Shown: piece by piece, positions 1 through 64,000 of the stretch
Position numbering within the stretch: position 1 is the first letter of the stretch
How the letters are laid out: each line of letters opens with the position of its first letter
Source: Aquilaria yunnanensis
Taxonomy: Eukaryota; Streptophyta; Magnoliopsida; Malvales; Thymelaeaceae
DNA length: 64,000 nt
Reading direction: 5' to 3'
Assembly (NCBI GenBank): GCA_039654915.1
Contig: CM077594.1
Coordinates: 92,394,893-92,458,892, forward strand
Position numbers and translations under genes: made by a program
Notes under the pieces: generated by a model
What the model was told of the DNA's origin: nothing
The model's database searches: none
Seen by the model: only the letters and a program-made list of their open reading frames with translations

Positions 1-3000
1 AAAGATTTGGGGTCAAACCTTTTTCCTGTCCCCCATTTGCTTTATCAAGCCCTTTTCCTATCCTTCATTTGCTTTACTTTTTCTAATTGAGCCTCAAAAT
101 TTTTTAGTATATACATGTATATAAGTAGCAACTATCTCCTATAAAATCATAAATTATACGTACCCTAAAATAATATAAGAAAAATTTTAATATAAAATTA
201 TAACATATACAATTACATAAACATAATTGTTGAAATATATAATTGCATATGTACAAAAAATAAATTCATTGGTATAGAAGAAATAACATTTTAACACATT
301 TTAATCTGTACGTATCTATCATTCAGTTTGTATGTATCTCTAACTTTATTTGTATATCAAGTTCATACATATTTAACATCTTATTTGTACATATCACTAT
401 TATGTTACTATTGGTTGAATCTTTAATCTAATTTTCATTTCATTTAAAAAAAATATAAGTCTAATTGTATGAAAATGTAAATAGTATATGTTCAATTAAA
501 TGTAATTTATGTAAACCTAAGACAAATTACATACATAAGTTTAAACATATATGTATCATATCTCCCATCTCATTTGTACATATGTGACACATATTTTTTA
601 CATATCCATACTTGCTTTATAATTGATTTTTATATATTTTTGTCATCTGATTTATACATATTTCTAATTTTGGCAATAAATGGGATTTGACGCATTCACA
701 CTTGTTTTGTTATTGGAGGTTGAACTTATGCATATGTACTATTGAATATATTAGTAACATATTTGTGGCTTCATTTACATATGTTACACATTATTTATAC
801 AGATTTCTAATATTTTTTATACATTAAATTTATATATATTTGATATTTAATTTGTACATATTTTCAATTTTAGGAACATAAAATTTGTTGCATTCACATT
901 TGTTAGATGCTATAAATTATAGTATTGGAATATAAATATATCTAGACATAAGAGGTAGGGAGCATATTTGGCTCACCTAAATATTTTCCCCAATCCCGAT
1001 CGAGGATATTTGTCATATCTTGCATTTAGATAGCTTATCAACATTTTGATTAGAAAGATAAGGCTCACCTAAATATTTTCCCCAATCCCAATCTTAAGAC
1101 TTGCGATAATTATATGAGAATTACACCATGCTACGATTTGTCACAGAGTGGCGTTGTATTTGCATCTTTCTGTTGTAGTGTGTGTATATAGTTTTCAAAA
1201 TTCGGAAGCATGTTGCTTTTATTTTTTTCCTTGTAAATTCTATTTTAAAAAAGGTGTTTCTTAAAATTTTCGAACATATGAAAAACGAAGTAAAATAAAA
1301 AATTTTTGAAACTGGGGTTGAAAAAGGATGTGAAAATGACAACCATTACTTAAGGTACAGCTCGTCGAGAGTCCGGAAGAGATCAATATACCGTCTGAGG
1401 AGAGAGTAACGGGTCAATAGATTCCTCCCAGTCATCTAGTCAGTGGATTATTCGCTAAAAAACAAAAAAACAAAAAAACCAAGATTTCTCTATCTTCAAC
1501 TTCAAGGTGAACGAGTGCTTGTTCGAATCTTTGTTCTGCTCACAAATCTTTCCAAAGTAGAGCAAATACGCTCATCACTCACTAAAAAAGCAGGAAAAAA
1601 AACTGGTCAGAGCTCGAAAGGAGAGTACTTTCACACCCTCCCTAGCTAGCTCCTCATGTATCTGCTTTCATCTCTCCTACACACCTTCCGTCTATGCTTT
1701 TCCTGTTAAAGCCCCAGTGACACACAAATTCGACTTTTTTCTTTCTTTTACTCCTAAAGATGTGATGACTTCTATATTGAAGACTTGATTCGAATCGAAG
1801 GAAAGATAGAAAAGGCTCAATAAATTATATAAAACCCAGGTGAAAAAACTATTTTGTCGTTTAGGTGCTCTTTCGTGCCCCACCGCAAACATCAAAGATC
1901 TTGTTGCTACTTAATCATGATGACCTAAATAAAACACCAAAACCAAAGCCAAACGGTGCGCTGTTTCTGTCAGCTATATATAATTATCAGTCTCTTTCTT
2001 TTTCCCTTTTTTTGTTGGTGCTCTCACAGTTACAAAACATATAGGAGAGGTGCCGGGGGTATGCTTGGGGCGGAAGGAATTGGTGTCCTTGGGTAGTTTC
2101 CCTAACTAGTTTAAGATGAAAAGGGACACGCCTAGCTATATATATGCATTTGTAAGATTCCTACCTAACCCTAATATACTAATTAACGCATATATACAAA
2201 TAACTCATCGTTATTCTGTAAATACAGGAAAAGGAAAAAAGCGTGCAGTAGCGGTGAAAATGAAGTGAAAAAATAGGGAAACGAAACGAGTGGAGCTTTG
2301 GGCAGGCAAAGATAAAGCGGAAAAAGAAGAAGGGAGGGAAGAAAACAAAGGGAGACATCATTTTCAGTAAAGTAGGAGGGTTCAAATTAAGTGTGGGGAA
2401 AAGGGTTTTGGGGTTGGCCTCATGATTTTATCGGGGATGAGGAAAGGTGCTGTTGTGTTTTTTTGTAGGGGCCAAGACGAGACGACCCAAAAAAGTGAGG
2501 AGATTGATGTGTTAAAGGCCAAACATTATCCTTTAGCTCCCTTTCTTTGACTGGTGTGCCCTGCCCTTGCAACCTTACTGATTAAACACAAGGGCAAAGG
2601 CGTGTCTGTGTCTGACACCAATATAAATCTGAATCTAATAATACTAACCTTGTTTCATTTTTAATTAATTACCAATCTGGGTTATTTGGTTAATTCCTAT
2701 CTTCATTACCATGCACGCTTGTTAAATTTTTATTAATCCCTGTCTACCGACGTGCACAAACGGCTTAATCAACCACTTTTCGCGCTCAATTTAACTGCCT
2801 TTTCTTTTAATTCTTTTCTTTCTGTCAACAGTTCTCTCCTTGCCTTGGGCCTGCTCGGCTTTCTTTTATCTTCTACCAGAGCCACTTTTTTGTTTTAAAA
2901 GAAGTGTTCTTTTGTAATTTTTTATGGTCACAGATTTGGGGAGGGGGAAAATCATCGCATTTACCCGGGTAAACCTCTTTCCTGAAATCACTCGTGATTA

Positions 3001-6000
3001 ACACAGCCACTACCCGAGTATATGTTCATTTTCCAAATTTGTTTTTTATCTTAAAATACAACTTTAGATAAAACACACACATAAATTTTTAACTTTTTAC
3101 AGGAAAAGTAAGATGGATGTTATTTTTTACGTTGGAACTTATGTGGGTGGAGAAAAGAGAAGTTCTGCACGAAAGTACGATTGGTCTCATCATATTGACG
3201 AACAGTCGGAATTTAGAATTCTTGTAGTATTCTTTTTACTTTTCTTAACAATCAAGCGCGCAATTAATTTGTAATCATTTAACTTTAGACATTTTTTGCA
3301 CTTTTTAGTACAAGAATGGGAGCCAACTTTAATTATGGCTTTTACTGGGTACTAGGTGACCGGTCTAATGGCAAGTAAAGAAAAACTTCCAGGAAAAAGA
3401 AAAAGGAAAAGAAATGGTGGAGACACAGAAAGGTGAGCTTCAAAGCTAATTTTAGGGAATCCTTCATTTGACGTGGGAAACTTTAGACAACGGCTAAACT
3501 TTTTAGATTCCAACATTGATTGTTTTTAGATTCATTTGGGCTTCGTCGCCCAAGAAAAGGAACCGAAACTGTGGTAGGTTTCTTGGGCCGGCACAGTTTC
3601 CAGATGGAGTTTTCTCCAAGTACCCTTGTCTTCTCGTTTTGGGCCAGTTGAACAGAAAAGGTAGGACCGATAATCTGCTTTCCGGATTTTTTCTTGTGGG
3701 CTGCTCACAGATGCAAGTTTCCTACATCTCCCACTGTTTGCGAGAAGCAAAGTCCAGAAGATGTTCTAGGCTCATCCATTACTAAACCTGAGCAGACAAC
3801 TTCCAAGATTGGGCTGAAGTCTGATTTGCTGCAGGATTTAGGAGTATACAAAAGAAAAGAATCAAACAAGTGAATATCTTACCACTAATGGTCCGTTTCA
3901 GATCAGGCATTGGTCCGATAACATGAAGGCCTATATCTTGTGCACATCAGACATTTCTTTTATTTTTGTCAATTGACGAGTTCATGTAGAATAAAATGTC
4001 AACTACCATTACTGCTAGATAAACTATATATCATATTTTTAAGATATATAATATAATATAACGAACTGTATACTGTTATCATTTTCACAAAAAAAATAAA
4101 TATTAAAATATTATTTTAAGATAAAATAAATTAAATAATTTTTGTACACATTTTTATATATATTCTAATTTTTCTCATCATAATTTATCAAATATAAATA
4201 AAACATATATGATAGAAAATATTTTTATACAAAAAATATAAAAAAAATGTTATATATAGGGAAAAATATATATTACTCAGAAAAACTAATTTATTGATAC
4301 AATAGAAAAAATAATACTTTAATAATAACAATAAATTTTCTAATACTACATTGAGTACCTAGATGGCTCAAAGTATAATATTTAATGTGAAATTACAAAA
4401 AAAAAAAAATCTCACACACGTCTGCAAAAAATAGAATAACACAGTATATATCTTGCAGTATTTACAGTCTATCATGATTTTTTAACAAAATGTATATAAA
4501 AAGTGACCTGTATGCGAAATATAACGAAGTACCGGGGCATACCACGGTATTTCACACTAAAAAATAATAAAACCGGAAAACATTTGTATCGCGTACGGCT
4601 TACCTATTGTAAGCGTATACCGTGGTATTTAATTCCATGATGTAAAGTAAGCTATAAGGTTGGTATTTTAGATAATATAATGTCTGATAGTGTATAGTTT
4701 TTGAGACACTCCCTCCAACTTAAACTTAGAGGGATTTTACCAAAAGCAATCTTGGTAGAACATTGAGTTCCTCATTGGATCCAAAGCTTGGAAAATATAT
4801 GTGAGCTTTGGCATTAGCTCTTATGAGTGTATAAATATGAAATTTAGGCCGGTTTAGGTTTTATTACGGTATGAAAATGGATACCACTTCAACATAAGAT
4901 TAGTAAATATTGTAGTATAAACTAAGTAGAAAATAGGAAAATGTCACTTATATTATTAAAAATAAGTTGGCATAAGTTATGGGCCTATTCAATTTTTTTA
5001 AGTTTCGTGTCATACCATTATAGCAGGTCTCGATCATGTTGTCCTTAAAATAAAATAGCTCAACATTCATATTGCGGTTCAACACACACATATCTTATTG
5101 TAAAACAAAGCTCTACCCATATATTTATTTAGCCAACATTATAGATATAGTAGTGTCTACAGAAGATAGAATTGCTCTTTTTCGTTCACAACAAACTAGG
5201 GATGGAGGGTAACTTTTTATACTCTTAACAGACAAACCGCTAGAGAATAAAACAAAATTAATCCATGAGCCACTTTTAATTTAATCTTTAAACATTTATT
5301 TAATTAGTATAATGGAGTAAAACTATTACAACCAGAAAGCCAAGTGCCATAATTACCAAGGTTAATCCATGTAATGCTGTTTTAAATATTGATTATTACA
5401 CTTAGAACTTTACAGGATAATTTTGGCAAAAGAAGGCTGACAAGAGCATTTTGGTAATTTTTCATAAGGGTAAGTTTCATTTCATAAATGGAAAGAAAAT
5501 GACAAAAAAAGTCATTTAAGATATCATGAGAAGTTTTAGTTCTTTCTCCATTTATGAGAAAAGTTGAAACTACCATTTTACCGTTAAAGATGGTATAAGT
5601 GTGCACATAACTTAAAGGCCACAAGCACCTAAAGGTAGAACTAATACTATAAATTGGGAGTAAAGATGTTTTTGTAGTGTCTTGTTAAGGAGGATCGAGC
5701 CAAGGCTAGATAAGATAGCAAAAAAGCAAAAAAAGCTGGAAGATTTTCAAGTTTCCTTTGGCAGGATCATTTATACTTCGTTTAAGCTCAATATGTTGTT
5801 CTTGAGATCATGAACTTTGAGATGATAACCTCAAAGTTCTTAGTAACTAGCAAATTTTTTAGCGAAAAAGAAGAAAAGAGAGTTTTTGTGATTATCACAA
5901 TAAATTGTATACATTGTAGTATTCCATTATATATTTCTCTATAGACATTCGATTAAAGAGATTCAAGAGGCTATGGAAGGTAAGACATATATCTACAATT

Positions 6001-6264
6001 AATTTGAAGGTTTTAGGGCTCAATTTGGTGAGAATGATGTCAAAAATCATGGTGGAAATTACTGTGATAAGATAGTTGTTCTATATCATAGGGACTCATA
6101 TAGCTGTTGTTTGTAAGCGTGGCTTGAATAGTGGATGGAAAGAAAGATGGAATGGCATGATTAAGAAGGCAAGGTTGTTGAGTTACTTTTTCCCTAGCAA
6201 AATTAGGCTATAAATCTAAAGAACACACAAGGCATGCAATGTATACATGCATGGATTATGGTCA
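1..6264. other. AT-rich intergenic DNA, nothing recognised
   Basis: I see no coding exon, RNA gene or element with clear ends. Open frames here are short, AT-driven and do not resemble known proteins. The stretch 3500-3790 is less AT-rich, but both strands give only unrecognisable short frames. It could hold old, eroded transposon sequence. Confidence 0.5.
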
Positions 6265-6675
6265 TGGTTTAGTAGGGTAAGCGTCACCAAACAACCAGGA
6301 AGTGTGCCTTGTGTTTCACATTCATCTTGGAAGTACAAAATATTGCATTATTTGTCATGGAAATATGTAATTGTTGTACCATTCATCCTTTGGTCAACAC
6401 TTCTATTAGAGAGTATGCCTTATGCTACACCATTCATTCTGGAAATGTGCCCTATGTTATACTATTCATCCTAGAAGTATGTCTTATGTTGCATCATTCA
6501 TCTCACCAGGTTAGCTTCCCGTTATTCTCCAATGATAGGACTTGATGAAATGATGAATGGTACAACAATTGCATATTTTTAGGATAAATAGTGCAATATT
6601 TTTTACTTCCAAGATGAATGTGCAACTTGAGGCATACTGTCAGGACATTTGGTAACACTTACCTCAGTTTAATGA
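6265..6675. repeat. foldback repeat with ~120-bp arms and internal tandem units
   Basis: The left arm (about 6268-6390) is the reverse complement of the right arm (about 6551-6672) with scattered substitutions; the inner 70 bp match at roughly 88% by eye. The motif CATTCATCTTGGAAGTA occurs in the left arm and, inverted, in the right arm. The loop carries about three degenerate 31-33-bp copies of the same arm motif (about 6412, 6444 and 6475). No target-site duplication was found, so it could be a foldback element or an inverted duplication of a tandem repeat. Confidence 0.65.
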
Positions 6676-7221
6676 GTAATAAAGGGACTATAGACCTTAC
6701 TATAATTGAAGTTAAGTTGACCTTAAAGAGGAATCTCATGACACTGGGAAATTGTGATATTTTCTAATATTGAATGGTCTTACTAGAATTTACAAGCTAG
6801 AACGCAAAAAGCTAGAAAAGTAATGACCTCAAAGGAAGCAAGTTGTTGTTTTGTAGGAGACTAATGATCTAGTTTTTCATGAAAATGTGCATATTTTTAG
6901 TGCCATTGGGCTTATTTTAATGATATTTTATTGGAATTTTATAAACCCATTATGAACTAGCAAGTAAACAAGCTATAGCTAAGAAAAGGCATGGTGAAGA
7001 ATGAAGGCTATAGTTTAATGTGAGAGCAAGAGGCCATGAACTCCTTGTTATAAGGCTATGATGTTCAAAAATCAAAATAGTAATATACTTTGGTTAATGA
7101 CAGTTTATCATGCATAATAAAGCTAATGATATCTTGAAAATTTACTTAGTGGTCAGTTATCTTATTCCACAACTAATAATAGTACTCCTTAAACTATGGT
7201 TTTTTTATGGGCACAAGTTTA
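6676..7221. other. spacer, nothing recognised
   Basis: AT-rich sequence with short random frames only; no repeat boundaries or gene seen. Confidence 0.4.
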
Positions 7222-7229
7222 CCCAATAT

Positions 7230-8085
7230 TAGTGGTGTAAGCAAATGACCCTAACCCGAAACCCTATCCGAAATATAAGGTTAGGGTTGAGTCAGAAAGT
7301 AGAAAAAGTGTAGTTCAGGTTTACTTGAACTTGAACAAGTTTGAAGGAGTAGAAATTGGGTTGGTTCGGGTTTAACCTGAAATAACCTGAAATTATATAG
7401 ATCTAGTCACCCTGGCCTATCTTACTTTTAAGCCCAACTCAAGCCATAAGCTAACCCTAACCCACTCACTCCTTAAACCTATTTTTCTTTCATACAAAAG
7501 GCAATACACAGCAACGGACGGCCTACACCTCCGTTGCACAACTTTCTTCTCCTCTCTCCTCTCCTATCGTCATTGCCCTGCCATAGACCTCCTCCAAAGC
7601 CCCATCACCCTCATCCTTGCTCATTACCCTTCCGTTGACCTTATCCTCCCTCCTCTCCCTGCCTGCACCATCACTTAATGCACTTTGCCTTACCTCGCAC
7701 GACCTCCGCCTCCTTCCTCTTCCATCGAACCTTGCCTCGTCTATCATCACTGCCTGGCCGTCATCCCCCCCTCTTTGCCCCATCCTGATGCCTTCGGCCT
7801 CCTTCTCAACGCCACCCTCCCTGGTTTTTCGGCTTATTCTCGCACAAATAACTAGCTAATTTCTCATGCACTGCCATTGCCCTACTAGCTCACCTCAACT
7901 CCACCACCAGCTCTCAAGTTATTTTGATTGACCCAAAATCGGCCTAATAAAAATTGGTTTAAGGTCAGTACAGGTTGAGACCTTAGTTTGAGTTAGTTTA
8001 GGTCACCCTTTAGAGGCTGTGAATGAGTCAAACAATATTGAGTTTGGGCTCGAAGCTGACCCGAAATTGGAACTTTTCACCCCTA
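7230..8085. mobile_element. non-autonomous hAT-type DNA transposon
   Basis: The element is 856 bp. Its ends begin TAGTGGTGTAAG on the left and, read inward from the right, TAGGGGTGAAAAG, which suits hAT-type termini. It is flanked by an 8-bp direct repeat with one mismatch (CCCAATAT at 7222-7229, CCCAACAT at 8086-8093), the duplication length expected for hAT. Subterminal DNA is rich in AACCC/GGGTT-type motifs (CCTAACCCG, GGGTTTAACC). The centre (7500-7860) is a pyrimidine-rich low-complexity tract. No transposase frame is present. A relative lies at 32643-33525. Confidence 0.7.
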
Positions 8086-8109
8086 CCCAACATACATAAA
8101 GACTAAACT

Positions 8110-8447
8110 CAATTCATTTTAACTTAAATTAATCTAAAATGACATATTTTTTTATATCTTTTTTGCTTTGAACCAATTTCATTTGAAAGCCAATATTATG
8201 TAGGTGTAATAATCCATTTAAACTACAATTTTTACAATGTTATTAAATTTTTATAATTTTTTCCTCTTTTGGGCATTAAAAAGGAGCCATACATAAAAAT
8301 TTAATAACATTATTAAAAAAATTTTACTTTAAATAAATTATTACATTTATATAATATTGGCTTTCAAATAACGGTAGCCTTAAGAAAAAAATATAATAAT
8401 AAAAATAAGCCACTTTGAATTAAGTGAACTTAACCTAAAATGAATTA
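8110..8447. mobile_element. palindromic MITE, family A copy 1
   Basis: A 338-bp foldback with end CAATTCATTTTAACTTAA and an inverted counterpart at the right end (CCTAAAATGAATTA). It shares an internal landmark, CATTTGAAAGCCAATATTAT followed by GTAGGTGTAATAATC-like sequence, with copy 2 at 24497-24822. It lies 24 bp right of the hAT element. It has no coding capacity. Confidence 0.7.
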
Positions 8448-10208
8448 GGTACAAGTATTTATTATAAATATAAGTTTGCACTATTAATGACCATACATAT
8501 CCTGATTCTTCATGAGCAACTTTAATAAGAATAGTGAAAGGAGCAATAAGATTATATTACATAATAATTTTCTAACAGTAAATTGACTATGTAATGTAAT
8601 AAAATCATAGAACTGGTTTAAAAAATGAAAAGTTTTAGGAATGCTAATTTTAGCACTAAATATTTTCTTTTATCAAATACCGGTGTTGGATAGCCTTCTT
8701 TTTTTTTTGTTTTTTGAATTGGATAGTTTTCTTAAAAACAAAAGGGACTGCATAAAATACATAATGATCGAATGAAGACAAAGTCAAAGCAACTTTTTAG
8801 TTTTTTATTCTTTACTTTTGGATGCATAGTTGCAAACGAAAAAGATCAGCTTATGAGAGAAGTGTCCAGGTTCATCCCCCTGCTAATCCAGACAATTACG
8901 TCGTACATGAAAAAATCCAAATATATATCCTTTCGGCCTTCAAATATATAAATCCGTATTTAACCACTTAATTTTATTAATTCAGAAACATGATCCCTAA
9001 ACTCTGACTCCATCGCACTCACCCCCTTCCAACTTTGTAAAACACTAGGACACATAGACAATTCATGTAACGGAAAACCTTGACGTCGTTATGGAAGGCA
9101 ACCAAGCTAATAGCCTAATACACACTAGGCAAACTGGATGGGATTCGAAACCCAAACCTTGAAAATAAGCCTCGTTTGCCGCCATGGTAGTAGCCACACC
9201 TGATGGCTCCTCGTCTTCATTTACATATTAGACCACTTTTGAGAATTGAAGCTAGTGCAACAAGTTTCGACCGACCCAAAATTCAATGGGTCATCATGGA
9301 ATAAGAGAATTTTATTATTATTTTTTTATTTTTTGTAATAAGAAGCATAAAAACAAGTTAGAAAAAGAAGAAAACAACAAGATCATGTACTGAAGTGACA
9401 TGAAACAAAGGCCATCGAATAATGAGTGAAAGACTCCATATGTACTAAAACTTTATAAATAATGAGTGAAAGGATCCATACACACCAAAGTTTCATGGAC
9501 GATACTTATTAGAATTGGATTCCTATTTTAGTGTTTAAATATAAATGCAAGCCTTTTATTAATGTAAATGTAGATGAAACCAATTTACTTACTCCCTTAC
9601 TTCCATGAATTGGCAATTTTATATCAAAATAAGTGATATTTTTATATACACACACTTTCATGCATCTTCTTTTATCTTAATATTTTCGTTGCTTTTCTTT
9701 ATTCCAAGGTTTCTTTTGCCTTGGATGTTTGGTTTTAGTTGTAATTGTATGATTCGATAAACAAAATGGTACTTGAAAAAACTATATAATATCCTTATGT
9801 GGCATTATATCCTTAAAATTTACAAAAATAATAAAAGTGTTAAGTGTGAGATTAAGGAAGCATAATATACTGAAAATTATGCAACATTTGAATAAAATCT
9901 CATATATTACAATTTAAGTAAGTGAGGGGAAGATAATTAAGCCCACTTGCTCTATTTAGGATCCAACAATTGCAACAACATATAACTACAATTACTTTCT
10001 GAATCCTAACACATTCTACAATTTTTAAGGTTCTTTTAGCAGTTGTAGGTATTTGATTAACTGATTGGGGCTCCCCACTCCACTTTCATTGGTTTTTTAT
10101 TAGTCCGTAGTAGTTATTACCAGAACGACCAATCAAAGGCAATACCACCGGAAGGGGAAGAAGAAGAACCAAACAGCGTCTGGTTGACTGGTTCTCTCAC
10201 TTCCTTCC
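8448..10208. other. spacer and upstream region of the ATP sulfurylase gene
   Basis: Apart from the possible SINE, the sequence is AT-rich and unrecognised. The last 120 bp become purine/pyrimidine mixed (GGGGAAGAAGAAGAACC, then CTCTCACTTCCTTCC) and look like the 5' leader of the + strand gene starting at 10209. No convincing TATA box was seen. Confidence 0.4.
9085..9225 (-). mobile_element. possible tRNA-derived SINE fragment
   Basis: On the minus strand GGTTTGGGTTTCGAATCCC resembles a pol III B box (GGTTCGANTCC), preceded by a weak A-box-like stretch. This is the head arrangement of tRNA-derived SINEs. I found no clear 3' tail or target duplication, so the call is tentative. Confidence 0.3.
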
Positions 10209-13200
10209 ATGGCTTCGATGGCCACATTCTTCTCCAAAAGCTCCTTCTCCTCTCACTCCCTGATCAAATCCAGCGATACCCACCCCTTTCAATTTACCCC
10301 CTGTATCAAAGTCCCCGTCTCTGTCGCTGCCAAGCCCGGAAAACGCAGAAACGGGTTTCGGTTCGGGGTCATGTCCGCGTTGATAGAACCCGACGGTGGC
10401 AGGCTCTTGGACCTCCTAGTGAAGGAGCCGGACCGGGACGTTAAGAGACGGGAGGCCGTCTTGCTGCCCAAGGTCAAGCTTTCGAGGATCGACGTGGAAT
10501 GGGTGCATGTTTTGAGCGAAGGCTGGGCCAGCCCGCTCCGCGGATTCATGAGAGAATCCGAGTTCCTCCAAACACTTCATTTTAATTCCTTCCGACTGGA
10601 TGACGGCTCCGTCGTCAACATGTCGGTGCCGATCGTCCTTGCGATTGACGAGTCGCAGAAGGAGATGATCGGTCAGTCCGCCCGGGTGGCGCTGTTCGAC
10701 CCGGACGATAACCCGCTCGCGATCCTGAACGAGTAAGTTGCTGAACAGGCTAGTGATACGTCTCGGAAGAAATTTATTCCATTAAAGCTAATTTTAATTT
10801 TTATGTCCACCAATTACTCTTCAAATTCAATTTACTTCTGCCACATAATTGTGCTTCGGTCATTCAAGTTGACGTTTATAAAAACTTTGGCCGATCAAAA
10901 TTTATTTTCAAATCTCTGAGTAACAAATAACAATAACATTTACATATGTCATTTGGTCTTCAAACTTGGGTGTAGTTTGTTTGGGATAAAGGAGCGGAGC
11001 TAGAATTCACCCTAAAAAAATGTATGGTATAAAAGAATTATTATTATTATTATTATTATTATTATTTATCTATTTTGAGGAAGAACTATATGGTTTTCCA
11101 CAAGTGGACTTAGGTGGCCATTGTAGGCCAAGGATCAAGAGTGCTCCTTTTTGGCACCACCTTTTTCTGAGAGATTCACTTTTCAGATGCTCTCCACTTC
11201 CTTTACTTCATTTGATTTTTTTAACTAATCTAATTTAAATGTATTTATATATTATTTATTAAAAAAAATAAAAAATATATTTAAAAATTATAAGTCTTTA
11301 TTTATCATTTATATATATAATTTTTTCATTCATATGTTAAAATATTAAAAATACAAAATCATAAATTTATTGCTAAAAAATGAATGATGCAAAGAATTTG
11401 GAATAATGGGAATAATGGATAAAATCTTACATATTTCATCCATCCTAAAATATTTTCTATTTTCTTTGTAAAAATTATGATTCTTGGGATATATAAGAAT
11501 GTTATACATTCTTTTTTAAAATTACCTTTGATAGATAATACAATTATTTTTGAATACGTCTGAAAATTCACATGCGATCGTAATAATTTTGAATGAACAG
11601 TAAAAAACTATGCCTAAAATTGCAAATTTCATGGGCAAGTTCGATCAATTAAGAAACTTGAAATCTAGTTCAAACATCACAAGTTTCTTCTCTTCTGCAT
11701 CAGAACATCTTCATATATATAAGCTATTTAGAGAATGGCATATTTTGGAAGTTGTATAAATAGGCAAAGATGATAAATATTTTGACACACATAAAAGTAA
11801 GAAAAGTGATGAACATTTTGAGAGGAAAGGAGTAGAACATAGAATAGACTACACTGACTTTGAGTAAGACGGTATGAAAATTGTTTGGTGATGGTACAAA
11901 ATGAAACCAATTTTGCTGCATCTTGTTCCACTGAGATAAGAAACTTCCTGATCTCAGTTGAGAACGTAACCTTTGAAATTCAACACCAAAATATTGATCT
12001 CAAAGTTCATCCCAATCTGTAACGGTTTCTATCTCATGTGTTGAGGATACTTGTTGCTAGATGATGCGCCTGTCAATTATATGTGGATCCTCCTAGCATA
12101 ATATTTGACATTGTCTCTCTAAGAAACAAACTTTTGGTTTATCAATGGAAAATGACAGTGTTGAAATATACAAGCATCCAAAAGAAGAGCGGATAGCCAG
12201 GACTTGGGGAACTACGGCCCCTGGGCTACCCTATGTGGAGAAGGCCATAACCAGTGCTGGTAATTGGCTAATTGGAGGTGACCTAGAGGTTATAGAACCG
12301 ATCAAGTACCATGATGGTCTTGATCGTTTTCGGCTGTCACCTGCTGAACTTCGGGAAGAATTTACAAGGCGCAATGCAGATGCTGTGTTTGCTTTCCAGC
12401 TTAGAAATCCTGTTCACAACGGCCATGCTTTGCTGATGACTGATACTCGTCATAAGCTTCTTGAGATGGGGTACAAGAATCCTGTTCTTCTGCTTCATCC
12501 TTTGGGAGGCTACACAAAGGCCGATGATGTGCCCCTTAGCTGGAGAATGAAGCAGCATGAGAAGGTGCAAGGGTTTGATACTTCTGCATGCACTTCCAGT
12601 TTTCTTTTTTCTCTTTTCAAACATTTTGGGTGCACAGGATCTGGGGTATCATACCATGTTTGCCTGCACTTAATAAATTGATTTGTTTTTATGCATCACT
12701 AGCGTGGCAAGAGAGCTTTGTTGTTATTGTTGTGTGTGTGTGTGTGTGTGTTTCACTGGGAAAAATGCTTTGGGTATCTCACTAAAAGAACACGATAATT
12801 CTCCACCTTGACCTGCTGCTCAAGTTAGTTTACAGTTGCTGCTTTTTCCCCTATTCATGTACAAAATGAAAGGGGCAAGAAAAATGCTTCACTGTAGGAT
12901 AAATAGGAAGCAATTTACTCAGTTTCAGGGGATTTAGAATAGAAGGGTTGACTTGTTAAGCTGCCGTCTTTTCCCCTATTCATGCACAAACTGAGAGGGG
13001 CATGGAAAATGCTTCACTTATAGCATAAATAGGAAGCAGTTTACTCCATTAAAGGGTATTTGGGATAGAAGGGTTGACTACTATTGGTTGAAGGATGCAT
13101 AGGAAAACACAGATTAAGATGAATGGCGGTCTTAAGTGTCATTATTTCTTTTCTCCAGGTGCTGGAGGATGGTGTTCTTGATCCAGAAACAACTGTTGTC

Positions 13201-13888
13201 TCCATATTTCCATCTCCCATGCACTATGCTGGGCCGACTGAAGTGCAGTGGCATGCGAAGGCTCGTATTAATGCTGGGGCTAACTTTTACATTGTTGGTA
13301 GAGACCCAGCTGGCATGGGCCATCCAGTGGAGAAAAGGGATTTATATGATGCTGATCATGGGAAGAAGGTACTGAGCATGGCTCCTGGACTTGAGAAGCT
13401 GAACATCCTTCCTTTCAAGGTATGAATTCAAGCAAATCTGAGATCAACCTGCTTTAATACTTCTCCAGGGCATGTACAATTCCTGATAATCATTTCACTG
13501 CAGGTTGCTGCATATGATAAAACTCAGGGTAAAATGGCATTCTTTGACCCCTCCAGGGCGCAGGACTTCCTTTTCATTTCTGGCACCAAGGTATGCCTTT
13601 TCTCTCATCTCTATTACTCTAAATATTTTCTTACCAGCCGGTCTTTGGTGGTGCAATAGTGAAAATGGTGGTGCTTAGAAAAAAGCAAACAGGGGGTCAT
13701 TTTTCGTTGAATAATATTTGATCTGAAACTTTATTGTTTGTGTCCGACAGATGCGAGCACTGGCAAAGAACAGAGAGAACCCACCTGATGGATTCATGTG
13801 CCCTGGGGGATGGAAGGTGCTGGTGGAGTACTATGACAGCCTGACTCCAGCCGAAAACGAGCGAGTTCCTGAAGCTGTTGGAGCTTAG
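10209..13888 (+). CDS. APS: plastid ATP sulfurylase (sulfate adenylyltransferase), five exons
   Basis: The enzyme makes adenosine 5'-phosphosulfate and pyrophosphate from ATP and sulfate, the first step of sulfate assimilation. Exons by reading frame and GT-AG sites: 10209-10732, 12159-12564, 13159-13419, 13504-13590 and 13751-13888, totalling 1416 nt or 471 aa, the usual plant length. The first ~50 residues are Ser/Thr/Lys-rich with few acids ([20 protein letters not shown]), which fits a plastid transit peptide. The ATP-binding motif [10 protein letters not shown] is at about residues 255-264 and GRDPAGM at about 357-363; CPGGW lies near the C-terminus. The codon for Asp175 is split across intron 1 (GA|T). 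An upstream ATG at 10184 is in another frame. Intron 1 (1426 bp) holds an ATT microsatellite; intron 2 holds a tandem duplication. All splice sites are canonical and the gene looks intact. Which APS paralogue it is cannot be told here. Confidence 0.96.
11038..11065. repeat. (ATT)n microsatellite in APS intron 1
   Basis: An uninterrupted run of about nine ATT units in the first intron of the ATP sulfurylase gene. Confidence 0.9.
12732..12751. repeat. (TG)n microsatellite in APS intron 2
   Basis: About nine to ten TG units just downstream of exon 2. Confidence 0.85.
12838..13079. repeat. ~120-bp tandem duplication in APS intron 2
   Basis: Two units (about 12838-12953 and 12960-13079) share TTTTCCCCTATTCATG, AAATGCTTCACT, AAATAGGAAGCA and ATAGAAGGGTTGACT in the same order. 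They differ by point changes and short gaps. The array ends about 80 bp before exon 3 and leaves the acceptor site untouched. Confidence 0.85.
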
Positions 13889-13946
13889 ATGAATCTGTAA
13901 TGTGATTATATGCTCCGGTGTGAAAATTCCTGTGTAGAGATCTGGC

Positions 13947-13952
13947 AATAAA
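13947..13952 (+). terminator. poly(A) signal of APS
   Basis: AATAAA lies 59 bp past the stop codon, a normal place for a plant polyadenylation signal. Confidence 0.55.
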
Positions 13953-16900
13953 TCGACCTGAGGCACAGGCACGGGGACTTCTATATCCGCCTTGCTGTGC
14001 GATTAGGGACCCTCGTTGCACTTACCGTGCCATTGTAAAATTTTCTGGCTGTGTTACTGTTAAAGGACAATTGGGATCAGTGAAAGATGCTTAGTGTTTG
14101 GAGGTTTTTGCTAATCTGGTTGAAGAGATAGGCAATTGGCAATAATTTGGAATTGCTTGCAGCTGGCCCCAACTTGGGGTTTTCTCTCTTTTCTGCTCTG
14201 ATCACGTACGCTGCGGTCATAGCCGCCTCGACATTGGACTGGCACGTTTTTCTTATTGTTATTACTTTCTTTAGAAGAAAGAAATGTTCTGTATCAAAGA
14301 TAGCGTCATCAAAAACAGGTCATCAGACTCATCACACCTACCCCATCTACCCCTACCCCATCTCATGCACATGGTCCAAGGCACGCTTCGACTTGTGCAG
14401 AAGCTGTATGATTGAAGTCAAGTGATTGAAAAACTTTTCTAGGAAAAGTCATTTGATTTTCAAGATTCCTCAATTCTTTAGTCACATGTAGCTGTCTCTT
14501 CACATATTCTTCTTAGTCTACTGCTATTCGTCATCACCAGTTGAGAGGCAATGCAGACGCTCCCTCCATCGTACCAGCTTTCTTTAATTTCTGGGTCCGA
14601 AACATGACCTTCCATGATCACGAAAGCTGGTATGCTGGAGGGAGCATCTTCCTTGTATGTCTCCGTAAGAATGGGAGTGGGCTTGCTAGTGTTGTGTTTG
14701 TCACGGCATTTTTTTCCTGTTTTCTAGTTTGCATATATAAATCATTATAATGACTTATGCTTAGAAGTGTACTTCTTTGAAATAGCTTATGCTTAATTGA
14801 TCTTCAAACTAGATAAGAGGGACTTGTTTTGGTAATATGAATGATTTAGGTCGTCCACAAGAATGTTTGTTGTCTCCAAAATCTGGTAACGATGGAGAAG
14901 ATGAAAGACGGGGTCGGAAGTAGCGGAACCTCTGATGCTTGGCTTCCATCCATGATTAGGTAAAGCCTCACCCCTAATTTCCTGGAGATATTTTCTTCTT
15001 CTTCTTCTTCTTCTTCTTCTTTTTCATGTACAGGGATTTCAGTTTTAGTTGAATTTCTTAGAGAAATTTGTCTATCTGGGAATCAAAAAATCTTTGTGGT
15101 TTACTGGGAAATTCCTTTTTCCATATTACGAAATCTGTAGCCAGCAATACTCGATTAGTTTATGATTCATGTGTCCTTTTAATCCCCAGCATAAGGGTAC
15201 ATTTGTTTTGCTTTCTCTTATGGTAGCAATGATCTACATCCCAAAATAACTACTGGAACTGGTCTAGTGGTTGGTAGTAGGTATGTCAATTTAGGCCGTC
15301 TGCGCTAACTAATCAAGTTTGATCCTATAATAACCTTACCCAATTAGTATATACAAAGAATAATGTAAACATATGTTTAATTAGGCATAGGAGATGATAT
15401 ACAGATTTAATCTTCTCACTAAATTTCATTATCTCTTCCATGCTTGCCTTCTCGGTCTCCTTCATGAACACATCGTCCTCAGCCATCGACTATCTCTGGA
15501 AGCTATTTGATGGCTTCACTAGCCTTCAGCCTTTTGCAATAGTTATTCTTGATGGTGCAGAGGATCAAGTGGAAGAGGAAGCGGTTGCCACGAAAGCAAA
15601 GCCATGAGTGGCGACCGGAGGAGGAGAAAGAGGAAGTGGCTGCGGCAGAGGTATATTAAACAGCAGCGAATGTCGATCAGAGGAGGAGAAAGACGAAACG
15701 GCTGTGGTGGAGTAGATCCAGGAGTGGCAGAGGACGCAGCTTCGGCGGAGACAAATGCAAGAGCAGCGAGTGGCGACCGGAGGAGGAGAATAAATGGCGA
15801 GAAATCTCTAACAGAAGATTCTAGGAAATGGAGAAAAATCACTAGAAATTGCTGGCTAAGAAGCTTTCAAGAAAAGACAAGCAAAATTTTTGTTTTTATA
15901 TCTTCATTTATACTTTTGTATTTTTATTAAGACAAATTTATAAATTCATTTAGATATTATGTCTTATTCTTTTAGATATTTTTAAATTTAAAAATAACAA
16001 ACTTTTTATATGTTATTGTAGTCATTTTTATATATAACATCAAATACTTTTACATATTTATCTAGACACTTTTATTTTTTTTGTTTTAGACACTATTATT
16101 TTTAAGATAATAAATTATTTATATATATTATTTTAGACACTTTTACCTCTTGTTATAGATGCTTTAACATATTTATTCAAATATTTTTATATTTTTTTTA
16201 AAAAAGAACAAATGTTTTTTTATTATGTGAAGGAGAACAGATTATCTACATATTATTTCAGACGTTTATACATATTTGTTTACATACTTTTCTTAATTGT
16301 TTTAAACACTTTGCATTTTTGTCTTTAATACATATGCAGATGCGAGTGATGATGAAGTATCTGGAGATAACAGTAGCGGCAATGGAAATGAGATATGATT
16401 TCTGAAGGGAGAAAAAGTTTTTATGAGAGGCAATTTTATCAATTTTTTTAAAGGAGATGGATTATATATAGAGAATTAAGGGTGTGTTAGTATGTTTAAT
16501 TAAACATATGTGCACAAGATAATAATGAATTAGTATATCTATGTTTAAAATATGATTTTTATTTCAAAAAAAAATTGTAATTTAACATAATTTGCCTTAT
16601 ATCACTTTAGTTAGTAATTTTTATAGTTATTAATTAATTTTATATATGCACATTCTTTTGAAAATACAAATGAAAATGTAAAAAAGAAAATCCAAACAAA
16701 TTAAAGTAGGATTCTTGTATTGTGGGGGTTTGAGAATGACTCTAGACTCTTTAAACCTCATCTATTGACATTCCTAATTATTAGATTGACATATAAATAC
16801 ATAGCAGCAGCAACAAGTTTGCTTCTACATATAAAACGAACTTTTGGGAAATTAACAAAATATTGTATGTTATTAATGATTTGTTGATTAAAAAATCTAT

Positions 16901-16974
16901 TACATGCATCGCTGTGGACAAATAATTGTCAGATATATGGGATGGTATGAAAAATTATATGTACAAGAAGCCCT
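13953..16974. other. spacer between APS and the Ca2+-ATPase gene
   Basis: Contains the hairpin at 14553-14652, a (TTC)n run at about 14992-15022, and a purine-rich stretch at 15550-15800. In the latter, GAGTGGCGACCGGAGGAGGAGA recurs in degenerate form; the frame across it looks like a repeat artefact. The rest (15850-16970) is AT-rich and unrecognised. Confidence 0.5.
14553..14652. ncRNA. candidate small-RNA hairpin derived from the Ca2+-ATPase gene
   Basis: Arm 1 (14554-14584) and arm 2 (14622-14652) are imperfect reverse complements (about 25 of 30 positions plus a G-U), with a 36-nt loop. This is the size of a plant miRNA precursor. Arm 1 is antisense to the Ca2+-ATPase mRNA: 14559-14578 is identical to 19468-19487, and 26 of 27 positions match over 14559-14585. 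Arm 2 is a sense copy of the same segment with about 26 of 31 matches. The matched region encodes EGWYDGGSIF, residues 173-182 of the pump. Transcription of either strand would give an arm antisense to the pump mRNA. Expression is unknown; it could be only an inverted pseudogene scrap. Confidence 0.45.
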
Positions 16975-19900
16975 TTAAAATTTCCACCTGAGACGGCTCA
17001 AAATTGGTTTCTTCGGGACAGGTATGCATTTGACAATCCAACCGATGGGCCAAGACATTGCTGCAATGCCAATGCACACACCCCATTGGCCCCAGTTCAA
17101 CCTCTCCGTGTCCGCAAACCGCTTCAGAAATTCCACCATCACCACCTGAAGAATCACTGTGATTCCAATGATCCCCAAAAACGACTTGTTCTGATGTATT
17201 CCCTTAAACACATTCTGCTTCTCAAGCTTCCTCGCGTTAAATTCGTTGAAGACTTGGCAGAGGACGAAGGTGTTGAAGACCAGTGTCTCATTCACTTTAG
17301 CGGTCACCCCAAAGATGGACTCACCTCTGAACTGTAGGGTCAAGAGCACAGCTACCTGATACAAGGCCTGAGCCAGTAGGTTCCTCCACATGATGTTTGT
17401 GATGAGCGGTTCTGTTCTGCCAACAGGTGGCCTCTCCATGAGCTCCTTGGTGGGCTGCTCGGTGGCTAGAGCCAGAGCACCTAATGTGTCCATGATCAAA
17501 TTCACCCACAGCAGTTGAACAGCTGTCAGAGGAACTTCGCCTGCAGAAACGGCTGCCACAAAATTGATGACCAGCGCTGCAACGTTAACAGTCAGCTGGA
17601 ACTGAATGAACTTCTGGATGTTGGTGTAGACACATCTTCCCCACCTCAAGACAGTTGCCACCGAGGCGAAATTATCATCCAAGATAACAATGTCTGAGCT
17701 CTCTTTTGCCACCTCAGTCCCTTGGATCCCCATGGATAGGCCTATGTCCGCCTCTTTCAGAGCCGGCGCATCGTTGGTCCCATCCCCTGTAACTGCAACC
17801 ACATGGCCTTTCTGTTTCAAGCATTGCACCATTAGAAGCTTGTCAAATGGAGAAGATCTGGCCATCACCCGGATGCTGTCAATCTTCTCCATCCTTTCCT
17901 CGTGAGAGTAGTTTCGGAATACCTCTCCTTCCACAACTGCATCACTCGAAATTCGCTGACCAGGACTCAGAATCCCGCACTCTGTTGCTATAGCTTTTGC
18001 AGTGAAAACATTGTCACCTGTTATCATCTTGATGTTCACTCCAGCAAATTGGCAATGTTCCACTGCCTTCTTTACACCAGGTCTACATGGATCTTTAATA
18101 CCCACCAGTCCAAGTAAAGTCAAGCCACCTTCTTCCATCTGCCTAGTCTTTCTGGGCTCTTCTTCATGAGCCACTTCTGGAAGTTGCTTTTGAGCGAAGG
18201 CAATGCACCGGAGGCTACTTGCAGCCATTCCTTGAATAATTTGCTCCAAGTTTGTCCTTGCATGATCATCCAGTTGCTTGGCAAATCCGGCAGCATCATA
18301 GTAGCTTGAACACATTCTTAAAATCATCTCCGCAGCTCCCTTCCAATGCACATGGATGGTGTTGTCCGCTTCCTTTTGAATCAGAACACCGCTCCTTTTC
18401 TTCTTCGAATTGAAGGCTTCAACATGGAGAATCCTGCACTTCCTCTTCACTTGATCCATATCCATTTTCATGTCCATAACAGCCCAAGAAAGAATAGCCT
18501 TTTCAGTTGGACTACCGGAGAACTCAAACTCTGAACTCAACTTGAACACACTTCCAGTAGTGTTTAAAGCCACTCCTTGATGAATCAACTCAACTACGTG
18601 AGGGGAAATCGACGAAGTCTCTCCCATACATTCTTGGCCCAGCCAAAACTTTGTGACCTTCATCTTGTTAAGGGTCAGAGTTCCTGTCTTATCAGTGCAG
18701 ATGGTTGTAGCCGATCCCATAGTCTCGCATGCTGAAAGCTTCCTCACCATAGCATGATCCTTCATCATCCTCTTCATCGAATATGCAAGTGTAAGGGTAA
18801 CAGCGAGCGGCAACCCCTCGGGGATAGCAACCACTATGATAGTGACAGCAGCAGCAACAATCCCCACAACAGAGTTCGCTATATCATCACTCTTCGTCCT
18901 GCTTCCGTTAAATTCTTGGTTCCCATTTTCGTCCTCAGTGTTCCCTGTGAAGTAGCGCACAAGCAAGACCACAAGAACAAGGAAAGCGACGGCTAAACCC
19001 ACCTTACCGATGGCCGAAGTCAACTTGTTTAGTCTCTCTTGTAGTGGTGTAGTTTCGCTGCTGTCCTTGCTAATTTGGCTCATCATTTGGCCCCAGGTTG
19101 TGTTCATTCCGACACAAGTTACAACCATTTTAGCGTAACCGTCAGCAATTTTAGTACCCGAAAACAAGAAGGGGTTTTGGATTCTATCCACCTCCACATG
19201 TTCGCTCTCTCCGGTCATGCTGGATTCGTCTACCTGCAGGGAATGCCCGTCCAAAAACAGGCCATCGGCAGGGACTTGATCGCCTATTTTCAAGCAGACA
19301 ATATCCCCGACAACAATGTCGAAGATGGAAACCTGCTGACGCCGGCTTCCTCTGACGACATCAATCTGGATGTTTTTGCTGACTTTGGACAACTTGTCGA
19401 ACTGCCTGCTCTGCCGGTAGTTACTGACGGCCGAAACGGAGATGACCAGGATCACGGCCACGAAAATGCTCCCTCCATCGTACCAGCCTTCTTTGGGGCC
19501 ATTCTCTTTGATCCCGAATCCGAGCGACAGAGCTGCGCACCCGAGAAGAATGAGTATGGTGAGATCCTTGAAAGCCTCGATCACAAAATGGAAGAACCCT
19601 TTTGCGGGTGGTTTCTTGTATTTGTTGGAACCGAACGCTTCCTGCCGGCGTGAAATGTCCTCTGTTCCCCCAGAAAGGCCAGCTTCGGCGTCTGTTTCCA
19701 AAGCGGAGACAACATGATCGACCCCACCAAGTTGCTGAAGGTGTTTGTGATCCTTGTTCTTCACGAGATCGGTCAAAGCGGTTTGATCGACTTGGAAGCT
19801 GGTGTAGGTAACGGGGATGGTGATGTGGGGTAGGTGTGTTTTGGGTTTAGAAGAAGGGGAGATTTTGGCGAGGGAGGAGAGAGCCCTGCAGCAGTAAATG

Positions 19901-20007
19901 GTGGTGAAAGCAGAGCGCCATCTCTTGCCCGGTTTGCTTAGGGTTGAGGGAACATCAAGCAAACGAAAGATGCAGTTGGCCAACTCCTCATGGAGAGCCA
20001 TCGACAT
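16975..20007 (-). CDS. autoinhibited Ca2+-ATPase (type IIB P-type pump), intronless
   Basis: A 1010-aa calmodulin-regulated calcium pump of the ACA12/ACA13 type, expected at the plasma membrane and exporting Ca2+ from the cytosol. Motifs in order: N-terminal basic aromatic stretch SKPGKRWRSAF (24-34), a likely calmodulin-binding autoinhibitory site; first membrane pair about 148-195; TGES 265-268; PEGLP 396-400 in membrane segment 4; phosphorylation motif DKTGT with Asp439; nucleotide-binding KGAAE 556-560; TGDGTNDAP 740-748; and a hydrophobic C-terminal third. Lack of introns is usual for the ACA12/13 branch. I chose the Met at 20007, because the in-frame ATG at 20136 lies beyond the likely cap site: its next codons are the TATA box itself. 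A second Met two codons on (20001) is also possible. No break was seen. Confidence 0.95.
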   Translation of the reverse strand: MSMALHEELANCIFRLLDVPSTLSKPGKRWRSAFTTIYCCRALSSLAKISPSSKPKTHLPHITIPVTYTSFQVDQTALTDLVKNKDHKHLQQLGGVDHVVSALETDAEAGLSGGTEDISRRQEAFGSNKYKKPPAKGFFHFVIEAFKDLTILILLGCAALSLGFGIKENGPKEGWYDGGSIFVAVILVISVSAVSNYRQSRQFDKLSKVSKNIQIDVVRGSRRQQVSIFDIVVGDIVCLKIGDQVPADGLFLDGHSLQVDESSMTGESEHVEVDRIQNPFLFSGTKIADGYAKMVVTCVGMNTTWGQMMSQISKDSSETTPLQERLNKLTSAIGKVGLAVAFLVLVVLLVRYFTGNTEDENGNQEFNGSRTKSDDIANSVVGIVAAAVTIIVVAIPEGLPLAVTLTLAYSMKRMMKDHAMVRKLSACETMGSATTICTDKTGTLTLNKMKVTKFWLGQECMGETSSISPHVVELIHQGVALNTTGSVFKLSSEFEFSGSPTEKAILSWAVMDMKMDMDQVKRKCRILHVEAFNSKKKRSGVLIQKEADNTIHVHWKGAAEMILRMCSSYYDAAGFAKQLDDHARTNLEQIIQGMAASSLRCIAFAQKQLPEVAHEEEPRKTRQMEEGGLTLLGLVGIKDPCRPGVKKAVEHCQFAGVNIKMITGDNVFTAKAIATECGILSPGQRISSDAVVEGEVFRNYSHEERMEKIDSIRVMARSSPFDKLLMVQCLKQKGHVVAVTGDGTNDAPALKEADIGLSMGIQGTEVAKESSDIVILDDNFASVATVLRWGRCVYTNIQKFIQFQLTVNVAALVINFVAAVSAGEVPLTAVQLLWVNLIMDTLGALALATEQPTKELMERPPVGRTEPLITNIMWRNLLAQALYQVAVLLTLQFRGESIFGVTAKVNETLVFNTFVLCQVFNEFNARKLEKQNVFKGIHQNKSFLGIIGITVILQVVMVEFLKRFADTERLNWGQWGVCIGIAAMSWPIGWIVKCIPVPKKPILSRLRWKF

Positions 20008-20120
20008 GAGTTTGAGTTGAGTAAGAAAATCAAGGGATTCGAAGGAAAAACAAAGGTAGTGATGCAGAGGACGTTGATTAGGTAGTGTTGGCTTGGCTGA
20101 TAAAGATTTCCATGCGATGG

Positions 20121-20130
20121 ATATATATAG
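20121..20130 (-). promoter_or_regulatory. TATA box of the Ca2+-ATPase gene
   Basis: On the minus strand this reads CTATATATAT, about 115-120 bp upstream of the chosen start codon. It predicts a cap site near 20095 and a leader of roughly 90 nt. Confidence 0.65.
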
Positions 20131-20136
20131 TGGCAC

Positions 20137-20529
20137 ATGTTGGCCACCTTGAGCCTGAAGCTAACATTTGACGTTTAGGAGGAATCTGGCATGCTTCATC
20201 CGGGGTTCCCAGGAAACTACTTGGATTGCGACGAAAGTTATTTTAATGTTTTTCCTACCCGTGAAGTTAGGGTAAATCTCAGGAATAAACTTTCCCCACC
20301 GTTAGGGTAAATAAACTGGATATTGTACTATGATATTAATTTGTAAATGGCTGGGAACGGCAACACCGCAACAGGCAGGGCTGGTTGCTTAATGAGGGTA
20401 GAGGAGGGAGTATAGAATAGTATGTGTATTTCTGTTGATGAATGTTTGACAAATGGCCAGGACTCGACGCGGCGCCCGGACCTACCAGCCCCTATCCCCA
20501 CCACCGAGTCGGTTGCGGCCGAGCCGACT
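20137..20529. other. upstream region of the Ca2+-ATPase gene
   Basis: Holds the presumed promoter of the minus-strand gene and a short GC-rich patch (about 20460-20525). No gene seen. Confidence 0.4.
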
Positions 20530-20538
20530 TAACATTTT

Positions 20539-22735
20539 GGGTAAACTAGAAAAGCCCCCATGTAGTTTAATCTAACCTATACTTTGTCCTCTTTATTTTT
20601 AAAAAACATACACTTTACCCTCTACTTTCTTTAAAGTGTCCGACAATAGCTTCTGAAACCCTAAATTAAACCATCTGATAACCATGTTTCAATAATTTAA
20701 AAATTTTTAATATTTTTGTCATATCTAACCAACCTTTAAAAAATACTGATATACATTTACAGAAAGAAAAAAATGATAATTTAAAATACTTATTAACTAT
20801 AAAAAATATTGGAGAGACTGGAATTATTAGAAGATGACTATCGTATAGTTTAAAGGCCTAGATGCACCATTAGTCTACCAACTTTGCTAATTCGCAGGAG
20901 TTGGTTCCTTAACTTTGACTTAGTATAACTTAGTCCTCAAACTTTGCAAATCATGCAACATAGTCCTCAAAACTTTTTAAATGGTAAGACTTAGTCCTTC
21001 AATCATCAGGATAAACTACAAGTTTAAGTTCTAACTTCTAATATTTTAGCAAAATGACCATTCTATTCAAGAACTCCCATCATCACCAAGCTTGTGAATT
21101 AATAAACTTTACTAAATCGTTAAATATATAATTAATTAACTTACAAAATGATGATTCAAAAAAATTATATACAACAATTTGAGAAATTTCTAATTATTTA
21201 ATAATTTATATTTTACTTATTTTTTAAAAAACTACTTTGGTATTCGAAAGAAAAAAAATATTTTTATGCACTTCATTGTTATGTTGATCAATTATTTTTT
21301 CTAAATATTTTCTTCTAACTTTTTTTGTGTAGAATATGCAACATTAGGGACTTATGAATTTAGAGATTATTTTATAGGAATTTTTATTTAAGTAGATTTA
21401 GTTTCCAAACAGTTTTCCAAATTAATCTTTTTGGTATTAATATTTTGAGATTTAGACTTAGCATACCATATCATCTTAAAACTAATTCATCTCTCTCAAT
21501 TCTCATGCTAATGAAGATGGTACGTGTTATCATTTCCTTGACCTTTTATCATTTGTTTATGAAGAAAAATTTGGGGAAAGAAAAACTAATGAAGATGACA
21601 TGTACTATCATTTGTTATCAACTCTAGCTAGATATAAATAAGAGTAGAGAATTTGGGGAAAAATAAAAAAAATTAATTTAACCAATTAATTAGAATATTG
21701 ACTATATTTTTTTTTCTTTTGATGGATTCCACCTAGTATTTATATTTGAAAAAAAGATTCAAATTAAACATAAAGAAGCCATTAACTACAAGAAATTGAA
21801 GAAATAAAGAAGGTAAAGAATATAAATAATCTCAAAGTTAATGGCTGGATTGTTTTTGTGTTTTTAATTTTTCCCCAAATTTTTTTGCGACAAACAAATA
21901 ATGAAAGCCAAGGAAGCTATAGTACATACCATCTTCATTAGCATGTTAATTGCAAGGGATAAATTATTTCAAGACGATATGGTATACTAATTCTAAATCA
22001 CAAAATATTAATACCAAAAATATTAATTTGGAAAATTTTTTGAAAACTAAATCTACTTAAAGCAAAACTCTTAAGAATAATCTCTAAATTCATAAATCCT
22101 TAATATTGCATATTTTGTACAAAAAAATGAGAAAAAATATTTAGAAAAAATAATCGATCAACATAATAGTATAGTGCATAAAAATATATTTTTTTCCAAT
22201 AAGTCAACCAAGTTAGTTTTTTTTTTAAAACAAGCAAAATATAAATAATTAAATAATTAAAAATTTTTAAATTATTATATATAATTTTTTGAATTATCAT
22301 TTTATAATTTATTTAATTAGTTAATTGTGTATTTAACAATTTAGTAAAATTTATTAACCCGCGAGTTTGGTGATAATGGAAGTTCCTAAATAAAAAAGTT
22401 ATTTTGCTAAAAGATTAGAAGTTAAGACTTAAAGCTGTAGTTTATCTTGATGGCTGAAGGAATAAGTCGCACCATTTAAAAAATTTAAAGACTAAGTCGC
22501 ATGACTTTGCAAAGTTTGATAACTAAGTCATACTGAGTCAAAGTTGAGGGACCAACTTGTGTGAGTTGGAAAAGTTGGATGACTAATGGTGCATATGGGC
22601 TTAGTTTAAATTATAGTTTCAGAAGTTGTTATCAGACAATATAATAAAATTAGGAGATAAAGTGTAAATTTTCAAAAATTAAAGAGATAAACTGTAAGTT
22701 AGGGTAAATTTTAGGGGGCTAATTGTAACTTTCCC
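20539..22735. mobile_element. outer MULE-like foldback MITE, split by a second element
   Basis: The left part (20539-20845) and right part (22611-22735) are inverted copies; ends read GGGTAAACTAG and, inward from the right, GGGAAAGTTAC. The 9-bp flanks TAACATTTT (20530-20538) and TAAAATTTT (22736-22744) match at 8 of 9. Without the insertion at 20855-22601 and its duplicated 9 bp it would be about 440 bp. It has no coding capacity. Confidence 0.75.
20855..22601. mobile_element. inner MULE-type foldback element with ~700-800-bp arms
   Basis: A 1747-bp near-palindrome. Its ends read GGCCTAGATGCACCATTAGTC and, inward from the right, AGCCCATATGCACCATTAG. It is flanked by a perfect 9-bp duplication TAGTTTAAA (20846-20854 and 22602-22610), which fits Mutator-like insertion. 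Matching segments extend far inward: ACCATATCATCTT near 21465 pairs with its inverted copy near 21980, and AAATTTGGGGAAA near 21570 with its inverted copy near 21870. No transposase. It sits in the middle of the outer MITE. Elements with related ends occur at 33939-35418 and, as single ends, near 31400 and 50723. Confidence 0.85.
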
Positions 22736-22744
22736 TAAAATTTT

Positions 22745-23453
22745 TCGATTCGCTGGCACCTCATGGGCTCCCCGGTTCTCCAATATCCAATGCTCTTTTT
22801 AATGCTTATCCAAACATCCACAATGCTACACATATGAGGCTCTCCCTAGTTATTTAAATGATTATAGATATTTATTTTGATATGTATATATATACTTTTT
22901 TTTTTTCAGAAACTGTGAATTACTTGAAAATAACGCTGAAAGACGAAAGGAAAGCATTTCTGATATATTGTTTAGAAAAAGTCTTAATGATACTGAGAAA
23001 GATAGAGGGTAACTTCTAAATTAATAAAAATAAATAAATAAAATAATAGTCAATATTTTTAAGCCAGGAGGATTATGACCTAAGAGTCTTATGTCCCCCA
23101 CTATAATAATCGGCACTCCCCTTTCAGGATTACAAGTGCTTTCAAGAAAATTGAAATGATATTGCAAAAGAAAAAAAATGAAATGAAGTTGCCCTGACAT
23201 CCAGTAATGTTTATGCACACAGGATACTTTATTTACCTCAAAAGAAAAGAAAAATCTCACCTTCCCTGAAAGGCAGTTTGAATTTGCACTCGACGCGTAG
23301 AATTAAGCGCTTGACGGATTTAGGCGACCTAAACTCAATAACGTGCAAACATGGTTGCAGCCAAATTCCAAACAATAAATTCAAGTTAGGAAAAAACACG
23401 CAGTATCTAAACCAATCAAACCCAAAGTGAGGAATCAGAATTTAATTGCCGTT
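22745..23453. other. spacer, nothing recognised
   Basis: AT-rich sequence without gene or clear element ends. Confidence 0.4.
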
Positions 23454-23760
23454 CAATTAATTTTAAAATAATTTATTTTTATTCTTATATCATTTTTACT
23501 GGAAATTAATTTTAATTAAAATTTAATATTATGTAGTTATAATAATCTATTAAAATTTTAATTTTTGTAATCTTACAAAATTTTTATGAATTTTTCTAAT
23601 TTAAGACATTAAAAAAATTCATAAAATTTTAGCAATATTATAAAAATTTACTTTTAAATAAATTATTATATCTAAATAATATTAATTTATAAATAAAATA
23701 GATTTCAAATTAAAATAATATAAAAATAAAAAATTAATTAATTTAAATTAAAACAAATTG
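23454..23760. mobile_element. palindromic MITE, family A copy 3 (diverged)
   Basis: Begins CAATTAATTTTAAAATAATT and ends with the inverted type AATTAAAACAAATTG. Internal order (…ATTATGTAGTTATAATAATC…, then …TAAATTATTATATCTAAATAATATT…) follows copies 1 and 2, but with more substitutions. Confidence 0.6.
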
Positions 23761-24496
23761 ACTCGAGGATCATCTCACGAAGTTTCGGCGAAGGAAGCGG
23801 CAGTCACTTCAACTTAAATATTCATGGAATCCAATTCCTCCGTCTTTGTCAAACGGCTTTGCTTCCACCTTATGAATGTGCAATTACATGACTAATCCCA
23901 CTCAACATGACTATTGCTCGAATAATTCTTCATTTATTCTTCAGACATAAAAATTTTGAAAGGTGGTTGCTTCATCTATTCAAAAAGATCTTTGCTAAAA
24001 TTAGATTGCAGGAGAATTATCTTTAACTTGGAGAATAACATTTTAAAGGGAAATAATCCAAAATTTCTAAAACATAAAAAATTAATCCCAACAATTTTAT
24101 GTTTGGTTAGACTAGGATAATAATTTCTTTGATTCTTATTTTCCAACAGAGATGTTTCATTCATAGTTTGAAAATTTTATTTTCCTACTTTAGATATTGG
24201 GGAAGTTACTTTCCTAAACTTTTGATTAATAGATGACCTCTACTATAAAGTAATAATCTAAGAACTCAATATTCTCTCAATCTAACCAAACAAAATATTA
24301 TTTATATATTTTTTTTCTTACAATAGATAGTCAATTGTTTTTATAGTTTAAAATGCTTGTGGATTGATGCTTTTTTAAAATGTTACTTCCTTATAATCTT
24401 ACATTTCAATGAGTTTAAAAATTCTTGAACTAAATTATCCCTTATATATCTTTTGTAAAGAAGCAATTAGCAGACAATTAACAAAACACTAACACC
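23761..24496. other. spacer, nothing recognised
   Basis: AT-rich; no gene or element ends seen. Confidence 0.4.
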
Positions 24497-24822
24497 CAAT
24501 TCGTTTTAACTTAAGTCAACTTAATCTAAAATGGTATTAAGTCTTTTTCACCTAGAACCAATTTCATTTGAAAGCCAATATTATATAGGTGTAATAATCT
24601 ATTTGAAACAAAATTTTTATTATGTTATTAAATTTCTATGAAATTTTTTTTAATATTTTAAAAAAATTCATAAACAATTAATAGTATTATAAAAATTTTA
24701 CAATCAATAGATTATTTCACCTAAATAATATTAACTTTCAAATAAAATTAATTTTAAGTAAAAAAATATTAATATAAAAATAAATTATTTTAAATTAAAT
24801 TAACTTAAATTAAAATGAATTG
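24497..24822. mobile_element. palindromic MITE, family A copy 2
   Basis: A 326-bp element with end CAATTCGTTTTAACTTAAG and inverted right end (AATTAAAATGAATTG). It shares CATTTGAAAGCCAATATTAT with the copy at 8110-8447. No coding capacity. A target duplication was not clear. Confidence 0.7.
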
Positions 24823-25443
24823 CCTTAAAACAAATTTTTACAACAATAGTTACAAATGGTAGATTACTGTGTGCCGTTCCCTTGGGGCAAAAGTCTGACC
24901 ATTTGTCTTGCTGCACGACTTGTCCTATTTTTTAGCTCTACCTAGCTAGTCTATTCCATGTAATATACATTTGAAGGTTCGAAGACAGGATTTCACTTCC
25001 TTCCCCACAATTCATAATTGAAATGAACCAAAGATAGGCGGAGGATGCGGCGATGATTAAATGTGGAGGGAAAGAAGATTTGTCCGCAGTTGGAATATCA
25101 ATGGATATTTGTCCAGTCATTTACCAACAGAAAAAAATTATTAATAAAAATCTAAAATCCTTTAGTAAAACCTCTAGAGGGCTGCTCCAACGAACTAGAT
25201 TTCCGTTGGTAAAAATACTGTGGTCAGAGGGTTATACCAACAGATACACTATCCGTTGGAGCAGCCTAAAAATCTTTACCGACGGATATTTGGGTGTTAG
25301 TAGAAGTATATACAAATGACTTTCATTCATTAGTAAACATCTATATAGGTTAACCTGGGATACCTATATCAATAATTATGTCTGTTAGTATATCCATTAT
25401 TATTATTATTATGGTTGTGGTTGATACTACATAATAAATACTA

Positions 25444-25725
25444 CTCCCTCCGTCTCAATTTACTTGAAACGTATTCTTTTTTTGGAAGTCCCAAAAGGTT
25501 GAAATGTTTCCTTTTTTGAAAAAGTTTAAACAATTAAATTATCATTTTACACAAAACCCAATAAAGACCACTTTTTTAATCTTCATTCAATCTCCCACTA
25601 CACAAAACCCAAAAAAGAATTTTTTTTAATCATTATTTAAACTTTTACTACATAAAAAAATAACATACATACACCTTAATCTCCGTACCCGGACAAATGT
25701 TTCAACTAAAATGAGTCGGAGGTAG
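25444..25725. mobile_element. Stowaway-type MITE (Tc1/mariner)
   Basis: A 282-bp element beginning CTCCCTCCGTCTCAATTTA, with inverted end CTACCTCCGACTCATTTTA, bounded by the dinucleotide TA on both sides (25442-25443 and 25726-25727). Ends and TA target are those of Stowaway MITEs. Confidence 0.85.
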
Positions 25726-26006
25726 TATATAGTATTTATTTTTTTATATATTCTCACAACATATTTCATAAAATTAACTATATTAATAGTAGGTGAAATA
25801 CAAAGTCATTACAACAAATCTCATCCTTAAATTAATATCCTTCAACCCAGATAAAGGTTCAATAACCATCTATACAAATTTCTTATCTACCAAAAAGAAT
25901 ATTTTTGGTATTTTAAACCTAACTAACATCAGAAATAAAAAGTTGTTGTGTCACTTTTCCTTTGATATATATGCATCAAAAGTTATTCATAAACTTGAAA
26001 AAGAAA

Positions 26007-26009
26007 ATA

Positions 26010-26084
<75 letters not shown>
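26007..26084. repeat. (AT)n microsatellite
   Basis: Nearly pure AT dinucleotide run of about 75 bp, interrupted once by GT near its left end. The open frame across it is an artefact. Confidence 0.95.
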
Positions 26085-26086
<2 letters not shown>

Positions 26087-28625
26087 TTAAATTCATTGGA
26101 CCAAAATGACCAACAACAAACTAGTATACAAACCAAGTAGTACTTGCAGCTAATGCACAACCAATCACAAATCTAATATATGTACTTAACAGTCAACAAT
26201 TGCAACCAATTACAAACAAGCCAAGCCAATCACAAGTATAAAATATGATAAGGAAATAAGCCAATAAGAATCAACTGGAGCTTCCATCTTCATAAGTTAA
26301 CAAGAAGTAGATGACTAAACCTTTTCAACATTGTACCTTGTAACTCCTCTGTATATTGAAGCACCCATTGAGAAGCCACTGTTTTCCTATATTATGGAAT
26401 ATGATTTTCAAACTTAACAATAATTATCAAAAAATCATGACTTAGTTAAGTTATGAAAAAGTGGAACAAACAGAAGATTTGAGAAAGAAAGAAAAAACAA
26501 AAAGATAGAACTTCAATTTTACCTTATTAGGCGAGCAATATACTCCTGTCTAGTCATGCTCTTCGTTTATTTCAGGCTCATTTTGGTAATTTTTCAACTT
26601 TCAAAGAGACACCATAATTACAGGTTAGGCACATACAAAGAAGAGAAAATGTTAAAACCTAGCAACAAGCAAGTGGTAAAATACATCCTTGAAATTATAG
26701 TTATAAATATCCAGCAACACATAATTTCCAACAACCATTAACTCCAAAGAACATATAAGTCATGAAAGCCTTGCTTTCACATTAACAAGCTTTTGGTATA
26801 ACTAATTAAGAGAACACTTTAACCTGTTAATCTTGCATCTTAATCTATCAACCTTCGTTGAAAAGCAATTCAAGTATCTCATAACATAACAAATTCCAGC
26901 AACTAAGCACTCTAACTTGAGACCACATTAACCATATAAACCTTACACAATTTTGCATCAATACACAAGGAAGGTTTAAGGTCGCACTTACATCAATTTG
27001 AGGCTTTAAATCCCATTTCAAACCTTGATCAATTGACTACCTAGATCAAATTTTTTGCTGTCCAGTAACTCTAGTTCCAGTATAACCATGTTGTACTAAA
27101 ATAGAGATAACTCATTGCTCAGACATTGGAAATAAAAACCGTAAAATTTTAGGTAAACTAGACACATAAGCCTATAATTCTACAAAATATCAGCTCCAGA
27201 TATGCATAACATGCATTATAGCATAATTTAGAACAATTCATTCGTTCATAACAATAGCAGCTTTTGGCTTCATGGTCACTACTGAACAAAACACTTGATT
27301 CATATGTCTTGCAGGAAACAGGAAACTAAAACCATGTAAATCAACATGCAGTGACATCTCACACTAATACGCATCATTTGGCACTAAAAAAACATACTAA
27401 AAATTAAAATGCAGCTTAAGGATATCAAAGGAAAGTTAGAAGTTCACTTATCTGCTAAAATATAGACACACGCAATTCATAGTTGTAGATTTTCCTGCAA
27501 GAACCAGAGCTTTAACTTGCTTTTATCCACTAGATTTTATTCTAAAAATTGCAAGTAGCCAAGACACAGGCAGAGCAGTAACCTCTACTAATTCGGCCCC
27601 ACATCAAGACTAGAACTTGTGCATAATTTTTACCACAAGTTTAAGCCACAATCCTCATTTCGAACCATCCCATAGGACCATAATTACTGCACTTTTGTTG
27701 CACAATTTTTATTCCCAAAATGCAGACTCTTCCTGTTGGATTTTCAATAGCAACCAAACTCTCAAATTTTGAAGCTTATTTCACAAATTACAGGCTTCAT
27801 GAACCCAAATTGAAGGAAAAACAAGCATTATCTCTAAATTTTGAATAAGAAAGGGTTTGGTCAATCAAATTGGAAGTGAAATCAACAATTAAGAGACAAA
27901 CTTAGGCCCTTTCTTTCATAAACAGAGATGACCCAAGCACCAAACTACTAATTACCCATAAATCATAATCTAACTGGTGTTTTTCTAAGCGAAATAAGAA
28001 AACCATAAGAAGGAAGAATATAAGAGAGACAGAGAATAAGAAGACCATTGGACCATGAATGAAACTATGGCCAGACCTCACATTTGGCAGCAACTCATCA
28101 GTGCACGACAACTTCAAGCACTCAATAATAATCTGTGCAAATAAACTGGTGAGTAAATAGTGGCCTGTGGCACAGAGAGATTGTAGTCAAAATGAAGAAG
28201 AATAAAAGAAAAATGAAGTAGCTGATTATAAGCCCTAAGACCGATGGCAGAAATAGACAGACAACGATAGCAATGAGGAAGGGGTGGCCAATGGCGATGG
28301 CAAACAGTAAGACCAGTGCTCAATAAGATAGGTTAACACTGATGGGTCAGCATTGACACTTGCTTAACTCTTCGCTAAAAGAATTGGGTGGGTGGAAAAT
28401 TTTCTAACTCAATATAGAAAGGCTTCTACTAATAAATCACAACATTTTATGGGTAGAAGATAAAGATATACTATTGGACTTGGCCAGTCCATTGGAACAT
28501 AACCCAAACTTCTACTAATGGTACTTTTTCTGTCGGTAGAAGTTCTGGGTTTTGGCTTCTCCCAACGCTTACCCCATCCATTAGTATAGGCATCCGTTAG
28601 TAAATGACATTTTTCTTGTATATAC

Positions 28626-29424
28626 TACTATACTCTATCTGATGAATAGAATTTTTTTTACAATTAAATAAATTTAGAGCAGATATAGATTTAAATTTTT
28701 TCCCCCTGGATGTGGGTAACACCAAAACACTATAAAACCAAGACAAGATAACTAAAGCAAAGCTTTACGGAAGGTTCTCACACTTTTCTTCCCAAAGTTG
28801 TATACTTATTGTTAAGTATGTGCTCATTTCACTAACGTGATTTGGATAAATTCTTTACGATTTATCTATAGCTAAGTCGATTTTTGTTTATTATAGATAC
28901 TATTTTTGCAAGATCAATTTTAATGTTTTTTATTATTGGTACTCTGTTATAGAATTATTATTTTTTATTATAGTAATATGCAGCAAATAGGTCATAGGTG
29001 GACTTTACATAATCCTACCCACCTTTAAAATGGATATAATATAGAAATTAAAATTGTAAAACTGATGGATAATGGATATGATATAGATTCAGTATTCAAT
29101 ATGATGGATAAGATGTGAGTTTAGTATTATTCTACCCATATTTTATACATTGTCATCCCTATTTCACTGGGCAGAAAGCTGAGTTAGGAGGTAGTCAAAT
29201 CCCCCTGGACTAGCTTAATTTGGTTGATTCTCATGCGGACCAGATTATTAGGAGAGATGAGCATGAGTTGGGTAAACTCAAAACCCAACTTAAACCACCC
29301 TCATTGGGTTGGGTTGGGTAAATATGGATCATGGTTTATGGGTTGGTCTCACATATAGAAGAATCGATGGTTTTTGGGTTAGTTTTGGTTTCATATAAAA
29401 CCAACTCGAGGCGGAACCGAACCC

Positions 29425-29483
<59 letters not shown>

Positions 29484-31204
29484 ATTTCTTTGAAGAAGTA
29501 TGATGGTCATCTTGTGTTTTTATATTAAACCTTTAAACTAATGTCTCAAATTGAAATAACATGGAAGGTGTAGGATTATTCATAAATTTTTTTCATATTC
29601 ACTTGAATTATTTCACTTCCTAAACCGACTACTCCTGAGTTATTTTACTTTCAATCTCTCTACTTCGGACCACTTTTTACGATGTAATCCTCATGTTTTT
29701 TCCATTTATGAGTCATGTGAAACTAGAAATTCATGACATCAATACATTGAGTTTTGATACTGAAGAAAATGGTCTTAGAGGCTTAGTTTTTCATATTGAA
29801 TGTCGTGCCAATGTTGGAATTACTAAAGGGTAGTAAACTGGTTGGGATTAAAGATACTACACAAACAACTTTTTTGAACCATTTTGGTAACAACATGTTA
29901 AATTCCTTTGAATGTATCTAAATACATGTATGTAAACGCTGATTTAATTGTATATTATGTTGAATATTTCATAAACTGGTTATGGATGCAATTTTATTGC
30001 ATTTTAGTGTTATTATAGATATATGGTATAAACCGAAAAACCTGAGAACTAGAACCGAAAAACCCAAAACCATAGTTCTAGTTTGTTTTGGTTCTGGGTT
30101 CTCAGGTTGGTAGAAAAATTTTAGAATTGATGTCATTTTAATTTGGTTCAGTTCTACCATAGAACTAAACCAACTCAAACCATACTCGCGTCTACTAGTG
30201 GGTCATTTAACTTTTCTACTAGGTAAGCCTTTTAATAAGACTGAACTTGATAAGGGGATTAAGAATTTTGGTGGGATGGATTCTTGCGTTGGACATGTTA
30301 GATAAAGAATTTTTTTACTGGATGTGATGAAATTGCTTTGGTATTTTGAAAAATTTTGAAGAAATAAACAAGCAGAAAAGGGGGTGAAAATGGATAGTTT
30401 CAAGGCCAAAGGTTCAATGCTGAAAAGTGAGTTGAAGAGATTAAAATGAAGGATTAAGTCACTGCAAAAGGAGCCCAAGAGCCTGCCAATATTTTTTTTT
30501 ACTTCAAAATAAGCTTGTTTTTGGGGCTTAGGTCCTATACTATGATTTTAGGATAGGGTCCCTTTTGTTCTCGGGGTGTCCTTTTAATTTTCTTCAGCTC
30601 TTTTATTCTTTGGAATTCCTGGGTTATAAGGCTTTGCTTTTTGGTTTTATTTTTTGCGTTGTCCTTTTGATTGGGCTCTTTTGAGTTTTACATCATCATT
30701 TAAGCTGATGCTTGTACCACGTAATTATGTGCTTTTCATTTAACCAGCAAAATGGACAAATTTTATTGATATGATATTAATTAATATTAAAATAAATATA
30801 AAATAATAATTATAATTCTTAAAATTTTTTTAATTAATTTTAAACCATAAAATCTTAAAACTAATGTTTACACCTCACCAGTCTATTTTTACACTTCTAT
30901 CTCCTTTCTCCACCTAGATTTTGCCCGGGTCCGTATATGCAATTGCCTAGATTTTGCCCATTTCCACCCAAATTTTGCCTAGCCCAGAAACCTAAAAGCG
31001 CCAATGAATCCGATAAATGAACGGATAGTGAAATCACCTCCTTATGCCTCTCGTTATGCTCCTTAGCCCGATGTTCGATCTACTCCCTCATCGGTGATAT
31101 TGGCGACGGTGAGCATCGAGAGAGATGAAGGCGGTTTCTGGAATAAATCAGGTTCAAGAGGCTGAAATCGAACTCGAAGAGGTGCCGTGGAGCCCTTCAT
31201 CACT
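28626..31204. other. transposon-rich spacer without recognised gene
   Basis: The stretch 29240-30190 contains GTTGGGTT / AACCCAA-type sequence near both ends (GAGCATGAGTTGGGTAAAC left, CAACTCAAACCATACTCGC right). It may be another hAT-like non-autonomous element, but no target duplication was verified. The remainder is AT-rich and unassigned. Confidence 0.35.
29429..29483. repeat. (TA)n(TG)n compound microsatellite
   Basis: About 40 bp of TA followed directly by about seven TG units. Confidence 0.95.
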
Positions 31205-31212
31205 GTCAGATC

Positions 31213-31615
31213 CAGTGGCGGAACCAGGATTTTTGGTTTGGGGGGCAAGCCCGGAGGAGAGTCGGCAGAGCCCGGAGGATAGAAACGACGTAGCGGTTAG
31301 GTAAAGCTGTAAATTGAGACTAATTCACACTAATTCAAAGCTTAAGGAGCAAATCGTACGAGTTGGAAACGTTTGAGGACTAATAGTGCATTTAGGCCAT
31401 GTTAGAATATCCTCTTAATGTAAAGGGAATAACTACTCACTGGATTCTACTTTCTTCAGCGCCTATCTTATTTCCCCCATCTTTATATTTTTCCACAATA
31501 TTTGGGGGTAAAATACACACATAATTCTTAATTTTTGACAAAATCATCAAATTACTACCCATATTTACGTTTTTTCAAAATTCCCGGGCCCCAGCAAAGC
31601 ATAGCTCCGCCACTG
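31213..31615. mobile_element. small DNA transposon with CAGTGGCGGA ends
   Basis: The left end is CAGTGGCGGAACCAGG; the right end inverted is CAGTGGCGGAGCTA. Flanks are GTCAGATC (31205-31212) and GTTCAGATC (31616-31624), equal apart from one base gained or lost, so an 8-9-bp target duplication. Inside (31330-31400) is TGAGGACTAATAGTGCATTTAGGCC, the single end motif of the GGCCTAAATGCAC foldback family. It may be a nested remnant. No transposase. Confidence 0.6.
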
Positions 31616-31624
31616 GTTCAGATC

Positions 31625-32642
31625 TTGTCACAGTCATAGTGTCACCACTTTAACCTCTCCCCAGTAGATCTCGCCGCCATTATCGACCTCTCACCGCCAC
31701 GCCAATCTCTTGCTGGTAGATCTTGCTGCCATCGCTGGGAGGCTCGCAGCAAAGGCAAAGTGACAACGCACTCCTACTGGTTGGGCACGACCTCGACTCG
31801 CTTCCTGTCACCCCAAATCGGTCACGATTCAAAGAATCAGACCGACCCAGTCAAGAAAACTCAGGATGAACAGGAGTAGGAGTTTTGGTCTAGGGGCAAA
31901 GGTTAGTGTTAGTGAGAAGGAAGATCTGAGAGAAAAGATGTATCAATGGTATTGATAAGATTTGCATCGTGCAATTTTTTTTTTGCCCTGATTTGGTCTT
32001 AGTTTCCTTCCTGGGTTTTTGTTTCTTCAGAGAAATTGTATCTTTCATTTTCCCTTTTTCTCTTTAGTTCTCTCAAAATAAATAAGAAAGATCATACAAA
32101 CCAGAAAACAAATTTATGTCGCTCATGATGTTTTTCCTCCTTATTCTGGGCTTTTACTCAGTTTTGAATAGGAGAAGTTCTGTAACAATGCTTGCGTGGA
32201 GAGGTTTCTGGGAGCAAAAGGTGAGAATGTGACGGGAATCTTATAGTCCTATCTCTCACTGTGATTGTCGAGGTTCCATGGGTTTAACGAAGCCATGGGT
32301 CTACTCACAAAGAGAGAATCTAGATGAGCGAATTTGCAAACATTTTGATTTGTTGATGTTTTTGTGGTTGGAACAGAAATTCTAAAAGTTTGAGTTCGAT
32401 GTTGATGTTTGTTCAAGAGGTTTTGCAAATGTTTAAAAACTATTAATTGAAAAAATTTGAGGATCAAAATTATTATTTTATATTTATTTTAGTCTTAATT
32501 AATATCACATTAATAACTTTTATCTAATTTAACGCTAGAATTGATAAAAATGACCCAATATGAATGTTTATAATGAGATAACGTACTTTAATAAAATAAC
32601 TTTGAAATATGATACTTATTTAGGATAAAAAAAAACTAAACC
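31625..32642. other. spacer, nothing recognised
   Basis: The first 250 bp are less AT-rich (CTCGCCGCCATTATCGACC and similar), but no frame is supported. The rest is AT-rich. Confidence 0.35.
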
Positions 32643-33525
32643 ATGGGTGTAAGTGGTAACCCAAAACCCAAATCAAACCCAAAATTTTGGGTTCAGATCA
32701 TGTTGCAATGTAGAAAATGCTAATTCGGGCCAACCCCGATCTGACCCAATTTTAAGACCTCTAAAATCAGGTTGTGCCTGGTTATCCCAAAACAACCTGA
32801 AATAACCCGATTTTAATATGTTTTAGTACTAGTTCCTATACTCAGCCCAGCCTAGCCCACTGCCCTATAACCTATCCTATCTAACCCCCAGCCCATTATA
32901 TAACATGACCCAACCCACTTCTCCTAAACTAACTTAACCCACCTTATTCTAACCCTAATTTGTGAGTTTTTTGTTCTCCTAAACTTTTTCTTCAGCATTT
33001 TCTCTATTCTCTTAGGCCTCAACTGCCACCCTTTCTCTCCGCGTCTTCGCCGTCACGCTCTTACCATTGCTCTATTGGCATCATTCTCCTCGCTTTCTTA
33101 CCTCCCTCTCTTGGTTCGCCTCCCCTTTTTGCGTTTCTCTCTTGCCTCGTTTTTTAGCTTGTCGCAATCACACACTCTCTCTTGGCAATCAATCTCTTGC
33201 CACCCTCTCTCGGCTGTCACTCTCATCAGAGTAACCTTTATAATGCGATGAAGGTGAATGCGGCGTAGTATGAGTGGTTATCAAGTTATGGAGCCTGATG
33301 AGTAGTGGCAGGTAGGCGGAGGAAGGGAGCACTAAGGACAGAGCTGCAAAGGAGAAAGGAAGCAGAAACCTGACCTTGGCCTGAAAATTTTCAAGTTAGG
33401 ATCGGTTCAGTTTGCACAAACATTTAGGGTCAAATCAGGTTATAAGTTTTCAGGTTAGAGACAAGCAACAAAAAATCAGGTTTTAACCCGAACTCGACCC
33501 TGTTAACCCGAACTTTCACCTTTAT
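32643..33525. mobile_element. non-autonomous hAT-type element, relative of 7230-8085
   Basis: The left end ATGGGTGTAAGTGG and inverted right end AAAGGTGAAAGTTCGGG, with subterminal AACCC/GGGTT-type motifs and a pyrimidine-rich centre (33000-33230), have the same layout as the element at 7230-8085. The flanks ACTAAACC and GCTAAAAG agree only partly, so the exact borders are uncertain. Confidence 0.5.
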
Positions 33526-33938
33526 GCTAAAAGATTCAAGGTGAAATTTACCCAAAAAAAGATATGTTATTTGCAATCTCTCCAACCTTCGCTTATCAGT
33601 GCATGTATACCAAGATAAATTTATATTAAAATTGTCCCAACATAAAATCAAGTTGAAAAGTCTGATAGTAATATATGAAGACAAAAATCTCATCATTTAC
33701 TAGATCATGGCAAATTTAATATGTATATCTATACTTAGAATTAAAGAAGTTCAAGGATCCTCGTTGCTTTACTCTAGAATATAAGACATCACGTGTACAA
33801 TAATCTTAATTACAAGTGGATCTTAATAATGTATGCAATTTTTTTTTTCATTAAAAGTGAACGCATCAAAATTTGTTCAAACATTTCCTTCGGCTAAATA
33901 TTATACATACATACATACATATAACTTAGGCCTATATA

Positions 33939-35418
33939 GGCCTAAGTGTGCCACCAGCCCTCAAACTTACACTACTCGGATGAGTTAGTCCCCAATTGGA
34001 ACTCAATAAACATAAACCCTCAAACTTTTAAATTTGGACCAAGTTAATCCATTTATGACGAAAAAGCTAAAACAACAAACATGCAGTTGAACTCTATGTT
34101 AACAGTTATGGAGTTTTAAGTGAGAGAAACATGCGGGATAAAAAGAATCAAGTCTCCCTCATAGGCCCCACTCCCTTTATCTTCTTAAACATTTATTACA
34201 TCAGATTTTTGCATTGTATATTGTGATCAAAATAATATTTATATTTTATGGAGATTAATAAAAAATAATTATAAATAATTGTACTTATATTGTCCAAAAT
34301 TTATATACATTAAGAAGCGTGAAAACCCTTTTGAAATATCTTATTTTTCAAAATCTTTTTGTTAGGTTAACCTTTTCAAAATCAAGCAAGGAAAGCAATT
34401 TAAAAAAAAATTTAATTACTTCATAAAAATATTATGATTCAAGTGGCTATTAAATAAACCGAGTAATAGCTTTTAAATGATACTAATGCTAGATAAAATA
34501 AAAAAGAAACTAAAAATAATGTAATTTTAAAATGAATCAATTTTTATTTTAATTTTTGTGTATAACCAGTAATATTTGGTAGTTAATATTTTTTAAAACT
34601 AATAATTGATTTAATAATTTTTTTAAATAAATGAAATTTTATATTTTTCCTTGAAAAATGTAAAAAATAAAAATTCTTAAAATTTTTTTATTCATTTATT
34701 AAAAAATATATTTAAAGTGTCATTTGCTCTTCTTAAATGTAGCATTTAAAAAATTGATAAAATGTAGCCCAAAAAGCGCTTCTAAAATGTATTTTATAAA
34801 AATTAAATATTTTTATGTTGTGCAAAGAAAAATAAAAAATAGTTTTTATTTTGTAAAAATTATTATTAAATTAATTATTGGGTGTACCAAAAATAAAAAA
34901 AAAATATGTATAAAAATATTATTAAGTATACCATTATTCGGTAGTTAATATTACCGTTCCATCTTCTTAATAACTTTAAAATGTTCTCGGTTTTATAATC
35001 TTCTTAAGGAAAAATATAAAATTTTAGTTATTTTATAGAAAATGTTATTGAAGTAAATATTAGCTATACAAAACATTTACTACAAAATATTATTGGTTCT
35101 ACAAAAATAAAACCATGCATATAATCTTCATAAATTACAAATATATTTTTTTTAGCACAATCTATAGTGCAAAATGTTGACTTAACAAATGCTTAAAATG
35201 AGAATTGGGCACCTGGTTCTTTTTTATCCTAGATATTTCTCTCATTTGAAATCCCTTACATGTCAGCATTAAGTTTAACAGAATATTTGGATTTTCCATC
35301 ATAAATGGACTAACTCGTTCTAAATTTGAAAGTTTGAGGGTTATCTTTATTGAGTTCCAGTTGGGGGACTAACTTGTTTAAGAAGTGTAAGTTTAAGGGC
35401 TGGTGGCATCCTTAGGCC
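33939..35418. mobile_element. MULE-like foldback element, same superfamily as 20855-22601
   Basis: The left end GGCCTAAGTGTGCCACCAGC and inverted right end GGCCTAAGGATGCCACCAGC continue inward through CCCTCAAACTTACACT, AACTAACTC and TTGAGTTCC-type matches on both sides. Length about 1480 bp; the centre is AT-rich. A 9-bp duplication could not be read because the left flank is a (CATA)n-like repeat. No coding capacity. Confidence 0.7.
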
Positions 35419-37439
35419 TACAAACATACATGCATACATACATACATATATATAGTGTACTCATGCCCGCACGTGCATAAGTAAGATTAGAAAATATACA
35501 AAATGAATATGAAAATGCTTTTGTTCTTTTGGATAGTTTTAGAATGGTAACTATATTGCAACATGCGGGGATCGACTAACATACAATTTTTCATATCCAT
35601 TATATTTATATGGTAAAATATTAAAAAAATATGAATTCAAAAAAATAAGACATCATCAATCCAAGAGAGCTAAAAAATTAAAATTATTTGAAGGTGGCAG
35701 TAATCAATTTGATAAATAGAAAATATACAACATAAGATTAATGCAATAAATTTGGGTTTTCAATAGAAATCAGAGTCTTAAGTGTCATTTATAAAAGTTG
35801 GGGGCTAAAAACATCATAATAAAAAAATTTAGGATGAAGTGGTAAAATGTCTAGTTTCAAAATTTGAGGACCTGAAGATATCACAATAAACAAATAGATG
35901 ACCAATTTTATAATTTATCCTTTTCCAGCAAAAAGCCAAAAAAGAACGGGGAAAAACAGCCCAAACACAACAAGAAAAAAAATCAGCAAAAGAAAAGGTA
36001 ACAATTTTAGGCACAAAAACACCAAAATGCGAAAAAGAAATACTTGGGGAAAAAACAACCCAAATGCAAAAAAAATAAAAATAAAAAACTACTGTAGCAG
36101 GAGTGGCGCTTTTCTTAGGCACGGGCTAGAAACAGCAACTGGATGCCAAAACAAAAAGAAAAAATTAGCAAACGAAAAAAAAATAAAGTTACTTTTGCTA
36201 CAGGGAAAATATGTGAGGCGGACAAAAAAAAAGAAAATAGGGGTAGGAATCACCGGCTACAAACAACAAATGAAAGAAAAAAAGGGAAAAATTCAGCAAA
36301 AAAAATAAGCAAAAGTTTCTATTGCAAGGATGGCAACTGTTCCTAGTGTCAAATCAACTCTTGTTGATTTAGTTAATGCGAGGTATAGTTTGCTCTGCAC
36401 GTTGCTGCGGTATTTGTTCCTGATATAACGTTAACATGTAAATATGTTACTATGAAATTTAAAACTAAAATACTGAGACATAATTATAGAATCAAATGCA
36501 ATAACTTAAGTGAGAAATTTTGACACAAAAGTCACAAGCTTACATAATAGTAATCGCCACAACAATTACGGCAACTCAACATTTGAGAGAAAACCAAACA
36601 CGGCCCTCTAATATGATGAGTAAAAATACAAATAAAAACAAATTATTGAAGCTAGAGAGTTGAATAAAAAAACATACTTTAAAGTACTAAAATTACGTAA
36701 TAGAGGCAGATGATAACAAAGTGAAATGTAAAACGCAAGAAAAGTGCATTGCAAAACATATAAAAATTTATTAAATAAAAGTACTCAATTATTTCTAATA
36801 AGTAATTAATCAAAGAGAGACTCTTGTTCTTGCAAATAATAAACATGAGATCACAATTAAAGGTGAGAGATACTGTAACATGAAAGCAAAGGAAATATTT
36901 GCAAATGACACATAAAACCAAAAAAGAGTAATATTCACAAATAAAAGAGCGCACAATGATGCCCTGGCAATCAAAGGAAACACAAATAAAAGCTTATATA
37001 ACAGCAGTTAAAAGCAAGTGTTAAATGAGATATATATACTTGGAAGCAACACCCTGTGTTAAATATCTTCGCTTTAGCCATCAATGCCATATGGACGCTC
37101 TTTTTCTTAGAAGACCATCTTTCCCTCAAATTTACAGAAATAGAACCCAAAAATTTCGTGCCTGGATAACAGCAAGAAAGCAAACATTGAAACTCAAGAA
37201 TAGAAAAAAAATGCACAAATAAACCGTAAAATGTTGCATATTCTATTAAGAAAGTTTGTCATTGCTAGTGATTATTTTGCTCCTTGTAGAAAATCAAAAC
37301 TTATTCAAGTATATTTTGCTACTTCACCTAAAAATATAGCTACAACCTTTGTTGTTGATCTCTTCTTTGGAGGAGCAAGCAAGAGGTATCAAAATTCCCT
37401 AAATTTCAAGATTAATTTAGTCACCTTTTTCTTTAAGGC
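35419..37439. other. A-rich spacer, nothing recognised
   Basis: The stretch 35900-36310 is purine-rich with degenerate repeats of AAAAACAACCCAAA-type sequence; frames through it give lysine-rich low-complexity peptides that I do not believe. No gene or element ends seen. Confidence 0.4.
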
Positions 37440-38790
37440 ATTTGTTGGCCCAAGTGCAACCAAGAGAGGGGGTGAATTGGTTGTTTTAAAAACTTTAGCA
37501 AAATCAAAATTTCACTCAACCAAAGATAAAAAACAACCAAGTAATGTTAAGCTCAAATAAAGCAAGTAAATAAATGAGGATAAGGAAAAGAGTGCACTGG
37601 GATTTATAGAGGTTCAACTCCACCAGCCGGAGTCTACGTCCTCTCCTCAAGCTTGCCCACTTGAGATTTCCTCCACTATCTCTTGATCAAAATTACAATG
37701 GTGTTTTCTTCAAGGTTCACACCCGACCAATCTCTAGTTTTTTCCAAGGCTCACTAGAAACCACTCCCTAGTTTTCTTCAAGGCTCACTAGAAACCACTC
37801 TACACTCAAGAGATTCTAAGACTTGAAATGTTTACAAACTCACAAGCTCACACAATAGAACTTAAGCTAGATATACAAGTGAAAGCACAACTACAATAAT
37901 GAATTTCTCAAGATAAGCTTTTTTCTCTTGGATTTGATGATGAATCTTTGATCTTATGGCCAAGAGTTGTCTTCAAGATATTTCTCCATATATTTATGCT
38001 CATTTGGGGGCCAAAGAGACGTTGAAGAACCGTTGGGAAGGTCAGAAATGTCTCTAAGAAAGCAGGTGACCGTTGCTGTCAAATTTGACAGGTTTTTGCG
38101 TTTGTCGCTCAGTTTCACTCGGGTGAAATATTTTCACTCGGTTGAAAATTCTGTCTGATAACGAAATTCAACGTTTGACTTCCAACGGCTATATTTGTAA
38201 TTAATGAGCTGTCAATGCTTTATACACGTGGAATCTGACGTGGCATGAATTTATATTTATTTTTCAAAGATTTTTCGGACCGGAAACTCGCGCATAGGTA
38301 TGAAATCCAAGTTTCACCCGGTTGAAAATTTTTCATTCGAATGATTTTCCTGTCCAGAAATAAAATGCTCTCGGGTTCGAAAACTGAGTCCAGTTTCACC
38401 CGGTTGAAAAAATTTCACTCGAATGATTTTCTTGTCCAGAAATAAAATTCTTTGGGTTCCAAAACTGACTCCAGTTTCACTCGGTTGAAAACATTTTACT
38501 CGAATGATTTTCTTAAACATTTCACTCGAATGAAAACGCAGTTCCAGGATTTTCTTACTTCCAAACTTTCAAACTTCAATAAATTTTTCTCCAAAATGAT
38601 TTCTTCCTTCACAAGCAATGCTTGAATTAACATAAATACTTCAAATATACTTATGAAATAATTTTCCTTAGAAAGATCAAAACTTTATCAATAAAAGACC
38701 AATGTATAAATCTTTATATAAAGCTTTGAAACACATAAAACAAATATGTTTTGTTATCATCAAAATCAAATAAATGTGAGCCATGAATGG
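37440..38790. mobile_element. probable dispersed retroelement-like sequence
   Basis: It opens with CAACCAAGAGAGGGGGTGAATT and a TTTATAGAGGTTCAACTCC stretch, and ends near TTTTGTTATCATCAAAATC. These are landmarks I associate with common non-coding plant repeats, probably LTR-derived. No target duplication or coding domain was identified, and family assignment is open. It contains the tandem array at 38313-38540. Confidence 0.35.
38313..38540. repeat. ~83-bp tandem array with inner palindromes
   Basis: Two and a half to three units contain AGTTTCACCCGGTTGAAAA, then TTTCACTCGAATGATTTTC, then GTCCAGAAATAAAAT. The submotif TTTCACTCGAATGAAAA is itself an imperfect inverted repeat. Confidence 0.85.
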
Positions 38791-41360
38791 AACAAATCCA
38801 ATAGCATTGCAGTGAATGAAAAAAAAAAGAAAGAAAAAAAATGCACCAATGAATGATGAAATAGTGCAGCTTCTGCCCTATTTAGTCATGCACATATTAG
38901 ACAAAAGGTGCAATATCACAATTTACTTACCTAACCCATCAACATTTTTAATGAACCTGTAAATGCATTCATAATATAATTCAACAAAAATTTATAAGAA
39001 TTGTGTATGTACAAAATTTGTAAGAATTGTATATGTACTAATCAATGTTGGAGCATTTTAAAGCATGAGATACACACCAGATTAAGGGGTTGAGTGATCC
39101 ATGATCATGACATCATATAGTCATGTGAGCACTATTTGGGGCATTTGTGTCCCTTGTCACCCTCTTTACATTTTCACTCTCATTGTATGAAACATAATGG
39201 CAGCTTCAAAAGTTAAGTTAAGGAAAGGAAATCAGCTTAAGTAAGACAAAAAATTTTTTTTGAGTATTTAACCATTTTCTTTTCACCTTGCCAATTTGAA
39301 AACCAACAACAGTTATTGCATATCCAAGTTACATTAGAGAATCAAAAGGGTCCAAAATTACTTACAAAAAATGAACTAAAAGAGTTAACATATTACTTAA
39401 TTCTTATGAGACTAAATTAGTGTAATGCAAATTAGAGAACTCAGTTTCATTTTTGTCCAAATTCCAACATCAAAGAAACAAAAAATATGAGAATAAAAAG
39501 TCAAGTGGAAGTAAGGAAGTTCATAGAGAAAAAATATACATACGCTAGAAATCTTATTTAGAGTACTGAAGAGCCATCAGCTGGGTGCTCTGACCTCCTC
39601 TATCTAGTGATAATCCTCCTAGTTTTGTTTTGCCTTTAGCTCTGTTCTAATTGAATTGCTAATTAAAATTAATGGTTATACCAGAAACACATAAAAAAAG
39701 TATCATAAAAGTGAGAATGAACAATAAGAATACTGGAAGCTTCTGACCATGTAAAATGTGGATAATGCACTATAGTACTTTAATACGAAGATTTACTACT
39801 GTCAAAACATATGTGTTCTTATTTTGTTGTTAAAGAAGGCACTGAAAGAGTGTTGTTTTAGGTGCGTACTTAAGAAGCTAACTAAACAGAAGCAAAACCA
39901 ATACCCAAAACAATATCAATTTAGCCTTGGATATAGGCACATTTAAACTTAAAAAAATCCAGAACTGCTTTATCACCCACTAGTTATTCTAAAACATCAA
40001 TTTAACACCATAAATCATCAATCAGGTTTATTTAATTCATAACATACAGAACCTAAAGCTTTAGTGAAAAAAAAAACCACAACTCCTTTGTCAATTTATT
40101 AAGCAATAGCTCATTATATTCCAGGAGTTTAGTAACTTTTCACTCAATTTCAAATGCTATTAATTGATAGAGACCGTAGAAACTGAAAATCTTAAAACCT
40201 CAATTTTAGTCAATTTGAGGGTGCCCAATAGGGAACACCTTCCACCTCATCACAATCAGGAATTGATCTCTACCTAAGTTCAAAGCTACAAACCAATGAA
40301 ACACAAATAGCTCCTTCAGGAAAAAGAGAAGAAGATTAATGTACCGACGTAGCAGTCAGTGGCTCCAGGAACAAAATTATAAAAAAACTCCCATCTCTCA
40401 ATTAACTTGTCAATACAGTGACCCCAATGACATAGATAAATTAGCACCCTCCCTTAGCTTACGGTTGTCACATCGGCTGCCTTCGACCAATTCTAACCAC
40501 AGAGTTAGGAAAATGGTAAGAAGGGATTTGAAACTCCTAATTTTACCTAAAACAGAGGTAGAGAAGAAGAGAATGAATAATCAGACGAACCTGGGGTTTG
40601 GTTGGGAGAAGCAGATTTCGGGCTAAAAAATGACTTTGTCTTGTCTTTAGATTTTTTTAGCAGAATCAAATCTAGCATGATCAATGAGCTCAAGTTTAGG
40701 TTTTTCATAGTTGCAGGTATCCAGTTTAGGAACTTAACATATGTTCCTTCACCTAAACTTAAAAATTTTCTTAGAGTTAATCCAACAATTCTTGGGCTCC
40801 TTCTTAATCCTTTTGGTACCACTTTGAGAAGTATTCTATCATTAATTGGCTGATGTTAGAGAAATTTAGATGTCAAAAGGAATACAAAAGCAAAAAAAAG
40901 ATTAATAGCAATAGGGATATAGATATATTTTAGTTTGGCCATTTTTCCCAATAGATTATTGATTTGCTGAGTTAAGGTTGTTAGGAGAAAAAATAAATGA
41001 GTTTGGGTTTTGGATTTGTTGAGATTATCTTTTAGTTGCTTGAATCAATTATCACATTCAATATTAAAAAATCGATGAATTTGATGGAAAAAAAAAATGA
41101 GACCCAAGGAAAACAGAGAAAAAAAAGTGACAACCCAGTTGAAAAAATAAATAAATACAAAAAAGTGAAATAAAAGATCTCTTAGAGCAGGCAAAATATG
41201 AGATTTTACCAAAATCAGTGAGAGAAGGATATGTGAATCTGGCCAAAATGGTAATCTACAGTAAATTTGAAAGCAGCAACAATATTGCATGGTCAAACAA
41301 CTTGCCAAAAATAAGCTTTAAGTTATTAATGATGTCTATAATATAAATATATAATTACTA
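38791..41360. other. spacer, nothing recognised
   Basis: AT-rich. Frames near 40339-40853 are open but give no recognisable protein. No repeat borders seen. Confidence 0.4.
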
Positions 41361-43965
41361 AAAATGAAGTTATTATAGCAAGTCAGTACTTCACTCCTGA
41401 AACATTGATTGACATACTAAAATACCCAAATATGAATAGAATAATATCATATTGGCTTAAGGTCATATCATGCATAAGAAACAATAGTCAACTTTGGACA
41501 GAAGTTTTAGAATTGACCGTAGCAATGGACAAAGGCTCGATAAAGGAACCCATGAATTCAAAAAACACTGATAGTGAATTGAACATATACCTTGAAGCTT
41601 GCTTGACTTGAACGACATGGACTTAATCTTCATCTTGCACTGAAGTTGAACTTATCACACAGAACAAAAAATAAACTGAACATAAGCCAACACTAAGATC
41701 TATATCCATAGAGTTCATAAATGGCTAATAAATCAGCTTTTGTACGTTTAATTTCTTTATATCATACTGGAAGTTTATTATCAGTAAGAGTATGAGAGAT
41801 GTAAATATCTTTATGGGTATCAATTTCTAGATATCATCCGAGTTAATTGGCGAGAGCTTGAGACATAAAAGAAATGACTTATCAATGAAAATAGAAAAAA
41901 GAGAAAAAAATACAAAAGACAAAGCTCTGTACCTGATTACATAATTATTCCTCCTTTCTGCTTCCTTAAACTCCTCAGCAAAAAGATCAAGATATTACTG
42001 AATAAGGAGTTACTATAGCACGTCAGTATCTCACTCTTGAAACATTGACCAACTTACTAAAATTCCAAAATATGAATAGAATAAGATTAGATTGGCTAAA
42101 GGTCATAACATGCAGAAGCAACAACAGTCAACTTTGGACATAAGTTTTAGATTTAACCATAGCAATGAACAAAGGCTCGACAAAGATAACTATGAATTAA
42201 AAAGCATAAACAATGAATTGGACATATACTTGAAGAATTTATTTCTCTAATAAAGCTTGCATGACCTGAACGACATAGACTCGAGCTTCATTTTGCCTTG
42301 AAGCTAAACCTATCACAGAGAAAAATAAATAAATTGACCATAAGCCAACACTAAGATCCATATACATAGAGTTCATAAATGGCTAATGAATCCTGGAAGT
42401 TTATTACCGGCAAGAGCCTGAGAGATATAAATATCATCTTGGGTATTAATTTCTAGATATCATTCGAGTTAATAGTGTTGGGTTTCGGGAGCCAAACAGC
42501 GCAGCAGAATTTAAGTGAAACCCTCCAGGATCCAAGTGAAACGGGGTAAACCGGGTATTCGAAAATTTCATACCTAATTTTCGGTTGAGATATCTCACTC
42601 AACTGTAGAGTCGAATCACAAAACCTGAACAGTTGACGTGTTCAGGCTCTCTATGGTATCCACACGAGCCTCTCGGGATCACCACGCTTCCACTACATCC
42701 CGGCAGATGCGTTTTTCTTGCGCTCGCAGTGCTAGCTTGCGTCCTCCAAGGAATTGCAAGAGAATAGTGCGGCTGTCCTTTTGGGAGGCTAGGACAAGGA
42801 GACCTGCGAATTTCTCACTTAAAAGTTGTATTTATAGTGAGACTCAACTTCCAGGCCTAATGGGTTTCAAAGCCCTAATCCAATTAGGAGTTAATTTTGG
42901 GCTTAATAATGGCTCAACTCCTTGGCCCATTATTAATACGAAATTAAAGTGAAACCATAACCCAAATAATTAGCCCATGCACTCTAATGATCCAAATAGC
43001 TCTATGTGTGCGACCCAATAGGCTCTTGCCATGTTGGCAATGATCATATATCACATTTATGATCATAAGCAATGAGTGGTATCTAGCAACACATCATTGC
43101 TACCCAAGTGACAAGATTGTCGGTGAATCGACTAAACCTTTATGATTATCACCGATATATGCCATTGTCCCTTTGTCCAAGATATCAAAACTAAGCACGA
43201 GACATGGAATGTGTCACTCTCGTATGGCCCAATCTTTGGTTTCTTGATTACCGAGTAGACCAACTTAAATTGACGACATTGATATCATATATCAACTCAT
43301 CGGAGCTTGACCATGCATTTTCTAAGTCTCACTCTATCAAGGGGCCCAAAGATATCACTCCCGTTACATAGGAGGGACAAATCTCATCTTGATCATGCAA
43401 ATCCCTCCGCATGATATGTGACATACCCAATGACCTCCTTCAAGTTCACTCAGTTACGAGCAACAAATGAAAGTATCAAAGTATGTGACTCACATGTAGG
43501 GAACCTTGCTGATCTTAGGTCGAAGGACTACATATACCATGATCACTATGAAAATCACTTATGACACTCATATAACGATCCATGAAGTGTTCTCATGGTG
43601 GGTCGGTCCAGTACACAAGTTCTCCAACTTGTACCCATATGTAGACTACATATCTCATATTAGACATATGCTAGTCATTATGTATTATTGCAACCCACTC
43701 CACAATAATACTAGACTAGGGACGTTTAAGAATATCATTATTCTAGGGTTACAATTATGTTTATTACGTTACGCAGAAACAAAACAACAAACAAAATTGC
43801 TGGATTAATGCCTCAATAAAATATCATGACTCAATGTGCAAAAATACAATCATCTCATGATTGGCTTTTTGGCACAACACTAACAAATAGGCCATAAAAA
43901 AATAACTCATCAATAAAATCAAAAAAAAAAAAAAAGAATACAAAAAAGAAAGCTCTGTGCATGAT
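41361..43965. repeat. tandem duplication (~580-bp units), second unit split by a solo LTR
   Basis: Unit A is about 41361-41940. Unit B is 42003-42475 continued at 43886-43965. Shared landmarks in order: AAACATTGA, AATATGAATAGAATAA, GTCAACTTTGGACA, CATAAGCCAACACTAAGATC, ATAGAGTTCATAAATGGCTAAT, AATTTCTAGATATCAT and AAAGCTCTGT. Point and small indel differences throughout show the duplication is not recent. Only unit B carries the LTR. Confidence 0.85.
42476..43885. mobile_element. solo LTR, 1410 bp, with 5-bp target duplication
   Basis: Starts TGTTGGGTTTCGGG and ends CACAACACTAACA (TG...CA), flanked by perfect AATAG repeats (42471-42475 and 43886-43890). No internal retrotransposon sequence or second LTR is present, so this is a solo LTR left by LTR-LTR recombination. 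Family not determined. Confidence 0.9.
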
Positions 43966-44723
43966 AGAACAAACCATCTCTCTACCTCCTCTCCTTGTAT
44001 ATTACCCCGCTTATACTCTCTTCTTTATTATTCTAATTTTGAGGCGTTGATTTATTATCTCTTTATTGGTTCCTTCAGCCAACGCCCTTGTCGGTGGTCA
44101 CCCACGTTTCTCACCTTCGAAGCCCTCACGAAGATGCTATTTTCAGTCATTTGTTAATATACTTCTTATTTCTCTATATTGCATCTTCATTATCATCACG
44201 ATCTCTGATCAATGGATTTCACTAGTTTAACTAGCAACTTCTGGCTAGCTAGAGGCCATTTGAATAGGTGGGGTTTGGTCGATGAAAACCATTGCTGCTG
44301 GAGAAACATGAAGTTAGGTAGGCTAAAGACATAGATTTTGATCAATTATCCTTTGATACAAAAATTTAGACAAAATTGGCAAAAAGATACCAATAGTATG
44401 AAACGACGTTGTTTATGAGACAAATGCTATTGAAATTGGGGACCTGATCATCCAATGGAGGTATTTAGGGACCAAAATGACAGATCTAGAATAATTATGA
44501 ACTTAAAGAAGGATTTGAGAGTTTATAGGAAAAAGAAAAAAAACAAAAGGAATAAGTGATAACTAAAAACGCTGTCATCTTAAACATCATTCATTGAACA
44601 GTAAATTTGTTCCATCTTTAGAATATAGTGGTAATAATTGGGTAATTCTCACCTACGCTTCCTGTATGTCCCGACTTTCTAACGACAGATGCAAATTAAG
44701 AATTTAACAAGATATGTTTATTC

Positions 44724-44758
<35 letters not shown>

Positions 44759-44815
44759 ATTATTATTATTATTATTATTTTATTTTATTTTATTTTATTT
44801 TATTTTTATTATTAT
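44724..44815. repeat. (TGT)n(TAT)n(TTTTA)n compound microsatellite
   Basis: Runs of GTT, then ATT, then ATTTT units follow one another without a break. Confidence 0.95.
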
Positions 44816-45820
44816 TTCTTTTGGTGGTTATAATAGATATTTTACAATCTGGCATAGTCTATACCCTATTCCTGATGAGTCTTAATTTGGGGGAGATCAG
44901 TTTAAACAATTAGGTAGGCGTGAAGCTGACAACTTAGAAAAGAATCTGGAGTTCTTGGACCAAAGCTTATAGAGAAAGAGTAAATAGTTAATGGTATGTA
45001 GCAATTAATGCCCCTGGAGTTGAGAATTCATGGGGGTATTTATAGCCTTCTCAGGGTATCCCTCGAATTAAGAAGAGCTTGTCACATGTTGGCCTTCCCT
45101 TCATGTTCTCAGAATAGGTCAATAGGAACACGAGACTGTCATCAAGTTGGTCTCATCTCTGTGTTGTCGGCTAGGGCTTAGGGCCACATCTTATCAATAA
45201 TCTCCACCCAACCTAAATTCACCCAATTATTACAACTAGAAATCTTTCGGATAAAACTTAGATGACATAATTCTTCTACATTGAATTGCGCTCTTACGTT
45301 CAACTGCCGCTGCTATTTTATTTACTTATATTTTCAATTTTGATGTTTTTCTCACTCCCGTTCCCTAATGCTTTAAGTCACCTATATTATGACTCGAATC
45401 TTTACAAATCTCATGATATAGTAATTTTCATGTTAATTGTGTTAAGACTCAATTGACTAAGATATGTTGTTAACCTTCTAACTTAATTATAAAGTAGTAT
45501 AATCAATTTCGTTAACAATAAAATAAAACTAAATATTTTGTTTCTGATAAATGTGCCCACAAACTTTCATTTAAAAAAATCTATTATATCCAAGTTTAAG
45601 AATGATAATTTTTTTAAAGAAAAGGAATTATTTACTAATAAAATTGTTAATATATTTAATTTAATCATTTTTTTTCTTTTTAGTCTCTTTAATTCAATTA
45701 GCATTTTAAGTTTACAAGAAAAATTAGTCCTCATCATCACAAACTCAATATATGTCATCTGAAAAATCACTTTTTTGTTGTTTAATTATCAATTTCATTT
45801 ATTTTAATCCCATCCCATTA

Positions 45821-45938
45821 TTCAATCTTATTTGTACAGGCAAGCATTGGACCTCCACTAGTGCCCTCCAAAACCCATCATTTAATCTTATTTGTACAGA
45901 CAGGCAGTGGACCTCCACCAGTGCCATCCAAAACCACC
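45821..45938. repeat. 60-bp tandem repeat, two units
   Basis: TTCAATCTTATTTGTACAG begins unit 1 at 45821 and its near copy begins unit 2 at 45881, exactly 60 bp later. Both continue with GGACCTCCAC and GTGCC-TCCAAAACC. Confidence 0.9.
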
Positions 45939-47208
45939 ATGCAACAATGCCCCAGCTGTGGAGACGTCCATACTTGAAGAACCTATTGCCAATCAAGGGT
46001 CATGGGTCATCGTCACCTATTCCAAAGGCATCAGACACGCTTTCTTTTCCCCTCTACCTCATGAATGCATCTCATCAGCTATAGGCTAACTTCCACGATG
46101 ACCATCTTGTCACCAACTTGTTTGGCCTAAACCCTTAATTTCATCCATTTGTTTCCATCGAAGATGTCAAAATCATATTCCATTATAAGTGGAGTGGTTT
46201 CCTTATATTCCTCCAAATCAAAACTCAGTAATTGCAAGAGAGCCGTCTTGATTAGAAGAGAGGCTTTCCAAAGGATTACCAAGAGATCATTGTAAGGGCT
46301 GCCTATAAAAGGCTTTGACTACAATCCCTTTTGGGCTAGTACTGCAAAATGCTAATTGGATATCTCTAAGTTCTGGTTAATTTTCATTAAATATTTTCAA
46401 CAAAAAACCCATTAAGGTTTAAATAAAAATTGAGTTTAAAAGATTAAAAATAAAAAAAGTGATGCTTTTAAAATAAAACTAGTAATGATTTTGTTGGAAA
46501 TAATTTCAATTCTTAAAAAGTATTATTATTAAGCTTGCATATAACAGATTTTTTTTTCTAAATGAAAGTGTGTGAGCTTAGCTGTTAGAAGCAAAATTTT
46601 TAATGTTATTTTATAATTAACGAATATGATTATATACTATTTTCTTAACATTGAGGGTTAAGTGGACTACATTAAAGTTTAATAAGTGAAATGTTATTAT
46701 GAATAAGACCATGAGTTGAATGTATATTTTGGAAGGGTGACATAACCTTTTCTGTCATAGTGAATGATTTCCGTCAAAGCCAATGGAGTGGGTGAAATGA
46801 AACAATTTTACAATGTTGAGGAGTAAATTAAGACAACCCAGAGGTTGGGGACCAATGTACGGGCACCTGAAAAGATTTGGGCGACCACAAATATTCTTCA
46901 CATCAAATTCAGATAATTCTACCTAAAAAAAGGAGAGAAAAAAAAGATATTTTGGACTTCAATGACTGTAGGCCATTGTTTGTTGGTTGTTCTTTTATTG
47001 TACACATGCGTAATTAAACATAGGAATGCAACAACAGACCCTTAAACCTGTTTCACATGAAGAATGCATTCTTTGGACTTTTTTACCCATATAAAGCAAT
47101 CCAATTCCCCAGACAGCATCCCACTCAGCCTTTCTTCTACTGCTGCCGTTGCCTCATCATGAACAGCCAAGTACGTGCAACTTTTTCACATGAGCAATCT
47201 TGTTTCTT

Positions 47209-48447
47209 GGGTAAATTACGTCTGTAACCTCTAAACTTTAATTATTGTACCATTTTAAACCTTAACCCCAATTTTGTACATGAAAAATCCCAAATCTCAT
47301 TTAAGTGTTCCATGTTAGACCTTTTAAAGATAAAAAATGTTAATATGGATGGAAAACGTGTTGTGGCATGCTAACATGGGCGATTCGCCACGGTGGCACA
47401 TTCGTCATGTTAGAATTAGCCTACAATTAGCCACATTAGAAATTTAGGGCATATTTTACAAAAAAAAATGAAGAAATCTAGGGCATATATGAAGTTAGCT
47501 CAAAATCAAACATATGCCCAGAATCCAGCAACCTTCCTCCTCCCTCCCCGTCGCCTCCAACCCTCATTCGCTGCCTTTGAGCTCGGCTTCATCAGCCATC
47601 TCTAGCCCTTCCTTCGAGCTCAGCCTCATCAGCCGCCTTTAGCCCTTCCTCTAAGCTCGTCCTCGTTTGCCCTCCACCTCCCCTTATCTTATTGTTCCTC
47701 TATCCCTCACGTTTCATCCACCGTCAATGAATAGATTTGTCGTTCTATCATCCCTCACACTTTTTCTCTCAGTGCTCCCTCCTCCCCCACTTGATTCACA
47801 TCAACATTGAGTGCACTTGATTCGCAGATGTTGAAGAGTATGAATTGGTCCACTTAAGTCGGTTGGAGATGATGAAATTGGTGTTACAGCAGGAGATGGA
47901 TACATATGTGGAGTTTAAGGGCTGAGATTGGTTGAAATTGAGGGGGATTGACAGAGCGAACGAGGGGAGGAAGGGAGGAGGAGCCGTGGATGAGGTCGAG
48001 CCCGAAGGCAGCAGGGGATTGCTAAAGGTGGTTGGGGGAAGGAGGAGGAGGACCCATTTGGATTCTATCCCTCATTCGTGGATAGAATCATCGGCACTTT
48101 GAGGCTAGAAGCATCGACTAACAGTGGTGAAGCCTTAGGGGTGGCAACGTGTAGGGAAGTTTAGGGTTTATTGGGATGGGGTGATGAGATGATGGACTAA
48201 GGGTGCAGTTTTACCTTTTTCTAAGAAAACTTAAGGTTTTGTTAATTGATTTATTGTGCCAGCATGACAAATTGTCCATGCTAGCGTGTTATGTGGTATT
48301 TTTCATCCACACTAACATTTTTCATCCACAAAAGGTTTAAAATGGAACACTTAAATGAGGTTAGGGATTTTTCATGTACAAAATCGAGATTAGGGTCTAA
48401 AATGATACAATAATTAAAGGTTAGGGGTCATAGATGCAACTTACCCA
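47209..48447. mobile_element. MULE-like element with ~200-bp inverted ends and perfect 9-bp duplication
   Basis: A 1239-bp element flanked by TTGTTTCTT at 47200-47208 and 48448-48456. The left end GGGTAAATTACGTCTGTAACC and inverted right end GGGTAAGTTGCATCTATGACC extend about 200 bp inward (TGTACATGAAAAATCCC pairs with its inverted copy near 48375). The centre (47520-48170) is GC-richer, with TCATCAGCC/CCTCC-type sequence. It might be captured host sequence, but no frame is supported. Confidence 0.85.
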
Positions 48448-48456
48448 TTGTTTCTT

Positions 48457-50177
48457 CTTTATTTCTTTCTTTCATCTTTTTTATTGATCAATCTTTCAAT
48501 AGTCACAATAATATTTATTGAAGTACAGTATCTCCTAGTATGAAATAAAAAAAATATATTTTTCTTAAATTATAACTGAAATACATTCCAAACCTACTTA
48601 CTTAACACTTGTTTCTTATGCATTAGTTATAATATTTCAAAGAATAAAATACCAATTGCTAATGCGTAAGGTAACTAAAAAATTTTATTATAAATTAGAA
48701 CAAGTGTTTTTTATAAAATAATATATGTGTCTACTATTATAAAGATAAACATGAAAACATAAGTAAACAAATTCTAGAACTACTTGCTCAATCACTGATT
48801 CTTGTTCATACTTGGAAGATAAAAAAATCAACTACTAACATACACGAAAGCAAAATCTTAAGTGTCTACTATAACTCATACAAATGTACATTATAAGATA
48901 GAGATGTGTCTACTATAACACATACATGTGCCTATTATTTTAAAGATGAACATAAAAACATAACTAAACAAATTCTAGAACTACTTGCTCAATTACTTAT
49001 TTTTGTGGAAACTTGGATAATCAAAATGATCAATCACTAACATATAGGAATGCAAAATCTGAAGTGTCTACTATAACTCATACAAGTATCTCCTATAATA
49101 TAAAGATGCACTTGCTATAACAAGGATATGTGTCTACTGTTTTAAAGATGGACATAAAAATACAACAAAACAAATTCTAGAGTTACTTTATTGATCATTA
49201 ATTCTTGTTCATACTTGGAAGAGTTGAATATATTATCAACACAATGTAAACTATGAAAAACAAAGTACATAAATCACCTTCAATTTGCTTCTAAACTTTG
49301 TAAGAGTGTTACAAATTTACACAAATCCAATCTTTAAATCTCATATTCGTGTTATGAAAATATAAGTAGAAACAATAGTATTCAACATGTGTATTTAGTA
49401 AGCAATTTATTAACTAATTGTACTAAAGTGCTAACAAAATTGTTCACATGCTTCCACCTTAGTGACCTAGAAAATCTCAACCATCAAGAAACATAAATAA
49501 AGCCTTTTGCAAATTTTATCATAACCATTCAAGCTATTGCAGTTAGCATCAATATATTGCTTTATCTTGGGAGTAGTATGTACATGTAGTATCAGAAGCA
49601 CCAATTGCCAACATATATGAAAGTAAAATCCCTAAATCTCTACTATAATATATACAAGTGTCTATCATAGAACAAATATGTGTCCATTATAACATATACA
49701 TGTGTCAACTATTTTGAAGATGAACATAGAAACACAAGTAACAAATTCTAGAAATGCTTACTTAATCATTGATTATTGTTCATATTTTGAAGATCAGGAC
49801 ACCAATTACTAGCATGTAGGAAACTGAAATTTGAAGTGTCTACTATAATACATATAAGTGTCCACTATAGTAGATGTGTCAACTAATTTAAAATAAAAAA
49901 AATAGTTAAAAACTACCTTCTATTTCTTCCCTCTTCTTTCTTTTATCTTTGGATCTCAATTTTTTTTCCTACAATAGTGTTTTGTTACTTGAAGTATGCA
50001 AATAGAAATCAATCACATAGATAACCAAACAAGATCACTGTCATCATCATCAAAGTCCTAGCCGAGAAAAGCATAATAGATGTAGAATAGATGTCACTGT
50101 CGGTGGAGACTTCAAGATCAACTTTCGAAATCTTGAAACCAGATTCAAATCCTCACTCTTCCCATCCTATCCATCCG
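48457..50177. other. spacer with degenerate repeats
   Basis: Holds the ~200-bp repeat family at 48700-49890; otherwise AT-rich with nothing recognised. Confidence 0.4.
48700..49890. repeat. degenerate ~200-bp tandem/dispersed repeat
   Basis: GAAGTGTCTACTATAA-type sequence, then ATACAAGTGT, TTTTAAAGATGAACATAAAA, and ACAAATTCTAGAACTACTTG recur in this order at least three times between 48700 and 49200, spaced about 200 bp. Part or all of the unit recurs at 49615-49870. Confidence 0.7.
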
Positions 50178-50435
50178 TCATTCCTCTTGCACATTTGCCT
50201 TCTTCTTTTTTTTGCTCTTCTTGTCCTCCTTCAAAATCATTGGCTCAACAAGCTCTAGGATTGTATCGCTTGTCGTTTCCTCCTCAAGTTCTTTCTCCAA
50301 GGCTTTCTTCTTCTGCTTGTTCTTCTTCTCCTTCTTTGAATCAACCTAGATCTTTTTAATCCTTGACTATTTGCCTTTCTTTACCTTCTTTTTGATTTTG
50401 GGGGTCTCGTAAGCTTTTTTCTTGTTCATCTTCAT
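50178..50435 (-). pseudogene. lysine-rich protein fragment with two in-frame stops
   Basis: Read on the minus strand from the ATG at 50435 to TGA at 50178, one frame of 86 codons gives a strongly basic tail: MKMNKKKAYETPKIKKKVKK, two TAG stops, then KKEKKNKQKKKALEKELEEE and an EDKKSKKKKKAN ending. Charged KKE/KKK tails of this kind occur at the C-termini of nucleolar and ribosome-biogenesis proteins, but no domain is present to name a parent. The stops and lack of context argue for a captured, dead exon fragment. Confidence 0.4.
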
Positions 50436-51963
50436 TTCTTGATCAGGTAAGGCCCGCAAAGGCATCAAATAACAATTTTTGTTTTTAATTTCATAAATCA
50501 AGTTTGCATAATTGATATTGTTCCCTTTTGTGTGTGGGGAGTTGAAAAAGAAAGATAAAGAGACAAAAAAGAACGAATGAATGGATGGAGTGCACCAAAT
50601 AAGGGTGGATATAATATCATCTAAAAGAATATTTTAGTAAATATATTACTATGCCTAATTGCACATATGTGCATGTTGGACATCACCGTTTGTTGGTTCG
50701 TTGGAGGAAATCAACCAAGATAGGCCTAAGTGCATCAACAACCCTATAACTTTGTTAACTCACACAAATAAATCCTCCAATTCAAACTCAGTAATTTAAG
50801 TTCTCTAACTTTAAGAAATGGCACAAGTTGGTCCAAGCCAAATCATGTGTTTTGGAAAAGTTTCAAAATGATCCTTAATGTCTCTTTTATTCATGTTTAT
50901 GAAATTGTAGTTCATTTTTTTTTATTTAGTCCATGAAAAAGTAAAATTTATTTAAATAGATGTTATTTCTATTACTATTAAATAATCTTTCTATTAAACG
51001 TTGATTAAAACTAGCTTATGGTATACTTGATATAAATTTTTTTAGTACATAACTAAAATTTCTTATTTTTATTTATATTGATTTTATAAAATTTTATCTA
51101 AATCAAAGAACCTTAAAAGTACTTTTAGAGTATTGTTTAACAAGTTCTTTGTTTTTTTATAGTTTGTCTGTGAGTATGTATTTGTATATTGTATGGAAGT
51201 ATTTTTTTAATCTTTTTTAATAATTTTTTATGAATAAATAAATAAATCATACCAATTGGAAGTGTCTTTATCTCCATATTTTTTTTTTGTTGTATTATCA
51301 AGAGATGTTCCAATATAATAGACCAAATTATCCTTGCTTCACATTACATTATCATATGTTATTCATATAAAAAATTTTAATTTTTTTTCTCTTACAAAAA
51401 AGATAGTTTTATTGCCCATGTTATGAAAAGGGCTCATCTAATAATAAATGTATTTGAAATCACTCATCTAATAATAAATGTCTCTTAAACTAAGTGACTA
51501 TGCAGGGAAATCATTTTATATATTTTATCTTAGTTTATAATAGTTTTTTTTAAAACTTATAATTCTTCACCATATAATTACTTTTTAAAATTTTGAAAAA
51601 TAATACCAACAATATAATAATTACAACAAAATTTAAATAATAGTTATTATAATAGCAACATAATGAGTATCAAACTAATTAAATACTAATTATGTTTGAA
51701 AATCACTTGGTTTACTTTTTTTAATTGATCAATTAACAATAATAATTTTTCTTCGTTTATAACTATTTATTTGTAATAAGTCATTAAGTGTTTCTATAAA
51801 ACACTATCAATTATATGATACTTCACAAATAACAAAAATACACATGAAACTAAATAAATTTAAGCTATATATGGACTAAAACAATTAAAAAAAAATCAAC
51901 TACATTTATATATCTTTGGACAAGAGAGATTAAGGTACATGTGTGAATTTTGGCCCCCAACAC
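50436..51963. other. spacer with a single MULE-type end
   Basis: At 50723 GGCCTAAGTGCATCAACAAC starts a sequence like the ends of the foldback elements at 20855 and 33939. I found no partner end before the LTR retrotransposon begins, so it may be truncated or interrupted by that insertion. The rest is AT-rich and unassigned. Confidence 0.35.
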
Positions 51964-53544
51964 TGTTGACACCCAATTTCGTCCGACTATTAAAAATAAA
52001 TAATTAATTAAAAATTATTAACTAAAAAAAAAATTAATTAATTTAACAAAAATAATATGTTATTAGTTTAATGGGTGACATTTTTGTCATATGGTGTTAG
52101 TTAAAAAATATATATATATAGGTATACATATATATCTGTATGTGTGTATTAGAAATATTAATTAATTATTAATTATTTCTTAATTAATTATTGATTAATT
52201 AAAAAAATTAAAAAAAAATTAAAGTTAAAAATAGAAAATTCCTCCCCCAGCTGAGCCTTCCTGGGGAAAGGCTGGGATATTTTTAGAAGGCTCTAGGCCT
52301 CTATCATTGGCGATAAAAATCTGATCTTCTCTCCCTCTCACGGGGAGCTCTGGCTCTCTCTCTCGAAAAAAAATATCTCTCAGCTCTCCTTCTCTTCTCT
52401 CTGGCTCGGGCTCACTCTCCCTCTCTTCTCTTTCTCTCGGCCGAGCTCTCTCACTCTCTCTCGAACAAACCCAGCTCCCGCCCTCTCTTCAGCCATCGCC
52501 AACGCCTCCTCGTCTCTTCGTCTCGCCAGCGCCGCTGCCACCTCGCCTCGCACTCTCCTACCACCTCGCCTCGAGCCTGCCAGCGCCTAAATCCTTTCTC
52601 CCCCTGCTCTCGGTCACTCTGCCTTCCTTTCGCTGCCGCACCGCCGTCGCGATCGAACCCGACGCCGCCAATCTTCCAGCTCGCCTCGTCTACCTCGTCG
52701 CGCCAATCGCGGCCGCCCCTCACCGTCTCTTCCCCTGCCGCGCCCAGCTCCAGTCGCTCCACCGGGTCACCCACTCAGCTCGCCACTCCTCCGCCATCCA
52801 CTCTCCCGGCCATACGCTCGCTGTCGCGTCGCCTTCATCAGCTTCGCCTCACCTGACCCTCGCTGCCGTGTCGCCTCCGTCAGCTTCACCTCGCCGTCCC
52901 CTCGCCCTTGCTGCTTGTGCTTCGCCGCCGCCTCTCCCCTGTCTTAGCCACCGTCGCCTCGTCACTTGAAGATTGAAGACGAAAACGTTGCCAGACGCGT
53001 TTAATACGTTGACCAAGTCAAAGTTATTTGTTTTTGGGTAAAATTCATATTTAGCCCTTAATTCTTTTTTATTTTATCCATTTAAGTCACTAACTTTATT
53101 TTCTTTGCAGATTGAGCATTAATAGCAAGCTTTTATTGTTTTTTTTTATTTTCTTTCGTTTATCTGTCTATTTTGGCCATCCATTAAATTTAGCCATAAA
53201 ATCCATGTATGAGTATAATCTGGAATTTTTATTTATTTTTATGTCTATTTTATTTTTATATATTTAATTTTGGGATAGTTCATTTATTATTCGCGATGCA
53301 TCTAAAAAGAATTTATTTCGCGTGGATTTAATAAGACTCATAAACGAACTTAGGATAATAGTAAGTTATAAAATCCATATCCAGGTGGTTCGGTTAGAAT
53401 CCATGGTTTAGATATTAATTGATTTTATTTAAAACAAAACAAAAAAAAAAACAAAAATTAAATAACGAAAACCAGATCGCAAACCAACCCGTTGTCGACC
53501 GGGATCTGATCTGAAAGTCATAAGTTTGGCATAATTCTATTTTT

Positions 53545-54110
53545 TTTGCCCCTGGATTTATTTGATTTGTTTAATTGAGAATCTAATGTTGTTTTGATTT
53601 GCGAGTTAGTTACTGATTTATTTATTTTCTTTTTATGTTTTTGTTCAGTTGATTAAAGGCATGAATTATCTTAGGAATTAACATCAAGTTTAATTATGTG
53701 ATTAGGTTATATAAATATTTTTAATAAATAATTTGTCCTCGGATTTAGTTGATTTGTTCATCTGAGACTTTAAGGTTGTTTTGATTTACAATTTGGCCAT
53801 TAATGTTTATTTTCTTTTATGTCTTTGTTTTGTTCATTTGATTAAGAGCATGAATAAACTTAAAGAATTAATATTAAGGATAATTGTGTGATTCGATTAG
53901 ATAAATATTTTTAATAAATAATTTGCCCCTGGTCTTATTTGATTTGTCTATTCGAGACTCTAATATTGTTTTGATTTACAAATTAGCCACTGTTTTACTT
54001 ATTTTTTTTTAGTTTTGTTTGGATTATTAAAGTCATGAATTAGCTTAGAAAATAACGTTAAGCATAATTATATGTTTAGATTAGATATATTTTTTTTAAA
54101 TGATTAATCT
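53545..54110 (+). repeat. ~190-bp tandem repeat inside the LTR, three units
   Basis: Units begin near GCCCCTGGATTTATTTGATTTG (53549), GTCCTCGGATTTAGTTG (53734) and GCCCCTGGTCTTATTTG (53924). Each continues with TGTTTTGATTT, a TTTATTTTCTTTTTATGT-like run, GATTAAAG-CATGAAT and AATATTTTTAATAAATAATT. Confidence 0.85.
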
Positions 54111-54354
54111 AAAATTAGTTTTGACATATTAAAAAAATAAAAATCACATTTTCGGAAAATTTTGATCTGTGTGGGACATTTAATAATTAATTAAATAACT
54201 AATAATAAATTAAATTTAAATTAATTTTCATATCCGGATGATCCGGCAGGATCTACGGTTTGAAAAATATCAACCTTTTTAATTAAATAAATTAAATAAA
54301 TACAAAGATAAAAATTCATATTTTACGGTATAAATTAAATTATATAAAATTTCA

Positions 54355-54445
54355 TCAAATTCCGTGTCCGGGTGACTCGGCAGAGTCCATGGTTCGGAAT
54401 CAAATCTTCCGTGTCCAAATGACTCGGCAGAGTCCATGGTTCGGA
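54355..54445 (+). repeat. ~48-bp tandem repeat inside the LTR, two units
   Basis: GACTCGGCAGAGTCCATGGTT occurs twice, each preceded by CCGTGTCC; weaker single relatives stand at about 53380 and 54230. Confidence 0.85.
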
Positions 54446-54719
54446 AGTATAAAATTCTATACAAATTAATTACAAAAAATTCACATCCGATTAATTTAGT
54501 TCAAATTTCTAGTTTGAAAATTAACTGAATATTTTCTAAAAGCAAAGCAAAACAAAATTAAAAATCAACTAAGGTGCCAATTTTGGGCGCTATAACAAAG
54601 TTGTTTTAGCGTAACCGTACTCCCGATCCCTGAACTCTCGCAGACCAATTTTAAGGTATCCAATCGACCTAGGTAAACTGATTGGTGGCGACTCCCGAAA
54701 ACCCGCACGTTGCCACAGC

Positions 54720-54738
54720 TTGGCGACTCCACTGGGGA
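54720..54738 (+). other. tRNA primer-binding site
   Basis: TTGGCGACTCCACTGGGGA directly after the LTR has the TGG start required to pair with a tRNA 3' CCA end. It resembles the arginine-tRNA-type site reported for Tat/Ogre elements; the exact tRNA is inferred. Confidence 0.7.
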
Positions 54739-55748
54739 GTTGACGTTAGTGAGTCGAGCCTACAAGTTGATTTGTTTTGATTTGCTTTGCTTATATTTAT
54801 GTGGATTTATATGTTATATTTACTTAGGTAAACATGCATTATGCATTCACAATATGAAGCTCTATACCCGAGCTTCTTCAAAGCGAACACGTTCTTTCTA
54901 AGCGGAATTGGTGTTGTTGTCCTTGAGAGGCCATGGTCTCCAAGCCTTCACCGGTTTCAAAGTAGCAAAGTAGTGTATTGCCTTCTGAGACGGTTAGTCT
55001 CTGCATGGGCCCACGAAAAGCTACGACTCGAATTAATCCATTCCTTACATAAACCCTAGAGGGTAAGGAATCGGGCTGTCACTATAATTTAGTGACGGTA
55101 TTCGGGAACTATCCCTTGCCTTTTTGATAAGCCACCTTATGCATATAGAACTCCCCACTTAACCTTAGAACTGACCATAAAATTTCTACCATTTTACCAA
55201 CGCCATAAGCATATCCTTGTTATGCTGTGTTGTTACTCTACACTTTTCTTCGTATGGTTTTAACTTGTTTATCCATAATACTTCATGAGTTGTTAATTGC
55301 TATTTAACTTATTAATAACCTTATCTTTCTTGTGCAATTATTCTTCATGCATCAAAACCACGCATCAAATTATGCTAACTTTTTGGTCTTTATAATGACA
55401 ACTAAAAGTTTTGAAGTTCCACGATAATGGATAAGCAAACTCACTCATCGCATGCATGCATTACATTAATCACGTGCATATAAAGTCTGATAAAAACATA
55501 ATCTCACTTTATATTGCATGCATTCCATTACATCAATCACGTGCATATAAATTTTGATAAAAACATAATCTCATTATGTATTGCATGCATCCATTGCATC
55601 AATCATATACATGTAAAATCTAATAAAATGAATCTCACTTTAAAAAGGTAAAATTGGATCTCAACACCAATATCCAACTCGGCTCCAAACAAGACTAATG
55701 GCAGAGCAAACCGAAGGATGCCTCACAAATATTAAGTCCAAGAGAAAA
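54739..55748 (+). other. untranslated leader of the retroelement
   Basis: No supported gene. The ~70-bp tandem array at 55440-55640 is its only clear structure. Confidence 0.5.
55440..55640 (+). repeat. ~70-bp tandem array in the leader, three units
   Basis: Each unit contains GCATGCAT, ATTACATTAATCACGTGCAT or a variant, ATATAAA, TGATAAAAACATAATCTCA. The third unit is the most diverged. Confidence 0.85.
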
Positions 55749-56974
55749 CATGGCCGAGCAAATAAAACAATTAATGGAATTAATCAACGGGAAAGCAACC
55801 CAAGTCCTCGTCAAAGAACCACAAGATCTCACTTATCCTCACGGATTCACTTAACAACGGGTCTCAGCTCAAGAAAAGCTTTTTCATGACTCAGGCCCAT
55901 CTGATAACATTCATTTAAGGCACAATCCAATTTTTGAAGGAAAGAAGCCCCTGCTTAAAAAAGAAGAGGATACTAAAAAAAACTCGAGGCCATAGAAAAG
56001 AGATTTCGGGTCATTGAAGGAGGCACTATATTCTGATCTCTCTCAGTGAATGACCTCTGTTTAGTGCCAGATGTCGTAATCCCTTCAGACTTTAAGGTGC
56101 CAGACTTTGTAAAATATGATGGAACAAGTGATCCCATCACTCACATCACGTTGTTTCTAAGAAGACTACAACCACTCACAAAAGACGAGAAAGTATGGAT
56201 AACATTTTTTCAAGAAAGCCTTACAAAGTCAGCACTACATTGGTATCTAAGTCAAGGTCCAAAGAACATCAAAACATGGAATGACCTCGCTCAGGCTTTC
56301 ATCAATAACTACAAGCATGTTATGGACTTGGCCCCAGATCGCCGTACTTTCCAGAATATGGAGAAGAATGAACAAGAGACCTTTAAGGAATATGCACAAA
56401 AGTGGAGAGACTTAGCCATACAAGTTCAACCATCTATGATAGAAAGAGAACTGATCACCCTGTTTATCCAAACATTAAATAGACCATTTTATGAAAAACT
56501 ATTTGGGAACACTTCAAGTAGCTTTTCAAATATGGTATTATCCGGAGAAAAGATTGAATTTGGAATCAAAACAGGAAAGTTGGTTGATTCTTCAATTGGA
56601 GGGTGTTTCAATAAAAGAAGCGAAGCTGTCCAAAACATCATCTCCAAGTCCTATGGTCTACTACCACTCATGTTATGAGCGAAATGATATCCTATTGAGA
56701 CTGTAATCTTCAAGGCTCCCTCATCAGCACCACATACCACTTATGGGAAGAAAGCTACTCAAGTCGATTCAATTTCCACAAGCTACAAACCTATTATCAC
56801 CCATACCAATGGTAGCAAAAATCAAGTAGCATCTTCTATCCAAGTTGGAATGACCCAAATGCCAAATGTGATTACCAAAAAGGTTCAATTGGGCATTCAA
56901 CTGATAATTGTGTGGCACTGAAACTCAAGTTGGTCGAGTCCAAGTTGCTAGGCCATAATGTGATTGATAATTGA
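55749..56974 (+). pseudogene. broken gag gene of Tat/Ogre type
   Basis: The order of a Tat-type Ty3/gypsy gag can be followed through several frames. MAEQIKQLMELINGK (from 55749) is followed by YPHGFT and a stop. KKLEAIEKRFRVIEGG with a TGA shortly after lies near 55980-56036. An open stretch 56046-56678 of 210 codons reads LCLVPDVVIPSDFKVPDFVK, FQESLTKSALHWYLSQG, PDRRTFQNMEKNEQETFKEY and FSNMVLSGEKIEFGIKTGK, the retrotransposon gag core. After another frame change come WNDPNAKCDYQKGSIGHSTD and NC (56846-56974), the CX8HX4C knuckle region. The protein normally packages element RNA. Stops and shifts show this copy cannot make it whole. Confidence 0.85.
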
Positions 56975-59238
56975 AAGTGAAGATTTTGAACTGGAATTAC
57001 ATTGATTTTGGAAGGGCTTCAAGTCAGATCCGACCTAACAGTTCACACACACTTTTGAATAACAGGGAATCCTTTGAATAAACTTGTATCTTTGAAAGCT
57101 TGCAAAAGTAATCTAATAGTAAAAATCTCTTAGATTTAGTCCAGAATCTAGGGTGTAGTCTTTGCTAAATGGACACCTGGTAATTCTTTTTGTTCTCCAA
57201 CAAAAAGATTTAATATGTGCATTCTACCACTTTTTACTTAAAATTCCATTTTTACGTCCACATATTCTACCACTTTCTACAAAAAAAAATTCCATTTTTA
57301 CATCTATCTCTCACTCTTTGCCATTACACTACCCATTATTGTCATCACATTTTACTTTCTAAATGATACTACTCGTGGATGAAAATAAAAAGTTAAGGGA
57401 AATTTGATAGTAGTGATCTTGAAAGTGCTGCCAAATCTAGTAAGAAGGATTTCAAATGTTGCACCTCAACCCTCAAAAAGGGAATTCGCAGTGGTTATCA
57501 ACATTCTTGCAAGAAGTCTCGGGTTAGCTTCCAAAGAAGGTAGCTCTCATATTAAATGACTTCAGTGGCCTTCCAATTCTCACAAATGCTCAACACAAGA
57601 AAATGTTCTCAGTTCTCTGCAACACAAACTCCCAAAAAGAAAGAGAAATTCATCCCTTCCATCAAAAGACGACAAGGGAAAATTCAAATCCAAAATCAAA
57701 AGAGACTGAGAACAAATACGAGCAAGTAAAGCCACTTGAGTCATCTCACTTCAAGGGAGTTATCAAGTATGTCATCACCATAGCTCACACAAAAAAAAAA
57801 AAAAAAACAAAAACAAAAACAAAAAAAAAAGGAAAGAAGAAAAGAAACGAAGCTCAAGTTAGAGCCAAAGAAAGAAAAAGAAAAAAGTGAGCTATGGATT
57901 CTAGACTGAAAACCTACAAAGGCGGTTTAGAAGACAAAAGCAATCCTCAAGACAAGCGTACATAAAGATTACGATAGTTGGGGGGCAACAGATGAGGTTT
58001 AACTTTCTGGAAAAGGTGGCAAGTTTGAAGTCATCACTATTGAGTTTTTCACCATAATCAGATATGCTCACGAGTAGTATTAAAAGACCCTTCTTTCACA
58101 CCACTCAAACTTAACTTTCCTCAGACCTAACATTTACCCCTTGGTATCATCCTCATTCAGCTAAAAGACTACCACAAAAAAAAAACCACTCAAACTTAAC
58201 TTTCCTCAGACCTAACATTTACCTCTTGATATCATCCTCATTCATAAAAAAACTATCATTATGAATTACGTTTCTATCTTATTGCCTTGTACAGTTTATG
58301 TCTTCGAGTTGGAAAGGGAAGAATGGCAGGATATTTTAATTAAAAACAAAGACCGTAAATTACTTTGTCAAGCTTTGCAAATTGATGAAAGTTTTTCTTT
58401 AAGGCCAAACCATTATTCATTAATGTGTGTAGACTTAAAAGTGAGGAGATAGATTGAGACTTTCTTTAAGAAGATGTGGTTCTTCTAAGAGAGATTTACG
58501 ATCAAGTGCCATCACAAAGGTCTAGAAATGCTCGACCTTCTGTTAAAGGCGAGGTGATACCTTTTATCCACATAAACACCGTATTCAGGGGGGCAAAGTA
58601 GTCCCTACGAAGCGTAAGAGGAGCACTGCCAACAAAGAAGCTCAATAGATAAGGAGGCAAGTCTTATGAATCAGAACCTGAGTTTAAGGAAGAGCAATCA
58701 TTCAGACTATAACATGGGGACAAGTAAGTGTCGGCACGGCCACAAGAAAATGGACAAAGAGACATTGGAAGATAAGCCTTCGATGATATGAAATCTATAA
58801 CAGGGACAATTGTCCAGAGAGGCATAAAGTATAAGGCGGGTGAACATTAAAGAAATTGAGGCCAAAATTCAAGAACAAGTCAAGAAAATGGGATTTTGAA
58901 AAGAGTCGGGCTTTTGAGGCATTGAACAAGAGCTGAGAAGCATAAAGAGATTCAACGATAGTCCAAGAAGGCAATCACAAAGAGGATCCAGTAAAGTAGA
59001 GACATGAAGAATTGGATCCATCCAAAAATCCAAAAAAAAAAAAACTTAATTACACATGCTTTGCATTCATGCATTTCACATCATGCATGCATGACTTTTA
59101 CATGATAGGAATCAAATGGGAAACACATCCACCGCACCGTTACAGCAGTATAAGCTGAGATCTCAATAACATCAGCTCTTACCAATCTATCACTGGATAC
59201 ACAGCTAATATGCGGGACCAACCCGCATCAGGAATTCA
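56975..59238 (+). other. degenerate internal region, no pol domains
   Basis: I looked for reverse transcriptase, RNase H and integrase motifs and saw none. There is an A-rich tract at 57790-57835, AGTTGGGGGGCAAC (about 57976) and CAGGGGGGCAAAG (about 58587), which resemble purine tracts, and a 63-codon frame at 58261-58452 of unknown meaning. Probably decayed retroelement sequence. Confidence 0.5.
58101..58243 (+). repeat. 85-bp tandem duplication
   Basis: CCACTCAAACTTAACTTTCC followed by TCAGACCTAACATTTACC and ATCATCCTCATTCA occurs at 58101 and 58186. Only about two substitutions separate the shared ~58 bp, so it is fairly young. Confidence 0.9.
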
Positions 59239-59617
59239 AGGATAAGGTAGACAATATGTCAAAAGCCTGGAAATCGATTCAATAATCGAGACTACACCTG
59301 GAAGGACAGGATTGACGTCAGCTAGTAGTATCCAAGGTAAGAGATAGCTATAGCCAAGGATAAGGCAGATATAAAAAAGGATAAAGTAGACAATATTGTC
59401 AAAAGCCTGGCAATTGATTCAATAATCGAGGCTACACCTGGAAGGACAGGATTGATGCCAGCTTAGCAGCATCCAAGATAAGAGATAGCTGTGGTCAAAG
59501 ATAAGGTAGACATCAAGAAATATTGTCGTTGAAAATTTGTCAAAAGCGGACAATGGATTCAATAATCAAGGACTGGATCGATGTCAGCTGGATGGAATAT
59601 CAAAGATAAGAAATATC
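59239..59617 (+). repeat. 115-140-bp tandem array, three units, just before the gene cassette
   Basis: Units start near 59239, 59357 and 59497. They contain GATAAGGTAGACA, TTGTCAAAAGC, GATTCAATAATCGAG, CACCTGGAAGGACAGGATTG and TAAGAGATAGCT. The third unit is more diverged and truncated. The array ends about 140 bp before the first zinc-finger gene. Confidence 0.85.
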
Positions 59618-59756
59618 ATTCACATCAAAATAAAGTAGGATCCACTTTTTCGGTTAAGCGGCGGATACGGTACTCCGTGACTTTCAAGTCGGTTCTCTCA
59701 ATTGCCCATAATAACTGATTCTTTCCTCTCTTCTTTCTTTTACTTCCCTCTAGAAA

Positions 59757-60305
59757 ATGGATCCTACTCTTTCTGTCTTACAAAAATATTTTCCTTCTCT
59801 CCCAATGAACATTCTCAAAAAGATCTACCAAGTTCGCTGTGAACGATTAAGAGTTCTGATGCATAAAGGAATCCCTGAAGATGTGCGGTGGTTAATCGAA
59901 GCCAAGGTTCGTCTGGCAGGTGAAATCCCAGAGGCATTTGTGTCTCACATGCCTGGTATAGGCAAAAGCTCTTATGCCAAAAAGCGAAGAGCGAAAAGGT
60001 TACGAGTCTGCCACAAATGTGGACGGTGGACTTGTAATATTAAATGTCGTTCTTTAGGAATGATCTCCGATAATCAAGAAGATAAAATACGATTCATCAA
60101 GAATGGCCTGAGTAAGGACTCATTGGATGATATCCGATTGACTCTTGAGACACATTCTTGTGGATCAGTGCAACGCGAACTTCTTGGTTTATGGAGTATT
60201 TTTCATGAAGAACGAGAACGTTACAGTCCCGGGAATCTGACTTTAAATGACCATGTTTGCCAGCTTGTAAGAAAGCTGGATGGGAAGCAAACCCTCGACT
60301 CATAG
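59757..60305 (+). CDS. virus-like basic zinc-finger protein, copy 1 (182 aa)
   Basis: An intact 182-aa basic protein. Helical N-terminal half; then GIGKSSYAKKRRAKR (67-81), a likely nuclear-localisation and RNA/DNA-binding patch; then CHKCGRWTCNIKC (85-97), a C-X2-C-X4-C-X3-C zinc finger. Further cysteines are at 135 and 168. The order Gly-Lys-Ser, Tyr-Ala, basic run, CHxC finger resembles the small cysteine-rich nucleic-acid-binding proteins of carlaviruses, although the finger spacing differs and the C-terminal ~85 residues are extra. In viruses those proteins act in silencing suppression and transcription; a role here is inference. About 70% identical to copy 2 by hand count. An AT-rich CAAAATAAAG at 59626-59635 sits where the other copies have their TATA box. 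It could alternatively be a plant or retroelement protein family unknown to me. Confidence 0.7.
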   Translation: MDPTLSVLQKYFPSLPMNILKKIYQVRCERLRVLMHKGIPEDVRWLIEAKVRLAGEIPEAFVSHMPGIGKSSYAKKRRAKRLRVCHKCGRWTCNIKCRSLGMISDNQEDKIRFIKNGLSKDSLDDIRLTLETHSCGSVQRELLGLWSIFHEERERYSPGNLTLNDHVCQLVRKLDGKQTLDS

Positions 60306-60467
60306 AAGCCGTTAATGCCGTTACTAGACGTAAAGCCAGTGGAAGATGTGAGCCACAGTCACAATTACTGTACATACAGTTTGTTATATTTGGAAAAGTT
60401 TGCATTTTCTTTTGACAGATGTACATGCTCCCCTAAGTGTAATCGACACGTTATCCCTTTTCATCAC

Positions 60468-60475
60468 TATAAATG
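60468..60475 (+). promoter_or_regulatory. TATA box of zinc-finger copy 2
   Basis: TATAAATG within TTTCATCACTATAAAT, 127 bp upstream of the start codon. The same box precedes copy 3 and, with one change, the LOG gene. Confidence 0.6.
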
Positions 60476-60594
60476 CGTGTTCTTCCTTCTGATTAAGCAG
60501 CGGATAAGATACCCCGTGACTTCTAAAGTCGGTTATTCCAGTCTCCTACAATAACTGATTCATTTCCCTCTTCTCTCAAATTCTTCTCTCATCA

Positions 60595-61143
60595 ATGGAT
60601 TCTACTCTTTCTGCACTGCGAAAATACTTTCCTTCCCTTCCAATAAAAGTCCTTAAAAAGATCTACCTTGCTAGATATGAAAGAATCAGAGTTTTTACAC
60701 GCAAAGGCATTCCCGATAATGTGCAGTGGATAATTGAAGCTAAGGTCCGTTTGGCGGGTGAAGTTCCAGATGCATTTATGCCCCGCATGCCCGGTTTAGG
60801 TAAAAGCCGTTATGCCACAAGGCGAAGAGCAAAGAGACTAGGCGTGTGTTATAAATGTGGGCGATGGAATTGTAATACTAAATGTCGCTCTTTAGGATAC
60901 ATCTCCATAAATCGTGAAGATAAAAGAAAATTCATTAAGAATGGCCTGCGTAAGGAATCTCTGGAAGATATCCGAGAGACTCTTGAAACGCATTCTTGTG
61001 GAAAAGTGCAAGGTGAAATTATCGGTTTATGGATGACTTACCATAAAGAACGAGACCGTTACAGTCTTGGGAATGTGACTTTAAACGACCCTGTTTGTCA
61101 GTTTGTAAGAAAACTGGATGGGAAGCAAATCCCCGACTTATAG
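60595..61143 (+). CDS. virus-like basic zinc-finger protein, copy 2 (182 aa)
   Basis: Same length and architecture as copy 1. Basic patch GLGKSRYATRRRAKR (67-81); finger CYKCGRWNCNTKC (85-97). The C-terminal ERDRYSLGN and TLNDPVCQFVRKLDG are shared with copy 3. About 74% identical to copy 3 and 70% to copy 1 by hand count, with no stops or shifts and all finger cysteines kept in each copy. This suggests the reading frame has been under selection since duplication. The spacer to copy 1 (289 bp) contains one copy of the TGTACAT...TTTTGACA module and the TATA box. The pyrimidine-rich leader ends TTCTCTCATCAATGG, which gives a good start context. Family resemblance is as for copy 1: carlavirus-like cysteine-rich protein, not proven. 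Confidence 0.7.
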   Translation: MDSTLSALRKYFPSLPIKVLKKIYLARYERIRVFTRKGIPDNVQWIIEAKVRLAGEVPDAFMPRMPGLGKSRYATRRRAKRLGVCYKCGRWNCNTKCRSLGYISINREDKRKFIKNGLRKESLEDIRETLETHSCGKVQGEIIGLWMTYHKERDRYSLGNVTLNDPVCQFVRKLDGKQIPDL

Positions 61144-61293
61144 AAGGCATTGAAGCCATTACTGGACATAAATCAGTGGAAGATGAGAGCCACAGTCATG
61201 ATTGCTGTACATATAAGCTGTCATTTGTCTTTTCTTTTGACAATAATGTACTTGCTTCTGCAAGTGTAATTAACGCATTATCCCTTTCATCAC

Positions 61294-61301
61294 TATAAAT
61301 A
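61294..61301 (+). promoter_or_regulatory. TATA box of zinc-finger copy 3
   Basis: TATAAATA within TTTCATCACTATAAAT, 74 bp upstream of the start codon. The preceding TTATCCC is also shared with copy 2. Confidence 0.65.
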
Positions 61302-61367
61302 TGTGTTAGTTATTTCCGTTTCCTACAATCACTAATTTCTTTCTTCTCTTAAATACCTCCTTCATCA

Positions 61368-61916
61368 ATGGAGTCTTCTCTTTCCGCTCTACGAAAGTAT
61401 TTTCCTTCCTTCCCAATAAATGTTCTTAAAAAGATTTATCAAGCTAGATGTGAACGATTCAGAGTATTTATGCACAAAGGCATTCCTGATAATGTGCGGT
61501 GGCTAATCGAAGCTAAGATTCGTTCAGCTGGTAAAGTTCCAGAAGCGTTCTTTCCTCGTATGCCCGGCTTTGGTAAAAGCGCTTATGCCAAAAAAAGAAG
61601 AGCAAAGAGGCTAGGCGTTTGTCATAATTGTGGATGGTGGATTTGCGGTAATAAATGTCGTTCTCCAGGAGTGATCACCAGAAATCGTAATGATAGAATA
61701 AGATTCATTAAGAATGGCTTGCGTAAGGAATCTCTGGAAGATATCCGAGAGGTTCTTGAAGTGCATTCTTGCGGAATAATGCAATTTGAGATTGTTGGAT
61801 TATGGATAATTCTCCAAAAAGAACGAGATCGTTATAGTCTTGGGAATCTGACTTTAAACGATCCAGTTTGCCAGTTTGTGAGAAAACTGGATGGGATGCA
61901 AATCGCCGATTCATAG
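61368..61916 (+). CDS. virus-like basic zinc-finger protein, copy 3 (182 aa)
   Basis: Third tandem paralogue, again exactly 182 aa. Basic patch GFGKSAYAKKRRAKR (67-81); finger CHNCGWWICGNKC (85-97) keeps all four cysteines, although neighbouring residues change more than elsewhere (GR to GW, N/T to G). ESLEDIRE and ERDRYSLGN-TLNDPVCQFVRKLDG match copy 2. The leader is shorter than in copies 1 and 2, with the hairpin-like CGTGACTT-AAGTCGG part deleted, placing the TATA box 74 bp from the ATG. The 3' flank (GAAGGCATTGAAGCC, TTACTGGA, CAGTGGAAGA) is shared by all copies, so the duplication unit was promoter plus gene plus trailer. Function unknown; virus-like origin is inferred from the basic-patch/finger order. 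Confidence 0.7.
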   Translation: MESSLSALRKYFPSFPINVLKKIYQARCERFRVFMHKGIPDNVRWLIEAKIRSAGKVPEAFFPRMPGFGKSAYAKKRRAKRLGVCHNCGWWICGNKCRSPGVITRNRNDRIRFIKNGLRKESLEDIREVLEVHSCGIMQFEIVGLWIILQKERDRYSLGNLTLNDPVCQFVRKLDGMQIADS

Positions 61917-61980
61917 AAGGCATTGAAGCCGTTACTGGATGTAAAATCAGTGGAAGACGTGAACCAAAGTCACGATTACC

Positions 61981-62257
61981 GTACATGCTAGCTGTCGCTT
62001 TTGAAATTATCCTCCCAATAATGTACCCACTCCTGACATGAGATACAGTTATGACTACTGTATATAGCTGCCACTTTTGAAATTTTCCTTCTCTTCCAAC
62101 AATCACGTACTTACTCCTGACGTAAGCTACAGTAGTGACTACTGTACATGCTAGCAGCTATTTTGAAAATTTTCCTCCTCTTTTAACGATAGTGTACCCA
62201 TACCTGACCAGAGTCATACTCGTGACTATTGTGTATAGCTAGTAATAATGTATCCAC
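61981..62257 (+). promoter_or_regulatory. ~80-bp upstream module repeated 3.4 times before LOG
   Basis: Units start at 61981, 62060, 62144 and, partial, 62231 with GTACATGCTAGC or GTATATAGCTG. They continue through TTTTGAAATT-TCCT, AATGTACC-ACTCCTGA and GTGACTACT. Related single modules lie in the spacers before copies 2 and 3. One unit holds TACAGTAG-TGA-CTACTGTA (62128-62146), a perfect 8-bp inverted repeat with a 3-bp centre, and TGACGTAAG (62118-62126), a sequence of the TGACG/as-1 type. It probably acts as an enhancer; that is inference. Confidence 0.5.
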
Positions 62258-62297
62258 TCTTAAAAAAAAAAAAATTATTATTTTATCTTTTCATCTC

Positions 62298-62305
62298 TAT
62301 AAATA
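62298..62305 (+). promoter_or_regulatory. TATA box of the LOG gene
   Basis: TATAAATA within TTTTCATCTCTATAAATA, nearly the same box as before zinc-finger copies 2 and 3. It lies 48 bp upstream of the chosen start and implies a leader of only about 20 nt. Confidence 0.6.
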
Positions 62306-62345
62306 TATCCTATTTTCTTCTTTTCTCACATGGGTAAGGATAGGA

Positions 62346-62975
62346 ATGGAGAAAACCTTCACTCGTAAACCCCGAAGTATTTGTGTATTTTCTGGAGCTT
62401 TTCCTGGAGAAGATGAAGAGTACTTAAAGGCAGCCAACCATTTGGGTAGTGTATTAGCTGAGCGAAAAATACACTTAGTTTATGGAGGAGGTAGTGTCGG
62501 ATTAATGGGAGCTGTAGCATCAGCAGCATCTTTAGGAGGAAGCCAGGTTCTGGGTATTATCCCTACATCTCTGAAATCGGTTTCTGGGGGCACGATTAGA
62601 GAAGAGCTAGTGGTTAAAAATCTCCAAGAGCGCTTGTTACAAATGCTTTTTAATGCTGATGCTTTTATCGCTCTACTAGGTGGCTTTGGCACATTAGGAG
62701 AAGTCTTCCAAATCGCTTCCATGGCCCAACTTAATTTGCATCAAAAACCCATTGGGCTGTTAAATGTTAACTATTTCTTCGCAGGTCTATTATCTTTTAT
62801 GAATCGTGTTGTGAAGCAGAAGTTTATCCCTGAGGTGGCACGACGAATCATAATATCCGCAACAACTGCTGAAGAATTGCTAGATAAAATGCAAGCTTTT
62901 GTTCCTGAACCAGATCCAGCGATGATCCAAATAGACTGGGCACGACAGTCTTTCCCAACCAGTTCCGTCCCATAA
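62346..62975 (+). CDS. LONELY GUY-like cytokinin riboside 5'-monophosphate phosphoribohydrolase, intronless
   Basis: 209 aa. LOG enzymes release active cytokinin bases from their nucleotides. KPRSICVFSGAFPGEDEEYL opens the Rossmann-like fold; YGGGSVGLMG at about 46-55 is intact. The catalytic Arg is kept in NLQERLLQM, although the usual following Lys is Leu. The usual PGGxGTxxE signature reads LGGFGTLGE: Pro is lost, but the GG, GT and final Glu remain. KPIGLLNVNYFF and ATTAEELLDKM follow, as in plant LOGs. Plant LOG genes normally have several introns; this one has none, so it looks like a retrocopy or captured cDNA. I chose the Met at 62346; the frame is open back to 62229, but that includes the TATA box. 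An out-of-frame ATG at 62330 opens a 12-codon uORF overlapping the start. Activity cannot be judged. Confidence 0.88.
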   Translation: MEKTFTRKPRSICVFSGAFPGEDEEYLKAANHLGSVLAERKIHLVYGGGSVGLMGAVASAASLGGSQVLGIIPTSLKSVSGGTIREELVVKNLQERLLQMLFNADAFIALLGGFGTLGEVFQIASMAQLNLHQKPIGLLNVNYFFAGLLSFMNRVVKQKFIPEVARRIIISATTAEELLDKMQAFVPEPDPAMIQIDWARQSFPTSSVP

Positions 62976-63483
62976 TTGTCCTTTACCCGGCCTGTTGAAG
63001 TATTGTGGAAGAAGAAGCGATCCGATCCGTTTTTCTTGTCCTTTAGTTTTATTATAAGTATTTTCTTTCGTGTTCCAGTTTTTCTTTTTAGGGAATTTCC
63101 TTTTTATCTTATAAGATAATTTCGTTCATGCTGATATTAAAACCATGGGACAATGCCTTTAGGTTGGAATGGCTGAGTAAAGAGTAATTTTTATTACTCT
63201 TGAGACGCATCCTATTAGGTCTACTAGGCATAACATTTTGGGGTACTTAAACTTCAAACTTATTTGGATGACATATCTCTCAAGCGAATCTATATTTATT
63301 GAAGGAAATATTAGATGAACCTTGGATATTGATTCCAAACATCCGTTCCCTTTACATAATTTGTCAGTGTTATTGTCATCATCAAGATTCACTCGTTTTA
63401 TCGAAGCCTAATTCTTTGCACTCGCCTATTATGAAAATTCACACTTTCGAAGAAAATTATTCCAATTTCAATTGCTTTCATAT
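62976..63483 (+). other. downstream of LOG, nothing recognised
   Basis: Pyrimidine- and AT-rich sequence; no further gene. The next clear structure is the tandem array starting near 63484. Confidence 0.45.
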
Positions 63484-64000
63484 AAATTTCGCTCGAGGTC
63501 CTAAGGAAAGCTCCTTTGCCTCGAAACCAATTAATTTTCATCATCGGGGTTTTAAGGATGTAACCTTTGCCTCGAAAATAATCAATTTTTATCATCGAGG
63601 TCCTAAGGAAAGCTCATTAGCCTCAAAATCAATTTTCACCATCGGGGTTTTAAGGATGGAACCTTTGCCTCGAAAACAATCAATTTTCATTCAACGGTAG
63701 GACTGCTCCTATCGTCGGGGTTTTAAGGATGGAACCTTTGCCTCGAAAACAATCAATTTTCATTCAACGGTAAGACTGCTCCTATCGTCGGGGTTTTAAG
63801 AATGAAACCTTTGCCTCGAAAGCAATCAATTTTCATCACCGAGGTCCTAAGGAAAGCTCCTTAGCCTCGAAATCAATCATCAATTTTTCTTTAAACGATA
63901 AGAGAGTTCTTATCGCAGAGGTTCTAAGGTAGGGCCCTTAACCTCAAACTTTCAACGATAGGAGAATTCCTATCGTCGAGGTTCTAAGGAGAGTTCCTTA
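63484..64000 (+). repeat. tandem array with a conserved AAGG...CCTT stem, running off the window
   Basis: About nine units of 47-77 bp start near 63484, 63540, 63592, 63639, 63713, 63786, 63837, 63914 and 63973. The consensus is CATCGAGGTCCTAAGGAAAGCTCCTTAGCCTCGAAATCAATCA in broad outline; two variants alternate (GAGGTCC and GGGGTTTT). Longer units add CAACGGTAGGACTGCTCCTAT. It resembles the tandem arrays of Tat/Ogre 3' regions. Confidence 0.85.

What the first reader, a model, noticed from the sequence alone, without database searches (positions are those of the whole stretch)
59239..63483. Virus-like zinc-finger genes plus a cytokinin-activating LOG gene as a cassette in a gag-only retroelement
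Seen: three intact tandem 182-codon genes and an intronless LOG gene, all on the strand of a Tat/Ogre-like element whose gag is dead and whose pol is absent. Known: cysteine-rich proteins of carlaviruses bind nucleic acid, suppress silencing, and in one chrysanthemum virus act as a nuclear factor causing cell proliferation; LOG raises active cytokinin. Inference: the element, or a virus-derived segment it captured, carries a set of host-manipulating genes whose frames are kept while its own genes decayed. I know of no described retroelement with this content.
Basis: partly seen in the sequence, partly recalled or inferred. Interest (0 to 1): 0.92.

Follow-up and report, generated by a model that had tools for sequence, protein, structure and literature searches.

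The report
Virus-like zinc-finger cassette in plant retroelements
A plant jumping gene carries three copies of a zinc-finger gene related to silencing suppressors of plant RNA viruses, next to a plant-hormone gene; relatives occur in several plants, and one sits just behind a retroelement integrase, so this looks like a real and apparently undescribed kind of retroelement cargo.

Summary
Three tandem 182-codon ORFs (59757-60305, 60595-61143, 61368-61916) match Pfam Viral_NABP and Carla_C4 above the curated cut-offs; a LOG-type ORF follows (62346-62975). All lie on the strand of a 2.75-kb LTR-like block and a gag ORF; no pol was found. The frames carry purifying-selection signatures (NG86 dN/dS 0.21-0.33).

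The cassette is not peculiar to this gag-only copy. A search found 130 NABP relatives, plant wherever named. A contaminant contig (L001) carries one 204 bp behind a Ty3/gypsy integrase, with the window's 5' and 3' non-coding boxes. A Rhamnella gene model holds NABP then LOG, and contig lengths shared between the two hit lists suggest further pairs. LOG domains in Ty3/gypsy elements were already reported (Citrus, Populus); my limited literature searches showed no report of the NABP or the pair.

Best reading: extra ORFs in the env position of Ogre/Tat/Athila retroelements. A basic zinc-finger protein homologous to flexivirus silencing suppressors travels, at least sometimes, with a LOG enzyme; 98 of 120 listed LOG relatives end in an EAR-like LxLxL tail that this copy lacks. 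Function is inferred. Not settled: the 3' LTR (window ends), direction of the viral link, copies in this genome (search unanswered).

The parts
51964..54717 (+). 5' LTR-like block of a Tat/Ogre-like element (TG...CA ends, 2754 bp)
   Evidence: read directly; no second copy in the window; lineage recalled
54720..54738 (+). primer-binding-like site TTGGCGACTCCACTGGGGA (tRNA-Arg type, recalled for Ogre/Tat)
   Evidence: recognised by recall; unique in the window (pattern taken from the window)
56046..56678 (+). gag domain, 210 codons open
   Evidence: PF03732 8e-11, PF19259 3.1e-7
59238..59571 (+). 2.4 copies of a 140-bp direct repeat ahead of the cassette
59651..59721 (+). conserved 5' non-coding box of NABP copy A, shared with L001 1670-1739
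   Evidence: local score 76 against at most 36 in 50 shuffles; alignment
59757..60305 (+). NABP-like ORF A, 182 aa, basic run + C-X2-C-X4-C-X3-C
   Evidence: PF05515 4e-7, PF01623 1.9e-5
60303..60380 (+). conserved box from the stop codon onward, also after copies B and C and in L001
   Evidence: alignment A5
60460..60474 (+). TATA context TTCATCACTATAAAT ahead of copy B
60595..61143 (+). NABP-like ORF B, 182 aa
   Evidence: PF05515 1.7e-7
61286..61300 (+). TATA context TTCATCACTATAAAT ahead of copy C
61368..61916 (+). NABP-like ORF C, 182 aa
   Evidence: PF05515 2.8e-6; most deviations from conserved columns, 9 of 52
62016..62208 (+). 84-bp tandem repeat with the palindrome-like TACAGTAGTGACTACTGTA (62128-62146), between copy C and LOG
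62290..62304 (+). TATA context TTCATCTCTATAAAT ahead of LOG, one base different from that of B and C
62346..62975 (+). LOG-type ORF, 209 aa, no intron; motif LGGFGTLGE in place of the usual PGGxGTLEE; no LxLxL tail
   Evidence: PF03641 2.7e-31
63493..64000 (+). tandem arrays (51-, 73- and 98-bp periods) to near the window end

Best explanation
The region is the 3' extra-ORF cassette of a non-autonomous Ty3/gypsy retroelement of the Ogre/Tat/Athila group. Shown: a unit of 5' box, NABP ORF and 3' box is conserved between the window and a contig with an integrase gene (L001); the NABP is homologous to flexivirus NABP/CRP; a LOG gene lies next to NABP here and in a Rhamnella gene model. Inferred: the NABP enters the nucleus through its basic run, binds RNA or DNA through its zinc finger, and protects or promotes the element's transcripts (silencing suppression or transcriptional activation, as described for carlavirus CRPs). 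Inferred: LOG raises active cytokinin, favouring dividing or meristematic cells from which new copies can be inherited. In this copy B, C and LOG each have a TATA context of their own, the NABP is triplicated, no pol is found, and LOG has drifted at its motif.
For: Pfam hits for all three ORFs; 24 of 24 members of alignment A1 match both viral families at E <= 0.1. BFVD ranking: 25 of the first 29 of 49 matches are named alpha-/betaflexivirus proteins (best E 0.036, none <= 0.001). L001: integrase ORF 194-1594 (rve 2.3e-16, H2C2 1.2e-12), NABP ATG at 1799, same strand, 74% DNA identity with window 59651-60391, non-coding flanks included. P0094 (Rhamnella): residues 1-178 match window NABP A and 190-293 match window LOG. 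Contig lengths of at least 2000: 3 exact pairs among 32 x 31 values, 0.15 expected from neighbouring offsets. The triplicated clade: A pairs with P0002 and C with P0001, so the duplication is older than this copy. NG86 dN/dS 0.23-0.33 among copies, 0.21-0.29 against L001. B's 15-base TATA context recurs with at most one mismatch only ahead of C and LOG, and 0 times in 30 Markov copies of the window.
Against: No 3' LTR is seen, so the cassette's membership in the 51964 element is not proven. L001's integrase looks Athila-like while the window's gag looks Ogre/Tat-like (both recalled), so the same cassette would sit in two lineages, or the window holds a chimera or nested insertion. L001 shows no significant LOG match in the ~980 bp after its NABP (best 0.032 over 13 residues). 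Its NABP passes the PF05515 cut-off but not that of PF01623 (20.4 against 20.9 bits). Shared contig lengths are indirect: below 2000 bases 9 exact pairs stand against 2.75 expected, some on contigs too short for both genes. The window LOG departs at the PGGxGT motif and may be inactive. The Cys spacing (2-4-3) differs from that of carlaviruses (2-12-4; PMC8839810, passage). No expression or functional data.
Confidence: 0.62

Rival explanations
1. A segment of an RNA flexivirus was reverse-transcribed and integrated here (endogenous viral element), independently of retroelement biology.
For: Homology to flexivirus NABP/CRP. Betaflexivirus replicase integration is known in cucumber (PMC3136472, passages).
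Against: No other viral domain in the 28 + strand pieces scanned. The 120 listed relatives are 45-79% identical and plant where named; one lies directly behind an integrase with shared flanking boxes. No match in viral contigs, which is weak evidence since that collection may hold few RNA viruses.
Confidence: 0.08
2. The NABP and LOG units are domesticated host genes that happen to lie in repeats.
For: Open frames, purifying selection, own TATA contexts.
Against: Many relatives, several of the ten looked at cut short or altered; one LOG cluster, P0222, stands for 205 member sequences; integrase adjacency; LTR-like block and gag beside it here.
Confidence: 0.12
3. Chimera: an Athila-type 3' region (cassette) was inserted into, or recombined onto, an unrelated Ogre/Tat 5' half; the cassette is not part of the element that begins at 51964.
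For: Gag and primer site look Ogre/Tat (recalled); L001 and P0077 carry an Athila-type integrase end (recalled signature; rve in L001).
Against: No protease or integrase remnant of the P0097 or P0077 type in the window, nor of L001's pol part; same strand; no border marks were recognised.
Confidence: 0.3
4. Neutral decay: the frames are open only because the insertion is young, with no function for the element.
For: No pol found; LOG motif drifted; copy C deviates at 9 of 52 conserved columns.
Against: Copies A-C differ at 19-24% of DNA sites yet keep length and frame, NG86 dN/dS 0.23-0.33; A stays open in only 8 of 2000 random mutations. These show past selection on the lineage, not function of this copy.
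Confidence: 0.15

Closest known systems
Flexivirus NABP / cysteine-rich protein (Pfam PF05515, PF01623)
   Same: Basic run followed by a four-cysteine motif; profile matches over about 90 residues; likely nucleic-acid binding
   Different: 182 aa with extra N- and C-terminal parts; Cys spacing 2-4-3 instead of 2-12-4; carried in plant DNA
LOG (YgdH) domains in Ty3/gypsy elements of Citrus and Populus (PMC9289625 section 12, citing Steinbauerova 2011)
   Same: LOG-type gene carried by a gypsy element, perhaps the same gene lineage (not tested)
   Different: No NABP partner was mentioned in the section and passages I read
Ogre / Tat / Athila elements with extra ORFs (PMC6317226 passages, PMC11963269 passages and part of section 11)
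   Same: Primer site downstream of the LTR, gag, sense extra ORF between pol and 3' LTR (NABP behind integrase seen in L001), tandem arrays
   Different: Extra-ORF domains named there are plant mobile domain, Transposase_28 and Athila ORF-1; sense ORFs of the Retand region behind pol carry no known domain
Orchid gypsy elements with an m6A demethylase (2-ODD/AlkB-like) ORF (PMC9289625)
   Same: A gypsy element carrying an extra ORF of a domain kind also known from flexiviruses (stated in that paper's discussion)
   Different: Different protein; there closest to RNA demethylases of human and Arabidopsis

Membership tests
Viral_NABP / Carla_C4 proteins | Profile match above the curated cut-off | tested here: met
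   three ORFs, both families; 24 of 24 members match both at E <= 0.1
Viral_NABP / Carla_C4 proteins | C-X2-C-X12-C-X4-C zinc finger after a basic run | tested here: not met
   Basic run present, but spacing is C-X2-C-X4-C-X3-C; viral spacing from PMC8839810. Homologous lineage, not a member of the viral type
Viral_NABP / Carla_C4 proteins | RNA silencing suppression / nucleic-acid binding | not testable with these tools
   needs the bench
LOG cytokinin riboside monophosphate phosphoribohydrolase | Fold family (PF03641, TIGR00730) | tested here: met
LOG cytokinin riboside monophosphate phosphoribohydrolase | PGGxGTxxE motif (recalled as diagnostic) | tested here: inconclusive
   Window has LGGFGTLGE; 88 of 116 relatives have PGG[LFIY]GTLEE. 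The last Glu is kept, the Pro is lost. NCBIfam equivalog CtkRMPhLog scores below its cut-off for the window and also for P0140
Ty3/gypsy OTA (Ogre/Tat/Athila) element | gag domain of retrotransposons | tested here: met
   PF03732 8e-11; lineage recalled
Ty3/gypsy OTA (Ogre/Tat/Athila) element | LTR and tRNA primer site | tested here: inconclusive
   TG..CA ends read; primer site recognised by recall, unique in window; no partner LTR
Ty3/gypsy OTA (Ogre/Tat/Athila) element | pol with RT, RNase H, integrase | tested here: not met
   not found in 28 of 28 + strand pieces nor by tblastn with P0077 and P0097; the window copy is non-autonomous
Ty3/gypsy OTA (Ogre/Tat/Athila) element | Matching 3' LTR and target-site duplication | not testable with these tools
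   window ends at 64000; the genome search unanswered

The most novel reading that the evidence does not exclude
Plant OTA retroelements hold an old accessory gene pair: a nuclear zinc-finger protein that shares ancestry with the silencing suppressors of flexiviruses (the gene passed between RNA viruses and retroelements, possibly from element to virus), and a LOG enzyme fitted with an EAR-type repressor tail. Together they would counter silencing and shift cytokinin or TOPLESS-linked transcription to favour transposition in dividing cells.
Probability: 0.25. Interest if true: 0.9.

Novelty: new variant of a known kind. Interest (0 to 1): 0.66.

Why it matters
If right, plant LTR retroelements and RNA flexiviruses share a silencing-suppressor-type gene. 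That would make the origin of the small cysteine-rich proteins of flexiviruses directly testable, and would add a possible anti-silencing and hormone toolkit to the known extra genes of plant retroelements.

Tried and rejected
Viral contigs were scanned for the NABP as one protein and as alignment A1, for LOG relative P0140 and for two DNA boxes: nothing. Phage records: nothing. Rfam (51900-64000) and tRNA genes (whole window): nothing. The 5' box as a structured RNA: z-scores -0.62, 0.00 and -1.80, not convincing. A post-LOG 'GGACAATG' motif shared with L001: not significant, 120 of 300 shuffles reach it. The first structure model (pLDDT 58.9) was not used for searches; the second (68.2, pTM 0.34) gave one PDB match at E 7.5; A1 against PDB sequences gave two at E about 1. 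A coding extension behind the NABP stop: among the relatives held then only P0032 reads through it as one protein, and copy B is frame-shifted there, so left open. The unique-capture idea was rejected.
Full report
Observation. The three ORFs and the LOG gene are present as described. All three ORFs match PF05515 (Viral_NABP) and PF01623 (Carla_C4) above the gathering scores; the LOG ORF matches PF03641 and is closest among solved structures to Arabidopsis At2g37210. The LTR-like block 51964-54717 has TG..CA ends. A primer-binding-like site follows at 54720, recognised by recall; one search shows only that it is unique in the window. A gag ORF matches PF03732. I recall the site and this gag type as Ogre/Tat; no call tested the lineage. 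The 28 + strand stop-to-stop pieces of at least 45 aa between LTR and cassette (gag ORF apart) and behind LOG (listed) show no retroelement domain at E <= 0.1; four weak matches (RFX5, CENP-B, ASA5, Wntless; E 0.0018 to 0.054) are all below their cut-offs. The 22 - strand pieces were not scanned. No second LTR copy lies in the window.

Selection. Copies A, B and C align without gaps, 69-74% identical in protein and 76-81% in DNA; NG86 dN/dS is 0.29 (A-B), 0.23 (A-C) and 0.33 (B-C), and two other methods give 0.19-0.34. Against the NABP of L001 it is 0.21, 0.23 and 0.29, with dS near 1 and so rough. Placing A's 138 differences from L001 at random keeps the frame open in 8 of 2000 trials. Of 52 columns that are at least 95% conserved in 82 relatives (those of 160-206 aa among the 120 listed, P0001 and P0002 left out), A deviates at 3, B at 4 and C at 9.

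Relatives. A protein search with copy B gave 130 proteins at E <= 0.01, 120 listed. All listed ones with an organism name are plants: Xanthoceras, Acer, Rhamnella, Orobanche, Parasponia. A search with a core alignment gave 576 at E <= 0.1, 120 listed; the organisms named there are Parasponia and Striga, none a virus. The listing is capped, so viral relatives further down cannot be excluded. In a tree of 42 rows (3 window ORFs and 39 relatives of 175-206 aa: P0001, P0002 and every second one of the rest) A pairs with P0002 (100/96) and C with P0001 (100/99), and the five form one clade with B (100/98). The duplications are therefore older than the split from P0001 and P0002, whose source genomes are unknown.

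Viral link. All 24 members of alignment A1 (21 listed relatives chosen by me and the 3 window ORFs) match both viral Pfam families at E <= 0.1. A model of ORF B with 123 sequences has pLDDT 68.2 and pTM 0.34; about its first 50 residues are the best part. Searched against predicted viral structures it has 49 matches at E <= 10, none at E <= 0.001 (best 0.036), but of the first 29 matches 25 are named proteins of alpha- or betaflexiviruses, 3 have no name and 1 is the p23 of a closterovirus (virus families recalled). TM-scores are low (0.14-0.23 by query), so this is mostly sequence-driven support. The Cys spacing differs from that given for a carlavirus in PMC8839810 (passages). [quoted passage not shown]

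Element link. One scan of bacterial/archaeal genome contigs with A1 returned a single locus, L001, 3330 bp, labelled as a Nomurabacteria MAG but with plant retroelement content, so I take it as contamination. It holds an integrase ORF at 194-1594 (rve 2.3e-16, Integrase_H2C2 1.2e-12) and, 204 bp further on the same strand, the NABP ATG at 1799. That NABP matches PF05515 at 3.5e-8 and PF01623 just below the cut-off. Window 59651-60391 and L001 1670-2435 are 74% identical in DNA. The match includes a 70-bp box ahead of the ORF (score 76; 50 mononucleotide shuffles at most 36) and a box behind the stop codon, also present after copies B and C; copy C keeps only part of the 5' box. The integrase part has no counterpart in the window. 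I recall its sequence type as Athila. P0077 (Rhamnella) joins the same kind of integrase end to a NABP (70% identical to L001 over its first 111 residues). P0097 (Orobanche) joins what I recall as an Athila protease piece to a NABP; Pfam sees no protease or integrase domain in either. L001 has no significant LOG match in its last ~980 bp.

LOG link. P0094 (Rhamnella) is one gene model whose residues 1-178 match window NABP A and 190-293 match window LOG; its listing gives PF01623 and PF03641, while my own Pfam scan at E <= 0.01 showed only the LOG part. Among contigs of at least 2000 bases, 3 lengths (2128, 4511, 8723) occur in both the NABP list (32 values) and the LOG list (31 values), 0.15 expected per offset; at 3000 or more, 2 against 0.025; below 2000, 9 pairs against 2.75. 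The cut at 2000 was mine, and these shared contigs are inferred, not read. B's TATA context (15 bases) recurs at most one mismatch away only ahead of C and LOG, and never in 30 first-order Markov copies of the window; with two mismatches allowed a degenerate form has 5 matches, reached by 3 of 100 shuffles. The window LOG pairs with P0121 (100/100) in a tree of 28 rows chosen by me; three Xanthoceras pieces with the usual RK motif group apart (100/99), but the split from the rest is weak (79/87). Of the 120 listed LOG relatives (7244 found) 98 end in LxLxL with at most three residues after it, 85 of these after a basic run by my pattern. In 109 of 116 aligned relatives the R of the RK motif is followed by I, L or M. 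LxLxL is one of the two EAR repressor patterns (PMC6283911, abstract start in listing). The window LOG and P0121 lack it. The control is thin: the three Xanthoceras proteins lack it too; the lack of such a tail in Arabidopsis LOGs is recalled.

Prior work. LOG (YgdH) domains in gypsy consensus elements of two Citrus species and Populus trichocarpa are reported in PMC9289625 (section 12 read), citing Steinbauerova 2011 (not seen; I recall that its abstract speaks of Athila-like elements with LOGL4 similarity). That section names 9 of its 15 domains, not the NABP; its supplement was not seen. PMC11963269 (passages and first part of section 11) finds no known domain in sense ORFs behind pol of Retand elements. 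PMC6317226 (passages) names plant mobile domain, Transposase_28 and Athila ORF-1. PMC7264820 (passages) does not contain 'LOG' or 'cytokinin' in its main text. Paper searches, listings only: 20 of 170 seen; 20 of 248; 20 of 584; 8 of 8; 12 of 976; 2 of 2, the viral Pfam names, both on glyoxalases; 5 of 5; 8 of 127; 5 of 5, carlavirus with LTR retrotransposon. None of the listed titles reports the NABP in retroelements or the pair; only open-licence papers are held.

Mechanism. Shown: homology, unit conservation, selection, adjacency. Inferred: nuclear nucleic-acid binding and silencing suppression or transcriptional activation by the NABP; cytokinin activation by LOG relatives; possible repressor recruitment by their tail. 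The window LOG, with LGGFGTLGE and no tail, may be a weakened copy. It remains open whether the window is one Tat/Ogre-type element or a chimera with an Athila-type 3' part.

Noticed in passing
L001 1-3330: A contig filed under a Candidatus Nomurabacteria MAG looks like plant retroelement DNA (integrase + NABP), i.e. contamination of the record.
   Followed up: yes
60303-60380, 61141-61217, 61914-61990; L001 2345-2420: About 75 bp from the NABP stop codon onward are as conserved as the gene; in copies A, C and L001 they stay in frame for about 22 codons, and P0032 reads through them with a sense codon. Read-through or an RNA/cis element is possible.
   Followed up: partly
62016-62208: 84-bp tandem repeat carrying the palindrome-like TACAGTAGTGACTACTGTA between copy C and LOG, similar by eye to the boxes behind the NABP stops.
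   Followed up: partly
LOG relatives P0121-P0240: 98 of 120 end in LxLxL (EAR-like), 85 of them after basic residues; the canonical RK motif is R plus I/L/M in 109 of 116 aligned.
   Followed up: partly
59238-59571: 140-bp tandem repeat directly ahead of the cassette, origin unknown.
   Followed up: no
63493-64000: Tandem arrays of 51-, 73- and 98-bp periods near the window end.
   Followed up: no
16975-20136 (-): A long uninterrupted ORF (1053 aa) resembling a Ca2+-transporting ATPase by reading; not searched.
   Followed up: no
P0064/P0073: Two NABP relatives share a longest contig of 2595 bp, a hint of tandem NABP copies in another genome.
   Followed up: no
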